From the NCBI GenBank assembly GCA_008690995.1, contig VRMN01000003.1, forward strand, positions 620,001 through 684,000: a stretch of 64,000 nucleotides of DNA, in the 5' to 3' direction. The DNA comes from Porphyridium purpureum. Lineage: Eukaryota > Rhodophyta > Bangiophyceae > Porphyridiales > Porphyridiaceae. Made by a program: the position numbers and the translations under genes. Shown here in pieces: positions 1 to 64,000 of the stretch; positions within the stretch are counted from its first letter, which is position 1; each line of letters starts with the position of its first letter. The notes beneath the pieces are model-generated. The model was not told the DNA's origin. It ran no database searches and worked only from the letters and a program-made list of their open reading frames with translations.

Positions 1-1234
1 CGTCTTGTATCGTGATGGCGTCGAAGTCAAACGCATCCTCTCCGTCTTCGCCGTATGTATACCCGGATTCCATTTGCCCATCGACGCTGTATCGAAGTTC
101 GTGGTACTTTTCCGTCACGTCCAAGAGTCGCAGAACGCGGTCATCGCGCTTTTGCGCAGCTGAGTTGATAATGAGTCGTTTGCTTGTCGAGGTTGCGTTG
201 GAATCCTGCCGAGAAACCACCGGCGGAAACATGCCCGGCTGCGTCCCTGGAACCAGCTGGTTCATCGGAACCTGCGTAATCGGATGCAGGGTTGTCTGGA
301 AGCGTTCTTGCAAGGCTGTGAGCTCGTCTTCAGCTTGAATGGCGCGTTGCTCAGCAAGGTTCCGCTCCTTGCGCAGCACATGAATTTCCATCTCAAAATC
401 TGCGTTCTGCATTTTGGATGTGATCAATTGCTGCTCTAAGTCCTCTAAATTCCAGACTGAGTTTGCCCTTCCGACCAAAGATAGATCTAGAGCCTTCCCT
501 TCACTCCCCGTGTGATTTTCAAGAAGTCGCCGAAAGTCCTTGTTTTCTGCAATGGCCTGCTGTAGTTGTAAAGAATCCCGCTCGCGTTGCTTCTTCAGCG
601 CAGTGATCTCTTGCAACAGAACTTCGTTTTCCTGTGCAGCCTTTGCTAGCGTCTTGCCATTTGAGCGCTTCATACGTAGGAGCTCCCCGCGGAGCATCTC
701 GACCTCCTCTTCTAGTGATTTAAGATCGTATGATTGTTGCTCCAGCTGATACGCAAGATTTCGATTTTCGCGAAAGAGCTCCGTCGCGGAGGTTCCAGTG
801 CTTTTCTCGTTCATGATCCCATCCCCAGGACCAGGAACGCGCGGTGACACAGCAATACCACGCTTTATCGGCTGCTTTGTTCCGACGCTGCTTGCGGAGT
901 TTGGCGTAGAATCTACTTTATCGTCTCGAGCCCGACCGCTTGCTTCCCTATCGTCTGCAGCTTGCGCTCCTGGTTCAGGCGGAGCCACGGCAAGAATGCT
1001 GCTAGCTTGGTCTTCTTTTGGGGACAAGGAAGATTCAGCGTCATCATGCCCTGCATGTGCCTCTTGGGCACTTACAGCGCCAGAAGCGTCAAGTCGGTTA
1101 CCTTCGTTTTGAGCGTCTTCGCTCTGCCTCGTTTGGGACGCCGTCCCAATTTGAAATGCTCCTGAGGACGACACCAGAGGCGCTTGCTGTGACGAGTCCT
1201 CAACCTGATCCCGCTCGTCTGCTCTAGTCGCCAT
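1..1234 (-). CDS. Acidic coiled-coil protein, C-terminus beyond left edge
   Basis: The frame is open from an ATG at 1234 down to the first base, so at least 411 residues are present and the C-terminus lies outside the window. I checked every in-frame triplet and found no stop. A stop lies upstream of this ATG in frame. Residues 1 to about 150 are polar, acidic and low in hydrophobics, so probably disordered. From about residue 150 the chain becomes rich in Leu, Glu, Lys and Gln with heptad-like spacing (for example LEEEVEMLRGELLRMKRS), which suggests a long coiled coil. No catalytic domain is visible. I do not recognise the protein; a scaffold or cytoskeletal role would be a guess. It diverges from the gene at 1605, sharing a 370-bp spacer. 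Confidence 0.75.
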   Translation of the reverse strand, partial: MATRADERDQVEDSSQQAPLVSSSGAFQIGTASQTRQSEDAQNEGNRLDASGAVSAQEAHAGHDDAESSLSPKEDQASSILAVAPPEPGAQAADDREASGRARDDKVDSTPNSASSVGTKQPIKRGIAVSPRVPGPGDGIMNEKSTGTSATELFRENRNLAYQLEQQSYDLKSLEEEVEMLRGELLRMKRSNGKTLAKAAQENEVLLQEITALKKQRERDSLQLQQAIAENKDFRRLLENHTGSEGKALDLSLVGRANSVWNLEDLEQQLITSKMQNADFEMEIHVLRKERNLAEQRAIQAEDELTALQERFQTTLHPITQVPMNQLVPGTQPGMFPPVVSRQDSNATSTSKRLIINSAAQKRDDRVLRLLDVTEKYHELRYSVDGQMESGYTYGEDGEDAFDFDAITIQD

Positions 1235-1604
1235 GTTTTCCGCGCTCGGGCCTGGCTTGCCTGAGACAAGCGAAGCCTGCAGCGCGCTCCGAAACGGCGG
1301 TGCGGAGGGACGGCAGGAGCGCGACACTCTGACGCACTTGAGCGCCCACCTTCTGACCAAGCGCGCGGGTTGGCCCCCGCCCCTCCCCCGTTTCTTCCCT
1401 CAGCCCGGACCTATGTCGCCGAAGTTGCCTGTAACGGCAAAAAAGCCTTGCCTCCGTGCCGTGTGAGGGCTGACGCTCCGCAGCACTGGCGCGTCCAACA
1501 AAGCGCGACGTCGACTGTACTGCGCGTCGGCAGCGCGCACTGTACCGCAAGCGCCAGTGGAGGCGCGAGAGGGGAAGACGCTGCGCGCCGCGACACCTTG
1601 AGCC
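1235..1604. promoter_or_regulatory. Divergent promoter region with two ACTGTAC sites
   Basis: This 370-bp spacer separates two diverging genes. It carries ACTGTACT at 1514-1521 and ACTGTACC at 1539-1546, the motif that recurs in most spacers of the window. The sites lie about 60-90 bp before the right-hand start codon and 280-310 bp before the left-hand one. No TATA box stands out. Confidence 0.5.
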
Positions 1605-3680
1605 ATGGAGCGGAGCGCGGGAACCCGCTGCGGCTCGGTGACTCTGTCGCGGCGGGGCTGGCCAGTGCTCATATGTGTGGCCTCGTGCGCATTGGCGCTG
1701 GCCATTCACGCGTTGCCCGCCGAACAGTCGACGCAGCGCCACGCGCAGCAAGACCCTTTTGCGCATCACGCATGGCAGGATGATGCAGAGCAGGAGCTCA
1801 TGCAAAACGCAAAAAGCGCCCTCAACTCATTCAGTCTGGTTTTCGTGGATCATAGCGTTGCCGGCGTCAAGGGCAAAGATCTTCCGTCGGAGCCCGCGCG
1901 CGGCTCCAGAATGGTCCATCTCATTGAGAACGGAGTGCCGAGAACGGCTTTCCTGGAAACGTGCATGGTGAGCGGATCATATTCCACCTCGCATGACGCC
2001 AGGATGTCATGCGCGTATGTGGATGAGTACACCACGCAAGTAGATTTGATTGCGTTGTTCAATCCGAGCCTGTATTCAATGCCAAAGCCTGACATCAAGG
2101 TCGTGAGTCTGCAAAAGCACGCGGGCAACTCATCCGCAAAGGCTCGATCAGAAGTGGATGATGTCAAGATAGGAATTAAGTACTTTTCGGCCAACCACGA
2201 CGCCGGCACCTCCATGTTCTCGATCGTGTTTGACTGTGGAATCCAGAGAGGCAATAATAGCGAACAGCTAGCAACTCTCACGTTCTCGTTTGACGATGAG
2301 GTGCATGTGTCGATATCAATACTGAAAAAATGTGCAACGTCTTTTCAGATGATGCATCCTGATCTGTTGGTTTCTTTGGAATCCAATGCTATGACGAACG
2401 CGAAACCAAACACCAGAGTTGAGCTCACGCCGGGAAGTGACATTCTGTTCGAGCTTCTGACAGACGAGGTTGTGATTCCAGAAGACAAGGGCGTCGTGAT
2501 TAATCTTCTTGTATCCCTGAAGTTCCCAGGCACCATACATAAGATCGGGTCGATTGTCTGGAACAGAGCTCCTCCAGGCTTTGAAGTTTCCATTGTGGCC
2601 ATGAATTCATTGGAGTTTATCAGGCGAGGACTTTATTCCAAATTCCCATTGCTTGCGACATGTTCCTCAGAGAAGCTGGAAGGTGTGGGCTCGTCGCGAG
2701 CATTTGAAGTGTCATTTGATATGACGCCATTTCGCCCTCTGCGAATCCGCTGGAATATGACGTGCGCCGCACGCTTGCAGGAGCCAAAAAGGGCGTCTGT
2801 TGCAGAAATGCGCGCACAGGCAAGCGCAATGCTAAGCGCAAACGCTGCGAAAGCGGCTGTCCTAAATGCAAGCTCAGAAAACAGCGTTGGTCGCAGGAAT
2901 GACAGCCCTGACCCTCGGATCATGCGTGACGATCTTGCTGGAGACAAGCAGCGAGAGTTGACCAAGCGCGAAAACTTCAGTGCGCTCATCAACGTCTGCG
3001 TCTTTAATGTGGTGCATCCTGAAATTGTGCAGGCAGGGAAGGTGCAGAAAGAATATAACATCACTCGAGCTAATTTTCAACTTTTTGCGCTGCGGGATCC
3101 ACGTGCACTTGCACTGCCGATCAAATGGCTTGACCCACGTGTATCCATCTTTGAGGCCAGCGTGTGGGCGGGGTTGCGAAGGACCATTAATTACTCTGGC
3201 GTTTATATCTCATCATCTGCACCAGATATTGTAATGGGTGCTCTGGTGCTTCCTTCAATGTTTAGCTATTTCTACATGTCGGAGTCGGGTGGTTCGATTG
3301 TCGATATGCGCAAGTTACGGGTCATGTGTGTTTGCTTGGACGCGGGTAGTGCGTACGTAATGGTGTCAGTGGTTCTAGAGGACGGCTCTCTGATTGAGTT
3401 TGGGTTTGCAAAGGAGTGCGACAGTCCCCAGATGCATCAACGCTCCGGTCAGCTGACGGCTGTGTCTTTGATGAACTGGATCCTATTTTGCATGATGGCT
3501 GCATCGGCTGGCACTCTTGCATTTTTTGTCAAACGTCAGTCCCTGTCGTTCAACATGCAACCTTCCGGCACACGGTACAGTGAATCTCGCTTCTCCCGCG
3601 GACCCCGAGTCGGAACTACCGGAGCCAGACCGGTGGAGCGTGCTGGTCAATTTGATACGTCGTGTCTCAAAGACGGTTAG
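1605..3680 (+). CDS. Single-pass membrane protein with large lumenal or extracellular region
   Basis: The product has 691 residues and starts at an ATG. An N-terminal hydrophobic stretch (about residues 20-37, VLICVASCALALAIHA) looks like a signal peptide or anchor. A second one (about 625-645, WILFCMMAASAGTLAFFV) is a transmembrane helix followed by a short basic, Ser/Arg-rich tail. The roughly 580 residues between contain spaced cysteines and several N-x-S/T sequons (for example NSS, NMT, NAS, NFS, NIT, NYS), as expected for a glycosylated type I surface or secretory-pathway protein. I do not recognise the family. A gamete or adhesion protein is possible, but I see no HAP2 or other signature. 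It converges with the desaturase gene 116 bp downstream. Confidence 0.8.
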   Translation: MERSAGTRCGSVTLSRRGWPVLICVASCALALAIHALPAEQSTQRHAQQDPFAHHAWQDDAEQELMQNAKSALNSFSLVFVDHSVAGVKGKDLPSEPARGSRMVHLIENGVPRTAFLETCMVSGSYSTSHDARMSCAYVDEYTTQVDLIALFNPSLYSMPKPDIKVVSLQKHAGNSSAKARSEVDDVKIGIKYFSANHDAGTSMFSIVFDCGIQRGNNSEQLATLTFSFDDEVHVSISILKKCATSFQMMHPDLLVSLESNAMTNAKPNTRVELTPGSDILFELLTDEVVIPEDKGVVINLLVSLKFPGTIHKIGSIVWNRAPPGFEVSIVAMNSLEFIRRGLYSKFPLLATCSSEKLEGVGSSRAFEVSFDMTPFRPLRIRWNMTCAARLQEPKRASVAEMRAQASAMLSANAAKAAVLNASSENSVGRRNDSPDPRIMRDDLAGDKQRELTKRENFSALINVCVFNVVHPEIVQAGKVQKEYNITRANFQLFALRDPRALALPIKWLDPRVSIFEASVWAGLRRTINYSGVYISSSAPDIVMGALVLPSMFSYFYMSESGGSIVDMRKLRVMCVCLDAGSAYVMVSVVLEDGSLIEFGFAKECDSPQMHQRSGQLTAVSLMNWILFCMMAASAGTLAFFVKRQSLSFNMQPSGTRYSESRFSRGPRVGTTGARPVERAGQFDTSCLKDG

Positions 3681-3796
3681 TTGAAAGCTTGCGTCGATCA
3701 TAAACATACATATTCTTTTTCCTTCTGCTTTGGATATGCGTTCTTCTTCTACTTTGTTCCGTTCTTCAAGGCACCGTGATTTACTTTGGCTTCATA

Positions 3797-5020
3797 TCAT
3801 CCTCGCCACGTGAGGGTGTGACCGGTCGGAGGCGGGACCGGCTGGAGGCGGTGCATAATAAGAGCGAGCTTGTCGTCGTACGTCAACTTACCGTTGAGGT
3901 CGACAAAATGGGCGGCGAGCAAGTCAAAGCGCCGCGTGACAAGCCACGCAAAAAGCTCAAACTCATGTGTATCGCTGAACATGGTAGCCTGATTTTTAGC
4001 GTATTCGTCCGTCGTGCGCTCGTACTCTTTGTTCATTTCCGTCCAGTGCATAGATGGGTGAAGGTGGTGGACCACATGGTAATCCTCGTTCAGGACCGGA
4101 TACTGGCCATTCAATACCGTCAGTGAGCTAATGTACTCATTGTTTGGGTCGTTGGGATCCACGAACGCGTGCCACACATAATTCATCGCAGAGAGGTACA
4201 CCATGGTTTCAAAATGTGGCAAGAAATAGTACCCGAGTCCAAACCGCCAGTCTAAAGCCACAAGCCCCAATCCGAGGCAGTAGTACCAAGCCATGCCCAC
4301 GCCAACTTGCACGGCGTTCGCGGTGTCTCTTCTCCTTAGGAAATGAGCCACACAGCTAATCCCTGTCCAATACAGTACAAACTCCCCGAGGTAGTAGACA
4401 AAGTTCACTGGATCGGATCGATCAAAAGGGAGCGTCGTCGTTACATCATCGTACTGGTTATCAAAGCGGTGGTGCAGCTTGACATGATTCACGCGGTATG
4501 ATTCAGGTACGTGGCCGTAGAAGAACCCGACGTACCATTCCAGGATCCGATTGAGAAAGCGCACTTTAAATAGGCCGCGCCGAAAGTGGCCCTCCTTATG
4601 AATCAGGGTGGCTGCATGTGCGAAGAACCGAAAATATGGACCCATTCGCAGCACGTGAAACAAAAGCATCAACCCGTACGACCATACACCCTTGAGTACC
4701 GCGTACTGAATGTACACGCACGCTGCCGATATGATCGTTGGATAAATGATCAGGGGTAGAATGATTGGCAGCAGCAGCGCGTCCTGCTCGTTAACTAACA
4801 AGCGACTCGCCCACGAACGAGACAGTCTCTCGATCTCCGTCCAAAGTCGCTTGCCTGGCAGCGAACGCCAGCCCATCTTCCACAGCACGTCCCAGACCAT
4901 CGAGCAACCAATCGACACACCCATCCAAGGCGTCACTGTGAGTACGACCAGAGCAATGCACATATATGCCGCGCGCTGCCATGGTGGCAGCAGGCATGAA
5001 CTCAGCATGTTTTCTTGCAT
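3797..5020 (-). CDS. Fatty-acid desaturase/hydroxylase family membrane protein
   Basis: From the ATG at 5020 the product has 407 residues. Three histidine clusters mark the di-iron desaturase/hydroxylase superfamily: HKEGH (about 141-145), HVKLHH (about 179-184) and HVVHH (about 315-319), in the usual order and spacing. Several hydrophobic segments lie between and before them. Such enzymes insert double bonds or hydroxyls into acyl chains or sterols in the ER or plastid membrane; the substrate cannot be told from sequence. The frame is open for another 71 codons upstream, to 5233, with coding-like sequence but no ATG. Directly before that point lies a TAG that could act as a splice acceptor, so the true N-terminus may come from an upstream exon. 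The 3' end faces the gene ending at 3680. Confidence 0.85.
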   Translation of the reverse strand: MQENMLSSCLLPPWQRAAYMCIALVVLTVTPWMGVSIGCSMVWDVLWKMGWRSLPGKRLWTEIERLSRSWASRLLVNEQDALLLPIILPLIIYPTIISAACVYIQYAVLKGVWSYGLMLLFHVLRMGPYFRFFAHAATLIHKEGHFRRGLFKVRFLNRILEWYVGFFYGHVPESYRVNHVKLHHRFDNQYDDVTTTLPFDRSDPVNFVYYLGEFVLYWTGISCVAHFLRRRDTANAVQVGVGMAWYYCLGLGLVALDWRFGLGYYFLPHFETMVYLSAMNYVWHAFVDPNDPNNEYISSLTVLNGQYPVLNEDYHVVHHLHPSMHWTEMNKEYERTTDEYAKNQATMFSDTHEFELFAWLVTRRFDLLAAHFVDLNGKLTYDDKLALIMHRLQPVPPPTGHTLTWRG

Positions 5021-5509
5021 GACCTTTGCACGACGCGCGAAGTAGCCGGGGTCAAAACGTTCTTCGCCGCGCCGTGATTGCTGTCCGCCTATGCAATCCA
5101 GCAACCCCGTGAAAAGAGTGTAGGCTAGCCGATAGGTTTGTCCGTTGCGGGCAAACTGAACCGACGAATGCTTTGGAGGTACAGCGCTGGTCTGCTGTGC
5201 GCGTCGTCCTGCTTGGACGCTATTTGGACACAAGTTCTATCAAAGCATTCTGATTTACCATAAACAGCATCTCAGTTGCACGCTCCTTAACGGTTGAAAA
5301 CCGGTAACCCGCTTGCCACCTTGCACCTGTGCGTGCGAGGACACGGGTTATTTCAGAGTACTCTGATTAAACTTCAAACAATGTCGAAAAAATAACGACC
5401 TTCATTTAGAACGTCAACTAAGGTACAGTGTACGACTGTACATCATTTCGACTTCAACGCTGTGTTGGGTTGAGTTCATTCATACGTGCTCGCGCCGTTC
5501 CGCGCCGGT
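5021..5509. promoter_or_regulatory. Spacer with GTACAGT/ACTGTAC palindrome
   Basis: This holds the upstream region of the desaturase gene (possibly including a 5' exon up to 5233) and the 3' flank of APS reductase. At 5422-5441 GGTACAGT and ACTGTAC face each other across five bases, a paired version of the recurrent motif. The rest shows nothing I recognise. Confidence 0.45.
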
Positions 5510-6715
5510 TTAAGCCACGCTCGACAGTTTCAGCCCTGCTTCATTCAGAATCTTCGCGAGCTCGCCATCTGCATACATGCGCTTCATATTCTCTGCCGTT
5601 CCCAGGTGCCGCTTTTGGATGAAGACGTTCGGCACCGTCGACTGCTTGGTCAGACGTTCGAGGGCGGCAATCAGATCTGGTGAATCCTCCACTTTGTACT
5701 CTGTGTAGGGAACCGCGAGCTTCGTAAAAATCTGGCGCACCTCTTCACAGAATGGACAACCGCTCTTCGAGAACATCACTATAGAAGACGACGCAATCTT
5801 GTCACGCAGGTCATTATCCGCCCTCTCCAACGCCACTGCATCCTGGCTGATATTGCCCTTGTGCAGGCCACACTCTTTCTGGGTTGCCTCTTCCCACCAC
5901 CAGCGCCCTTCGCGTTCATGCTGATTGGGCAATACTGGCTTCGTGCACGGCTCACAGCCAATCGAGGTGAAGCCACGCAGGTGGAGCGGGTTGTAGGGGA
6001 TCTCTACGATGCGAATCATTGACCAAACGTCCGCAGAAGATGTGTTTGCAAGTGGGTTAAACTTGATCAGGTCCGAGTCGTTCGCTCCTCGGAACGCGGG
6101 ATCCACCTGGCACATGGGTACCTCCGTGCGAGTGCCGGGCGACTGGTCCTTTCGCTGGCCCGTGATCCACGCCTTGAGCGTGCCCAGTTTTTTGCGAAGC
6201 GGACGCACTTTGCGAACGCGGCAGCATTCTTGATGACCGTCCTCGTAAAACGAGAAGAGGCCCTTTTCGTTCACGAGCGCCTCAACCTCACCAGCATCCC
6301 CGTAGCAGTACTCGATCCTGATACCATAATGCTTCTCCACCTCCGCGTAATACCGCAATGTCTCTGCATGTAGCCGGCCGGTCTCGAGGGCAAACACACG
6401 GAAGGGCCGGCCGGTGCGCTGAGCGTATTCGATGAGCACCACGTCCTCCGCCCCCGAAAACGCAATTGCCGCATCCTTGCCAAAGCTCTCCAACGCCTTG
6501 TCCATGACCTCGACGGGGTCAGCGCGCTCCTTGGACCATTTCGCACCCAAAGTGTTCCAATCCTCGGACATGCGCAGAAGCTGAGCCACGGAGGCGCGCC
6601 GAGCGCGGCGCGGAGCCCCGGAGAGCCGCGAACGCGAGCCAATTCTGCTGCAAAGCGCAGTGCGGCGGCTGTAAGCCGGCGCGGTCTCAGCTCCCCCATA
6701 CACGATAAAAGCCAT
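5510..6715 (-). CDS. APR: Plastid APS reductase with glutaredoxin-like domain
   Basis: Adenylyl-sulfate reductase reduces APS to sulfite in plastid sulfate assimilation. From the ATG at 6715 it has 401 residues. About residues 1-48 are rich in Ala, Arg and Ser, start MAF, and fit a plastid transit peptide ending near LLRMS. The reductase domain (about 50-290) has the FSGAEDV nucleotide loop (86-92), a CC pair (164-165) and CxxC (254-257) that ligate a 4Fe-4S cluster, and the catalytic ECGLH (281-285). The CC and CxxC pairs mark an APS rather than a PAPS reductase. The C-terminal domain (about 305-401) carries CPFC (320-323), the redox site of a glutaredoxin-type electron donor. This is the plant/algal fused architecture. 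It diverges from CPSF73. Confidence 0.95.
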
Positions 6716-6850
6716 TGTCACGGTTCCGAAAAGTACAGAATTCGCCCTCCCAGCCCCCGTGCGTGCGACCCGCAGCTACAGGAGAAATGCCCTTCAGGTC
6801 GACGTCGCGCCGAGGCCACAACGCCGACCGATCTGGGCCCGTGGCCGCAG

Positions 6851-6873
6851 AACTGTACCTATATGGTACAGTT
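6851..6873. promoter_or_regulatory. Palindromic AACTGTACC-TATAT-GGTACAGTT site
   Basis: Two perfect 9-bp inverted half-sites (AACTGTACC at 6851-6859, GGTACAGTT at 6865-6873) flank TATAT. The site lies in the 277-bp spacer between the divergent APS reductase (ATG 6715) and CPSF73 (ATG 6993) genes, about 120-135 bp from each start. It is the cleanest copy of the motif found across the window. A dimeric transcription factor site is inferred from the symmetry. Confidence 0.6.
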
Positions 6874-6992
6874 TGGTCGGACAGCGGTCTGGGCCAAACT
6901 GGACGCTGCTGCGGCTTCGTGCGCAGTGGCTCGGGCCACTGTTCGAACGAGTGGCGCGGGTGGTGGCGGCGTCGGAACGCACGGCAGGCGCG

Positions 6993-9497
6993 ATGGCTGG
7001 CGTTCAGCGTGTAGATGTGCTTCGGACGGGCTTGGAGACGGACGTGCTGGAAGTGATGCCCCTGGGCGCCGGCTGCGAGGTCGGGCGCTCGTGTTGCATC
7101 GTCAAGTTCAAGGGCAAAACGGTCTTGTTTGACTGCGGAGTGCATCCGGCCTACTCTGGCTTGGCCTCGCTGCCGTTTTTCGACGCCATTGAGCCCGATC
7201 AGATTGACCTTGCGCTCATCACTCACTTTCACCTCGACCATTGCGCGGGATTACCATACTTGCTCGAGCGGACAAACTTTAACCCCAAGGCGCGCATTTT
7301 CATGACACATCCAACGAAGGCTATTTACAAGGCGCTTCTCTCCGACTTTGTGCGTGTTTCGCACTCTGGTGGGTCCACAAACGCAAATGCGGCGCTTTAC
7401 AATGAGCAAGATATTGACAGAACCATGGATCGTATAGAAACCGTGGACTATCATCAAGAAATGAATATTGCTGGCATTCGCTTCTGGGCTTATAACGCCG
7501 GCCACGTGCTAGGAGCTGCTATGTTCTTGATTGAAATAGCTGGTGTTCGTGTCTTGTACACCGGCGATTTCAGTCGTCTCGAGGACCGGCACTTGAAGGA
7601 AGCTGAGCTTCCACCTTTCGAAACAGACGTGCTGATTGTAGAGTCCACGTACGGCACTCAAGTGCACGAACCGCGCAAAATTCGGGAGTCTCGCTTCACT
7701 CAAAAAGTCGCCCAGATTGTGCGTCGAGGTGGTAGATGCTTGCTGCCAGTCTTTGCCCTCGGTCGCGCACAAGAACTTCTTCTTATTCTTGACGAATTTT
7801 GGGAAGCGCATCCGGACTTGCAGCATGTCCCAATCTACTATGCCTCCGCCCTCGCAAAGCGCTGCATGAGTGTCTATCTGACGTACATTAACATGATGAA
7901 CGACTCTGTGCGAAAGAGGTACGACGTTTCGAATCCTTTTGCATTCAAATTTGTGTCGAATCTCAAGTCTATTGAGCACTTCAGTGACACAGGACCTTGT
8001 GTGGTCATGGCATCACCCGGTATGTTGCAGAGCGGGCTTTCACGGCAGTTGTGCGAGCGATGGTGTACCGATAAGCGCAACGGCATTCTCTTGTGCGGCT
8101 ATGCCGTGGACGGAACTCTGGCAAAGCACATCATGACGGAACCGGCTTCAATCACGAGACAGGACGGCAAAGAGGTTCCTTTGCGTTGTTCTGTGGATTA
8201 TATCACTTTCTCGGCGCATTCAGACTTCATTCAAACGAAGGGCTTTATAGAAGCCTTGCGACCTAGTAATATCATTCTTGTCCACGGCCAGGTTGATGAG
8301 ATGGGTCGCTTACGGGCTGCCTTAGAAGCAGAGTTCAACAAGCAGGCGAGTGTGACTGCTTTGAAAAACGCAGAGGCATTTATTTCTGCTCCACTATCTT
8401 TGAACGCCGGTGGAGATGTCGCGCAGGTACCAATGACGAGCACTGCTGATCCCCTGGCAACAGGCGAAAAGCCCCAGTCGGATCCATTGACTACGATTGC
8501 CATGAGTGCCGTGGATGGCGCCTTGGGGGGATTGGTTTATATTGTTCCCGCAGGGGCGAAGGATCCTTTGCTTTCATCTGGGCATCCAGCCGACCACCCA
8601 TTGCGAGATATCAGAATCTTTTGCCCGAAGAACACTGAGACCGTGCCGCTAGAGTTTCGTGGTGAAAAAGTGGGCAAGGCTATCAGCGTTCTGCCCAAGC
8701 GCAAGCTTGAAACCGGAATGAGTGTGTCAGGGATGATGATTCGGCAGGACTTTCATCACACTCTTCTGAAGCCAAGTGATTTGCATAGGTACACAAACAT
8801 TAAGGTGTCTAGAATTGGTCAGAGGCAGGTTGTTCCTCTGACCGGCACCTGGGAGGCACTCAAACTTCACTTATGTTCATTGTTTGAAACAGTGGAGGAA
8901 CTCGATGGCAACGACGGATGCCGACCCGGTCTCTTGCTTGCAAATAGGAACATTATTCTGACATGCGTGCCGGAAAAAAGCCAGTCGGCAGTGGAAACTT
9001 CTCAAGGCCCGTCTACTTCTGCCTTTGGTCCTCAGGCGCACGTCATCATCGAGTGGCGGGCAAATTATGCGACTGATATGATCGTGGAAAGTGTTGCGTC
9101 GATGTGTGTCAATGGGTCACTGCAGAATGATAAAATTCATCGCGCTGTTGGGATCGACAAAGTTCCAGTGCTACGGACGAGCGAGAAGAATGACTCGCGC
9201 CAAGTTCTGCCGTCAAATGCGCTCGGCATTACAGACGCGGACCTGAACCAGGCGCTCGAGATTACGCGAAAAATGTTGGCCCAGGTGTTTGGTCCGCTCC
9301 TTGTCAATGAGGACCACGACAAGAAAAGTAAGCTTGTTGTCGATTTTTTCGACGTCGAAATTGACCACGACTCCGGCATGGTAGCATGCGAAGATCCGAA
9401 AGTACGGGACCGTGTCTGGATGGCGCTGCGTCGAATTCATTCTGTTGTGTACCCCATCCCGGACTACTATTGTGATTGTTGTGACTGCGGTGAGTGA
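6993..9497 (+). CDS. CPSF3: CPSF73-type mRNA 3'-end endonuclease
   Basis: This is the nuclease of the cleavage and polyadenylation complex that cuts pre-mRNA. From the ATG at 6993 the product has 834 residues and begins directly before the conserved core. The metallo-beta-lactamase motif HFHLDH (78-83) binds two zincs. GDFS, the VESTYG stretch and the beta-CASP signature FALGRAQE follow, then HSD (SAHSDF) and a VHGQ motif. The C-terminal third resembles the CPSF73-100 C-terminal domain that docks to CPSF100. The frame is open further upstream to 6759, but that stretch is Arg/Trp-rich, includes the palindromic promoter site and lacks family similarity, so I chose the later ATG. The length is somewhat above the usual 680-800 residues. 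Confidence 0.95.
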   Translation: MAGVQRVDVLRTGLETDVLEVMPLGAGCEVGRSCCIVKFKGKTVLFDCGVHPAYSGLASLPFFDAIEPDQIDLALITHFHLDHCAGLPYLLERTNFNPKARIFMTHPTKAIYKALLSDFVRVSHSGGSTNANAALYNEQDIDRTMDRIETVDYHQEMNIAGIRFWAYNAGHVLGAAMFLIEIAGVRVLYTGDFSRLEDRHLKEAELPPFETDVLIVESTYGTQVHEPRKIRESRFTQKVAQIVRRGGRCLLPVFALGRAQELLLILDEFWEAHPDLQHVPIYYASALAKRCMSVYLTYINMMNDSVRKRYDVSNPFAFKFVSNLKSIEHFSDTGPCVVMASPGMLQSGLSRQLCERWCTDKRNGILLCGYAVDGTLAKHIMTEPASITRQDGKEVPLRCSVDYITFSAHSDFIQTKGFIEALRPSNIILVHGQVDEMGRLRAALEAEFNKQASVTALKNAEAFISAPLSLNAGGDVAQVPMTSTADPLATGEKPQSDPLTTIAMSAVDGALGGLVYIVPAGAKDPLLSSGHPADHPLRDIRIFCPKNTETVPLEFRGEKVGKAISVLPKRKLETGMSVSGMMIRQDFHHTLLKPSDLHRYTNIKVSRIGQRQVVPLTGTWEALKLHLCSLFETVEELDGNDGCRPGLLLANRNIILTCVPEKSQSAVETSQGPSTSAFGPQAHVIIEWRANYATDMIVESVASMCVNGSLQNDKIHRAVGIDKVPVLRTSEKNDSRQVLPSNALGITDADLNQALEITRKMLAQVFGPLLVNEDHDKKSKLVVDFFDVEIDHDSGMVACEDPKVRDRVWMALRRIHSVVYPIPDYYCDCCDCGE

Positions 9498-9688
9498 CGG
9501 GAGTCTTCAAGTTCATCCACGTAAACCGAGCATGCACTGGTGAAAATAGTGGTCTACAGGTCAAGCGGGTTCGCTTCAAGTCTTCGGACCCCAGGACCAC
9601 GAGTTATAGAAGTACACCTGAGAGCGTTTACGTTGAGAATGTACTAATAGCGTGCGTTGTGAGCGCCTTCCCCATCTGGGACTAGAGA

Positions 9689-12154
9689 TCAGAAAACGTC
9701 TCCTTTTGAATCGATGGCAATCGGCGGTGCACCCCCGGGCCGTTTTTCAAAAGCAAGCTCTCGTCCAGCGCGCCACGTACCACCTTCTAGGATTTTGGCC
9801 ATCGGCATCACTCTTTCCGTCTTGCCTAGGCGATCCCAGATTTCGATAGCAATCTTGTCGAGCAAGGATACTGTGATAGCTCTCCACTCCACAATAACAG
9901 GATCATCCACAGCAAAAGTCTTCCCAAATACTTCAGCTTCATTCTTTGGAACAAGAAGCTTCGTATCGAGCAGCAAACCACCATTCCTGTATTCCGCCAA
10001 GCCGGTGAGGAGCCACTGATCGACGAAAGTGACGCCTAGCCTCTCCAGAGGTTCAATAAGCGAGTACGTGAGCCACTGGGCAAGCTTGTGAAAAGGAACC
10101 ATGTCCGCATACCCCGGCGCCGAGGATTTATTGAGGCGTACAAGACCATCATGCACGTATGCATCACCCACTCCCAGACCTGAATGATCTGGGAAGACTG
10201 AAGAAAGTCCGTCCATCACTGCCTGCCACAACACCCGAATCGAAACTCGCTGCGAGCTTGAATACGAATGTTTCAAAATGTAATCGACGATATTTCCTGG
10301 TCGAAAAACTCCTGTCGGGGATCCAAAGAACTGAGGCGAATTTTCCAATGCGAGTGCCAGCCTTTGGAGCATTTCATAACGCCCTTCTATGCCCACCAGC
10401 GGATTTCCTTCATTCACCTGAAAACCCAGGCTCAAATCGGAAAGGTGTAGTGAACGTAACCCCATCGAATCCACACGCATCTCACTTTCGCAGGACGAAA
10501 AAGAACCATTTCTGAAAAGATCAAGAGATGCTATGGCCAAACCTTCGCTTCGCGAGAACGTTCGCTCTCCCCATGAATGGTCCGTGTACTTCCAGCCCAA
10601 CCCAGCGCCAGCATCCAGCAAAACAGACACAGTGCACAGGTCCACGTAACGGCGAGTTCTTTCGAGGGCATCGACATTAAATCGTTTCCAACGGGCACTC
10701 AATTCACCGACGCGGTCGATATCTCCAGACTCAAAGTGTCGGAAGCGTGAGTGGCGCGGAATTTGCAAATCTGGATAGTGCCGTTTCATGCAATTCAACA
10801 CTGTACTCACAGTTGTGTCCATCTTTGAACGGTCAATTTCAAACCGGGCAAGCTCATGGTTCTCGGAGGCCAAATCGTGAAGGATCTTGCACCGCTTCCG
10901 TATGGTCTCCAATTTAAACACCTCTCGGCGTTCAGCATTCTCATCAGTCTTGCGGGGCTGGAAGCCCTGGTAACCTGACGAAATCTTCGCGCTGATTTCA
11001 ACGTACGCATCTGCAGGGACCATTTCTTCAGGCAACGACTCACGATTGACCACATGAATACGGCCGCACTCGGTGATTGCTTGGTATTTGTCCTTTGACA
11101 TTGAAAGCAGATAGTCAATTTTCTGGATGCCTAGCCAGTGGTATACATCTGGCATAAGCTCCTGCGCTCGCGCGTCCACCACACCGGCAATCTTTTGCGT
11201 CATTTCAAAGTATGTCTCCGGTCGGTCGCCACCCTCTTGGTAGCGGCGAAGGTTGTAGACTCGGAATTTGGTGACTTCTCCCAGAGCTCGGCCCTCTTTC
11301 GCAAAGTAGGCAATGACGCCGAAACCGTTCTTCTGCGCGGTCTCAACACCATGTTTGATTGCGTGGACAAGATACGGTCGGCAAGAACAAATGGAGGTCT
11401 GAAAGGCGTCAGATCCAGTGCACTGATCATGAGGCCTCGAAGATACGGGACGAGTATTGTCATGGATTGCCGAGAAATCCCCAAAGCAGTAAACTGTGGT
11501 CCCACCCATTTGCGGCAAAAAAACATCATTCGCAGAGTCGAGTACGCCAGGGATCTGGGTCCAGTCAAAAAGAGCTTGCCGCAGTTTCCTTTCGTCCGCC
11601 TGAACTTTTGCTGCAATGGAAGGTATGTGCCAAACTGGATCGATTGCCACCTTAACGCAGTGGATCATGTTGTTTTGATCCACAATGTTTCCATCGGACA
11701 AGAGTTCACCTCGCAGCTCTGGGATATCCATGGATGCCAGCGTGGCCGAGATCGTAGGCCGTATCGCCTCCATCCCGTAAGGATCGAAGCTCGAAATTTT
11801 ACGCCAATTCACGCGAGTACGGGGATCATCCAAATGCGCTTTCAAGGGAGGCACGAGCCATTCTTTCAGATGCGGCTGCGGCTCCCCACGCAGAGACCCA
11901 AGATGCTTACCACCTTTCCTGGATTCAGCAACTGCGTGATAAACCGCATGCGAGCCTCCGTACATGCCGGCGACACCCTCCATTCTTTGCAGTCGGTCGT
12001 GTAACCCCACCCAATCCACGTTCGTCGCATCGCCAGTCTGGCTGGCCGCGGCCAGGGTCGATCTCAGTCTCGCGTGCGGTCGGAATAGCGACGACGGCCC
12101 ACGATGCGCACGCGAGGATGGCAGAGCATGGCGAATGAAAGTCAAATGTGACAT
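9689..12154 (-). CDS. Urc1-Urc4 fusion: GTP cyclohydrolase II-like plus DUF1688
   Basis: The product has 821 residues from the ATG at 12154. Residues about 45-400 match the GTP-cyclohydrolase-II-like Urc1 type: HDQCTGSDAFQTSICSCRPYL carries the three zinc cysteines (C245, C256, C258), and YFAKEGRALG follows as the substrate-binding stretch. Residues about 410-821 match the Urc4/DUF1688 family (LDAGAGLGWKY, RSEGLAIASLDLF). In fungi and bacteria these two proteins act in the URC pathway of uracil catabolism and are usually encoded apart; here they share one chain. The N-terminal 40 residues are Arg/Ser/Ala-rich and may target an organelle. An in-frame extension to 12361 exists, but a promoter-type ACTGTAC lies inside it at 12290, so I prefer the shorter form. 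Confidence 0.88.
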   Translation of the reverse strand: MSHLTFIRHALPSSRAHRGPSSLFRPHARLRSTLAAASQTGDATNVDWVGLHDRLQRMEGVAGMYGGSHAVYHAVAESRKGGKHLGSLRGEPQPHLKEWLVPPLKAHLDDPRTRVNWRKISSFDPYGMEAIRPTISATLASMDIPELRGELLSDGNIVDQNNMIHCVKVAIDPVWHIPSIAAKVQADERKLRQALFDWTQIPGVLDSANDVFLPQMGGTTVYCFGDFSAIHDNTRPVSSRPHDQCTGSDAFQTSICSCRPYLVHAIKHGVETAQKNGFGVIAYFAKEGRALGEVTKFRVYNLRRYQEGGDRPETYFEMTQKIAGVVDARAQELMPDVYHWLGIQKIDYLLSMSKDKYQAITECGRIHVVNRESLPEEMVPADAYVEISAKISSGYQGFQPRKTDENAERREVFKLETIRKRCKILHDLASENHELARFEIDRSKMDTTVSTVLNCMKRHYPDLQIPRHSRFRHFESGDIDRVGELSARWKRFNVDALERTRRYVDLCTVSVLLDAGAGLGWKYTDHSWGERTFSRSEGLAIASLDLFRNGSFSSCESEMRVDSMGLRSLHLSDLSLGFQVNEGNPLVGIEGRYEMLQRLALALENSPQFFGSPTGVFRPGNIVDYILKHSYSSSQRVSIRVLWQAVMDGLSSVFPDHSGLGVGDAYVHDGLVRLNKSSAPGYADMVPFHKLAQWLTYSLIEPLERLGVTFVDQWLLTGLAEYRNGGLLLDTKLLVPKNEAEVFGKTFAVDDPVIVEWRAITVSLLDKIAIEIWDRLGKTERVMPMAKILEGGTWRAGRELAFEKRPGGAPPIAIDSKGDVF

Positions 12155-12388
12155 CGAGGCTGAGCGCACGGGATGGTTCCTCTTGCGCGCTGACTTGATC
12201 ACGCAAGTACAGACAGGGCGCAGGGCCGCGTTTATGCGAAGTACTGATTTGCAAATTAAGGGCCTAGAGAGGTGCGCGAGATTACTTACACTGTACACAA
12301 ACAACCAATTTAAGTCTACAAATGAGCGCGGCAATTCGGGGCCATTGCCGCAAGACATCAAAGAACTGGCCGATACGGCTCGGCCGTC
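12155..12388. promoter_or_regulatory. Promoter region of the Urc1-Urc4 gene with ACTGTAC
   Basis: This short spacer separates two genes on the minus strand. ACTGTAC at 12290-12296 lies 136 bp before the chosen ATG, the distance typical of this motif in the window. Confidence 0.4.
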
Positions 12389-15300
12389 CTAGTCGCTTGA
12401 TTCATCCAACCTCAAAAGGGCACGGCGGCACGTCTCGTACGTGTAAAAACTCACCATCGATACAGGGAACGCCTTCAGAAAATTAGGTATCCAGCCCCGA
12501 TATAGACGGCGCACGCCGTACTCCTTCAGAAGTTCTCGCATTGTAGCACGCATAGAAAGAGGGGCGCGGGCTCCCTTCGAATCGGACATCACAGCAGCTC
12601 TGGCCTCCCAGCCCGCAGCAGCTGACAGCGATTCTGAGGCTGCGGCAGTGCCCCGCAAACCTGCGTTTTGCTGCTGCAAGTACTGATACAAGTGCTGAAC
12701 CTGCATGCATCGCCTGCAAGTGTCCAACGGGTAAGATGCCGCTTGAGCAACAAGAGATGAAACAACTCCGCAGCTTATAGCAAATCCGGGTGTCGGGTGT
12801 CCAGAACCATCGTTCAGCTTGGGCAGCATTGGACGCAACGCTTCGTATGTCGCAAACGACAAACCCACGTACGGGAAGACACCAAGCATTGAGGCAACAA
12901 GGCCATGGTAAAGAGAGCCTGGGCCAAACGCACGACGTGCACCTTTTAGCCCGTCCAAAACACCTCGATGCGGATGGAAGGCGTTCGTTTGGACACTCAA
13001 CCTCGCATGTATTACGTCAATTGGATACGTGATTAGTGTAGCAGCCATGCCGGCGGTTCCAGCCAGGACAATTGACTCCGCCATGGTAGGTCCGCTATTT
13101 CGTAAGGATTGTGCGGACGATGAAACACTGCTCTTCATCAAACCCGTGGATTTGAACACAGAGCTGCCCAGTTCGTACACTAATCGAAATTGATCAACCA
13201 GCAAAAGCTGCAAAAGAGCGGTGGGAATAATCCTCAAAATATTGGCACCATTACCGCGAAAGCCACCGGCAAGAAAAGATCCACGGTCATTTTGAATCAT
13301 CCATCGAAATGTCTGAAAAAGAGTCACGCCTCGAGCGGCTGCTCCTGTTTGCATCAGAATTTTTGCCCGTTCTAGAGGAGCCACGACGCAGCGGGAGACG
13401 ACACCCGCAATGACGACACAAATCAGATGAGATATCTTGCTTCCTGACGAGCGCGAGTCAATTTGTGCAAGTGCTGTCCGGCCGGGCTTTACCCGTGCAA
13501 AGTAATCAGAATTTCGTGTCTGCGCGCCGAGCAACGGATCTCCAACATCATGTAGTCCAGTTCCATGCTCGTAGTCATTTTGCGCTGGGGCTTCGAAGTC
13601 GTGAAGCATGTGCTTCATTAGAAAACGAATATCTTCCACGAAACGTGGCGGTAAAATGTCTTTCGACAGCTGACAGAATTCCTTGTACTGAATGACACGT
13701 TGCCCATCCTTGCCAAAAGCACGCTCACGGAGTTTTCGTGACTTTTGATCCGTATCATTCAATAATTCTTGTGCATGCTCATCTATCTCAGCGTAGTCAT
13801 TGAGTAACGACTGAAACTCTTCAAAGTCGACAAACCCAGAGTTGTTGCGGTCCATCAGCCGAAATGCAAATTGTAGCTCGGCATTTGGTTGGTTCAGCAA
13901 AATGTCAAAACGAACAAACTCCCAGAAGTCAAGCAACAAGTCGTCAACTTCCTCGTCAAGAAAATCATGGCGGTTCCCGGTCACTAGCATTAAGAGCAAG
14001 GCCTCGATTCGACGTTTCTTCGGATTCGGAATATCTAGGCTCTCAATATTCGCGAAGCGAAGGAAGTCACGCCCTGTCATCATCTTCAATTCCGCAGAAT
14101 CGCTACCTGGAACACGATTAGGTCGTGAAACGGACGCATACTGATTAAACACAGCCTTCAAATACTGAGTACCACCACCTAGACACAGCTGATGGAAACT
14201 TTCCGTGTTGATGGCCCAACACTCCACATCGGTGCGGGCACGTACGGTTGCAGCTCGTGGTACATCATACATAAGACTAAGTTCGCCGAAGGATGCTCCT
14301 GGTCCCAAGGTTGTCACAAGATTCTCTGTTAGCGCAGAGTCACGATTGGGAGCAATTTCAGTTTTGCGTTTCCGCTGGGAATTTTTCTTCGGGTCCGACT
14401 TCTCGTTGATCAGCTTGGGGTGCGAGACCAACCTCTCTACTTCACCACTTTTGATGATGAAGAAGTTCTCTCCCCGGTCACCCTGCGAAAAGATAACGTC
14501 TCCGGCGCGAAAGGTGACTGGGAAGAAAGCATCAACTTCACGTGGTCCGATCCTATCCATATTTCGAAAAAGAAAATGGTTTTTGATGAGCTCCCGAAGC
14601 TCTCGGCGATCAAGTCGTGCGTAGACTTTGCCGGCGTCACTGCCCGCATCACGAAGCTTCTCGAAAGTTGGTCGATCCACGGTCCACAAGAGGCTCGGCT
14701 CGACGGCACGAACTGTTCCCGTGCGCGGCACGTTGAAGGAGAAAGCAGTCATTCCACAGGACGTGCCTGGGCCTAACGTAGTTACAAGTGTCGGCTGACC
14801 GCGCTCTCCACCTTGTGCATAGCTTTTGTCGATGAATCGCTCCAGGCGCCCGCTTTCCACGATAAAGAAGGAGTCTCCGTAATCACCCTGATGGAAAACC
14901 ACATCACCAGGATTCAGAATAACCGCGCGAAAGCTTTTGATCAAATGGGCGCGCTTGTACTCGTCCGTGATGCTCGACGAAATAGGGGTTCGCTTCAAGA
15001 CCTCCCGAATTGTGTGGCGCGACTCACGGCTTGGCGAATCCCCGGCCTTGACACCGTTCAACTCTGATATCTTTGCATGCCGAACTTTGATGGGCTCCTT
15101 ATTACGGCGTGGCCACAGCCACTGACTAATATCCTCCTCACTGTCTTTTTTCTCCCGTTTGTTGGACGCCACGCTGCCTGCCTCTCCAGCTTTACGAAAG
15201 TGGAAGCTTTGGTCCTTGATGAATATTTCTTCCGAAAGACGCGCTCCGCGGAGCAAATGAACTCCCGGAGGATTCGTTTGCTCACTTGAAAAGTCCTTGG

Positions 15301-16075
15301 GGTTGTACCCAGCAGCGGGCGGGTAAGTTTCGAGCAGTCCTAAACGCTGATACGCAGCTGCTACAAGTTCTGAGCAAAACACCTTGGACAGATCGTCGAC
15401 AGCCTCGAAAACATCTGCGTGGGCCCGCTTAATTTCCTCTTCCAGGCGGATCTGAATAACAGCCACTGCGCCCGCCACTCGCTTGCGCTCCGATTCCAGA
15501 GAACGCCTCTGGAACAAAGTCAGAGCCGCCTCCTCTAGTTCGCGGTTAATCTCTCGCAATTGAGCCTTTTTCTCTAACAGCAGAGCATGCATGCGTTCGC
15601 GCTCCTGCTTCCCTAAGGGGTCAATCACGCTTTTGATCATCGTGCCGGCCGCAGACTCGTATGGGGTACCCAGCATTTCATTGGCAAAATCAAACAAGGC
15701 TCTCCGATCTCGATCGGAGCGCACGATGTTCAGACGACGAACTGCCACTTCATTGGACTTTGAGCGTGCCACACGCTCGGCTAGGCTGCGCAGTTTGACA
15801 CCACCGAAATCCGCTTCCAGAAAGAGGAGTTCACCAGTGTCCGGGTGCTTGACAACCATACCCACGTGATCCCAGCGAGAATTAGACACCATCTTGGCGG
15901 CGGCGCACACAAGCATTGCATAAATTTTCATTTTCCGGCACGAGCGGTTGAAGAGCACGACATCACCCGAGTCTAACCCAGCGGGTAGCTGCGCCGCGCC
16001 GATAGGCACTGGGATTGCTGTATTGGATCCATCGCTTTCGGAAGGGGAGCGCTGGTGACCTTCAGCAGCAGACAT
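12389..16075 (-). CDS. Papain-like hydrolase/cNMP-binding/EF-hand/mitochondrial carrier fusion
   Basis: One open frame of 1228 residues joins four modules. About 36-250 is a permuted papain-fold (NlpC/P60, YiiX-type) domain with WDHVGMV (His70), an acidic LEAD and FCSELV (Cys234), split by a helical insert (about 155-225). About 378-470 and 495-635 are two cyclic-nucleotide-binding folds. The second has FGELSLMYDVPRAATVRA, the full phosphate-binding cassette. The first has CGMTAFSFNVPRTGTVRA, with the key Glu and Ala replaced, so it probably does not bind nucleotide. An EF-hand loop DRNNSGFVDFEE lies at about 741-752. About 885-1228 is a three-repeat mitochondrial carrier with PLERAK, YPIDVIHAR and YPLDTCRR. 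EF-hand plus carrier resembles Ca-regulated ATP-Mg/Pi carriers; the rest is unusual. It suggests a carrier gated by Ca and cyclic nucleotides (inference). Confidence 0.9.
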   Translation of the reverse strand: MSAAEGHQRSPSESDGSNTAIPVPIGAAQLPAGLDSGDVVLFNRSCRKMKIYAMLVCAAAKMVSNSRWDHVGMVVKHPDTGELLFLEADFGGVKLRSLAERVARSKSNEVAVRRLNIVRSDRDRRALFDFANEMLGTPYESAAGTMIKSVIDPLGKQERERMHALLLEKKAQLREINRELEEAALTLFQRRSLESERKRVAGAVAVIQIRLEEEIKRAHADVFEAVDDLSKVFCSELVAAAYQRLGLLETYPPAAGYNPKDFSSEQTNPPGVHLLRGARLSEEIFIKDQSFHFRKAGEAGSVASNKREKKDSEEDISQWLWPRRNKEPIKVRHAKISELNGVKAGDSPSRESRHTIREVLKRTPISSSITDEYKRAHLIKSFRAVILNPGDVVFHQGDYGDSFFIVESGRLERFIDKSYAQGGERGQPTLVTTLGPGTSCGMTAFSFNVPRTGTVRAVEPSLLWTVDRPTFEKLRDAGSDAGKVYARLDRRELRELIKNHFLFRNMDRIGPREVDAFFPVTFRAGDVIFSQGDRGENFFIIKSGEVERLVSHPKLINEKSDPKKNSQRKRKTEIAPNRDSALTENLVTTLGPGASFGELSLMYDVPRAATVRARTDVECWAINTESFHQLCLGGGTQYLKAVFNQYASVSRPNRVPGSDSAELKMMTGRDFLRFANIESLDIPNPKKRRIEALLLMLVTGNRHDFLDEEVDDLLLDFWEFVRFDILLNQPNAELQFAFRLMDRNNSGFVDFEEFQSLLNDYAEIDEHAQELLNDTDQKSRKLRERAFGKDGQRVIQYKEFCQLSKDILPPRFVEDIRFLMKHMLHDFEAPAQNDYEHGTGLHDVGDPLLGAQTRNSDYFARVKPGRTALAQIDSRSSGSKISHLICVVIAGVVSRCVVAPLERAKILMQTGAAARGVTLFQTFRWMIQNDRGSFLAGGFRGNGANILRIIPTALLQLLLVDQFRLVYELGSSVFKSTGLMKSSVSSSAQSLRNSGPTMAESIVLAGTAGMAATLITYPIDVIHARLSVQTNAFHPHRGVLDGLKGARRAFGPGSLYHGLVASMLGVFPYVGLSFATYEALRPMLPKLNDGSGHPTPGFAISCGVVSSLVAQAASYPLDTCRRCMQVQHLYQYLQQQNAGLRGTAAASESLSAAAGWEARAAVMSDSKGARAPLSMRATMRELLKEYGVRRLYRGWIPNFLKAFPVSMVSFYTYETCRRALLRLDESSD

Positions 16076-16446
16076 TGCCACCCGATAGCGCCGCGCGACA
16101 GCGTCTCGCCCTCACTCTTACTCGTAGACCTTCGAAAGGTCGAATTCAGCGATTCCAATGATCCAGTCTCGCGCGAGTGAGTACAGTACCAAAATTCAGA
16201 ACTGAACCTTCTATCCTCGTCATCATGTGTCCGTTCCGCCGAATGTGCCCCGGCAAGGACAGTCAAGGTTGCGGACGAAGCCAGCTCTAGTTTCCGCGGA
16301 AACAACAGCCAAGCAACACCCGAATCCTCAACGGGTGCGGTCGCCTTGGCCCGCTGTGTATCTTGCAGTATCTGATTACTTCTGTACGTCCCATCTGCCC
16401 GTCGCCAGCGCGCAAGCCATCTCAGCTTTCGGTTAGAGACCAAGAG
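16076..16446. promoter_or_regulatory. Divergent promoter with GTACAGTACC
   Basis: This 371-bp spacer lies between the fusion-carrier gene and the acylphosphatase gene, which point away from each other. AGTACAGTACC at 16180-16190 is the recurrent motif, about 105 bp before the left start and 257 bp before the right one. Nothing else was recognised. Confidence 0.45.
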
Positions 16447-16872
16447 ATGGCGCACCAAGTCAAAATAGTTGTGCGCGGGACTGTGCAGGGCGTATTCTTT
16501 CGCGATGAAACAGTGAACAAGGTGGCAGAGATTAATGGTGGTCAGAACAAAGTCGTGGGGTGTGTGCGCAACATGGCAGACGGCTCCGTGTATATTTGCG
16601 CCCTGAGCGAGGACAAGAGCGCGCTGGAGGAACTCTCGGCATGGGCTCACCATGGCCCGGAACGCGCAAAGGTGAAGAAGATTGAGGAGGAATGGACTTT
16701 TGTAAGGGACACGTCCAAGTACTCGGACTTCACGAAGCTGAGAGGCTTGTACGCGGATCGTGCACAGAAGCATTTGTATAGTGCTCTTGCAGAGGATGGC
16801 ACCGAAGGTCCAGAGCAGCTCACGCCCGACAGCGGTGTCGAGACAATCAACTCGCCGGCTGTTGAAGGGTAG
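16447..16872 (+). CDS. Acylphosphatase family protein
   Basis: Acylphosphatases hydrolyse carboxyl-phosphate bonds of small acyl phosphates. The product has 141 residues from the ATG at 16447. The core (about 1-90) shows the two family signatures: GTVQGVFFRD with the phosphate-binding loop and catalytic Arg, and GCVRNMADGSV with the catalytic Asn. The usual length is about 95 residues; here a 50-residue polar tail follows, containing an acidic stretch and no known motif. A stretch of 28 codons upstream is open in frame (from 16363) but starts at a weak position, so I chose the ATG directly before the conserved VKIVVRG strand. Cytosolic location is inferred from the lack of a clear leader. Confidence 0.9.
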   Translation: MAHQVKIVVRGTVQGVFFRDETVNKVAEINGGQNKVVGCVRNMADGSVYICALSEDKSALEELSAWAHHGPERAKVKKIEEEWTFVRDTSKYSDFTKLRGLYADRAQKHLYSALAEDGTEGPEQLTPDSGVETINSPAVEG

Positions 16873-17045
16873 GCTTTGACCTGGTCAAGCGAAGGTTTAT
16901 CATCATTTACTTGTCTTCCTTTTTCTCCATAGAAGCGCTACGATTGAACGTGACCGCATTCGGAAAACGGCCGCTCCTTTCAATCTTTCAACGTATACCT
17001 TCTCAATACATATGTACTCCACATTGATCAATGGTTGACAAAGAT

Positions 17046-18995
17046 TTAAAGACTCAGGATTGATGTGTCTTGTGCAATGTGCTTTCCTGTCCGGGCAGCA
17101 CGCTTCTCCATGAGAAACTTGTCGCGCTGACGACTCGCTTCGCGAGCCAATAACTCCTCACGCTCCAATTCCCTGAATCGATCACGAGTTTGGCACGTCT
17201 CACACGTACACGCTTTTTCATGATCGCTGGCAGCCTCCTCCACACACGTCGACAAGTCCTTCAAACTCTTCAAGCGGCCGTGCGAAAGAAATTCATCACG
17301 AAGACGCATCATTTCCGATCGTTCCATTTCTTCAATCTCCATCTTCCGAAAAAGGCTCACCAGCTTTTCGGTTTCAGGAGTGGCGCCGTACGCCGCCGAC
17401 GTCGTGACTGCTTCCGACTCGACAGCTTTCTCGTCCGACACTGCTTCAATATTTTGGGACGAATGGGGCTGCTCTTTCCTGACAGTTTCAAGCACCCTCT
17501 GCAAAAAGGATGGTGTCGTGCGCTCGCAATCGTCTCCACAAGGCGTTTCTTCCGTGTTTTCATGTTCCTCATCAAAAGTCGCCGTGAGCTCCAAGTTTTC
17601 CGATGGTTCTCCGGTACTTCCAGCTGCAGGTGCGTTCGCATAGTAATTACCTGACGCAGCCTCGTCCAGCATTTCCTGGGCCTGTCTTGGTGCGGATCCG
17701 GAGGCTTTCTCCCATGTTTCAGCTTCAGCTTCGAAAGCAGCTATCGTCTCTTCCTTTGCATTTGAAGGGTGGACTGCATTGTCGACTTGCTCACCATTCT
17801 CAGAGTCTTCATCAATATTCCCTGGCAATAACGCCAAACCAAATAATTCAGCTGCACGCTCAACCTGCGGCAATACTTTCGATGAATTTCCGGTGTTTTC
17901 GCGGGATAACACTAGCGGGTCGGATGACTCTGTGATGGCCCTAGGCGACTGCGGCAGGACCGGAAGAACTTGTTGAGGTTCGGGAGAAAACAATCCTTCT
18001 CCATTTGGTTCGGGCTTCTCAGCAACAACATCCGCCTCCTCTGAAACCGGCTCAGCTTTCTGCTCTACTTCACCAGACTCTTCCTCTTTCGGTTCAAGCT
18101 CGGCGGTCTCGTCAAAAGGAAGAGAGACTTGCTTCGCGTCATTAACAATGTCCACCAGCGCGTTTTCGGGCGTTCCTAGTTCAACGCTCCTTTCCGCAGT
18201 CATTTCCTCAATTGCACTTGTCGATATTTTCGGCTCAGACACTTTTCCCGGAACAGCAGCAGAAGCTCCCGAGTCCAGGCAAGCATTAGTATTCGCATTT
18301 CCCAACCCTTCTGCGGTCTGTCTCTCGGGAGCTGCCGGCGCTAGAAGAGTTTTCCAATCGCGCAGGATCATGGAAGTGTGCTTAAAATCCTCACTACTGT
18401 TTCTCTTCCTTTCGCACGGTACGTCGCCGAGGTCCCTCGGAGACTTGGCCTCTGGTGTGATCGCCTCGAGTTCGCCCTTGGCTACAACAGGGGACACGTT
18501 ATCGTACAAATCAACCGGCGTTGCGCCCTTCGACAGTGTAGATTTGGCATGCACAATGTCACCCTGAAACGCAGATGCACCTAAGAGGTCTGACGGTTCG
18601 ATCTCATGCTCTTTGGAGATACTCAGCGGCGAGCGCTCAGCGTCTTCCAGGTGCACCGTATCAGAAAACATGGCTTTGGCGGCGTCCATTGCAGTTTCAA
18701 CGACAGACTCCTCCCCCGGTTCAATCCTCCCTGACAAAGACCCTCGCCCATGATTGACTTTTTGCGTTGTGTCATCGCTTGAGGCAAACTTGCTGTTCCC
18801 ACCCTTGCGCCTGCCCAGGAAAGGAACCAAGTTCCGAACTCTCTTGCCCGAGTTCTCGCGGGTCACGGCGCTGTGGAGCGCGTGGTCCTGATCAGCCGCT
18901 GAAGGCGGAGGAAGCTCATCCCCATGTGTCTCTTCGACCCTGCCAGTGCTGCTGGTGCGCTGGCCGAGAAAGAGCGTCTTGATCCTCTGCATCAT
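17046..18995 (-). CDS. Acidic, largely disordered protein with duplicated C-terminal motif
   Basis: The product has 649 residues from ATG 18995. The first 500 or so are low-complexity, rich in Glu, Ala, Ser and Pro, and predicted disordered by eye, with a basic patch near the N-terminus (KRVRNLVPFLGRRKGG). Near the C-terminus a 26-residue unit occurs twice without gaps (about 550-575 and 605-630). The shared positions are F-R, E, E-E, E, R, R-D, F-L and R. A small cysteine pair, CTCETC, sits between the copies. The units look helical and may be short protein-binding motifs. I do not recognise the family. The 3' end converges with the acylphosphatase gene. Confidence 0.7.
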   Translation of the reverse strand: MMQRIKTLFLGQRTSSTGRVEETHGDELPPPSAADQDHALHSAVTRENSGKRVRNLVPFLGRRKGGNSKFASSDDTTQKVNHGRGSLSGRIEPGEESVVETAMDAAKAMFSDTVHLEDAERSPLSISKEHEIEPSDLLGASAFQGDIVHAKSTLSKGATPVDLYDNVSPVVAKGELEAITPEAKSPRDLGDVPCERKRNSSEDFKHTSMILRDWKTLLAPAAPERQTAEGLGNANTNACLDSGASAAVPGKVSEPKISTSAIEEMTAERSVELGTPENALVDIVNDAKQVSLPFDETAELEPKEEESGEVEQKAEPVSEEADVVAEKPEPNGEGLFSPEPQQVLPVLPQSPRAITESSDPLVLSRENTGNSSKVLPQVERAAELFGLALLPGNIDEDSENGEQVDNAVHPSNAKEETIAAFEAEAETWEKASGSAPRQAQEMLDEAASGNYYANAPAAGSTGEPSENLELTATFDEEHENTEETPCGDDCERTTPSFLQRVLETVRKEQPHSSQNIEAVSDEKAVESEAVTTSAAYGATPETEKLVSLFRKMEIEEMERSEMMRLRDEFLSHGRLKSLKDLSTCVEEAASDHEKACTCETCQTRDRFRELEREELLAREASRQRDKFLMEKRAARTGKHIAQDTSILSL

Positions 18996-20462
18996 GCTGT
19001 TTCAAGCTGGCCGATGTACACGAGTTCCCGCTTTCCCAACCGAGACTCTTTCCTCCCCTTGCGCACCCTTCTGCCTTCGACGTGTCAAAGTCGCCTCTCG
19101 CCTGGTGGTAGCGTTCGCCAAGTACTTATATGCACCTTTGGTGCCCACACCTTCGCGGTGCAGTGTAATAACGCAGTGATTCGAGCACAGCGTGGTCGTT
19201 GTGTAGATTTGGCATTGTGGCAACGCCACGGGGCGCGTCACGGTTTCGGGCACGCAAGCCATCACTTGTTAAAAATAGACCATGTCCGGAAACAGCTCAT
19301 AAGGAGTGCCAACTTTTGGACGACCAACCGAAAGGGCACTCTATTTTTAGGTACGACTCGATCTATTTTTGGATTTCACGGATGACATCGGCATAGGTAT
19401 GCGCCTCAACAAATGATGACAAACAAATTACGCGCGAACGGCCGGGACCAGACACAGCGGCGGCTTGGCGTTCACACGGTGCAAGCGTCTACAATTCGAC
19501 CTGCCACGTTTCTTTGATTGAAAACACTATCTTCGAGCACAGAACTGTTGCCTTGGAATTTCTACCCTTCGCTTCGAAACCGGATAAACAAAACGGGACC
19601 GCTAAGCCGATAAAGAAGATGAAACCGCCAAAGTCTCCCACCAATGAACCGACCACAAACGGAGCAAACGTATGAAAATCATGCTGCGATGCGCCCCGGA
19701 AGATGTCTTCCGCTAGCGTACCAGGGAATCAACGGGCAGGAACTGATCCGATCATGCGCGCCGCGCCTGTATGATGAGTAGCAGCCCTTGCCTTCAGTTT
19801 TCCATTCTCTTTCCCGCTCTCTTGCTCTTTCACACGGAATGGATACTGGACAACGGCGAGATGGCGTGACCGAACAACTTTTATTCGCCGTCTGGGACTA
19901 GCTCGATGTAAGGGTTCATCATAACCTTAGCAAGCTTTGTGGGGAAACGCTGGGACAAAAGGAACAGCAGGAGAAAAAAAGGTCAGAAGGGAACGGAGGA
20001 CCGAATATTCAGCTTATGGGAGACTACGAAAGCGAGTGGGTCGGTTTTAACAAGTGACGGTGGAGGTGCGGTACAAAATCACCCTAGCTGCCGTGTAAAG
20101 GACACTTCAGACCGAGATCCGCTCACACTACACGCTAGTGAGCCTCTGCCGTACATCCAATTCAAGCCTTAAAACGAACGCCCCAATCCAACCAACCAAT
20201 CCCTCCTTTCGTTCTCCTTTTTCTCTACATTTTCGTGTACCTCTGCCGTGATTTGGTCCTCAACGGCCCACACAATACCTTTCTCTCGCAGCTAAGCCGC
20301 ACAGAGAAGCTAGACCACGGACCCACTGACGTCGCCGGTGTCGTTCATCTCTATGTGGTCTTCAAAACTTTTCTATCACTCAACTAAAGACCCTCTTCTC
20401 TACTCTCTTATACCCGCTCGCCGTCGACCGGCGCGCTCCGATCGATATCTATCTGTATGAAG

Positions 20463-20496
20463 CCCTCGACATAACCTTCCATGGTTATGTTGAGGG
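20463..20496. repeat. Inverted repeat, head-to-head TGTTGAGGG ends
   Basis: CCCTCGACATAACC (20463-20476) and GGTTATGTTGAGGG (20483-20496) are 14-bp inverted arms with one mismatch and a 6-bp spacer. The rightward arm matches the first bases of the candidate LTR at 38139. Leftward of the junction a TATA-like TATAAG (minus strand, near 20411) sits about 60 bp in, as in that LTR. Two LTR-like pieces joined head to head is my reading. Confidence 0.4.
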
Positions 20497-20570
20497 TCAT
20501 CTCCGTACAGTGAAGACCGTACCCGGTTATTATCCGCCAGCCCGGCGGATACCTACTCTTCGCTGGATCC

Positions 20571-20691
20571 TTGCTGTGGCCTTGCTGTGACCTTGCTGTA
20601 GGTTTGCTGTAGGCTTGCTATAGGCTTGCTATAGGCTTGCTGTAGCCTTGCTGTAGCCTTGCTGTAGCCTTGCTGTAACCTTGCTGGTGCA
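20571..20691 (+). repeat. 11-bp minisatellite, 11 units
   Basis: Eleven consecutive units of exactly 11 bp follow the consensus TTGCTGTAGCC. Variants TTGCTATAGGC and TTGCTGTGACC lie in the left half; the TTGCTGTAGCC units lie on the right. The unit length is not a multiple of three, so it is unlikely to encode a repeat protein. It is not a CRISPR array, as there are no spacers. Confidence 0.9.
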
Positions 20692-21052
20692 CTGTCATTT
20701 TTCTCACAGTGTTACCCGGAAAGCTGGTGAACACGGGGCGGCAGTTTATGTAAAGACGTGGAGACCCGCGAGCAGGCTCGGGGGCAGAGAGGAAGAAGAG
20801 AGGAGCGAAGGGGAGAGAAGAAGGAGAGGAAAAGGAAATGGAAAAGGAGGTTGATAACATCGGTCAATTATTAAATGAATCATTGACACTCTATTCCCCC
20901 GTCAGGCTATCCCACGGGGCGGAAGGTTAATTCTTTTTCCATACACCCTTAGCCTTTTATTTTTGTTCTAGTGCTACTTTCCCGCCGCCGCTCGCTGCGT
21001 ATTTATACGCTGATCAAGAAATTGAGGGTTCGGGTAACCCTCAAAGTAACTG

Positions 21053-21072
21053 GGTACAGTTCAAACTGTACC
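21053..21072. promoter_or_regulatory. Perfect GGTACAGTT-CA-AACTGTACC palindrome
   Basis: Two perfect 9-bp half-sites face each other across CA, just left of the Tc1-like element (starts 21092). Half-sites match those at 6851-6873 in inverted order. No gene is adjacent, so it may belong to decayed repeat DNA or an unannotated transcript. Confidence 0.45.
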
Positions 21073-21091
21073 TGGTCAATTATTCACACTA

Positions 21092-22532
21092 AAGTGCGAC
21101 CAGAATGGATAGGACCCCCCACAATTTTATACTCAATTTCAGAGTTTTATATTAAAAATAAAGTGTTTTAGTATGAAAAGGACAAGAAACGGAAGAAGGG
21201 CACGGAAAAAGGACAAAAAAGATGGTCAAATAGGATAGGACCCCCAACTTTGTGCGTGCAATTGCGCAGCAAGGCGCAGGCGAAATCGACTCGGATTGCC
21301 TCCCACCTATGCACGCTGACGTTGCGCACATCTCCACATTCGATTTTCCACTGACAAATGCAGTATGTTGAAGCTAGCCAGCTCAACAGCGCCTTGCGCA
21401 GCAAAAACAGCACTCTTTAGCCGATCCACGGTCGCGTACTGCCTTTGGTCCCCAATAATCTTGCGGTCTGTATTCCTCAGACGTTTGCAACCATGCTGAA
21501 GTCTGAAAAGTACTCAAACCACTCCATAATGTGGACATGGCTGCTTCGAAAGTGCTGCCTTCTTGGTCAGCAGTTTGCCGCTTCGTATTTTCTTTCACCC
21601 ATATGAAGCCATGGTTCTCTAAATCGCGGCGTTTCTGAAGCTTCTCTTTGCCCTGCAACATGCGCACGTACCTATCTGCACTCACTCTGCCTTCACCAAT
21701 GTGCAAACACAAACGTTTACAGCTCAAATTTTGCCCCAGATCATGATGCTTCCCCCGCAGTATAATTAGACCAGCACGAATGAGTATCGTCCACCTCATT
21801 TGACCATGCGGCGTGAAAGACATCTGAGCACATCGAAATCGAACCTTTTCCCGTCAGAAGAAACAATCTTCTTTCACTTTTCACGAAACGACGTTTGAGC
21901 TCTGGCACAATCAAGTCTTGCTAGCTTTCGGTCGAGTGTCAAAAGACAGATTATTCACCACACGATGGAAGGTATGTTGCTGGTGCATTGCGCTCCGGAC
22001 TGTGGTCCATGATGCAATAGTTTTTCCTTCGCAGGAGCAGATCCTCGGCTACCGGTCACGCCTTTTGAAAAGCTCGCTCAAACTTTCACTATTCGTGATC
22101 CTTTCGACAACGGCCGGCGTGAGCTTCGACGGGTTGGTGGAAGTGTACTTGAGACTGTAGGCATCAGTACCTGCTGAGAAGCGGCGAATTGCGCTACCGG
22201 AGCGGTTTATCTTACGCGATATTCCCTGCAGAGCGTCGCATGCTGCCTTGAAGGCCAAAATGGCTCTTTTTCCGCGCTCTGAGAGTCCGCATTTGCGTCG
22301 CATGGTACCTGGGCGATGGTGTCGCAGATGAGCGCACACGAAGATCAAAATTCGTGCCGCCTGTCCACGCGCAGCCTTGGATTGTCGCTGATATTGTTCC
22401 CGGTCCTATCCTTTTTGTGCGCGCTTTTCACTGTACCACCAGTGGAGAACACCGCCTTACATAGTAAAACGATCGAATTTATTATAAAGTCCAGAAAAAC
22501 TTGGGGGGGTCCTATCCTATTTGTCCGCACTT
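21092..22532 (-). mobile_element. Decayed Tc1/mariner-like transposon
   Basis: The ends carry inverted repeats of about 30 bp (AAGTGCG...GGATAGGACCCCCC on the left, the reverse complement on the right), each flanked by TA, the target duplication of the Tc1/mariner superfamily. A second, inner copy of GGATAGGACC lies about 105-125 bp inside each end (left near 21233, right near 22405), giving doubled inverted repeats as in IR/DR-type Tc1 elements. A transposase-like gene reads on the minus strand. Its N-terminal helix-turn-helix part starts near 22303 (MRRKCGLSERGKRAI, ISRKINRSGSAIRRF). Farther on, DGKRFDFD and GGSIMIWG recall the family's first catalytic-Asp region and the GGGSVMVWG motif. 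Several stops and frame changes break it, so it should not be autonomous. Confidence 0.75.
22049..22303 (-). pseudogene. N-terminal remnant of Tc1/mariner transposase
   Basis: An 84-codon open piece starts at ATG 22303. It reads as a Tc1-type DNA-binding domain: LSERGKRAI, then ISRKINRSGSAIRRF (recognition helix), then a second helical unit, LTPAVVERI. It runs into a stop at 22049. Downstream pieces of the same transposase continue to about 21240 in shifting frames with further stops, so the gene is dead. Confidence 0.65.
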
Positions 22533-25500
22533 TAATAATTGACGGCCAGCCCTAGTTACTTCATACTCTTACAAGATCCCCGGCGACAGCGGTCCTAAAT
22601 ACCCCACTATACCCTAGACGAACCGTTTGACCTTTTATGAACCTCAGGAAAGAGTGGCCCTGTTTAAACTAGGATATTCTCGATACAATGCCGAGTACAG
22701 GGGAATGTGGTGCCTGGAGGGCTGCGGGGAAGGGAGTTACTCCCAAGAAGAATGTGGAGCTTTCAGACTGGCCGGCGTACTTGCCAAATCTATCACCATC
22801 CAAACCTTGACAGGGATATAAGCGCGCAAGGTGTACGAGAATGCGAGAAAGTATCAGACGGTGCCAGAGCTCAAACATGTCAACGCACAAACCAGGGAGA
22901 CTTTGGACCACTTTATCCTACATAATGTATATATGCGTCTGTGTGCTAAAGGGCAAACTCGACCGTGCAAACATTCAAGACCCATGCTCGAAAGGACACC
23001 CGCGATTAATTCCGATCCTGTCAGTCTGAGAAATGGCCATACATAAGCCGTGTCCTATCCATTTTGACCTCCGACCACGTCTCGTTTTCACGAGACATCT
23101 ATCGTTTTTAGAGTAGGATAAATCATTTTTCTGGCAAGACTAAAATATGGTACCCATTCCCTTTCCCTTTTGGTCGCGCCATTTCACTTGAAAATAGTTT
23201 CGTTCTTGTCCGTACTCACTGTGACTTTCGCACATGTATCCAGCCTTTGAAAACGAAGAAACTGCAATTTCGGGCAGAGAAAATCCGTGTCGGAAATGTC
23301 AGAATGCATGGCAGCCTGAAACTTTACAAAGGATGATTGCTCTGTTTCCCGTGAGCAAAAAGTACAGTACTTAGTAGTTTCAATCCAGACATGTTTACCT
23401 GAGCGTATTCTCTGGGAGTGCTTGCTTGACAAGAGACCATTTGAAAGCGCGAGTACATGAGAACATCATCTTGTCAGAGTCGTTCCTGGAGCCTAAGCCG
23501 TTGAACATTGATGTTTGATCTCCTCATGGTGAAACGTGTGTCTGTGACAGCTGGCCGAAAGAGGAAATCTCTTGCGCTGCCCTCTCGAACGTATAAGGTG
23601 TGTAGAGGTGAAGGAAGAGAGACAAAAGAAGCAAGACCGAAACGGAGTCTCTTTGGATGTACTGATATGGTTGCCGTCCAAGCAACGACAAAGCACTGCA
23701 CTGCACAAAGAATATTAACAGGGTAAAGTCACTTGCAACCGAATAATCGACATTTGGGAACATCAGAAGGAAAAGGAAGAGACGAAATCATCAGAGATTG
23801 GGCAATTCGTTTTCAGGAGTTACTTTTGAACTCAAATTGTCGGGAGTTGGGAGGCACCGCGCAGAATTATCATTTATGTCGAGTGACAATTATTGTGAAA
23901 CCTTTAGCGCTTCAAGAATCAATTAGAGGTTGAATTTCTCTCTGTCGCACTCCAACATGTTAATCCTATTTAAAAATACTTGGCTAGCGAATGACAAATT
24001 TGGAAACGTTCCTTCAAAATGTCATCTAACAAACATTATTGACATCAGAAAGCTTTATGAAACGCATTTTAAAATCTTGCGAAACGAGTATATACATTCA
24101 AAAGACTGGCCGTGCAAAGATTTGCTTACTTCAAAGGAACATTTAGTCTGACGCTTCTTGGATAGATGCCTTTCGCGGCTCCAAGCGCAAAGCCAGTTCC
24201 TACACGTAATTTCTTGCAGGGTGACTTGTGGCACGAATTGATACTCAAATTTTGATCAGGATACTTTAATCTAATGTTTGTTGACTTTCAAAAAAGTGTA
24301 GTGTCACATCATTTAAATTTTGGTGCATAGAAAATTTACGCCATCGCACACAGCATAAACACATTATAGTATTTGAGATGATATCTCTGAACCCAAGCAG
24401 TTACAATTCTGGACGGTTTACCAGGATTACATCTTTTCCTGTTACCTCATTGGCATTGCCATCCGGGAACATGGTCGAAAAAGCCATGCCGAGTATTTGA
24501 TGTTGATGACTTACGACATTGTTAATGAGGCCTCCTGAATTGAATGCGGTCCAGCATTCACTTTAAATCGTAACAAAATAAGTAAGATTCGAATATACCA
24601 GCTTCAGTCTTTCGAAAGTCTCCATATCAACAGAAGTTTTGCCCTTTATCAGTTCAACAACCGCGAAATGAATTTATGCACTACTTAAATTTTCAATCAG
24701 GCTAACATCATGCCATACGTCTCCCCCTACAAGAAGTCTAAATTGAGACCTCGAATTAATGCGCCAAAAGATACAATGATAGGGGCATCGTTTGCAAATG
24801 ATCTGGTGAACACTACACTGAGTTGAGATTGATGGATGATGGACAGTGTGATTTGAACAACAGAAAATAAGATAGGAGTGGTGGACTTCGAAGTGTATGG
24901 CAGCTTCCTGTGCAGCAAGAGAAGACATACGCTACGACAAGCGACACACGCCTGCATAGACTCTTCACCAACGTAGTCAAGCCCCGTCGCAATCCTCACG
25001 AGTGTGCTGCATCAAAAGTCTCTCATGTACAATATCCAAGAGCATGCACCGTTCGGAATTAGATGTTTTGGCTTTGCAGTGAAGCTTCATCAGGCAACCT
25101 TGACCGAAACAAAAGTGTCAGTATTAAAGTTATTCTGATGTACATGTTCTGCAGTAGACTTGGTGAGCTCGCCCAGCATAAACAATATAAGGTCCAATCT
25201 TTCTGACTGACAAGAATTACCCTAATCGTGTGAAAATTGTTTTATTATGAGGTAGAGAGCAACGAAGAGTATTTTCTCGGCATAGATTTATCTGATTTGA
25301 AAGAATGATATATTCATTCACTTTTCAAAGTGACCCAGCCTAAGGTACAGTTCAATGTTCGAATTCGATCACAAAAGAGTAATGATTTATTGTACGGAAT
25401 GCCGGAACACGTTCAAATATTGTATCTTTTTCATCGCAAATATTGTCAGGCAATCCTTACACCTGATGCTTCACATGGATAAAAAATGCCTTCGAGGATT

Positions 25501-27860
25501 TGGTAGCACAGTACAATGAAACTATCTTGGAACCAGTCTGTTTACTGAACATGGTCATGGCAAGAACCATATAGTAATTCCCCTAGATTAATCAGAATAT
25601 AAGTGACATGCAACGATGTTTGTATCTAATGATGGTTTGGAAAAACAATGGTTCAATGAATGCGAACCTGTGATCATCTTCCAAACGGGAAGTAATTTCC
25701 AAGATAAAAATCAAAAGACCAGTCGTTTTTTCTCATTTCTTAATTTTTTGGTCGATTGACTACTGTGGTCCCAAACATTCTGACATTATGTCTTGGTCAT
25801 TTGTTGCAGTGCATCCTAAATCACGCATTACTCAGAAGATATTAAAGTGTGAAGTTTTACAATCCTGATGAATAAAATGCACGTTGAGCAAGCCAATCGA
25901 CCACACTGCCTCCGAAACCATGCGAATATCTGACAAGGAAAGAACAAGAAATTTCATAAATACTCTAACGCGCCATATCTTGTTCAAAGGTTTTTCTAAA
26001 TACGAATGACGACAATTATGGTGAGATCATTTACAGCCAGGAACTTGTCGAGCTGCCAGCATTTGTTTTCGCTACCTTTCAGAACAATAGAAAACAATGC
26101 AGTACCCCTTCATGATAGTTGAATGTCTGGAATTGCGCACGGGATAAAACCCAGCCTCTCGGAAAAAGCAGCCATAAACGTTCAAAATGAATTTGCGGCA
26201 AAAACGTACGAACTTTCTTATTCTTTCTTCTATCTTGTTCCCAAGGTATAAGAACCGGTCCGCAGAACTGATGACTTGAAACGAAAATCGCCAAACCCAG
26301 GGTACCGGGAAACCTAGGCTCCGAAGCAAATGGAAGGGCAAAAGGAACAGTTGTATTATAGTGGTCAGACATGAAAGAGAAAAGGAAACGTATTTTTTAA
26401 AATTACGATAGCAAGTGGACTGGTCTTGGCAAGTAAAAGGTAGTGAAAGCTACGTAAAAGCACGGTCGCCCTTTCATGAACACGCCAAATGGATTTCTCC
26501 TTGCATACTACGCTAGCGTTCTTCTCGCAAATTGAATCCAAGGCCTTTCACGATCGGTCAAATCCGTTCACGATCAAACTTTCTTTCCAACCTTTTCGCC
26601 GTTACGTCTTCTTCCAACTTGACCAGAAAATTGCCAAGAATCAGCCTGGCCCACGCCATTTTGCGCCCTTTGTCGTTTCTTTGTCTAGCAAGCACGAGAG
26701 AACAAAGTCTTCGAAATGACAGTTCTCCACCACTGATTTCCTTTGTTTCGCCGCACAGTCCGTAACCACAGCCTACCATGCGTCTGAAACGCTGGGATGG
26801 CGCGACGAGAAGGAATCCACATAATTACGTGGCGACTGATTTTGGGACTCCATACGAAGCCACCAAAAGCCGAACAAAACATGAAAGTCAAGCATCGCTC
26901 AGGTGAGATCTCATGAAGATTCTTGACCGAATGGTCACCACGGGGTTTTCTAACGTTTCTCAATTTAAAGCATACGATGTCTCTCGGTGTAGGATCATGA
27001 CATTGCACGCTAATCAGTCCGTCCGCAATTGTACGCTTTTCGGAACAATGCGCAGGGATGTGAGCGCAGGGAAGTGAGCGCAGGCAAGCAATCATATCGC
27101 AATATATTGCGATATTGAATCACGAGAAAGAAACAGTTGAACGGGGAAGCAGCAAAATACATGGGGCGAGCAGGGAAGACGAGCTACGGAACGTAAAAGT
27201 GAAAAGAGAGAAAAACCGTTCATACACCCAGTTACTTGGTGTGGTGGCCGCGGGCGCCCAGTAAAGCTTGATAACGAAGAGGCCTCGTCTCCAAAGCGAA
27301 ACTCCGTACTAAGGGAGTGTCCCACCATGTCATTTCTTTTAACCCCTGTATTTGATTTAAAAGAACTTTCTAATGGTACTGTATGGCACGGTGCAATGCG
27401 CACAACCCTCATAATAAATCAGGAGTTGGTGAGTTCAGGCTCTTAGATTACCATATAAGTCTCACCGCCAGACGGCAGCGTGTGTGAGTTGAAGAAAAAA
27501 AGGAAGCTATATGGTTGCGTCTATTTATGGTGTGGCTTCGGGGCAAGGGGAACCCGGGAGTAAGCATGTGGCTTGGCATTTTGTTGGTGTCTGCTGTGGA
27601 AGAAAGTCTACTTACAGACTGCCGCCAGCGAGTGCGTCAAGGCCTATCAATGGCTAAATTGCTCATACCACGAGCACATTGGCGTTGAGATGTGGGCCGC
27701 GTTCGAATTGGCGAGCTTTTTAGGATACAGCAGGCAACATGACGCCCCAAGTGTTCTTAAGTGGGTTTCAGTCCAATGACCTTGCCGGCCGTGGAAACTC
27801 TGTGACGCCGAGTGCGTTGAGCCATACTTTTGTCGAATTAGCCGTGTGGGCTGGAGCATT
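22533..27860. other. Gene-poor, AT-rich stretch
   Basis: About 5.3 kb hold no open frame that I can support as a gene. Composition becomes clearly AT-rich from about 23900 to 26100, unlike the flanking genes. Isolated motif copies occur (AGTACAGTACTT near 23361, GGTACAGTT at 25344-25352). A 12-bp match to the Tc1-like end (GTCCTATCCATT) lies at about 23052. Two near-repeats of GTGAGCGCAGG and a perfect 22-bp palindrome lie at 27060-27115. It reads as old, decayed repeat DNA. Confidence 0.55.
27094..27115. repeat. Perfect 22-bp AT-rich palindrome
   Basis: Arms of ATATCGCAATA meet their reverse complement without a spacer. The palindrome sits directly right of two near-copies of GTGAGCGCAGG (about 27060-27085). 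The function is unknown; it could be an element end or a chance palindrome. Confidence 0.6.
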
Positions 27861-28185
27861 TATTAAAAGGTCTGATGTATCGGGGAGTCTTTGTGACTTG
27901 TCACTAACGCAGTTGCGTGTCCCCTTCGTCGCCCTTGCAACTAACCTTACCTTCGTCATCCGGGGACTCCGAGCCTCGGCCATCGCTAAGCTCTTCATAT
28001 AGGCAATCGTAGTGCTTTCACTAGTGAGATTGCCAACTGTACCTCCAGGGCAAAAACCCTTATTTACTATAAGTTGGAGAAATACAGAAAGTTGGAGAAA
28101 TACAGAAAGTTGGAGCTGAAACATTCCCCATGGTATTACTACTTTACCTGGGGAGGGAATCTACCGAAACCCTGGATTCATAACA
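27861..28185 (-). repeat. Left LTR of outer copia element
   Basis: 325 bp, beginning TGTTATGAATCC and ending TTTTAATA in its own orientation. It contains AACTGTACC at 28035-28043 (plus-strand reading), the same half-site seen in host promoters, and two tandem copies of an 18-bp unit (AACTTTCTGTATTTCTCC). Confidence 0.95.
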
Positions 28186-28224
28186 CTCCCACGCAGCGAC
28201 AACTTTTCGTCATGCCTTCCACCT

Positions 28225-31086
28225 CTATCTCGAATTTTCAAGACAAGCAACACCCAATAAGGTTTTGCATTTCAAAAACATTTCTCGAGGAACCACTTTG
28301 GTTAGGAAATCTGCTGCCTGATCTGATGTGCGAATGTAAATAGCCTTGACTATTCCCCGTTGCTGACATTCGCGAGCATAGTGCTTTCTCACGTCAATGT
28401 GCTTCGACCTTTCGTGCACAATCGGGTTCTCACTCAGTTTCAGTGCAGCATCATTGTCACAAAACATTGGAATCGATTTCGACTTGAATCCTAGGAATTC
28501 CATGAGATATTGAAACCACTGGGCTTCTTTACATGCATCCGAGAGAGCCATGTACTCTGCTTCGGTTGTGGACAGCGCCACAGTTGGTTGTAGCCTGGAT
28601 TTCCAGGAGACAACTGATCCATTGATCGTGAAAGCATATCCGGTGGTTGACCTTCGCGTTCGAAGATCACTAGCATAGTCTGAATCAACGTAACCAATTA
28701 GGTCGGAGTTGCCATTTGAGCTAAATTGGAGACCATAATTTATGGTTCCTTTAAGATATCGCAGCACTCCCTTTGCCGCATTCCAATGGGATTCATTGGC
28801 ATTTGCCATTGATCGTGCAAGCACTCCCACGGCGAAGGAAATATCCGGACGCGTGCAAGTGCACAAATACATTAGTGCTCCCACGAGTTCCATGTAAGGC
28901 ATCTTGCATGGTTCTGCAGTAGCAGTATACCACTTCGTATCCTTTTCCATGGGAAGCTTCCTTGGATTCGCCGATTCCATTCCGAACCTTTCCAGGATGG
29001 TTTGGACATACAAGCTTTGATTAAGTCTGATAATGCCATTCCTTTGATCATAATCAAGAGTGTAGCCGGCAAATTTTTGCTTGACCACTTGCCCAAGATC
29101 CCTGACTTCAAACTTGCCTTGCAAATGCAGAAGCACTTCATTTGAAGTAACTTCGTCTTCACCTATGAAGACCAAGTCATCGACGTAAATCATGATATAC
29201 GGACCATTTGGACCCTTAGAAAACAGACAAGGATCTGCCGTACTTTCGGAAAAATTGATTTCTTTAAGTGCTTGCACAAGAACTTGATTCCAAGCTCGAG
29301 ATGCCTGCTTCAATCCATAGATTGCTTTACGCAGTTTCAGGACTTTTCCTCCTTCATGTACGAATCCAGGAGGCTGTTCCATGAAAATTTCTTCATGAAG
29401 TTCTCCATTGAGAAACGCAGTCACCACATCGAAAAGTCGAATTTTCAACTTTCTTGCAGCTGCTACTGCCAGGACCGTTCGAATAGTGTTGTGTCGCACA
29501 ACAGGGCTGAACACTTCGTCGTAGTCCAAACCAGGTTTCTGAGTGAAACCTTTTGCGACAAGTCGACACTTGAACCGATCAATTTGTCCGTTGACATTAT
29601 ATTTGATCTTAAAAACCCATTTGCATCTGACAGGAATTCGGTCCTGTGGACGATCGACGAGCTCCCACGTGCAGTTGCCAGTGAGAGATTCCAATTCTCT
29701 ATTCAGAGCTTCCAGCCATTGCTCAGAGAAGTCACCCTTTAGTGCTTCTTCGACTGACCGAGGTTCAGAAACGGTGGAAATTATTCCAACGAATTGATTT
29801 GCGACATATCCACTGTCTTGACTTTCGTCATCCTCAGTATTCCCAAAGTTTCCATTTGGAGCTTTTTGGAACCCTAAATCTTTCGAATTATTCTGAACTT
29901 TTTCCAGAAACGTTTCTCCGATTTCATTTGAAATAGAATATTCCTGACTGCGATCATCCATTTGTCGAGTGGAATCTGTTTCAAAATTTTTTGACGCGAT
30001 TTGAGACTTTTCATCAAACGACTTCGAGAAATCTTTTGGAAACAACTCTTCGACAATTTTATCGAAGTTGGAAAAATATTCCGAATCGTGGATTTCATGT
30101 TCATGAACATCTATTCCAACGACAGACTCATCGAAAGTGACATTTCGACTTTCAACGACCGTGCCATCCGATAGAAGAATGCGATAAACGGAATGGACAT
30201 TTCCATAACCGACCAAGCATCCAATTGCAGATCTTGTTTCTAGTTTTCCTCGCAATTGCTTAGGAATATGAACAAACGCTCTCGATCCGTAGATTCTGAG
30301 ATTGCTGAGATCTGGCCTTTGCCTGAATGCAATTTCTATCGGCGTTTTCCCGCGATTATTTGAAATGCGATTTCGCAAATAATTCGCAGTCAACAAAGCA
30401 TTACTCCAATTTTCCAAAGGTAGATTACTATCAAACAATAAGCTTCGAACCTTTTCGAGTAATGTCCGATTCATGCGTTCAGCCATACCATTAAGTTCTG
30501 GCGTGTAAGCAGAGGTATTTTCCCAAGTAATTCCAGAGTCTTGGAGATGCCTTTGCACATAAAGGCTTGCGAATTCGCCACCTTTGTCGGACCGAACTCT
30601 TTTTGCCTTTGCACCAAGAGTCGTTTCGAGATATTTAAGTGTGCGCAGTAACATTTCACCCGCTTCACTTTTTCGCTCGAGCAAGTGGACGACACTCAAA
30701 CTTGAGCATTCGTCGACGACAACTAGAAAATATCGATGGTCGTCAAAACTCGAAGGAGTGAGTGGTCCGCATACATCAGTATGAAGGACTTCTCCCGGAA
30801 CCGCCGAAATGGAATTCAATTTCCGCTTCTTAAAGGGAGTTCGTGTTCCCTTTGCCTTTTGGCAAATCACACAATGGTATTCATCCGGAACTTTTAAGTC
30901 CGCGGGAATTCCCTGTACACAATTTTGCGTATTTTTCAGACCAGCAAGTCCAGGATGACCAAGTCGACGGTGAAATAGCTCAAACTTATTTGAAGCTGTG
31001 ATTGCATTTATTCTAGCGGCGGATAGTTTGATCATTAAATCACCATCCCCAACCGCTAGGACGGGCCCATCTGACCCAAAATGCAA
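28225..31086 (-). CDS. Integrase, reverse transcriptase and RNase H part of outer copia element
   Basis: This is the 3' portion of the outer element's polyprotein, about 953 residues. In order it shows the pre-integrase zinc finger (HRRLGHPG, CVICQKAK), the integrase core (HTDVCGP, SDKGGEF), reverse transcriptase with YVDDLVF, and RNase H (VDSDYASD, STTEAEYMALSDA). Integrase before reverse transcriptase is the Ty1/copia order. The upstream part lies beyond the inner element. Confidence 0.9.
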   Translation of the reverse strand: MHFGSDGPVLAVGDGDLMIKLSAARINAITASNKFELFHRRLGHPGLAGLKNTQNCVQGIPADLKVPDEYHCVICQKAKGTRTPFKKRKLNSISAVPGEVLHTDVCGPLTPSSFDDHRYFLVVVDECSSLSVVHLLERKSEAGEMLLRTLKYLETTLGAKAKRVRSDKGGEFASLYVQRHLQDSGITWENTSAYTPELNGMAERMNRTLLEKVRSLLFDSNLPLENWSNALLTANYLRNRISNNRGKTPIEIAFRQRPDLSNLRIYGSRAFVHIPKQLRGKLETRSAIGCLVGYGNVHSVYRILLSDGTVVESRNVTFDESVVGIDVHEHEIHDSEYFSNFDKIVEELFPKDFSKSFDEKSQIASKNFETDSTRQMDDRSQEYSISNEIGETFLEKVQNNSKDLGFQKAPNGNFGNTEDDESQDSGYVANQFVGIISTVSEPRSVEEALKGDFSEQWLEALNRELESLTGNCTWELVDRPQDRIPVRCKWVFKIKYNVNGQIDRFKCRLVAKGFTQKPGLDYDEVFSPVVRHNTIRTVLAVAAARKLKIRLFDVVTAFLNGELHEEIFMEQPPGFVHEGGKVLKLRKAIYGLKQASRAWNQVLVQALKEINFSESTADPCLFSKGPNGPYIMIYVDDLVFIGEDEVTSNEVLLHLQGKFEVRDLGQVVKQKFAGYTLDYDQRNGIIRLNQSLYVQTILERFGMESANPRKLPMEKDTKWYTATAEPCKMPYMELVGALMYLCTCTRPDISFAVGVLARSMANANESHWNAAKGVLRYLKGTINYGLQFSSNGNSDLIGYVDSDYASDLRTRRSTTGYAFTINGSVVSWKSRLQPTVALSTTEAEYMALSDACKEAQWFQYLMEFLGFKSKSIPMFCDNDAALKLSENPIVHERSKHIDVRKHYARECQQRGIVKAIYIRTSDQAADFLTKVVPREMFLKCKTLLGVACLENSR

Positions 31087-31101
31087 AACAGATGAACTAT
31101 C

Positions 31102-31426
31102 TGTTATGAATCCAGGGTTTCGGTAGATTCCCTCCCCAGGTAAAGTAGTAATACCATGGGGAATGTTTCAGCTCCAACTTTCTGTATTTCTCCAACTTTC
31201 TGTATTTCTCCAACTTATAGTAAATAAGGGTTTTTGCCCTGGAGGTACAGTTGGCAATCTCACTAGTGAAAGCACTACGATTGCCTATATGAAGAGCTTA
31301 GCGATGGCCGAGGCTCGGAGTCCCCGGATGACGAAGGTAAGGTTAGTTGCAAGGGCGACGAAGGGGACACGCAACTGCGTTAGTGACAAGTCACAAAGAC
31401 TCCCCGATACATCAGACCTTTTAATA
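31102..31426 (+). repeat. 5' LTR of inner copia element
   Basis: 325 bp from TGTTATGAATCC to TTTTAATA. It contains GGTACAGTT at 31244-31252 and the doubled 18-bp pyrimidine-rich unit. It matches the LTR at 35748-36072. Confidence 0.95.
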
Positions 31427-31440
31427 GGTTATGAGCCCAG
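31427..31440 (+). other. Primer-binding site matching initiator tRNA-Met anticodon arm
   Basis: GGTTATGAGCCCAG follows the LTR directly. It is nearly complementary to the anticodon stem-loop region (CUGGGCCCAUAACC) of eukaryotic initiator tRNA-Met. Internal half-tRNA priming of this kind is known for Drosophila copia and Ty5. The site overlaps the first ATG of the polyprotein frame at 31431; the ATG at 31446 may be the used start. Confidence 0.65.
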
Positions 31441-34400
31441 ACGCGATGGCGTTTACGTTTGATGCGTCGAAGCTGTCCGCGCTTGCGAACGGCGTGGAAA
31501 AGTTCAATGGCGAGAATTACGACATTTGGGCACGCCGCACGAAGCTCGCGTTGCGTGTGGTGAAGCTGTGGCCCGTCGTTGCGGGGATGGTCGTTCGCCC
31601 ATCGTCGTCGTCGCGTGCAACTACCGGGATGACGGCAGAAGAGTGGGACGATGCGGACCTGGCGGGACAGTTCTTTCTGTCCGGGGTCTTGGAGAACAGG
31701 TACGACCGTCTCGTCCGCGATAAGTCGTCGGCGGACGGTTGGTCCGCGGTGGCGAATTATGCGCACGATCAACTGTCGGCGCAGAAGTTCGCGTTTCGCA
31801 TGGCGCTGGAGCGCATTGTCCAGAACAAGAACGAGGCAATGGCCGAGTACTTGGATCGCGGAATCGGTCTGTGGGACAAGCTTGTCTCGATCGGTGAGCA
31901 AGTTCCCGAGGACCATGTCGTGCGTTATCTGGTGATCGGGCTCCGCAAAGAGTTTCAGGGGTCGAAGGACTACCTGCTGCATTCGGCGCCCACGGTCTCC
32001 GCAGCTCGGCTGCAACTGCTCCAGCTGGAGGCCGGAAAAGCGCTCGAGCGCACGTTGGCAGATGAGCCCCCGCCCATCGCAATGGCGGTGTCCCAGCGTC
32101 CGCAGCAACAGCAGCGTGATCGCTCAGCGGGTGTCGTGAAGACGGCACTCGTCAAGGAGAACCTGAAGTGTGGCTACTGCCACAAGGTTGGGCACGAGAC
32201 GAAGCGTTGCTTTAAGCGCAAGAATGACTTGCGCGACAAGGCTGCTGGTGCGAGTGGCGCAGCAGACCCGGAGGCAGTGAAACGCGGCATCGGAAAGCCG
32301 AATGCGCGGGTGAATGTGGTTCAGGTAAAAACCAAGGTGACGAAACCACCGGCTCCGGCGGCAAAGGCAGCCATTGAGCCAGGTTGGATGTCGTGGGAGG
32401 CCTACGCGAATAGCGTTGCGGGAAGGGGCGTGGTGCCAAAAGGCCCTTCTCTGGATATCCGCATGATTAGCCCCCCAGCGACCCCTGCACCAATCAATAA
32501 AGCCACCACTTCCATCTATGCCATCTGTGTCTCTGTTGTGCCCCACAAGCACAAGTCGCACAAATGGATGTTCGATTCTGGATCGGACAGACATATCACT
32601 TGGGATAGGTCTATTCTAATGAATGAAAGACCTTCTGATGAATCACTTGTTACTGTTGCCAACGGGGAACATGTTGAAGTTTCATTGATGGGTGATGTCA
32701 TGCTCAAAACAATTATTCAAGACAAGTTTAATGACTTGCGTCTTGAAAATGTTTTGTTGATCGAAAGCACACCCATAAATCTCCTTTCGACAAAGGTCGC
32801 AGCGAGAAAGGGCTGTGTCTTCAAACACGATGATAGTTCATCTGTTTTGCATTTTGGGTCAGATGGGCCCGTCCTAGCGGTTGGGGATGGTGATTTAATG
32901 ATCAAACTATCCGCCGCTAGAATAAATGCAATCACAGCTTCAAATAAGTTTGAGCTATTTCACCGTCGACTTGGTCATCCTGGACTTGCTGGTCTGAAAA
33001 ATACGCAAAATTGTGTACAGGGAATTCCCGCGGACTTAAAAGTTCCGGATGAATACCATTGTGTGATTTGCCAAAAGGCAAAGGGAACACGAACTCCCTT
33101 TAAGAAGCGGAAATTGAATTCCATTTCGGCGGTTCCGGGAGAAGTCCTTCATACTGATGTATGCGGACCACTCACTCCTTCGAGTTTTGACGACCATCGA
33201 TATTTTCTAGTTGTCGTCGACGAATGCTCAAGTTTGAGTGTCGTCCACTTGCTCGAGCGAAAAAGTGAAGCGGGTGAAATGTTACTGCGCACACTTAAAT
33301 ATCTCGAAACGACTCTTGGTGCAAAGGCAAAAAGAGTTCGGTCCGACAAAGGTGGCGAATTCGCAAGCCTTTATGTGCAAAGGCATCTCCAAGACTCTGG
33401 AATTACTTGGGAAAATACCTCTGCTTACACGCCAGAACTTAATGGTATGGCTGAACGCATGAATCGGACATTACTCGAAAAGGTTCGAAGCTTATTGTTT
33501 GATAGTAATCTACCTTTGGAAAATTGGAGTAATGCTTTGTTGACTGCGAATTATTTGCGAAATCGCATTTCAAATAATCGCGGGAAAACGCCGATAGAAA
33601 TTGCATTCAGGCAAAGGCCAGATCTCAGCAATCTCAGAATCTACGGATCGAGAGCGTTTGTTCATATTCCTAAGCAATTGCGAGGAAAACTAGAAACAAG
33701 ATCTGCAATTGGATGCTTGGTCGGTTATGGAAATGTCCATTCCGTTTATCGCATTCTTCTATCGGATGGCACGGTCGTTGAAAGTCGAAATGTCACTTTC
33801 GATGAGTCTGTCGTTGGAATAGATGTTCATGAACATGAAATCCACGATTCGGAATATTTTTCCAACTTCGATAAAATTGTCGAAGAGTTGTTTCCAAAAG
33901 ATTTCTCGAAGTCGTTTGATGAAAAGTCTCAAATCGCGTCAAAAAATTTTGAAACAGATTCCACTCGACAAATGGATGATCGCAGTCAGGAATATTCTAT
34001 TTCAAATGAAATCGGAGAAACGTTTCTGGAAAAAGTTCAGAATAATTCGAAAGATTTAGGGTTCCAAAAAGCTCCAAATGGAAACTTTGGGAATACTGAG
34101 GATGACGAAAGTCAAGACAGTGGATATGTCGCAAATCAATTCGTTGGAATAATTTCCACCGTTTCTGAACCTCGGTCAGTCGAAGAAGCACTAAAGGGTG
34201 ACTTCTCTGAGCAATGGCTGGAAGCTCTGAATAGAGAATTGGAATCTCTCACTGGCAACTGCACGTGGGAGCTCGTCGATCGTCCACAGGACCGAATTCC
34301 TGTCAGATGCAAATGGGTTTTTAAGATCAAATATAATGTCAACGGACAAATTGATCGGTTCAAGTGTCGACTTGTCGCAAAAGGTTTCACTCAGAAACCT

Positions 34401-35708
34401 GGTTTGGACTACGACGAAGTGTTCAGCCCTGTTGTGCGACACAACACTATTCGAACGGTCCTGGCAGTAGCAGCTGCAAGAAAGTTGAAAATTCGACTTT
34501 TCGATGTGGTGACTGCGTTTCTCAATGGAGAACTTCATGAAGAAATTTTCATGGAACAGCCTCCTGGATTCGTACATGAAGGAGGAAAAGTCCTGAAACT
34601 GCGTAAAGCAATCTATGGATTGAAGCAGGCATCTCGAGCTTGGAATCAAGTTCTTGTGCAAGCACTTAAAGAAATCAATTTTTCCGAAAGTACGGCAGAT
34701 CCTTGTCTGTTTTCTAAGGGTCCAAATGGTCCGTATATCATGATTTACGTCGATGACTTGGTCTTCATAGGTGAAGACGAAGTTACTTCAAATGAAGTGC
34801 TTCTGCATTTGCAAGGCAAGTTTGAAGTCAGGGATCTTGGGCAAGTGGTCAAGCAAAAATTTGCCGGCTACACTCTTGATTATGATCAAAGGAATGGCAT
34901 TATCAGACTTAATCAAAGCTTGTATGTCCAAACCATCCTGGAAAGGTTCGGAATGGAATCGGCGAATCCAAGGAAGCTTCCCATGGAAAAGGATACGAAG
35001 TGGTATACTGCTACTGCAGAACCATGCAAGATGCCTTACATGGAACTCGTGGGAGCACTAATGTATTTGTGCACTTGCACGCGTCCGGATATTTCCTTCG
35101 CCGTGGGAGTGCTTGCACGATCAATGGCAAATGCCAATGAATCCCATTGGAATGCGGCAAAGGGAGTGCTGCGATATCTTAAAGGAACCATAAATTATGG
35201 TCTCCAATTTAGCTCAAATGGCAACTCCGACCTAATTGGTTACGTTGATTCAGACTATGCTAGTGATCTTCGAACGCGAAGGTCAACCACCGGATATGCT
35301 TTCACGATCAATGGATCAGTTGTCTCCTGGAAATCCAGGCTACAACCAACTGTGGCGCTGTCCACAACCGAAGCAGAGTACATGGCTCTCTCGGATGCAT
35401 GTAAAGAAGCCCAGTGGTTTCAATATCTCATGGAATTCCTAGGATTCAAGTCGAAATCGATTCCAATGTTTTGTGACAATGATGCTGCACTGAAACTGAG
35501 TGAGAACCCGATTGTGCACGAAAGGTCGAAGCACATTGACGTGAGAAAGCACTATGCTCGCGAATGTCAGCAACGGGGAATAGTCAAGGCTATTTACATT
35601 CGCACATCAGATCAGGCAGCAGATTTCCTAACCAAAGTGGTTCCTCGAGAAATGTTTTTGAAATGCAAAACCTTATTGGGTGTTGCTTGTCTTGAAAATT
35701 CGAGATAG
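31431..35708 (+). CDS. Copia Gag-Pol polyprotein of inner element
   Basis: A single open frame of 1425 residues. Gag occupies about 1-340, with the zinc knuckle CGYCHKVGHETKRC near 250. Protease has WMFDSGSDRHIT near 380. A pre-integrase domain (HRRLGHPG) is followed by the integrase core (HTDVCGP, DKGGEF, then the conserved Glu region), reverse transcriptase (WVFKIKYN, YVDDLVF) and RNase H (STTEAEYMALSDA). The order protease-integrase-RT-RNase H defines Ty1/copia. A single-frame gag-pol is common in plant-type copia elements. Confidence 0.95.
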   Translation: MSPDAMAFTFDASKLSALANGVEKFNGENYDIWARRTKLALRVVKLWPVVAGMVVRPSSSSRATTGMTAEEWDDADLAGQFFLSGVLENRYDRLVRDKSSADGWSAVANYAHDQLSAQKFAFRMALERIVQNKNEAMAEYLDRGIGLWDKLVSIGEQVPEDHVVRYLVIGLRKEFQGSKDYLLHSAPTVSAARLQLLQLEAGKALERTLADEPPPIAMAVSQRPQQQQRDRSAGVVKTALVKENLKCGYCHKVGHETKRCFKRKNDLRDKAAGASGAADPEAVKRGIGKPNARVNVVQVKTKVTKPPAPAAKAAIEPGWMSWEAYANSVAGRGVVPKGPSLDIRMISPPATPAPINKATTSIYAICVSVVPHKHKSHKWMFDSGSDRHITWDRSILMNERPSDESLVTVANGEHVEVSLMGDVMLKTIIQDKFNDLRLENVLLIESTPINLLSTKVAARKGCVFKHDDSSSVLHFGSDGPVLAVGDGDLMIKLSAARINAITASNKFELFHRRLGHPGLAGLKNTQNCVQGIPADLKVPDEYHCVICQKAKGTRTPFKKRKLNSISAVPGEVLHTDVCGPLTPSSFDDHRYFLVVVDECSSLSVVHLLERKSEAGEMLLRTLKYLETTLGAKAKRVRSDKGGEFASLYVQRHLQDSGITWENTSAYTPELNGMAERMNRTLLEKVRSLLFDSNLPLENWSNALLTANYLRNRISNNRGKTPIEIAFRQRPDLSNLRIYGSRAFVHIPKQLRGKLETRSAIGCLVGYGNVHSVYRILLSDGTVVESRNVTFDESVVGIDVHEHEIHDSEYFSNFDKIVEELFPKDFSKSFDEKSQIASKNFETDSTRQMDDRSQEYSISNEIGETFLEKVQNNSKDLGFQKAPNGNFGNTEDDESQDSGYVANQFVGIISTVSEPRSVEEALKGDFSEQWLEALNRELESLTGNCTWELVDRPQDRIPVRCKWVFKIKYNVNGQIDRFKCRLVAKGFTQKPGLDYDEVFSPVVRHNTIRTVLAVAAARKLKIRLFDVVTAFLNGELHEEIFMEQPPGFVHEGGKVLKLRKAIYGLKQASRAWNQVLVQALKEINFSESTADPCLFSKGPNGPYIMIYVDDLVFIGEDEVTSNEVLLHLQGKFEVRDLGQVVKQKFAGYTLDYDQRNGIIRLNQSLYVQTILERFGMESANPRKLPMEKDTKWYTATAEPCKMPYMELVGALMYLCTCTRPDISFAVGVLARSMANANESHWNAAKGVLRYLKGTINYGLQFSSNGNSDLIGYVDSDYASDLRTRRSTTGYAFTINGSVVSWKSRLQPTVALSTTEAEYMALSDACKEAQWFQYLMEFLGFKSKSIPMFCDNDAALKLSENPIVHERSKHIDVRKHYARECQQRGIVKAIYIRTSDQAADFLTKVVPREMFLKCKTLLGVACLENSR

Positions 35709-35747
35709 AGGTGGAAGGCATGACGAAAAGTTGTCGCTGCGTGGGAG

Positions 35748-36072
35748 TGTTATGAATCCAGGGTTTCGGTAGATTCCCTCCCCAGGTAAAGTAGTAATAC
35801 CATGGGGAATGTTTCAGCTCCAACTTTCTGTATTTCTCCAACTTTCTGTATTTCTCCAACTTATAGTAAATAAGGGTTTTTGCCCTGGAGGTACAGTTGG
35901 CAATCTCACTAGTGAAAGCACTACGATTGCCTATATGAAGAGCTTAGCGATGGCCGAGGCTCGGAGTCCCCGGATGACGAAGGTAAGGTTAGTTGCAAGG
36001 GCGACGAAGGGGACACGCAACTGCGTTAGTGACAAGTCACAAAGACTCCCCGATACATCAGACCTTTTAATA
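35748..36072 (+). repeat. 3' LTR of inner copia element
   Basis: 325 bp, the same as the 5' LTR as far as I can read. It contains GGTACAGTT at 35890-35898. It is followed by the target duplication CTATC and then the continuation of the outer element. Confidence 0.95.
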
Positions 36073-37478
36073 CTATCATCGTGTTTGAAGACACAGCCCT
36101 TTCTCGCTGCGACCTTTGTCGAAAGGAGATTTATGGGTGTGCTTTCGATCAACAAAACATTTTCAAGACGCAAGTCATTAAACTTGTCTTGAATAATTGT
36201 TTTGAGCATGACATCACCCATCAATGAAACTTCAACATGTTCCCCGTTGGCAACAGTAACAAGTGATTCATCAGAAGGTCTTTCATTCATTAGAATAGAC
36301 CTATCCCAAGTGATATGTCTGTCCGATCCAGAATCGAACATCCATTTGTGCGACTTGTGCTTGTGGGGCACAACAGAGACACAGATGGCATAGATGGAAG
36401 TGGTGGCTTTATTGATTGGTGCAGGGGTCGCTGGGGGGCTAATCATGCGGATATCCAGAGAAGGGCCTTTTGGCACCACGCCCCTTCCCGCAACGCTATT
36501 CGCGTAGGCCTCCCACGACATCCAACCTGGCTCAATGGCTGCCTTTGCCGCCGGAGCCGGTGGTTTCGTCACCTTGGTTTTTACCTGAACCACATTCACC
36601 CGCGCATTCGGCTTTCCGATGCCGCGTTTCACTGCCTCCGGGTCTGCTGCGCCACTCGCACCAGCAGCCTTGTCGCGCAAGTCATTCTTGCGCTTAAAGC
36701 AACGCTTCGTCTCGTGCCCAACCTTGTGGCAGTAGCCACACTTCAGGTTCTCCTTGACGAGTGCCGTCTTCACGACACCCGCTGAGCGATCACGCTGCTG
36801 TTGCTGCGGACGCTGGGACACCGCCATTGCGATGGGCGGGGGCTCATCTGCCAACGTGCGCTCGAGCGCTTTTCCGGCCTCCAGCTGGAGCAGTTGCAGC
36901 CGAGCTGCGGAGACCGTGGGCGCCGAATGCAGCAGGTAGTCCTTCGACCCCTGAAACTCTTTGCGGAGCCCGATCACCAGATAACGCACGACATGGTCCT
37001 CGGGAACTTGCTCACCGATCGAGACAAGCTTGTCCCACAGACCGATTCCGCGATCCAAGTACTCGGCCATTGCCTCGTTCTTGTTCTGGACAATGCGCTC
37101 CAGCGCCATGCGAAACGCGAACTTCTGCGCCGACAGTTGATCGTGCGCATAATTCGCCACCGCGGACCAACCGTCCGCCGACGACTTATCGCGGACGAGA
37201 CGGTCGTACCTGTTCTCCAAGACCCCGGACAGAAAGAACTGTCCCGCCAGGTCCGCATCGTCCCACTCTTCTGCCGTCATCCCGGTAGTTGCACGCGACG
37301 ACGACGATGGGCGAACGACCATCCCCGCAACGACGGGCCACAGCTTCACCACACGCAACGCGAGCTTCGTGCGGCGTGCCCAAATGTCGTAATTCTCGCC
37401 ATTGAACTTTTCCACGCCGTTCGCAAGCGCGGACAGCTTCGACGCATCAAACGTAAACGCCATCGCGTCTAGGCTCAT
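36073..37478 (-). CDS. Gag and protease part of outer copia element
   Basis: This is the 5' portion of the outer element's polyprotein, ending at the inner insertion. It contains Gag with the zinc knuckle CGYCHKVGHETKRC and the protease motif WMFDSGSDRH. The protein sequence matches that of the inner copy almost entirely. Confidence 0.9.
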
Positions 37479-37482
37479 AACC

Positions 37483-37807
37483 TATTAAAAGGTCTGATGT
37501 ATCGGGGAGTCTTTGTGACTTGTCACTAACGCAGTTGCGTGTCCCCTTCGTCGCCCTTGCAACTAACCTTACCTTCGTCATCCGGGGACTCCGAGCCTCG
37601 GCCATCGCTAAGCTCTTCATATAGGCAATCGTAGTGCTTTCACTAGTGAGATTGCCAACTGTACCTCCAGGGCAAAAACCCTTATTTACTATAAGTTGGA
37701 GAAATACAGAAAGTTGGAGAAATACAGAAAGTTGGAGCTGAAACATTCCCCATGGTATTACTACTTTACCTGGGGAGGGAATCTACCGAAACCCTGGATT
37801 CATAACA
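37483..37807 (-). repeat. Right LTR of outer copia element
   Basis: 325 bp, the 5' LTR in the element's own orientation. AACTGTACC lies at 37657-37665. The target duplication GCATT follows at 37808-37812. Confidence 0.95.
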
Positions 37808-37812
37808 GCATT

Positions 37813-38138
37813 GTCCAGCTCAGAGGTGACATTGAAGCCGTGCGCCTCGAGGTTACGCCGAACGGAAGCATAGCTTTCGGTAAGCGGCGTACTAGTACTT
37901 TGCCGTGTTCATATTACCATCGACAAAGAGGTTTGTACACCATCATTGGGCCGCGCGACGAGTCATCGGGACATTTATGCAAGCTGTCAATTCCAGAAGG
38001 CATGCACGTGGCATACAACAGGCTTTGCCTGTCGCGAGCGACCTGATGCAGGTCTCAGTACAGCGAGTACGCAGAGGTACAGTCCCTAAGTGTACTGAAA
38101 GTACAGCTGTGGGTGTACCCTGTGGTACAGCTGAGTTA
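37813..38138. promoter_or_regulatory. Flank of copia insertion with dense GTAC cluster
   Basis: The first 230 bp right of the element read open on the plus strand but show no known domain. Between 38057 and 38131 six GTAC cores fall within 75 bp, among them GGTACAGT (38076-38083), AGTGTACT, GTACAGC (38101-38107) and GGTACAGC (38124-38131). No gene start follows closely; the candidate LTR begins at 38139. Confidence 0.4.
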
Positions 38139-38502
38139 TGTTGAGGGCCGCGGGATTGGGTTATTCCGAGGGCTGAACCCGCCGGGCAAGCCGTTGCGGC
38201 GCCGGAAGGCGGGTATAAAACAGAGCGAGCGGCAGCCGAACGAAGAAAAAAGGCTAGGAAGAAGAGAGTAGGGAGAGGAGGAGAGAAGAAGAAGTAAAGA
38301 AAAGAAGCTCCGTTTGTGATATGCCCGGCGTGACAGTCAACCCAGCGTTGCGAAGAGCCGAAAGTGCCGTTGCGTGTCCAAAGGTCTGTGCCTGAGAGAC
38401 AGACAACTTGGTTGAATGCAGCCTTCGGCTAGACAACCAAGGCATTAGTAAACGCCAGAGGCCTCCAGATATTGTTAAAACAAAGGGCAGGCTTCCACAA
38501 CA
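38139..38502 (+). repeat. Candidate LTR of a second retroelement family
   Basis: The block starts TGTTGAGGG and ends CCACAACA (TGTTG facing CAACA). It carries TATAAAA at 38214-38220, about 75 bp in, and a long purine run. Five bases after its end comes TGGTGGCGAAGG (from 38508), which begins TGG like a tRNA-primed binding site. These are LTR traits. No gag or pol follows, so only a 5' remnant is present. The family is unknown; Gypsy-type is possible. Confidence 0.45.
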
Positions 38503-39744
38503 TTTACTGGTGGCGAAGGAATTCACCTCATGTTTGAAGCGTCCAGCACCAAGGCCTGGTCGAGCACTCCAATCGTAGCTCGTGTACAGTCTCTCGAAAC
38601 GTCGTCGTAAAAACAGAGTCGGCGCACATATTGCGTCGTTCCGCATTTTCACGTGGAAGCGGCTTCGGACCTGGCTTACAGCGCAGGCTGGGGGCTCTTC
38701 TGGCGCCGAATGTCGGCTCATTGTCCGGGTTTACTGCCGCGAGCATTCCAGGCAAGGCAATAGAGCCTTCGCAAGGACTTGCGCCGAGAGCTGCTGGCCA
38801 GCAAGGGCGTCGCTGTGCTTGCTTTCGTAGTTGGACACTCCCGTGGCCGCTGCTCGGACGTTTTGCGCTCAGTTTCGCGTCGAAGACACTTCACACACGC
38901 GCGGTAGGACAAAATGTCAGATGAATATCTTTTGATCAAAACTCTTGTTGCTCGAAACGGTTTACGAAAAAGCCGCTTTTCGGTTTAGAACGCGCGGGCT
39001 TGCCACTTCGGAACTCGTGCGGGGGAACGGTTCGCAGGCACGGATGAGTCTGCATCAGGTCCCTACCCATTCTATCGGACCGTTTTGCGTTTAAACTAGA
39101 ACAACCTTGAGCCGAAAGCAATTCCGCTGTTTTGTTGAGCGCACCACTTTTCCTCTTTCTCCTCACAATTTGCTGTGGTCTCAAGGTGTAGCGAGTCGGT
39201 CATATATCCTACCTGTGGACTTGTTATGGTGATGGTTAATGTCAACAATATTGCTGAGACGATGGGCTTCACATTGTCGGGTCAAGCACTTATTACCACA
39301 CATGTGAGGACGCACTGCGAATGTACCTTGCCTCAACATCTCGTGCGACGATATGTTTGGGAAGAATGTCGTATCTTTGCATCTTGAGTACTCGGAGACA
39401 GTTCGAACACTTTTGGTACCTTCTAATGGGCTGAAGGAGAGCGCCATGCGCACGGAAGCTTTCCAAATTCGTCATTCTCGATCTTTTTTAACCATGAACA
39501 GAATAGTGAATGAATTAGCACATGAATCGGTCTAGTTTACCATGAAGTTTAAGAAATTCTGGCGATCTTGCAGGCGTTGTGAACGTCTTGACTAGGACGG
39601 TACTGACCCTCCGATTCGAACTTATTTTTCCCGCTTCAGGAGAGCGCACCAAAGAACCCCCTGTTGAGGCCAGATTGGCTGCTTCTCTCAGGCGGTGAAT
39701 CTGGCAATCCGCCATCCAAGCACGAATAGGCCTCAAGACTGCTT

Positions 39745-39780
<36 letters not shown>

Positions 39781-40459
39781 CCCAGTCCGGTTTAGTGCGC
39801 TAGGAAGGATTTCAAAGCTAAGCTAGTACCGCAGTGGAATGGTATAATCTTTGCACGATTGCACTCGATCACGCTGAGCCTTCATTTTCGTCGCTCATAT
39901 CGGGTTGCGGAAATCCTGGAGGTTTCAGCGCGCGGGAAGCCGGTCTGGCAACGGGCGTATCGGTGACTTGGTGTGGAGCTTCCTTGTAGAGGACCTCTGA
40001 CACAGTAGCTCAAATCTACACGTGTGAAACTGACGTAAACATACTCCCTTTTATAGATACGGAATTAATTTCCTCTTACTTTCTAAGCACTACCGTGCTG
40101 CTCCTGCACGAGGCTTGGGCGCGCTATTTATGCACTCGGTGAGTTTGTCCGAGTAGACTTCGGCTGCTCTGAATGCTTGCCCGAAAGGTGAGTTGTGGCG
40201 ACGCTGCAAACAGAGAGCGAACAAAACCAGAGACAGACAAAAGGGTCGCAAGGCAGGGTACAGCCACTGAAGGCGAAACAGATGATATTGACGGTTTTCG
40301 TACTTGCTGTGCAAAAGATAGGCTTTTGATTTCTTGAAGTAAACCGGCCGTGCGAAATGTGAAATATTTCGTGAGCGGAAATTGCAGGGTAGAAGAAAAA
40401 GAAATAGTATTTTAATGCTAAAACTTCCAACAAGACGAAAACATCTCTCCCAAGGCGGC
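38503..40459. other. Spacer without recognisable gene
   Basis: About 2 kb between the candidate LTR and the methionine synthase gene. Several short open frames exist on both strands, but none shows a domain or coding-like composition that I can support. It contains a GA microsatellite (39746-39776). The right end holds the 3' flank of the methionine synthase gene. Confidence 0.5.
39746..39776 (+). repeat. (GA)n microsatellite
   Basis: About 15 uninterrupted GA dinucleotides. Confidence 0.95.
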
Positions 40460-43400
40460 TCAGACGTCGACGTCCGTGTCGTAGGAGAGGATCGGCCGCA
40501 GCCATTTCTCTGCCACATTCATACTCATGCCTTTTCGTTCTGCATACGATGCAGCTTGGTCGTGATTGATTTTACCGACCGCAAAGTACTGAGCTTGGGA
40601 GTGAGCAAAAATGAGACCTGACACAGATGCAGCAGGCATCATGGCGTAGCTCTCACTCAGCTCAATTCCCAGCTCGTTCGCTTGCATCAGATCCCACATT
40701 ACCTGCTTTTCCGTATGGTCAGGTTGAGACGGATATCCCGGTGCCGGTCGGATACCATCGTATTTGATCTTCAAAAGGTCGTCGATTTCAAGCGTTTCCT
40801 CTGGCGCATACCCCCAGTACGTCTTTCGACACTCTAGGTGGATCACCTCGGCAAAGGCTTCCGCGAGTCGATCTGCAATAGCTTCGACCATGATAATCTT
40901 GAAGTCGTCGAGCTCCTCCTTATACTTGCGAATCAAGTTTTCTGTTCCTAAGCCGGCTGTTACAGCAAACATGCCAACATAATCTGCGATGCCGGAGTCC
41001 TTCGGGGCGATGAAATCAGCAAGCGCAAGGTATCGAGCGTTTTCATCCTCTTTCTCAACCTGTTGACGAATTGTGTGCAACACAGTGGTACGCGTACCGT
41101 CTGAACGGGCCTCATCGTTGGCGTACACTTCAATGTCGTCTCCTACTGAATTTGCAGGATACAAGGCAAGCACGCCATTGCAAGTGATTGAGTCGTCGGC
41201 GATGAATTCCTTCAACATGATCTGAGCATCATCAAAGAGCTTTCGGGCCTCCTCACCGACATTGGCATCATTGAAAATTTTCGGGTAACCTCGATTAGGA
41301 TACTTGCCTCGAAGCTGCCACGTCTGGAAGAAAGGATTCCAGTCGATAAAAGGAATCAGATTTTCAATCGGGTAATCTTCCAGTTTCGTGATGCCAAGCA
41401 CGCGCGGTTTCGGCGCCGGTGGGCACTTCACGAAGTCGATGCGCAAGGCCTTCTTTCTCGCCTCGTCAATCGACAAGCTTTTGCGCTCCTCCAGGCCAGC
41501 ATAATGCTCCTCGCGCAAATCCTCGTATTCTTCTGCCACGTCTGCCTTATAATCATCGCGTGCCGACTTGTCCAAAAGGCTTGACACCACGGCAACTGCC
41601 CTTGAGGCGTCTAGCACATGAATCGAAGCGCCACTGTAACGCGGTGCAATCTTGACAGCCGTGTGCATTTTTGATGTTGTCGCTCCTCCGATCAAAAGCG
41701 GAATCTTGAAATCCTTCTTCTGCATCTTTGCAGCCACGTCAACCATTTCATCAAGAGATGGTGTGATCAAACCGGAAAGTCCGAGCACATCGGCCCGGTG
41801 CTCGATGCAGGCATCCAAAATTTTTTCCGCAGGGCACATCACGCCCAGATCAATAACATTGTAATTATTGCATCCCAATACTACAGCAACAATATTCTTG
41901 CCAATGTCATGCACATCTCCTTTCACAGTCGCAATCACCATTGTCCCGTTGTACATGCTTTCTGCAGACGAAGCTTCGCCACGAGCAAGGGCTTCTTTCA
42001 TTCGCTGCTCCTTCTCGGCCTCCATGTATGGAATTAACACGCTGACCGCCTTCTTCATGACTCTTGCACTCTTAATGACCTGCGGTAGGAACATCTTTCC
42101 GGCTCCAAAAAGATCCCCAACGGTATTCATTCCGTCCATCAGCGGACCTTCTATGACACTTAGCGGCTTCGGGTACAACAGACGCGCCTCCTCGGCGTCA
42201 TCCATGACATACTGGTCAATACCTTTGACAAGTGCGTGGTGAAGACGCTCCTGAACCGTTCCCGTCCGCCATCTGTTCTTCTCTTCGTCACTTTGCTTTC
42301 GATCACCTTCCTTTCCCATCGTAAGCGAGTGGGCCAGCAGTTTCTCTGTCGCCTCATTATTGCGATAAAGCAGGACATCCTCTATAAGCTCGCGCAAGTA
42401 TGGATCTACATCGGTGTACACAGGAATCAATCCCGCATTCACAATACCCATATCCATCTTGTTCTTGATGCCATGGTACAAAAACGCCGAGTGCATTGCC
42501 TCACGAAGCACGTTATTACCGCGAAATGAGAAAGAGACATTGCTCACTCCTCCTGAAATATGGCAGTGAGGTAAAGTCTCTCGGATAATCTTGCAGGCTT
42601 CTATGAAGTTCAAAGCGTATCGATTGTGCTCCTCAATCCCTGTGGCGACGGTTAGAATATTGGGATCGAAAATGATGTCAGTGGCGGGGAAGCCAACTCG
42701 ATCGACAAGAATTCGGTAAGCGCGCGTACAAATCCTCACCTTATCTTCAGTGGTGGCAGCTTGTCCTTCCTCATCAAAGGCCATCACAACAACCGCAGCG
42801 CCATACCGCTTAATAGTTGTGGCAACCTCGATAAATTTCTCCTCACCTTCTTTCAAGCTGATGGAATTGACAACACACTTTCCCTGTGTTGTCTGCAAAC
42901 CGTCCTCCACGACAGAGAGCTTTGAGGAATCGATCACAAAGGGAACTCGCGCTGCGTCCGGTTCTGTAGCCAACAGATTGCAGAATCGCCGCATGATCAC
43001 ATTTGCATCCAAAAGGCCCTCGTCAAAATTCAAGTCAATGAGCTGTGCGCCATTCTCCACCTGCTTAATTGCAATTTCAAGCATCTTGTCGTAATTGCCA
43101 GCAACGACGTGCTTCTTGAATGCTGCAGAGCCAGCAACGTTGCACCGCTCACCAATGTTCACAAAATTGACAAACTTTGGATCCAGAATAAACGGCTCAA
43201 GTCCACTCAGTCGAAGTAAAGGCTCCAGATGAGGCGGCTTGTGCACGGGCTTCTCGTGAAGGACGTCATGAATCGCCTTGATGTGGGCAGGAGTTGTCCC
43301 ACAACAGCCTCCCACAATGTTCACCAAGCGCTCGGTCCCAAAAGGCTCCAAAGCGTTCGCCGTATCTTCCGGCGTCTCGTCATATCCACCCATCGCATTG

Positions 43401-44269
43401 GGCAAGCCTGCATTCGGGTAGCAAATAATAAACGCATCCGAACACTTGCCCAGTCGCTCGATATACTGCTGCATATCCTTAGCTCCCAATGCGCAATTAA
43501 GGCCAACTGCAAATGGTTTGGCGTGTGAAATCGAGATCCAAAACGCCTCAGTTGTCTGGCCCGAAAGAGTACGACCGCTGTTATCAACAATTGTGCCTGA
43601 GACAAAAATAGGCTTCCTTTCGTATTCAACATTCTCGGCATAAAATTTGTCGATCGCGAACAGCGCCGCCTTTGCGTTCAGCGTGTCGAAGACGGTCTCA
43701 ACTAACAGCACATCAACCTTCCCGTCCAAGAGCCCACGTACCTGCTTCTCGTACGCGTCGACCACCTCATTGAAAGTGATGTTTCGAAAGGCGGGGTTCT
43801 CCACCGAGGGGGAAACCGACAGCGTGCGATTCGTTGGGCCGATCGATCCACAAACGTAACGAGGTTTCTCGGGGCTCAGCGCAGTATATTTGTCGGCGGC
43901 CCTTCGGGCACATTCAGCGCCACACTTGTTGATGAGATACACATCTTCTGGATCCTTTTCCAGTGCGTAGTCTGCCTGGGCAATCCAAGTCCCTGAAAAT
44001 GTGTTCGTTTCCAAGAAGTCTGCTCCAGCTTCAAGGTAGCTTTCGTGGATCGCCTGAATAATATCCGGACGCGTGACAGACAAGATGTCGTTATTTCCTT
44101 TGAGATCATGTGTGTGATTCTTGTACCGATCACCTCGGAAGTCCTCCTCCGTCAATTTATAACCCTGAATCATCGTTCCCATTCCACCGTCGATGAACAT
44201 GATCTTTTCCTGCATCCGCTTCCGCAGATCTTTGAAGATCTGGGGCTCCCCGGACTGTGGAAGCGACAT
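40460..44269 (-). CDS. METH: Cobalamin-dependent methionine synthase
   Basis: The enzyme transfers a methyl group from methyl-tetrahydrofolate to homocysteine through B12. The product has 1269 residues from ATG 44269, close to the usual 1230-1270. Domains in order: homocysteine-binding barrel (about 10-340) with zinc ligands C259, C322 and C323; pterin-binding barrel (about 365-640); cap helices and B12-binding Rossmann domain with GDVHDIGKN, where His787 is the lower cobalt ligand; and the AdoMet reactivation domain (about 950-1260) with [12 protein letters not shown]. All four modules are intact. No organelle leader is seen, so cytosolic action is likely. Its presence implies B12 use. It diverges from the TFIIB-like gene across an 859-bp spacer. 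Confidence 0.97.
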
Positions 44270-45128
44270 GGCAAAAGCGTACGGGCTCCCCGCCTCCCTT
44301 CAATTCCTCCCCAACGAGTCTCTCACGAGCCTCGTCTACGTAGTTCTCGGAACCGACGAACCAAACTGACGATGGATTCCTCGGAGCACGCGTGGCAAGC
44401 GTACGACTATATGTGAGTCGCACGGCTCCTGGGACGGAGGAAGGTAAGCCTATGCAGCCCCTTTCCACTGCAAGAGTTTCCAATGGCTGGAGGGACCAGC
44501 ACCTCGCGCGACGCCCGTCTCGTAATCTCTGCCGCTGGGATGAGCACCGCTGAGACAGCGTGCTCGTGCGCCCCGCGTGTGTTACGCAAGCCGCGGCCTC
44601 ACACGTCCTGGGCGCGGGCGCGGGCGGCGCAACGTCGCGATGAAACACGGACAATCCGGAAAACACGACTCTGAAACTGAAAACGCTCGGCTCTGCAGTT
44701 CGCGCCCGCTGGAATCGACCTTCTCGCACCTGCGCTACGTTGTCCACGGACATGCACCCCGATCGCGGGACCTTAACACGGCCGCCCGTCCGCCCCAGAA
44801 TCACTGTGGAACCAGGTACTCTTAGAGGTACACCTGCAAGTGAAAATGTACAGCAGTTTCGACTCGAGCCGCGCGGACTGTGCGAACTTCGTGCTTGCCA
44901 GTTGAATGGCGTGCGAGTGGGCCGGGGAGGAACGCCCGGTCGTCCCTGCACGCAAGACAGGGAGTGGTTATGATTGGTTTCATACCCCACAGGATCTGGT
45001 GAGGCTGGCAGTGCATCGCCAGGCAAGCGACTGCGCAGGAGCGCGAGAACTGCACGTTGGGGAACCTGAGCAGCGGCCCCGCATCGGGTCAGTCATCTGG
45101 CGAACGTGCCTCGGCTCCATGCGGTGAC
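44270..45128. promoter_or_regulatory. Divergent spacer between METH and TFIIB-like genes
   Basis: This 859-bp spacer is GC-rich. A small GTAC group lies at about 44815-44854 (AGGTACTC, AGGTACAC, TGTACAGC at 44847-44854), closer to the right-hand gene. Open frames here read antisense to promoter sequence and show no family traits. Confidence 0.4.
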
Positions 45129-46586
45129 ATGGTGGGCTCGCATGATTTCTGCACGGACTGTCGCTCCAGTGACGTGCAGCTCAACGTCGTTGCTCGCGTA
45201 GTACAGTGTCGCGCGTGCCATTTCATACTCGAAGAACGACTGCCGTTGCCATGTGAAGTGCACGCCCTCACCCATATTGAGGAGTTGCATTGTGCCATCA
45301 CGCCAGACTTTGTCGCCCAGCACCTTGTTCACGCTGAAATTCGCGACGATCCTTACTTTACGCGAGGCTTTATCACAGCTTTCCGAAACCTCATTCCTGT
45401 TCGAGAGCCCCTGGTATGCGCCGCGGCCCGCTCGATTTCCGGGGATCTTGCAGAAATGGAGCGCATCTTAGGAGACGCCGTGTACGCTTGTTATGTGGGT
45501 TATAATGGCCGTGCTCTCCGCCCGATGGCGCCGCAGCAGCGCTCCGCAAAGGTGGGAAAGAGTGATGGAGGAAATATTGGCGGTCCCGGCGCATCTTCTT
45601 CTGCGTTGGCTAGTGAAACGCGTTATCGGATCGTTAATTACTTTTTGATTCTGGAGGTATGTGTTCTGATTGGCATTCCGCGCCGGATCGTAGAGCTGGC
45701 AAATTTCATTTTTCGCCGGGTTGTGGCACGCATTTCACTGCGGAATCGGTCTGTTGAAACCCTTGCCATTGCATCTCTTGTATGTGCAGTTGAGCGCCAG
45801 CGCCACCGAAAAGACGTTTTGGTTTCCACAGTGTCAGAGGAGCATGCAGATGTCATTCTTCCGCACTACACTGATATCGCTCGTCTTTCCGGTGAAGACC
45901 CCAAAGCTGTACTGAAGTATTTGCGCTTTGTGAATGATACTCTGACGGTGTCGAAACCGCGTCAGGTTATTGCGAGTCCGGTCGTTGTGCAAACTCTTTG
46001 TTCGCAGCTTGAATTGGAAGATCCGGTCAGAGACTTGTGCAATGAAATTCTTATTCGCGTCGCCCAGCTTGAGTACGGATCGCGTCGAAATCGCACAAGC
46101 CTTATTGCCGGCGCCCTTTTAATGGCCATTTCGATTGAATCGACAACCAGGAAAACTCAGGCCGAGGTGGCGCGCGCGACGAAGACCTCTGAAGTGACGT
46201 TGCGGAAAGTTGTCAAGGAACTTGTGGAGCGTCTCAGAGAAATCATCCCTCCCCAACAGGTCGCAAAAGCAGAAAGAAAATTCCGAGTCAGGGCGAGTCC
46301 AGAAACTGGAGCAACGAACGATGAAGATGGGCGTGCTCAGGCGTCGATCAGCACAGACACAGATTCTCTTGTAGAACACTTGAGAGTATTTTCGTCCGTT
46401 GCAGCAGCCTCGATTTTCGCTACTGGCCCGGACGTGCGGGCGGCGCGGAACGCAAATCCGGGAGGGCGGTCACCAAGGCAACCCAAAGGCCTTTGGTCGA
46501 TACCCTGTGCGCCTCGTCCGCCTTCTTTGGAAAACAAGTCTTACGATTCACACCAGGACTTGCCTTGGGAAAGCTGGACCAACTGA
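45129..46586 (+). CDS. TFIIB-family transcription initiation factor
   Basis: TFIIB-type proteins bridge promoter-bound TBP and RNA polymerase. From ATG 45129 the product has 485 residues. An N-terminal zinc ribbon has C8-x2-C11 and C27-x2-C30 (CTDC, CRAC). Two cyclin-fold repeats follow. The first (about 165-285) includes RNRSVETLAIASLVCAVERQR. The second (about 300-395) has RRNRTSLIAGALLMAISIES and a helix-turn-helix reading TSEVTLRKVVKEL. The tail (about 400-485) is polar and low-complexity. It is longer and more diverged than ordinary TFIIB (about 315 residues), so it could be TFIIB itself, a BRF or a lineage-specific relative. A frame extension upstream starts at a non-ATG codon and was not used. 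Confidence 0.85.
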   Translation: MVGSHDFCTDCRSSDVQLNVVARVVQCRACHFILEERLPLPCEVHALTHIEELHCAITPDFVAQHLVHAEIRDDPYFTRGFITAFRNLIPVREPLVCAAARSISGDLAEMERILGDAVYACYVGYNGRALRPMAPQQRSAKVGKSDGGNIGGPGASSSALASETRYRIVNYFLILEVCVLIGIPRRIVELANFIFRRVVARISLRNRSVETLAIASLVCAVERQRHRKDVLVSTVSEEHADVILPHYTDIARLSGEDPKAVLKYLRFVNDTLTVSKPRQVIASPVVVQTLCSQLELEDPVRDLCNEILIRVAQLEYGSRRNRTSLIAGALLMAISIESTTRKTQAEVARATKTSEVTLRKVVKELVERLREIIPPQQVAKAERKFRVRASPETGATNDEDGRAQASISTDTDSLVEHLRVFSSVAAASIFATGPDVRAARNANPGGRSPRQPKGLWSIPCAPRPPSLENKSYDSHQDLPWESWTN

Positions 46587-47147
46587 GAAGGACATGCAGA
46601 TCTGGCGTTGCATCGGAAATCGTGCCAGTGTCTCCTCGTACTAGACGTGACGACGGGGTGGACGTAGGAGAGCAAGTCGTTGCAAACTGTTAGTTGTGAA
46701 ATGTAAGTGTCCTGTCGCTGGTGGCGTTGACCCAGCGTTCACGCGCGTGGTGGGTCATAGATTCTCCTGAATTTCTGTTCGCGCAGCAGTTCCGCGACGT
46801 GAGCCGCCTGGTTTCCTCGGTGCGCACCGTGCTTACATTCTGTGTACAGTGAAAATAAAGCTGCGGAGAACATGTCTTGTACCAGCTTGACAGCGAGAAC
46901 ATACTGCTGGCGGTGGCGTGCGTCATTTTCTTCCCGAGCTGGAGCATTGCACGGGCGTCTACCTTCTTGTGACTGTCTATTTGTTTGCCGGCTCACCCGT
47001 CGTTTCCCGTGGAACAGTGTGCCTGCCCTGGGTGCTCTGCAAGAACGGTGTTCCGCACTTGTCCAACTGTGTATAGAAAGCTGGCGACCGGAAACTAAGT
47101 GGACGCGCGAGACGCTCTCTTCTCTGCGACACGCTCCTCTCTTTGGA
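46587..47147. promoter_or_regulatory. Spacer with GTACAGT
   Basis: 561 bp between two plus-strand genes. TGTACAGT at 46843-46850 is the recurrent motif, about 300 bp before the next ATG. The frame is open across part of this region but begins at GTG within the motif; I treat it as a leader. Confidence 0.4.
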
Positions 47148-47693
47148 ATGGAAGGCGCAGACGACCGCTGCTGTGGCCTGGGACGATGGAACCTGGCGCC
47201 TCTGAGCAAATGGGGGAACGTTTGCCTCGGCCTATACTTTGCGGTCGTGGGAGTGTTCTCTATTATAAGCATCTTCACCCTTCTGTCGGGCGCGCTGGCG
47301 AGCCCGATTGGATTCGTACTTTTCCTCTGGATCGCTGTATTCGGAGTCTTCTTGGTTTTCGGCGAGCTTGACTTTCCAGAGGCATTCATTCGATACTTCT
47401 TTTTCCTCCGCGGCGCTTACCTCCGAGCAGGCTTCATCTTGTTTGTTTGCACGCTTGCGCTTACTGCTGGATTTACGGGCTCAATCAGCAGCGTGACGAA
47501 TGTCCTGCTGTTGATTGGCGGGTTTGCTGCTCTCTTCTTCGGAATTCTGTGCTTCTGCTACGGGGCTGACCACAACGAAGAATCTGACGGCGGGTTCGAA
47601 TCTTCCGGCAATGTTGGATCTAAGGTGTCTGGGGCCTCTGGGGCCTCTGGCAAGCAGTCCGCTTCCGTACGAAATCCTGTCATGGCAATCTGA
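47148..47693 (+). CDS. Four-helix membrane protein, COPI-associated type
   Basis: 181 residues from ATG 47148. Four hydrophobic helices (about 28-50, 56-76, 90-112, 118-140) are separated by short loops, with FGELDFPEAFIRYFFFLRGAYLRAGF between the second and third. This layout and the central E...F..FL.RG pattern resemble COPI-associated/TVP18-like Golgi membrane proteins. The tail (about 143-181) is Ser/Gly-rich, with GASGASG repeats. The family call is moderate; any small tetraspan protein could look alike. An AATAAA near 47729, 36 bp after the stop, may serve as the poly(A) signal. It converges with the next gene. Confidence 0.7.
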   Translation: MEGADDRCCGLGRWNLAPLSKWGNVCLGLYFAVVGVFSIISIFTLLSGALASPIGFVLFLWIAVFGVFLVFGELDFPEAFIRYFFFLRGAYLRAGFILFVCTLALTAGFTGSISSVTNVLLLIGGFAALFFGILCFCYGADHNEESDGGFESSGNVGSKVSGASGASGKQSASVRNPVMAI

Positions 47694-47999
47694 TGAGTAG
47701 AGAAGGTTTAACCCTTGTAAGATCGTACAATAAACCCGGGGAAATACCCGCAGTTTGTTGAATCAGGATCCGTCCACGTCACGGGGGCTCACAGGGAATT
47801 TGGCGGGCGCGGAGAAACAAAATCATTAACAGGTTTTGAGAGATCCGCCGCATAAAGCCTCTAGTTCAACAGACCAACATCGTAAAGCATTTTACTCGAC
47901 CAGGTCGTCCCTAGGCGCCAAAGACCTCACGCAAGACTTCACACAAGATGACCGCCCATCAAGCTACTCATGCGGAAAAGGATGCCGTTGCAATCCAAG
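47694..47999. other. Convergent 3' spacer
   Basis: 306 bp between two converging genes. Apart from a possible AATAAA near 47729, nothing is recognised. Confidence 0.5.
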
Positions 48000-50102
48000 T
48001 TACAAACAGCTTCCGTTAGTGCGACCAAAATCTGAGCCAAAGTACCAGACACGCGAGAAGGTCATTAGCATGATAATGGAATCACACAAACTCACAGTAA
48101 TTATGAGAACCGCAAATCCAAGCTTGAACGGGTGCAAGCCATAGTCCCACATGTTCGCGAGCAGCGAACCAAACACATCAGGATAAAATCTCTTGACATA
48201 CCACACATACACCGCGAAGAAAATGAACATCAGAACAGCCACAATACCGGAAAAGCCCAGTGACCATGCGTAATCAGTCCATGTGAAAGAGCGATTGTCG
48301 AAAAAGTTCAAAGCAACATTCGAACTGTCGTTGAACGGGAATGCATCCGTATTCAACCCAACCAGGAAAATCCAACTGATGAAAATATAGGCGGCATACG
48401 CAGAGAGCGAACCCCAAAACACGAAAAAGTCAAAGAAGCTTTTCGCCCGCCGGTAGTCTGGATGGGCATTTGTGGTGCCTCGTCCGTTGAAGTCCATGTC
48501 CACCTCCACGGGGAATGCAGAGTAGTCAATCACTGGCGCACACATCAGTAATGGCTTCAGAATTTTCTTGATCCAGTTCCTAAATCGAAACCACAAGTTG
48601 CTCTGGTGGAAGAAAGCCACGAACATATGCGACAGCGGTCCGGAGAAGAGTGCAAGGTACGTTCCCCAGGCCTCGCTGTAATTATCGTCGTCGTTGTCGA
48701 TATTTGGAGTTGAAAATGCAATAAACGCGGCTGACATACTGTAAACTGAAAGTCCAGAAAGCGCAAAGTTCATGTCCACGCTGAATCGCATAGCCTGATG
48801 CTGAATCACTTTCCGGAACGCAACGCTGAACATGCTGAAGATGAATGCAATCAAGGTCTTAATGTTGTCGTCTGCTGCTTTGGACGCAATCATGTATGCA
48901 GCGAAAACCATGAACATCAACATGCGCGTGAAGCTTATTTTCAACCACTGATTGTAATCCGCGTTTTCATCGTCCGTGAGCTGATACTTGCGGCCTTCTC
49001 CACGAGGATTCAACAAAGCGAGAGTCTTACGCAATGTCAGCCCCGCATCCTTGTACTCCCGAACCTCATCTCTGTCATGCATGGAATGATAGAATGGTCG
49101 CTTCAAGTACTTGTACCAAGACAGCACAATGCAGTAAGATATCGAGCGAGATACCAGAGCTTGGCAGGTAAATGTTCCGACCGTAGCGGAGATGGCGGCC
49201 CATATGCCACACTGCACACAGTAGACCGTCAGCAGCATCGGGAAGTAGAAAAAGAAATTGCGCCATGGAAGCGTTCGATCCAACGCTGCGAACATGAGTG
49301 TTACATCCGCAAATGCCCATACTACCTCATTAATGGGATTCGTCACGAAGACCCAGACAGCAAACTCTCGGAATCCGCACTCAAGAAAATCACCAAGCGG
49401 AATGACACCGAAGAAAATGAGACAATAAATGGACGGGAGAGCAATAGAGATAACCGATAGGAAAAAAATGAAGCCAAACACTGAGGAGCGCTGAAGGAAC
49501 CAGCGAACAACGTGTCCGAGCCCAAGGACATGAGGGATCGTCTGCAAATTGACATGCCGTTTGAGGGCATCAGGAAGGTCGATATGCTCTCGATCGAAAA
49601 GAGGATGGTAGCTGCGTTCTAGACCTACTGGGGGAAGCTTCCAATGAAACTTGTCGGCCAAAGTGGGCAAGAAAGCCTCCGGCAACTCCAGCGTGTCTTG
49701 ATCTGCACCGAGAATCATCCAACTCCACCACCACAACCCGCAGCCATAATATTCAAATGGGTCCTCCTTGCCGTTCTCCTTGTATTTTCTCCACTTCTCC
49801 GGATACTTCACCTTCGAGCCACGTTGAGGTGTTTTCCAAAAGGGCAATCGTTCGAATTCGTCAACCTCAACACCGACCAAGTCTTCTATGATTTGCGCGT
49901 CGACGCCCATCCGCTGGAAGTAATTTTGAAACTGGGCTTCAGTTGTTGGATCAGATGCAAGCAAAGAAGGATGCTTGGAAGTGACTTTTGGCTTCGCCTC
50001 CTCCTTGCCATTGCTCGACGAGTCTTCGGCTGCGGAGACCGCGTGGTCCATGTTGCCCGAGGTCGACGGCGCCGTCGTCTCGAGGCCACCGGCGTCCTCC
50101 AT
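48000..50102 (-). CDS. Polytopic membrane protein of unknown function
   Basis: 700 residues from ATG 50102. The first 215 or so are soluble: an acidic, Ser-rich start, then an aromatic-rich stretch (FEYYGCGLWWWSWMILG). About 10 or 11 hydrophobic helices follow between roughly 225 and 695, among them SSVFGFIFFLSVISIALPS, MLMFMVFAAYMIA and FVFWGSLSAYAAYIFISWI. A loop around residue 345-385 is charged, and NIDNDDDNYSE is an acidic loop near 470. A transporter or multi-pass enzyme is plausible, but I recognise no signature. It diverges from the RRM-like gene at 50520. Confidence 0.8.
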   Translation of the reverse strand: MEDAGGLETTAPSTSGNMDHAVSAAEDSSSNGKEEAKPKVTSKHPSLLASDPTTEAQFQNYFQRMGVDAQIIEDLVGVEVDEFERLPFWKTPQRGSKVKYPEKWRKYKENGKEDPFEYYGCGLWWWSWMILGADQDTLELPEAFLPTLADKFHWKLPPVGLERSYHPLFDREHIDLPDALKRHVNLQTIPHVLGLGHVVRWFLQRSSVFGFIFFLSVISIALPSIYCLIFFGVIPLGDFLECGFREFAVWVFVTNPINEVVWAFADVTLMFAALDRTLPWRNFFFYFPMLLTVYCVQCGIWAAISATVGTFTCQALVSRSISYCIVLSWYKYLKRPFYHSMHDRDEVREYKDAGLTLRKTLALLNPRGEGRKYQLTDDENADYNQWLKISFTRMLMFMVFAAYMIASKAADDNIKTLIAFIFSMFSVAFRKVIQHQAMRFSVDMNFALSGLSVYSMSAAFIAFSTPNIDNDDDNYSEAWGTYLALFSGPLSHMFVAFFHQSNLWFRFRNWIKKILKPLLMCAPVIDYSAFPVEVDMDFNGRGTTNAHPDYRRAKSFFDFFVFWGSLSAYAAYIFISWIFLVGLNTDAFPFNDSSNVALNFFDNRSFTWTDYAWSLGFSGIVAVLMFIFFAVYVWYVKRFYPDVFGSLLANMWDYGLHPFKLGFAVLIITVSLCDSIIMLMTFSRVWYFGSDFGRTNGSCL

Positions 50103-50519
50103 AGCACGCGTCGTGAAGGCAATTCAAGACGATCTCCTCTTTGCGCCCAATTTGAAATCAAGGTCCACGTGAGATGCTTGAAGTCACAATAACCCACCCC
50201 GCCCAGGATACACGCACGCACGCACGCACACACGCACGCACGCACGCGGCTCCACAACTTTCGTTGCACGGGCGCTCGGCCGTTCGAAAGGAACTGCTCT
50301 GCCCCGCTCCTCTAATACACAATTTTTTGTACGCCATACACTTCTCCTTTGCGGGATACTTCCTGTAGTAATTCGCGCCAGCACGTCGCGAGTCTGCTCA
50401 CGGTGGCCAACGAACAGATGTTGAGCATGCATCTCCGGTGAGAGTTTCTCTCCTCCGTAAATTTATAAAAACACTTCAAAGGTGTAGAAATTTACTAGAA
50501 CCAAAATTCGAGCAAAGGT
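50103..50519. promoter_or_regulatory. Divergent spacer with ACGC microsatellite
   Basis: 417 bp between diverging genes. It holds an (ACGC)n run at 50211-50247 and no exact GTACAGT copy, making it one of the few spacers without the motif. Confidence 0.45.
50211..50247 (+). repeat. (ACGC)n microsatellite
   Basis: About nine ACGC units with one ACAC interruption. Confidence 0.9.
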
Positions 50520-51569
50520 ATGGGCGATCTGCGAGCGACGAGCGTTGTGATGGATTGCGAGAGAAATACAATTTGTCCGCGGCGCAGCCGTGACCTAGCC
50601 GGGCGGTGGCCCAAGCGCGACCGCGAAGCGCACCCGACTTGTGCGAGTCAACGCACACAAAGGCCCAGGCTTGAACCGCGGAATTCTGTACTTCCAACTC
50701 GTGTTAATGGACCGGAGCATCCTGTGTCTCACCGGTCCTTGGACCAAGCCGGATCGAAAGCGGTCTGTGCTTTGTTCTTTCCTTCGCTTCAGTCTCAGGT
50801 CTCGGCCACCGAGCTTCGTGAGCTGCTCTCAAAGCACGGAGTCCCCCACATCAAGAGTCTGCGTTATATATTCTGTTTCAGGACACCAGCCGGTGTTTGG
50901 TCAGCTTGGGTCATTTCGAACGAAGTGAGGTATGCGCAGGATATCGTACATTTCGTACAGGAAGCCCATGTGCTTCGAGAGGATGGCATTTTGCATCGCC
51001 CTTCCATCGAGCCGTTGTCCTTGTTCTTAGAGAGCTCCACGTGTTCGGCCATTTATGGCTTTGAGAAGAAGCATTCAATGGTGCGCACCAAAGGTGGCCT
51101 TTGCAACACACTGATATTCAAAAACATTCCTCGCGGGATTTCTTTGGATGAATGGAGTGCGCATTTTCCGTCGGCATCTCGAATACGGAGTGGAACTGGT
51201 ATGATTTGGGTTTCGTATTTGGATGCCGAGGCCTGTGTGCAAGAGTTTTACGACATTCTGATCTCGAAGCGTGAAGTGCATTCACTTTCGGGTCAGCGCG
51301 TTTTCTTGGACGGCTTTTTGCACGATGACACAACTGACGGCGCGGGTTCAAGGAAAGAAGGCGTGGGCCCGACAAAAGCTGCTTCGAACACCCTGCGACA
51401 TTCTTTAGTAGCAAGTGCTTCACTGTCAGGTCTTTGCCTGTCTGATGGAGATAGTGTGCGCTATCATGAACCAGACGTGTGGGCGGATCTAAGACTCCGA
51501 GCTTCGCTGTCATGGGAGTCGTGCTCTCGACCAGGAGCCCTCAGAATTCTGCGTGAGAATCTCGCATAA
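50520..51569 (+). CDS. Protein with two RRM-like folds
   Basis: 349 residues from ATG 50520. A region at about 185-260 reads like an RNA-recognition motif: LIFKNIPRGIS (RNP2 position), then GTGMIWVSYLDAEACVQEFYD (RNP1 position, aromatic residues partly kept), then a final strand RVFLDGF. An earlier region (about 78-145, ALFFPSLQSQVSATELRELL) may be a second, more degenerate copy. The N-terminal 75 residues are basic and low-complexity. RNA binding is inferred; the RNP1 glycine/aromatic pattern is weak, so the call is moderate. It converges with eIF2B-epsilon. Confidence 0.6.
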   Translation: MGDLRATSVVMDCERNTICPRRSRDLAGRWPKRDREAHPTCASQRTQRPRLEPRNSVLPTRVNGPEHPVSHRSLDQAGSKAVCALFFPSLQSQVSATELRELLSKHGVPHIKSLRYIFCFRTPAGVWSAWVISNEVRYAQDIVHFVQEAHVLREDGILHRPSIEPLSLFLESSTCSAIYGFEKKHSMVRTKGGLCNTLIFKNIPRGISLDEWSAHFPSASRIRSGTGMIWVSYLDAEACVQEFYDILISKREVHSLSGQRVFLDGFLHDDTTDGAGSRKEGVGPTKAASNTLRHSLVASASLSGLCLSDGDSVRYHEPDVWADLRLRASLSWESCSRPGALRILRENLA

Positions 51570-51804
51570 TGGTGCACATCACTGAGAACAGCAGACGAGG
51601 AGATACTGAAGTAGAGTATCCTGACCAAATTGGAGATTCTCACAGGTGACAAAGTTCCAGCCTGTTTATGTTGTTGTCGCATCTGAAGCTTGTCGTGCGC
51701 TACTGTTACTTCGGCTCGGGAGAATGTCGTCGTCCGCACGTTGAGCTTCAGAAACAGACACAGTCTCTCAAATTCGCATCTCTGTGACGATAGAAGGAAT
51801 TAAT

Positions 51805-54093
51805 TTATTCTGCAGACAAGGCTCGAACATTTGCGTGGTCGTTCTCGTCGTCATCCTCGTCCTCCTCCTCCTCGTCCTCCTCCTCCTCGTCCTCTTCATC
51901 CGCTTCAGCGAGCCACTCAACAAATGGCGAACATGCTTTGAAAGCTTCTCGCAGAGCGCCAGGAATATTCCCATCAGCCCAGTCGAGAATCGCGTCCTCC
52001 GGAACAATCTCATGATCATACAGCAACTTTAAAATCGTTGGAGCAGCTTTGAGATAGGCGGCGTTTGCGCTCTCGGATAAGAAGCAAAGCACAGCCATTA
52101 ACACCTCACTTTGCTCTGTTTCCCGGGGAGCAAACCTTACGACCAGCGCAGACCAGCCCTGAAGAAGACGATTCAGCTCTTCAAGAAAGGAGCGGCCCGA
52201 CCTCGCCTCCCTCAGAATTGCCGCAAAAATCTCACGGGCACAGTCCGCAAAAGAGCGGTCGTAGACCAGTTTTAGCGAGTTAACCTCGAGCACCGAATTC
52301 TCAATGTCATGACCTTCACGGATCGCCCTAGTCACTGTATCCAAAATCTCCGATGCAAAGGTATTGGCAGATGACATCACAACGCCATTTCCCTCTGTAT
52401 CGGCGAGGTTCGGGAAGCTTTGCAAATCAACGCCACTTTCAACCTCTTCATCAGAATATTCCTCTAAATCTTCAGGTTCCAAAATGTTGCGAAGCAAACA
52501 CCTATCCGACTGCTTGGCGACCATTTCTGGCGAAACCCACTTCGCGAATTGGGTACACGCCAGAATCGAGTCTCTGACGTCATCTGGCGCAAGAGCGCAT
52601 ACCTTCTCACGCGCTGTAACTTCTTGGCCTCTACTATCCACCTTCTGCGAGTCGGCGCTTAAACTTTCATTGACGTCGACGTCGGACAACAAGGTGCTAC
52701 CCAAATCCTCCACTTCGCGCTTCTTTTCAAGCATGTCTTCGCGAACAAGAAATGAACCGGGCGCAATCACAGCGCCAGGTTCCAGTACGATACCGCTACC
52801 GAGCACGCTACCCTTTCCTATCTTACAACCCTTTGATATCACGCAGTTCTTACACACAACGGCGCACTCGATCCATGCATCATCTTCGACCGTGACACCA
52901 TCCATGAGAATGCTGCTGCGAATCTCGACGCGACAACCTACAACGACTCCTTTTCCAAGCGCAGACTTGCTCACGTATGAGTGAGCCCGCACCTCAACAT
53001 CCGCTCCCAGAACAGTATCAGCCACCAAACGACTGGAAGGATCCACCTTCACACTGCCCTCCTTATACACGCTGTTTCGATGCCGAATACACCGCTGACC
53101 AGGAATCAGCTCAAGCTCGGGAACCAGCGGATACAGCCAGCGCTGCATAAAGTCATTCTGAGCACTGAGCGCTGAACCAAAGTCTGTGACTACGGTACCA
53201 CTGCCAGGCGCATGAGCAGATGTAAAGTGAGCGTAGATTCGGTTCCCAAGAACTTCTCCGTCGCCGCTATCCAGCTTCCCGCGCACATAGTCACGAATTT
53301 CGTCAAAGTCAAAGTTCTCGCGAAACTCAACCATGATCTCTGGGCCACAGATGTCGACGCCGATATCCACAGCGTCCGCGATCGCACAAAGACGCTCTCT
53401 GCTTTTTCCGAATGTACTTGCGAGCTCAATTTTTATGGAATCTGCTCGCTCACCGTCATCGTATTTCAAGAGCTGAAAGTCGTCGGGATCAAAAACAATG
53501 CAAAGCGGTCTGGTCGCGCCATCACGGCGCACACCCCTACGAAAGGCGGTCGTTAGAAGCCAGTTTTTGTCGCTTGCGCGCCGCGCGCGATGTTCACGGA
53601 GAAGGGTTGAGAGGTCCAGACTAAAAACTGCCCCTAAAGAGACGAGCACAAAATCCTGACGGGGCCGGAGGTCATCACGCGTCTCAAGCTCACGGAGCGC
53701 GTCACCTTCCGAGTGCCAGTCGCTTCCTTCAAAAATTGTGATTGTCATGCCTCGCATGGAAAAGCTTCGATTCGGCTTTTCGTCCTGAACTGCCGATGCA
53801 ACGTTGGACAGAGCACTTTGAACAGCCGTACTGTCATCACGCACGACGAGCAGAATGCATTCTTGAACACCGCCACGCAAGAGGGTTTCAAGTTGAAAGA
53901 AAAGGATCGGTACGTTGGCAACCGGAAGCAGGGCTGCTGGCTGACCTGTGAGCGTGCTGTACGCGTCGGCACCCGGCGTCATCTGGCTGACGACAACCAC
54001 GGCCCGAAGCGGCTCGTCCTCACTTTGGTGGCCGATGCTCGGCGGTCCGCCAGAAGCCTTGGATCCGCTGGGACGGCGCTCACCTTTGGCCAT
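51805..54093 (-). CDS. EIF2B5: Translation factor eIF2B subunit epsilon
   Basis: Catalytic subunit of the eIF2B complex that exchanges GDP for GTP on eIF2. From ATG 54093 the product has 762 residues (human about 720). Domains: a nucleotidyltransferase-like fold (about 29-250) with QPAALLPVANVPIL; a left-handed beta-helix of hexapeptide repeats (about 345-455: TVLGADVEV, SALGKGVVVG, CKIGKGSVLGSG); and a C-terminal W2/HEAT domain (about 580-735) that includes WADGNIPGALREAF. The last 25 or so residues form a run of Glu and Asp; acidic boxes in W2 bind eIF2-beta, but here the run lies after the fold. The frame extends upstream to a GTG, but the promoter motif GGTACAGT at 54258 and the family alignment support ATG 54093. 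Confidence 0.95.
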   Translation of the reverse strand: MAKGERRPSGSKASGGPPSIGHQSEDEPLRAVVVVSQMTPGADAYSTLTGQPAALLPVANVPILFFQLETLLRGGVQECILLVVRDDSTAVQSALSNVASAVQDEKPNRSFSMRGMTITIFEGSDWHSEGDALRELETRDDLRPRQDFVLVSLGAVFSLDLSTLLREHRARRASDKNWLLTTAFRRGVRRDGATRPLCIVFDPDDFQLLKYDDGERADSIKIELASTFGKSRERLCAIADAVDIGVDICGPEIMVEFRENFDFDEIRDYVRGKLDSGDGEVLGNRIYAHFTSAHAPGSGTVVTDFGSALSAQNDFMQRWLYPLVPELELIPGQRCIRHRNSVYKEGSVKVDPSSRLVADTVLGADVEVRAHSYVSKSALGKGVVVGCRVEIRSSILMDGVTVEDDAWIECAVVCKNCVISKGCKIGKGSVLGSGIVLEPGAVIAPGSFLVREDMLEKKREVEDLGSTLLSDVDVNESLSADSQKVDSRGQEVTAREKVCALAPDDVRDSILACTQFAKWVSPEMVAKQSDRCLLRNILEPEDLEEYSDEEVESGVDLQSFPNLADTEGNGVVMSSANTFASEILDTVTRAIREGHDIENSVLEVNSLKLVYDRSFADCAREIFAAILREARSGRSFLEELNRLLQGWSALVVRFAPRETEQSEVLMAVLCFLSESANAAYLKAAPTILKLLYDHEIVPEDAILDWADGNIPGALREAFKACSPFVEWLAEADEEDEEEEDEEEEDEDDDENDHANVRALSAE

Positions 54094-54818
54094 CGCGGCT
54101 GAGAAGCTCTCGCTCCAGGATACTGTCACAGCCCCAGCAAGTTGGCGATGCGCCGAAATCGGCAACCTGGGAATGTGTGTGAGATCCCCTCCAACGCGCC
54201 TTCGGTTCCGCCCGACGCGGAAATGCGGCCTGAACACGGAGACGTGCGTCGAACATGGGTACAGTGCAGCTGTACGGTTGTCTAGATGTGGCGAGGCGCC
54301 TGCCTACAAAAAGCTGCCGACTGGTTTGGCAGCGCTGGCGCACCTTCGGGCTACGAACAGACAAACGAGCCGAGCGGCGGTTGATCGGTTGCCTGCAGGG
54401 AGCGCGATTGCGAGGGAACGGAAGGGGTAAGGTCTGCGACTCTGGGGTGGGAGTCCGCTCATTTTTCTTCGGCGTGGCTGCGCGAGCACGAGAGGAGCGT
54501 CTTTATTTTGGGTGGCTACAGGTTTCCAGGGCGGATTGCGCCCTCCAGACCGGAATTGCTGAGTCGTACGCTTGCGACCTCTATCGCTGGAGACCCTGGC
54601 TTAGAGCATCGCTTGCTTCCTTTCGCCCTTGTCGCTCCTTGAAATTTCTGCCTGGGTTTGACGTTCTCGCCGTGAACATCGTGGAACGTGCATGTAGCTG
54701 AGCGGGACACGGCTACTGTTTCTCCACAGCGCGGAATACACTGCATTCAGCGCGTTTCGATTGACCAAGCCCTGATCATAGGCCATCCCTGAAAGGTATT
54801 CGCAGAGGGCAATTCCTA
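54094..54818. promoter_or_regulatory. Divergent spacer with GGTACAGT
   Basis: 725 bp between eIF2B-epsilon (minus) and the E2 gene (plus). GGTACAGT lies at 54258-54265 with GCTGTACG close by (54269-54276), a loose inverted pair 165 bp before the left ATG. Nothing else was recognised. Confidence 0.45.
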
Positions 54819-55328
54819 ATGTCGTCCCAAACGGCGCAGTCGGCATTGCTTTTGCTCAAGCAACTTAAAGAGCTGAATAAGGACCCGCATTCGGGGTTTT
54901 CTGCGGGCCTCGTTGATGATTCGAATCCATTTGAGTGGCAGCTTATCCTGACGGGTCCGCCAGATACTTTATACGATGGTGGTCTTTTCAAGGCGCGCAT
55001 GACATTTCCACATGAATTCCCATTCATGCCGCCCACCATGAGATTCTCTTCAGAAATGTGGCACCCGAATATTTACCCGGATGGTCGGGTGTGTATTTCG
55101 ATTTTGCACCCTCCTGGTGATGATCCAAATCACTACGAGAGTGCGATGGAGCGCTGGAACCCTGTGCACACCGTGGAGTCGATTTTAATAAGTGTGATCT
55201 CTATGCTTGCTTCGCCGAACGACGAGTCTGCAGCGAATTTAGATGCGGCAAAGCAGTGGCGCGAGGATCCAGAGGCGTTCAAGAAGAAGGTCAAGCAGAC
55301 TGTTCGCAAGGCACAAGAAGAAATTTGA
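54819..55328 (+). CDS. UBE2G2: Ubiquitin-conjugating enzyme, UBE2G2/Ubc7 type
   Basis: E2 enzyme that carries ubiquitin on a cysteine thioester; the Ubc7/UBE2G2 class serves ER-associated degradation. 169 residues (human UBE2G2 165). The E2 fold is complete: PPDTLYDGG, the FPFMPP turn, HPN (82-84) and active-site Cys92 in GRVCISIL. The class-specific acidic insertion follows the cysteine (HPPGDDPNHYESAMERW, 97-113). The C-terminal helix is short and lacks a membrane anchor, so recruitment by a partner such as Cue1/gp78 is expected from the family. Close match throughout. Confidence 0.95.
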   Translation: MSSQTAQSALLLLKQLKELNKDPHSGFSAGLVDDSNPFEWQLILTGPPDTLYDGGLFKARMTFPHEFPFMPPTMRFSSEMWHPNIYPDGRVCISILHPPGDDPNHYESAMERWNPVHTVESILISVISMLASPNDESAANLDAAKQWREDPEAFKKKVKQTVRKAQEEI

Positions 55329-55864
55329 GCAATCCTGGGCAATCGTTTCGGACCTCTGGAAGGTAGGTGAGTTCCCAGTAAAATTGCACAGGGTGGTACA
55401 ACACGGCGCCGAGCGTAAGCGGCGCCGGTGAAGCTGGCTTCCCACGGGTCAGCCACCAGAGACGAGCTGCGTGCGGGGCCAGGTCGGATGGCCATGGAGT
55501 ACAGTATGTACTGTACTTAGACTTTTTTTAACCTACCCGAAACGTAAATAATGCATTGTTGGGCTTGCGGCGGCCGCTCTCTCGCATCTGTACCAGAACG
55601 GCACAGAAAAATGAGCGCGGCAACGCCGCGTTGACGGGCGTGCCGCAGAGAAGGCGACCTTGACGAGAGCCGCGACCAGGATTTGTGCAAGCGATCGCGT
55701 TTCGGCCACAGCAGTCGTCGCCTCGCATATGTTTCCGGATACCCGTACCCTTTTGCGTCTCTGAAACATCAAGAAGTCCGTGGCGAGGATCCTGAACGCC
55801 GTTGTGTAGCCGGTTCCTGCGACACGTTGTTTGGGCGCGATTGTTCTGGGTACATATCCATACC
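55329..55864. promoter_or_regulatory. Spacer with perfect AGTACAGTA/TACTGTACT palindrome
   Basis: 536 bp between two plus-strand genes. At 55498-55517 two perfect 9-bp arms (AGTACAGTA, TACTGTACT) flank TG, about 350 bp before the eIF3h ATG. It is the same arrangement as the palindrome at 21053. Confidence 0.5.
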
Positions 55865-56893
55865 ATGGCGACCTCTGCAAAACTACCGCGCGCGCCGCGC
55901 ATCACCCAGATTGAATTGGACGCCCTTGCGGTGATGAAGATTATCAAGCACTGCCAGGAAACATATCCATTGACGGTCGCTGGACAGTTACTCGGCATGG
56001 AAATGGGTACCGCACTGCAGATCACAAACTGCTATTCCTTCCCGCAGAGCTCGCTGTCAAGCTCTGGGGATGACCTGGACAATGTCGAAGTCGACCAGTC
56101 TTTGTTCCAGATGGAGATGATGAAGTGTGTGCGCGAGGTGAACATCGATCACCAGGTGGTCGGTTGGTATCAGAGCTCCGGAAGTCAGATGGGTTCCTTC
56201 CTCACCTCGCAGTGGATTGATACGCAGGTATCGTACCAGACAAACTTGGATAACTGTGTGAGTCTGATTTACGATCCTATTCGAACCGTCGACGGAACCC
56301 TGTTCTTACGAGCGTATCGCCTCACCGATGCATTCCTGAAACTGCACGCTGAGGGAAACTTCTCGTCCTATGCATTTGCACGGCATAAGCTCACTGCAGG
56401 TGGAATTTTGGATGAGATTCCTGTGAAGATTCGGAATGCTTCATTGATTAACGCCCTTATTACGTCTTTGGAGCTGTCGCCAGAAGTGAAAGGCGAACAT
56501 GACGTAGCGATCGACAGGCTGCGGGAACCGAACAAGCCTGTAGTCGAGCAGACCCTTGATTACATTATCAATGACATGGACGAGCTGACAAGAGATCAGA
56601 GCAAGTACACTTTTTTCCTGCGAAATTTTTCGCGCAGCGCGGCGCCGCAGATGGATGCGTTCCGACGCAAGCAGGCGGAAGCAGAGGCTCGAAACATCAG
56701 TTCAGAATTTGCATTTGACGATCCGGCTCTTTACCACGCGTTGCTCTCGGAGCCTTCGAGAATGGACACAAAGTTGATTTTGCGAGATCTGCAGTCATAC
56801 ATGGAGAGCGTGAACAGTCTCAGTCGCTCAAGCTTGCTACGAAGGAGTGCGGTGCATGCCATTCAAACTAATGCGGAAGAGACAGATCTGTAG
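55865..56893 (+). CDS. EIF3H: Translation initiation factor eIF3 subunit h
   Basis: Subunit of the eIF3 scaffold that loads the 40S ribosome. 342 residues from ATG 55865 (human 352). The MPN domain (about 12-145) starts ITQIELDALAVMKIIKH and contains VVGWYQSSGSQMGSF, where the metal-binding JAMM histidines are absent, as in other eIF3h proteins, so it is not a protease. A C-terminal helical region (about 190-340) includes LDYIINDMDELTRDQSKYTFFLRN, typical of the subunit. A non-ATG extension upstream was not used. Confidence 0.93.
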   Translation: MATSAKLPRAPRITQIELDALAVMKIIKHCQETYPLTVAGQLLGMEMGTALQITNCYSFPQSSLSSSGDDLDNVEVDQSLFQMEMMKCVREVNIDHQVVGWYQSSGSQMGSFLTSQWIDTQVSYQTNLDNCVSLIYDPIRTVDGTLFLRAYRLTDAFLKLHAEGNFSSYAFARHKLTAGGILDEIPVKIRNASLINALITSLELSPEVKGEHDVAIDRLREPNKPVVEQTLDYIINDMDELTRDQSKYTFFLRNFSRSAAPQMDAFRRKQAEAEARNISSEFAFDDPALYHALLSEPSRMDTKLILRDLQSYMESVNSLSRSSLLRRSAVHAIQTNAEETDL

Positions 56894-57225
56894 ATTGGTG
56901 GCTTCATTTTCTGCTCGGCGTGCAGTTAATCATTGTTTTAGCGTTAATTTTCGAAGGTGCCCCTGCACATCGCGTTTGGCGAGACTTTATTCGGCGTAAG
57001 AAGAATCACCAAAGTAAAAAGTGGCTGAAGCTGACGCCTTCTGTCGAATTACTCCGCAAATCATGAAAAGAATGTCCGCGCTACTAGGTCCGCCGAATTG
57101 GTTTCTCAGAACAGGTTAACAGAGCAACCGGCGAATGCCAGCACGAAAAGCGCGTTGGATCGAGGAACATTTCGGACAGATCTGCGTCATTTGCGTCGAA
57201 GTCGACAAACGAAGGTGTAGTAGGG
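56894..57225. other. Spacer without recognised motif
   Basis: 332 bp between eIF3h and the next plus-strand gene. I see no exact GTACAGT and no open frame worth calling. Confidence 0.4.
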
Positions 57226-58851
57226 ATGGATGGCTCACTCGAACGCATGGCATGCCTCCTATGGGATGATGCTCTTCCAGATTATTCGCCGGAAGGCCTC
57301 TTGCAGCAATGTGAAACGTATATGCCGGAGCTGCGCGCAGCGCTTTCCCTCGACCAGGTCGAGTGGGCCCTCGTTATAGGAATGGGATTGGTTCTGAAGT
57401 CATCGCGCGAGAGTCTTGTGCCTCTATTGGGGATCTTTATCGAGATATATGAACGCTCGGAGAAAGCGCTGACTGAGGGAGGATGTCCAAAGATTATTTC
57501 TCCGGCAATTGAGGGGCATATTTTGTCCCTCGCCGCACCAGCATGTCTATTGCGACTTGCGATACTTCACCTTCAGAACCAGCAGCGAGAAGCGCCACTC
57601 GAGTTGGAACACCGCCTTGAACAAATGCGTAGCAGTGATGATCTATCCACGACCATGGCGCGCATGTGGGGCGAAAGTACATCCACGAGGCCAAGGGCTG
57701 CTCGTGAAGCATTGAATTCGAAGTCCTACTTTCGAGGCCTGTCACTGCTTGACTGGCTTGAACGCATGGCTCTTCGTTGTGAGAGTGGAGATACTTTACT
57801 CTTGTGTGAGGTTCTCGAAAGCTGCATGTACATGTCCCCATGGGACGCCTTGCAACCGGGAACGATACAGTCTGCCCTCAGTATAGCTTTGGATCGGGCT
57901 CGCAGTCCATGTCATCTCATTCGCTCATGTGGACTACGCATGTGCCTACAAATATTCAATCGGCGAAGTTCGGGAGGCGAAGAGTCGCACCGACTCACTA
58001 CGCTTGTCGAACAGATGGACGCATTGGCGATTGTGAGTTGCGATGGACTTGCCTTTCGACAAGAGCTGAACGTGTTTGAGCTCTCATTTTCGACCATGAT
58101 CTATGCTTTATCCGTCCGTAGGGGTCTAATCGACCCAACTGATCCAGAAAAACAGAAGCAAGCGGCTCGTAAGCGCAGTTGCATATCAAAGTCGCTCAGA
58201 GCTCTTCACTTTCTCCTTGAAGTCGAAGCTAGCGTGCAGAACAACTCCAGTGCAGAACTTGCTGAATGCTTGCAATGCCTTCATGACTGCATGCTACCGC
58301 TCGCTGCGGAGACAGGGCCCGGAATGATTGAGCATTCCGAAGAGCTTATATCTCTGTTTTGTGGCTTTTGTGAACGGAGCGTGAATGCATTTTGTACGAC
58401 TAGATCCAAGCGGTTCCTCGAACAATGTCTGACGTTGTGGCAAGCAATCTCGGAGAGCATTTGGCCGTTTCTCGAGACAGGTGCTCGAAACTCTCCCTTT
58501 CTCACCATGCTAGTCTCTTGCTGGCTCTCTTTCCCTCTTCGCATGTCAAATTGTTCTGATTCCAGCGTCCATGAAACTGGAGTCTTTGTGGCGCGCTCCT
58601 TATTACTTCGCACCATGTCTTTCGGTGCAGGTTCGCGGAATGAAACCCGACTTCTTTTGGACCTAGCAAAACAAGAGATTGCGGGTATCAGAGACAGCTC
58701 AGCGAGAAACGACGAACCAATTCGTGCCGTGTTGCGCATTCTCGACGGGTGCGTACTTGCGGACGAGATTTCCATCGGCAATTCTTTGGATAGAGCGACT
58801 GAACCGGTCTACGAAGATTTGATTAAGATTGGGGAGTATCTAAAATCTTGA
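57226..58851 (+). CDS. Helical protein of unknown function
   Basis: 541 residues from ATG 57226. The sequence is rich in Leu, Cys, Ser and Arg and reads as successive amphipathic helices, which could be a HEAT/ARM-like solenoid. No catalytic motif, signal peptide or membrane segment is clear. Helical stretches such as LLLCEVLESCMYMSPWDAL and LRALHFLLEVEASV support a repeat-like fold but not a family. It converges with the small plastid protein gene (147-bp spacer). Confidence 0.7.
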   Translation: MDGSLERMACLLWDDALPDYSPEGLLQQCETYMPELRAALSLDQVEWALVIGMGLVLKSSRESLVPLLGIFIEIYERSEKALTEGGCPKIISPAIEGHILSLAAPACLLRLAILHLQNQQREAPLELEHRLEQMRSSDDLSTTMARMWGESTSTRPRAAREALNSKSYFRGLSLLDWLERMALRCESGDTLLLCEVLESCMYMSPWDALQPGTIQSALSIALDRARSPCHLIRSCGLRMCLQIFNRRSSGGEESHRLTTLVEQMDALAIVSCDGLAFRQELNVFELSFSTMIYALSVRRGLIDPTDPEKQKQAARKRSCISKSLRALHFLLEVEASVQNNSSAELAECLQCLHDCMLPLAAETGPGMIEHSEELISLFCGFCERSVNAFCTTRSKRFLEQCLTLWQAISESIWPFLETGARNSPFLTMLVSCWLSFPLRMSNCSDSSVHETGVFVARSLLLRTMSFGAGSRNETRLLLDLAKQEIAGIRDSSARNDEPIRAVLRILDGCVLADEISIGNSLDRATEPVYEDLIKIGEYLKS

Positions 58852-58998
58852 ATATGGAATACCGTGATTCTATTGTTGAGCTATTGTGTCGAATCAAACC
58901 TGAGCGTAGCAGTTTCGCGAGCCCAGCGTACAAGGACAAATCAAGGCTAACAGAAACCATTCTAATATCCCAGAACCTTCTTGATGGCACCGACCCGA

Positions 58999-59667
58999 CT
59001 AGTCACTCGCTGGCGTCTTTCCTTCGCCACGCGTGCGGGGACCAGGCGCACTCCTGAAGTTCGATGCGGTGTCGACTGGGCGGGCACGGCCGTCCTTCAG
59101 TGTTGGTTTGTAATAAGACCCGGCGGCCGGATTTGGATCTGGCATCCAGCCGCTGAGCAGTCCCTCTGGAGCTTCTACCTTCACATGTTCAGTGATGTTG
59201 GGTGCCTTGCCGTCCATTTCATCGTCATGCTTTGCAAAACCGACAATCAAGTTCTTGCTCAGTTTAAAAGAGGGACGTAGCTCCTTTGCATGCAACAAAA
59301 TGGTGCGCTTGTGAATTGCAATGGCAGCATCATATTGATTGTTCTCTGCAACCAGCGCACCTGTCTTTACCCATTCGTCAGATCCTGCGTCTTTGACATA
59401 CACCACAATCTCGACCGTCTCCTCGAGTTCGACTAGACTCAAATAGGTATTCAGCAATGTCTTTTGGCTCTTCTTTCCGTCTGTTGTGCCTTTTGTTTTC
59501 GGCTTGCCAAATCCACTCATACAGATTATGCTGGTTCTGGCGGTGGGCTGGTTGCGCGCATCCCGGGCGCGCATCCTGCACAAAGACGCGCGGGCATGCG
59601 CGACATTCGAGCGCCCACTCGGGTAGACCGCTCCTGATGCGCACAGAAAGCCGATGATAAAACCCAT
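58999..59667 (-). CDS. Small plastid-targeted protein, possibly HHL1/DUF6523-like
   Basis: From ATG 59667 the product has 222 residues. Residues 1 to about 49 (MGFIIGF..., Ala/Ser/Arg-rich, ending SIICMSGFG) resemble a plastid transit peptide and parallel the APS reductase leader (MAFI...LLRMS). The mature part holds a compact domain (about 65-160: ETVEIVVYVKDAGSDEWVK, then ALVAENNQYDAAIAIHKRTI) and a Gly/Pro-rich tail. The domain recalls small algal and cyanobacterial proteins of the HHL1/DUF6523 kind, linked in plants to photosystem II care, but this is only a low-confidence resemblance. A start at 59520 would give a 173-residue protein without the leader. Confidence 0.7.
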   Translation of the reverse strand: MGFIIGFLCASGAVYPSGRSNVAHARASLCRMRARDARNQPTARTSIICMSGFGKPKTKGTTDGKKSQKTLLNTYLSLVELEETVEIVVYVKDAGSDEWVKTGALVAENNQYDAAIAIHKRTILLHAKELRPSFKLSKNLIVGFAKHDDEMDGKAPNITEHVKVEAPEGLLSGWMPDPNPAAGSYYKPTLKDGRARPVDTASNFRSAPGPRTRGEGKTPASD

Positions 59668-59927
59668 CGCGTCAGATGCTCCTTGTCCTGCGACCCTCCC
59701 TTTACTCGCTGGCAACTAGTGACTGAGCCTGCAAACGTCTCTTGCATGATCCAGACGGCCGAGTTGCTGATTTTCGGCCACTTCAGCGCAGAGTGGCGCG
59801 CACCTGGCGCGACCACTGTACGCGAGCAAGTTGCCGCGGTTCGTAACGCTGTACCTGTGCGTCGTGTGCACGTATCTGCGGCCGGGCACGCGGAGCTGCA
59901 AGAGTGTGCGCGGCTGCCGCATTCGAC
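59668..59927. promoter_or_regulatory. Divergent promoter with ACTGTAC and CTGTACC
   Basis: 260-bp spacer between two diverging genes. ACTGTAC lies at 59815-59821 and GCTGTACC at 59848-59855, each about 75-185 bp from the two start codons. Confidence 0.45.
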
Positions 59928-60530
59928 ATGGCGCGGCGCGGACAAGTGACTCTGGGCGGCGTCCTGGACAGGGGTCGCCAGTTTTCGCGCGACCGCCATG
60001 TTCACAAGCTGCGGAAACTGGACAAGTCGCGTCGTGAACGAGCCATTCGGAGCAAGGAATTGCTCCGCCTGAAGGCGTTGCTCCGCAAGGACAGCTCGTC
60101 CGCTGCCACCACAGATAATCTCGTGCGTGGAGATAAGTCGGTGAGGTCGTCTACTCCTGGACAGGATGGTGATGTTCCTGACAGCTCGACTCGGCAAGCG
60201 CACGAGAGTGGACGTGCTGAAATGCAAAGTGCAGATGTGAGGCGAGCGGCGGCTGAAATAAATGCACTGGAAACAGGCGAACAGCCCAGAAGTGGAAGAG
60301 TGACGATGCGGCGTGCCATCCAAATTGGTGAGCGCGCAAGGAAAGACCGCGAGAAAGAATACCTTGCTCGTAGGCACGCCGCAGAGGAACGCGTGAAGGA
60401 ACGCTTAAAGAAAGAGAAGGAGCGTAAGACAGAAGGCAAAGCCATGAGAAGGCGAACCGAGAAAGGCCAACCGGTCATGGAAGCTCGCATTTCAAAGATC
60501 CTGACCAAACTGCAGAATGAGAAACGCTGA
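59928..60530 (+). CDS. FYV7/TAP26-type rRNA-processing protein
   Basis: 200 residues from ATG 59928, very basic and mostly helical. The end carries the family pattern: a long Arg/Lys/Glu helix (about 130-175), then RRRTEKGQPVMEARISKILTKLQ, which matches the C-terminal signature of yeast FYV7 and animal TAP26/CCDC59 (small-subunit rRNA processing in the nucleolus). The N-terminus (RGRQFSRDRHVHKLRKLDKSRRERAIRS, about 17-44, basic) fits nucleolar targeting. The middle is low-complexity. Confidence 0.75.
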   Translation: MARRGQVTLGGVLDRGRQFSRDRHVHKLRKLDKSRRERAIRSKELLRLKALLRKDSSSAATTDNLVRGDKSVRSSTPGQDGDVPDSSTRQAHESGRAEMQSADVRRAAAEINALETGEQPRSGRVTMRRAIQIGERARKDREKEYLARRHAAEERVKERLKKEKERKTEGKAMRRRTEKGQPVMEARISKILTKLQNEKR

Positions 60531-60766
60531 TATGCGCTTGAGCTCACGTGGCAGAGTCAGAACGAGAGCCATGTCACGCACTTGAACATCGTACATGACG
60601 AACAGGCTCAAATTAGCTGCTTGAATGCGAGATCTGAGAAGACAGATGGCAAGAAAATAAATGCAAAACGAAAAACAAAGAAAAACAAACAAAAAAAAAA
60701 CAACATCAGAATCCGTTTAATCCGAACTGAAAAGTGGAAAGTAGAGAAAAGTGTTCGTGCCCTCCT
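60531..60766. other. Convergent 3' spacer
   Basis: 236 bp between the FYV7-like and MAK16 genes, with an A-rich run near 60660-60705. Nothing else seen. Confidence 0.4.
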
Positions 60767-61798
60767 TTAGCGATATTCCTCTTGCGCAACATGATCTCGT
60801 TCCAGCTCGAATTCGCGCTCGACTTGTTCGTTCCCTCCAGAACGATTTCCTCTTTTGGGTTTAGAACGTTTAGAGGGTGGAGAAGCACCACGCCCGGTTC
60901 CCACTCGTGCGCGTTTCGAAGCGCGCCGATCCAAGACCTTCTTCCACTCAGACTCAGCCTGCATCTTCACCAACGCGGCATCATCGTCATGGAGGTCGTC
61001 ATCAAAGTCGAACGAATTTTCAGCGCGTGCATGAGGTACATCTTCAATGTCGAGGAATGAACCAGAAGCCTCCAGTTCCTCGTCTGTGGAGAATCCCGCC
61101 TCGTAGTCACTCGTACTGTCTGACCTCCCACTCTCACTGCTCGATTCGGCCGCCGCAAATTCGTCCTCCTCTGCCCATTCCTCTTCATTCTCAGCATCAA
61201 AATCTTGGTCGATGCCTTCCGCCTCCTCATCCAGGGCTTTCTCATACTGCTCCTGGGGAAAGTTGTAAATATCGCCGTACGTACCACTCTGCAGTCTCAT
61301 CAAAAGCTCTTTTTCGATGGCCTTCTCGATCCTTGCCGCTGTCTGGGCCTTCTTCTCCCGCCGGGTGTCCATCTTCTCCTGATTCTTCTTGATCGGAACG
61401 AGCTGCTTTTTTGCTTTCAGCTGTATCCGCCTCGCGCGAATCAAGTACTGCGTTATCTTTGTGAGACGCTGTTTCGCCTTGTGGACTAGAAATTGCGGCC
61501 AATGCATAAGCCGCTTGTCGATTTGCTTCAGCGCATGCGCGTAGTTCGGACTCAACTTGATTTTTTCCCACATGAACTTGGGCAGATGGGCGCGTTCGAT
61601 GGTTTTTGTGTACAAGTAGCAAATACCCTCCTTCTCGATAATGGTTGCATAGCGCGAATTGGCCAGCGGGCATGACAACCTATCACACAAACCTGTCACA
61701 TTGTATTCGTTCCGACAAAAAGCTTGCGTCTTCGTTTTCGTCTTGAACGCGCAGAAGTGATTGTTTATGGTCTGCCAGATGACCTCGTCGCGCTGCAT
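60767..61798 (-). CDS. MAK16: MAK16 ribosome biogenesis protein
   Basis: Nucleolar factor for 60S subunit assembly. 343 residues from ATG 61798. The N-terminal half is strongly conserved: [19 protein letters not shown], then [27 protein letters not shown] with cysteines 16, 28, 38 and 43 (metal site), [11 protein letters not shown], and [21 protein letters not shown]. After about residue 190 the chain becomes acidic ([24 protein letters not shown]) and ends in a basic segment, as in yeast and human Mak16. GGTACAGT at 61990-61997 lies 192 bp before the ATG. Confidence 0.95.
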
Positions 61799-62052
61799 TG
61801 TGTTTGAAAGTCCTGCGTGTGCCCTGCCGGGCTCGCTGCCTTTTCTTTACCTGCGGTCGCTTTGACGTGAAGGTATCACGCGCACAAAGCCTTCTGTAGC
61901 ATGGGAACGTCCGCGCCCGCTTATCATCTGCACGCGGCCGATCCCGACTGAACTTACGCACTCAGGGGTTTAGCGTCGCCGACGAAACAGGTACAGTCCA
62001 GTCATTTTAAAAAACGGGTTTAATATAAAAAAACGGGAGAGACGCAGGCAAC
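61799..62052. promoter_or_regulatory. MAK16 promoter with GGTACAGT
   Basis: 254-bp spacer; GGTACAGT at 61990-61997. The right part is the 3' flank of the next minus-strand gene. Confidence 0.45.
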
Positions 62053-63024
62053 TTAGACGTAAGCCTTGACGGCGTCACGTTCCTTGAGGAGAATGTCTTG
62101 AGCCTTCTCCATCATGCTCGCAGAATAAGCCGTCACAGGAATGCCGTACACGCGTTCCGGGGCCCATCCACTGTTCACAGTCGGCTGCGAAAAGAAAATA
62201 CCGGTTTCGATCCCGTATGCACCATGATCCGAATAAACTCCGAGCGACAACCATTGCGAGGCGCCAGTGCCCTGTACGAACGAAGACAACGTCGTGGCGG
62301 TTGCGTCTGCCATGACGTCCGCCTTGCTCTTCAACAGTGTCGGTGCGACTTTTTCAACCTTGCTTGCAACATCCTCTACCCATGTTTTCGACTTCAGCGT
62401 GGAGCCCGCCCACTTGCCTTTCACACGTGCATGAGAAATATCCGCGAAAGCTGCCGCGCCAGTACCGCCCCAAATAATGACACGGTCTACATCCGCGGTG
62501 GTGGCCTTGGCGGCTGATGCAAGTTCCGATGCTGCCATCATTTGTTCGCCCATCGAAACGGCATAGAATCTGCTCGAGTGCATGTCCGGAGCGCTCCTCG
62601 AGAGAACCAGGGCCATTGTGTTCGCATTCGGTCCCACGGTGAAAACATTGGTGTTATTTACCAGGTCGTGCGTGCGCGCGAGGGCCTTGCCCAAAGCAGC
62701 AAAGGTCTTTGCTTCGGCGCCCAGCTCTGGCGTGCCCTGAACCGCGACTACAAAGTTTGCGCCCTCGACGGCATCTTCCACCGAGTCGACCACGCTAAAT
62801 CCCTTCACGAGCGGGCCCGAGAGCTTCTTGCTCGGCTCCCCGAATACCTTGATCACGATATCTTGATCCTTACCAAGGACGGATCCGGAAGCCAGCTTGC
62901 TTGTGAAGGAACTACCAAGCGCCGCGCACCCGACCAAAGTAACAGTAATCGGCGGCATACGAATCGGTGGGGGGGCTGCGGGAGCACCCGAGGCGAGTCC
63001 CCGCACAAAACTTCGGATCATCAT
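62053..63024 (-). CDS. Malate dehydrogenase-like pseudoenzyme
   Basis: 323 residues from ATG 63024. The fold and order match cytosol-type malate dehydrogenase throughout: GSVLGKDQDIVIKVFGEP, VFTVGPNANTMALVLSRSAP (cf. VVGNPANTNCLTASKSAP), VDRVIIWGG...DISHARVKGK (cf. VKNVIIWGN...DVNHAKVK) and SLGVYSDHGAYGI (cf. SMGVISDGNSYGV). Yet the catalytic set is gone. The proton-relay His (WGNHSS) is Thr188. The LDHNR Asp and Arg align with Glu160 and Met163. The substrate-loop arginines (PRREGMERK) read PELGAEAK. The dinucleotide loop GAAGQI is GCAALG. Activity is therefore unlikely; a structural or regulatory role is inferred. The first 20 residues (Arg, Ala, Pro-rich) may target mitochondria. Neighbours give no clue. 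Confidence 0.85.
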   Translation of the reverse strand: MMIRSFVRGLASGAPAAPPPIRMPPITVTLVGCAALGSSFTSKLASGSVLGKDQDIVIKVFGEPSKKLSGPLVKGFSVVDSVEDAVEGANFVVAVQGTPELGAEAKTFAALGKALARTHDLVNNTNVFTVGPNANTMALVLSRSAPDMHSSRFYAVSMGEQMMAASELASAAKATTADVDRVIIWGGTGAAAFADISHARVKGKWAGSTLKSKTWVEDVASKVEKVAPTLLKSKADVMADATATTLSSFVQGTGASQWLSLGVYSDHGAYGIETGIFFSQPTVNSGWAPERVYGIPVTAYSASMMEKAQDILLKERDAVKAYV

Positions 63025-63321
63025 GGTGTGTCGGCGTAATGTGTAGCAGGATTCCGCTTTGAATCACCCTCCCGCAACCAAATCTCCCGAACGCTACTCG
63101 TCGTTTGACACAGCCGATTCGCCTGGTCCTTCCCACCCCGCAGGCCAGGTGTCGCAGACAAAAAAGAGGCCGCTGCGCGGAATGGTCCAACGTAGAAGAA
63201 ACCACCATTTATTGTTCAGGTGTACAACAGTACTGTACCTCGGAGAACGTCGCCAGCCACAAAGTGCAAGCTGTCAACAGTGGGAGAGCGTCATGGCCCC
63301 GACGACCCCGCCGGCCCTGGC
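63025..63321. promoter_or_regulatory. Promoter with CAGTACTGTACC
   Basis: 297-bp spacer upstream of the pseudoenzyme gene. CAGTACTG and ACTGTACC overlap at 63228-63239, about 205 bp before its ATG. The left part holds no open frame of interest. Confidence 0.45.
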
Positions 63322-64000
63322 CTACAGCGTCACGACCGGGCGCCCATGCGCCAGCTCACTTGCAGTAGTATGATCCGGTGCGTGCGGCGCACCGGATATT
63401 TCGGCTGTACCGCCATCCTGTTGCGCGCACAAGTCAAACTCCCCGAGAGCAGTGTCACAGCTCTGAGAAACCTCCTCTGTGGGAGGCTTACTGTTCAAAT
63501 ATGTACGAAGATCGTCCACGCTTTGACTCCGAATGTACTTGTCTGCGATTTTCCGATCAATTTTCGCGATGCGGGTCTGTGCATACCAGTCCATCCACTT
63601 TTTCTTGAAACCAGCCAGTCGCAGGAGAAAAAGAAGCAAGGATATGCTGATGAATCCCGCTGTCACCAGAAAGAGCCCGCTCAACTGATTAAATTCCATT
63701 CTGTCACTTGAATCATCCAGACTGCATATCGAGACGCTCGACCCCAAAATTCGGTTCCTTGAAGCCTCCACCACATTCTCACTCCGAGCAACTAGAATAG
63801 CAGAGTCCAGGTCCCTCCGAAATGGCGCATCTTTCCGAAGCGCAATGCCGTAGTTTTGAAGTGCAAATAGAGACCCTCGAGCTGCCAGCTCCGTGCACTC
63901 AGATGTAATGTAAAGGTCTGCAATCGGCGAGTCCATTATTGTTGCTCGGACCGTCCCATCCAAAACAAGGTCGAAGCACTCCTGAATCGAGAAGCACGGC
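63322..64000 (-). CDS. Ionotropic glutamate receptor-like protein, C-terminal part
   Basis: The frame is open from the right edge to a stop at 63322 (about 225 residues), so the N-terminus lies outside the window. The start reads like the second half of a periplasmic-type ligand-binding domain of glutamate receptors: LDGTVRATIMDSPIADLYI, then YGIALRKDAPFRRDLDSAIL. A hydrophobic helix follows (LSGLFLVTAGFISISLLLFLLRL), in the position of the receptor's last transmembrane segment (M4), then a basic, polar cytoplasmic tail of about 100 residues. Plant and algal GLR channels have this layout. The pore is not in view, so a channel cannot be proven; a solute-binding-type membrane protein is the alternative. 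Confidence 0.65.
   Translation of the reverse strand, partial: PCFSIQECFDLVLDGTVRATIMDSPIADLYITSECTELAARGSLFALQNYGIALRKDAPFRRDLDSAILVARSENVVEASRNRILGSSVSICSLDDSSDRMEFNQLSGLFLVTAGFISISLLLFLLRLAGFKKKWMDWYAQTRIAKIDRKIADKYIRSQSVDDLRTYLNSKPPTEEVSQSCDTALGEFDLCAQQDGGTAEISGAPHAPDHTTASELAHGRPVVTL

Follow-up and report, generated by a model that had tools for sequence, protein, structure and literature searches.

The window analysed here is a stretch of 64,000 nt from Porphyridium purpureum (assembly GCA_008690995.1, contig VRMN01000003.1, positions 620,001-684,000 of the forward strand). On its reverse strand lies a single open reading frame of 1228 codons, which starts with ATG, stops with TAG and has no internal stop in the standard code. 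Its features are collected in Table 1, where residues are numbered from the ATG codon as residue 1. A Pfam scan returned four models above their own cut-offs, namely Mito_carr, cNMP_binding, Peptidase_C92 and EF-hand_1, and thereby confirmed the initial annotation, which had described one uninterrupted frame joining these modules in the order of Table 1. No tRNA genes were found in the window, and a promoter and terminator scan designed for bacteria gave nothing useful.

Table 1. Features of the reading frame, with positions in the window
Feature	Position	Strand	Residues	Details
Single ORF	12389..16075	-	1228 aa	C92 - cNMP-A - cNMP-B - EF-hand region - mitochondrial carrier
C92 domain of permuted papain-like (YiiX/YaeF-like) type	15290..15970	-	~36-262	borders by eye; H70, E87, Y139, C234
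Extra-residue stretch in C92	15392..15652	-	~142-228	between Y139 and C234; coding score positive
cNMP-binding domain A	14636..14983	-	~365-480	SCGMTAF/VPRTGTV; M442 for binding Glu, R451 kept
cNMP-binding domain B	14111..14623	-	~485-655	FGELSLMYDVPRAATV; E598 and R607 kept
EF-hand region, MICU/AGC type	13586..14083	-	~665-830	
Sole EF loop fitting the PROSITE consensus	13814..13852	-	742-754	DRNNSGFVDFEEF
Candidate amphipathic helix before the carrier	13592..13645	-	811-828	
SLC25-type carrier domain	12401..13450	-	~876-1225	three repeats; PLERAK900, PIDVIH1018, PLDTCR1116; R948, G1065-V1066, K1201

Integrity of the reading frame

In 200 dinucleotide shuffles of positions 11889-16575, the longest ORF reached at most 311 codons (mean 146), in comparison with the 1228 observed. 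The in-frame coding score was above zero in all 40 windows of 60 codons taken at 30-codon steps. At 10-codon steps it was zero or lower in 4 of 117 windows, and for six control genes, each left out of training when scored, the corresponding counts were 1/35, 0/35, 0/78, 5/77, 0/121 and 0/71. The four stretches between modules scored 0.29, 0.40, 0.25 and 0.13 per codon, the lowest value belonging to the border between the EF-hand region and the carrier. This weakest border would fit another explanation, in which at least two genes, or a gene with in-frame introns, have been misread as one frame because the assembly is faulty or splice sites were overlooked; 34 in-frame donor/acceptor combinations are present as well, and the density of donor-like sites (2.98 per kb) is intermediate, two other genes having 2.36 and 4.39. 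However, the length of the open frame in comparison with the shuffles and the positive coding signal at all four borders speak against it, and no direct or inverted repeats of at least 20 bases suggesting a misjoin were found in 12000-16800. This alternative is considered very unlikely, and all modules are probably carried by a single transcript.

The hydrolase and sensor modules

The Peptidase_C92 model (PF05708) matched with an E value of 4.6e-10 and 40.2 bits against a cut-off of 27, over residues ~61-140 only. The NCBIfam models YiiX (E 3.1e-6) and YebB (E 7.4e-5) also matched, far below their own equivalog cut-offs. The Cys/His/Glu triad and the conserved Tyr match the YiiX site in permuted order, and H70 and Y139 are invariant in all six aligned sequences. 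C234 was assigned from local matches only, where its match to YiiX is a separate weak segment, and two alignments misplace the Cys across the insert. The C92 active site has been defined in PMC3142127, a paper whose excerpt also describes a fatty acid held by YiiX. In comparison with these YaeF/YiiX-like enzymes, the predicted domain shares His, Glu, Tyr and Cys in the same permuted order, but it is fused to sensors and a carrier, and its Tyr and Cys lie 94 residues apart instead of the 12 of YiiX, with some 80 additional residues. In a low-confidence single-sequence structure model of the C92 part (mean pLDDT 41.4), this insert appears helical, with a long helix at residues 161-220 (pLDDT 67-80). 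The insert is also what two GroEL entries match, which in a PDB sequence search with the C92 part outranked YiiX (rank 3, E 0.44). The permuted papain-like hydrolase named in the initial annotation is upheld by the PF05708 match and the four YiiX-aligned residues, and the best reading of this domain is a putative acyl-amidase-like enzyme tethered to the carrier.

When the C92 part of the N-terminus was searched in alignment with YiiX, 77 pattern matches yielded 9 relatives, all bacterial according to their record titles. With the whole protein as query, the same module order was found neither in phages, nor in viral contigs (5 pattern matches, 0 relatives), nor in genome contigs (25 pattern matches, 0 relatives), and the 330-residue C92 part retrieved no relative with this order from plasmids; these are prokaryote, plasmid and viral collections, and for eukaryotes such negative results accordingly carry little weight. 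In one phylum, 36 of 299 genomes contained C92 at E <= 0.001, 34 of the 299 above the cut-off. Stretches were taken from 10 of the 36, and six of the ten frames were scanned with Pfam, while the other four (~200-240 aa) were aligned only. A bacterial origin as a ready-made C92-cNMP fusion was set aside, given that none of the six scanned frames contained a cNMP domain, which is weak evidence because the sample is small.

The cNMP_binding model matched three stretches (E 5.9e-38), which we interpret as two folds, with an insert dividing the second; this insert, around 553-585, is basic. As had been claimed, the first fold has lost the binding Glu of the phosphate-binding cassette, while the second holds both Glu and Arg within an FGEL motif (596-599) and a PRAATV motif (606-611). 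A PDB search with the tandem gave PKA RI-alpha as the best match (E 9.1e-33); in this alignment cNMP-B is paired with SFGELALIYGTPRAATV. The tandem resembles that of the PKA regulatory subunit in its two folds and in the FGEL...PRAAT cassette of site B, but differs in a site A devoid of the Glu and in its fusion to a transporter. At sequence level, the second domain keeps a PKA-R-like site. The cGMP-dependent kinases match the tandem almost equally (E 5.7e-32), so the choice of cAMP rather than cGMP as the ligand of cNMP-B is our assumption, which follows a general rule. In a search of the open-licence PMC literature, no title or abstract opening among the matches listed described a cNMP-domain carrier.

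The EF-hand announced by the initial annotation is present (EF-hand_1, E 1.8e-8, the remaining EF-hand models falling under their cut-offs), with the correction that it has one consensus loop and is of the MICU/AGC kind. The PROSITE loop pattern, which is strict enough that the aligned MICU2 loop fails it too, matched once in the whole 1228-aa protein. The search with the EF-hand region gave 9k6m as best match (E 2.7e-9), and the region aligned with the N-terminal EF lobe of MICU2 over 154 residues (665-818; chains with E 3.7e-6 to 1.2e-5), the intact loop coinciding with a MICU2 loop at the same place, and with the aspartate/glutamate-type AGC carriers over 138 residues. SCaMC-1 matches spanned no more than 60-61 residues (E 1.9e-5 and 3.7e-5), and this protein was absent among the 29 sequences retrieved at E <= 1e-4 with a longer query. 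MICU proteins have two Ca-binding EF loops, whereas the strict pattern finds one here; moreover, MICU belongs to the Ca uniporter as a protein of its own and is not known to be fused to a carrier. ATP-Mg/Pi carriers have an amphipathic helix between their EF domain and the carrier. The candidate helix preceding the carrier here has a hydrophobic moment of 0.55, the highest for window starts 655-880, yet outside the top 15 of the protein.

The carrier domain and its comparison with calcium-domain carriers

The three-repeat mitochondrial carrier claimed at the C-terminus was recovered as three Mito_carr stretches (E 1.4e-48), each at a place of the PX[DE]XX[KR] signature, as expected for the SLC25 family. 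PLERAK and PLDTCR are exact, while in PIDVIH of repeat 2 the matrix-gate K/R is replaced by H; the gate charges are mostly retained. Residues R948, T952, G1065, V1066 and Y1069 align with R, T, G, I and Y of ADP,ATP carrier protein 3. A G[IVLM] pair at contact point II is given as a mark of nucleotide carriers in the excerpts of PMC7226361 and PMC13385207, and G1065-V1066 occupies this point. The best reading is an adenine-nucleotide- or CoA-class carrier, whose substrate is predicted from these residues.

The initial annotation had likened the protein to the Ca-regulated ATP-Mg/Pi carriers (APC/SCaMC, SLC25A23-25), and this analogy proved weak. In both, a nucleotide-class carrier comes after an EF-hand region at the N-terminus, and the proposed adenosine/phosphate-binding residues (R948, G1065, V1066, Y1069, K1201) are alike in kind, with R895 presumably the partner of APC1 R209. 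However, APC features four EF-hands of calmodulin-like type, and its site has two additional acids (E264 and D361 of human APC1). Here there is one PROSITE loop by the strict pattern within a MICU/AGC-like region, with T952 and S1073 in place of the acids (an equivalence set by spacing and the ADP/ATP-carrier alignment), plus the C92 and two cNMP domains. The EF-hand type and T952/S1073 thus reject an identical build; the module order, the loss in cNMP-A, the cNMP-B site, the hydrolase and the carrier all stood.

Another example of a calcium-domain carrier is AGC (aralar, citrin), which shares the order of an N-terminal EF-hand domain and a carrier, the long EF-hand alignment and one Ca loop. 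It differs in its eight EF-hands and C-terminal amphipathic-helix domain (PMC11539162, in excerpt), whereas the present chain stops 27 residues past K1201, and in the R[DE] of amino-acid-class carriers at contact point II (PMC7226361, in excerpt), where G1065-V1066 is found here. With an EF-hand region that is not calmodulin-like and the two APC acids missing, the protein fits neither described calcium-domain carrier type, and no further type is named in the excerpt of a 2025 review (PMC12410006).

Proposed working of the protein

We give roughly an even chance to the proposal that a single nuclear gene codes for a mitochondrial carrier with several sensors, gated by Ca and cAMP, with a tethered C92 enzyme. 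The carrier would lie in the inner membrane and extend its long N-terminus into the intermembrane space, which carrier N- and C-termini are described to face (PMC13385207, in excerpt). Cytosolic Ca and cAMP would reach the sensors through porin, and binding at cNMP-B and the EF loop would shift the stack and gate transport, the substrate being an adenine nucleotide or CoA-like. Beside the carrier, the C92 domain may act on a fatty-acyl amide or a lipidated protein. The principle would be that of the ATP-Mg/Pi carriers, in which a sensor at the N-terminus gates a nucleotide carrier, but the parts differ.

A mitochondrial localisation is predicted. The fusion could instead be real but reside in the plastid envelope or peroxisome, where a cytosolic N-terminal stack would gate the transport of nucleotides or CoA; inspection by eye shows no clear presequence at the N-terminus, and some SLC25 nucleotide carriers occur outside mitochondria. 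However, SLC25 carriers are for the most part mitochondrial, many of them having no presequence, and the proteins that the EF-hand region matches at length, MICU2 and AGC, are mitochondrial, which makes this location unlikely.

Gating by Ca and cAMP is predicted from the architecture. With one cNMP site lacking its Glu and a single consensus EF loop, sensing may be reduced, and the same two features are compatible with added modules that are scaffolding or remnants, the carrier being constitutive and C92, cNMP and EF serving dimerisation, anchoring or nothing. Citrin keeps one Ca site, described as a possible remnant (PMC11539162), and recent papers argue that Ca has no regulatory role in it (PMC11539162, PMC12410006), whereas an earlier review held for Ca regulation of citrin (PMC6283063); an EF loop is no proof of gating. 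Nevertheless, the residues checked in cNMP-B, in the EF loop and in the C92 site are all preserved, which disfavours decay, and we judge the remnant explanation improbable.

For a gated carrier, a broader reading is offered tentatively: the protein might represent a third class of mitochondrial carriers gated by second messengers, one that was built independently. A single cAMP site and a single Ca site of MICU-like type, both on this chain, would form a coincidence detector that gates adenine-nucleotide or CoA transport, while a tethered acyl-amidase would work at the surface of the inner membrane on substrates that are lipidated. Two cell signals could then act directly on one transporter via fused sensors, and a carrier with cNMP domains would place cAMP control of metabolite exchange within one chain. 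The differing kind of EF-hand would add a case of convergent Ca-sensor fusion, a theme of PMC6283063.

A single open frame and its surroundings

The minus-strand frame 12389-16075, the carrier gene, runs for 1228 codons without a stop between its ATG and its TAG, against a longest ORF by chance of 311 codons in 200 dinucleotide shuffles of 11889-16575. Its in-frame coding score, based on codon usage with other genes in the window as training set, was above 0 in 40/40 scoring windows and, at a finer step, was at or below 0 in 4/117, which lies inside the spread of 0 to 5 such windows per gene seen in six controls. The stretches between modules scored 0.29, 0.40, 0.25 and 0.13 per codon, and the borders therefore look coding. 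The initial annotation's claim of one uninterrupted frame joining all modules is thus upheld: the frame has good support, and the known modules in it are combined in an unusual way.

Modules of the protein encoded by the carrier gene, with residues numbered from the ATG
Module	Residues	Strand	Evidence
C92 module	about 36-262	minus	Pfam Peptidase_C92, E 4.6e-10, match over about residues 61-140
Two cNMP-binding folds (modules 2 and 3)	about 365-655	minus	PDB sequence match
EF-hand region (module 4)	about 665-830	minus	EF-hand_1, E 1.8e-8 at residues 733-759
Carrier domain (module 5)	about 876-1225	minus	three carrier repeats

Around the carrier gene lie ordinary eukaryote genes, and several of these read as one long frame each, with a Pfam model matched almost in full. 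The next gene downstream (9689-12358, minus) is itself a fusion, of GTP cyclohydrolase II-like domains (GTP_CH_N, GTP_cyclohydro2) with DUF1688, parts which we take to be URC1 and URC4 of uracil catabolism; if so, this fusion would link two steps of that pathway. It shares the frame of the carrier gene, with one TAG between; the 78 open codons from this TAG to its likely ATG (12155-12391, minus) score -0.03 per codon, and are therefore probably untranslated, the shared frame being chance. An acylphosphatase gene (16447-16872, plus) lies head to head with the carrier gene, 371 bases separating the two ATGs, and one promoter working in both directions may therefore serve both. The window also holds a PAPS-reductase and glutaredoxin fusion (5510-6715, minus), presumably a plant-type APS reductase, and a B12-dependent methionine synthase (40460-44269, minus), both of which, we assume, would suit an alga; a 649-aa frame (17046-18995, minus) with no Pfam match at E <= 0.1; and Copia-type retrotransposon pieces (28225-37478), which look like one element inserted into another, with a plus-strand gag-pol frame (31431-35708) in the middle flanked by minus-strand frames (pol part 28225-31035, gag part 35931-37478).

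Hydrolase and cyclic-nucleotide modules

The NCBIfam models YiiX and YebB match the C92 module, of the permuted papain-like family, far below their cut-offs, and YiiX (2if6) ranked only third in its PDB sequence search (E 0.44), after two GroEL entries whose matches lie on an inserted helix. With the 2if6 chain and the E. coli gene as references, H70, E87, Y139 and C234 correspond to His, Glu, Tyr and Cys in the YiiX site, as defined in PMC3142127; together with the Pfam match, this supports the permuted hydrolase proposed earlier. The Tyr-to-Cys spacing is 12 residues in YiiX (Tyr115 to Cys128) but 94 here, and the match of C234 rests on weak local segments (a two-sequence comparison, E 0.006, and a PDB search segment), while global alignments misplace the Cys. 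The same paper reports that the YiiX pocket held a fatty acid and proposes cutting of the amide bond that links a fatty acid to an amino acid; from this family, an acyl-amidase role may be inferred for the C92 module. Fusions that target the membrane are mentioned there too, as is a Plasmodium homologue carrying a PH domain (PMC3142127). Relatives of the C92 part were not found in plasmids, a collection unsuited to a eukaryote gene.

The cNMP tandem matches PKA RI-alpha best in the PDB (E 9.1e-33); cGMP-dependent kinases score nearly the same (E 5.7e-32). In site A, the ligand site of the first fold (SCGMTAFSFNVPRTGTV), M442 stands in place of Glu and the Arg is kept; site B, that of the second (FGELSLMYDVPRAATV), aligns to FGELALIYGTPRAATV. 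In PKA and PKG, Ala in PRAAT favours cAMP over cGMP, and the Ala of site B favours the same preference here. Given both residues, one cAMP-type site is likely, in agreement with the earlier reading of a first fold without its binding Glu and a single ligand site.

EF-hand region and carrier domain

The top PDB match of the EF-hand region (E 2.7e-9) was 9k6m, an entry titled simply "EF-hand domain-containing protein", followed by MICU2 chains (E 3.7e-6 to 1.2e-5, residues 665-818); the aspartate/glutamate carrier (AGC) 4p5w also matched (E 4.5e-6, residues 669-806). NCS-1, a plant calcium-dependent kinase, calmodulin and troponin C gave E-values similar to those of MICU2 and AGC, but over 32 to 76 residues. 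The ATP-Mg/Pi carrier SCaMC-1 matched over 60-61 residues in one PDB search (E 1.9e-5 and 3.7e-5) and was absent from the 29 sequences of the other. The loop DRNNSGFVDFEEF (742-754) aligns with DVNGDGSIDANEF of 9k6m and with the loop of MICU2, which we take to be the canonical first MICU loop. It is the only one fitting the PROSITE EF-hand consensus, as printed in PMC6283063.

The three repeats, with UCP2 and ADP/ATP carriers (AAC) as top PDB matches, support the proposed mitochondrial carrier. R948, T952, G1065, V1066 and Y1069 align with R, T, G, I and Y of ADP,ATP carrier protein 3, and K1201 with R in UCP2. For human APC1, an ATP-Mg/Pi carrier, PMC6283063 gives the site residues G353, I354, Y357, R209, K260 and K453, together with two acids absent from AAC, E264 and D361; here, by spacing, the equivalents of these two are T952 and S1073. 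Nucleotide carriers are marked by G[IVLM] at contact point II (PMC7226361, PMC13385207), which is G1065-V1066 here. The matrix-side salt-bridge motifs are PLERAK, PIDVIH and PLDTCR, and those of the opposite side are YEALR and YETCR, repeat 1 having D-x-x-R without the aromatic. From the mark and these charges, the carrier looks competent and of the nucleotide class, a reading that does not discriminate between CoA, ADP/ATP and related substrates.

Among the features compared, the protein lacks some of each of the two described calcium-domain carrier types, ATP-Mg/Pi carriers and AGC. Of the EF-hand and carrier pairing first suggested, both modules are present, while the ATP-Mg/Pi-type likeness is weak, given the single consensus loop, the long MICU2 and AGC matches, the short SCaMC-1 match and the two replaced acids. 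A carrier with cNMP domains was not found described in the titles and abstract starts of the open-licence PMC papers listed, nor were whole-protein relatives found in viral, prokaryote and phage collections, which are unsuited to a eukaryote gene. As far as could be looked, the combination appears new and known from a single genome.

Proposed gating of the carrier

Carrier termini face the intermembrane space (PMC13385207). The roughly 870 N-terminal residues would then sit there, where cytosolic Ca and cAMP would reach them through porin. Ca acts on ATP-Mg/Pi carriers by displacing an amphipathic helix from the carrier (PMC6283063); here a candidate helix at 811-828 has a similar position and is not exceptional within the protein. 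The same source counts AGC as Ca-regulated, whereas citrin, an AGC, has a Ca site and is argued not to be Ca-regulated in the later papers PMC11539162 and PMC12410006, which suggests caution in reading Ca gating from a Ca site. Our best guess is that a Ca- and cAMP-dependent shift of helix 811-828, or of the whole N-terminal stack, would open the carrier.
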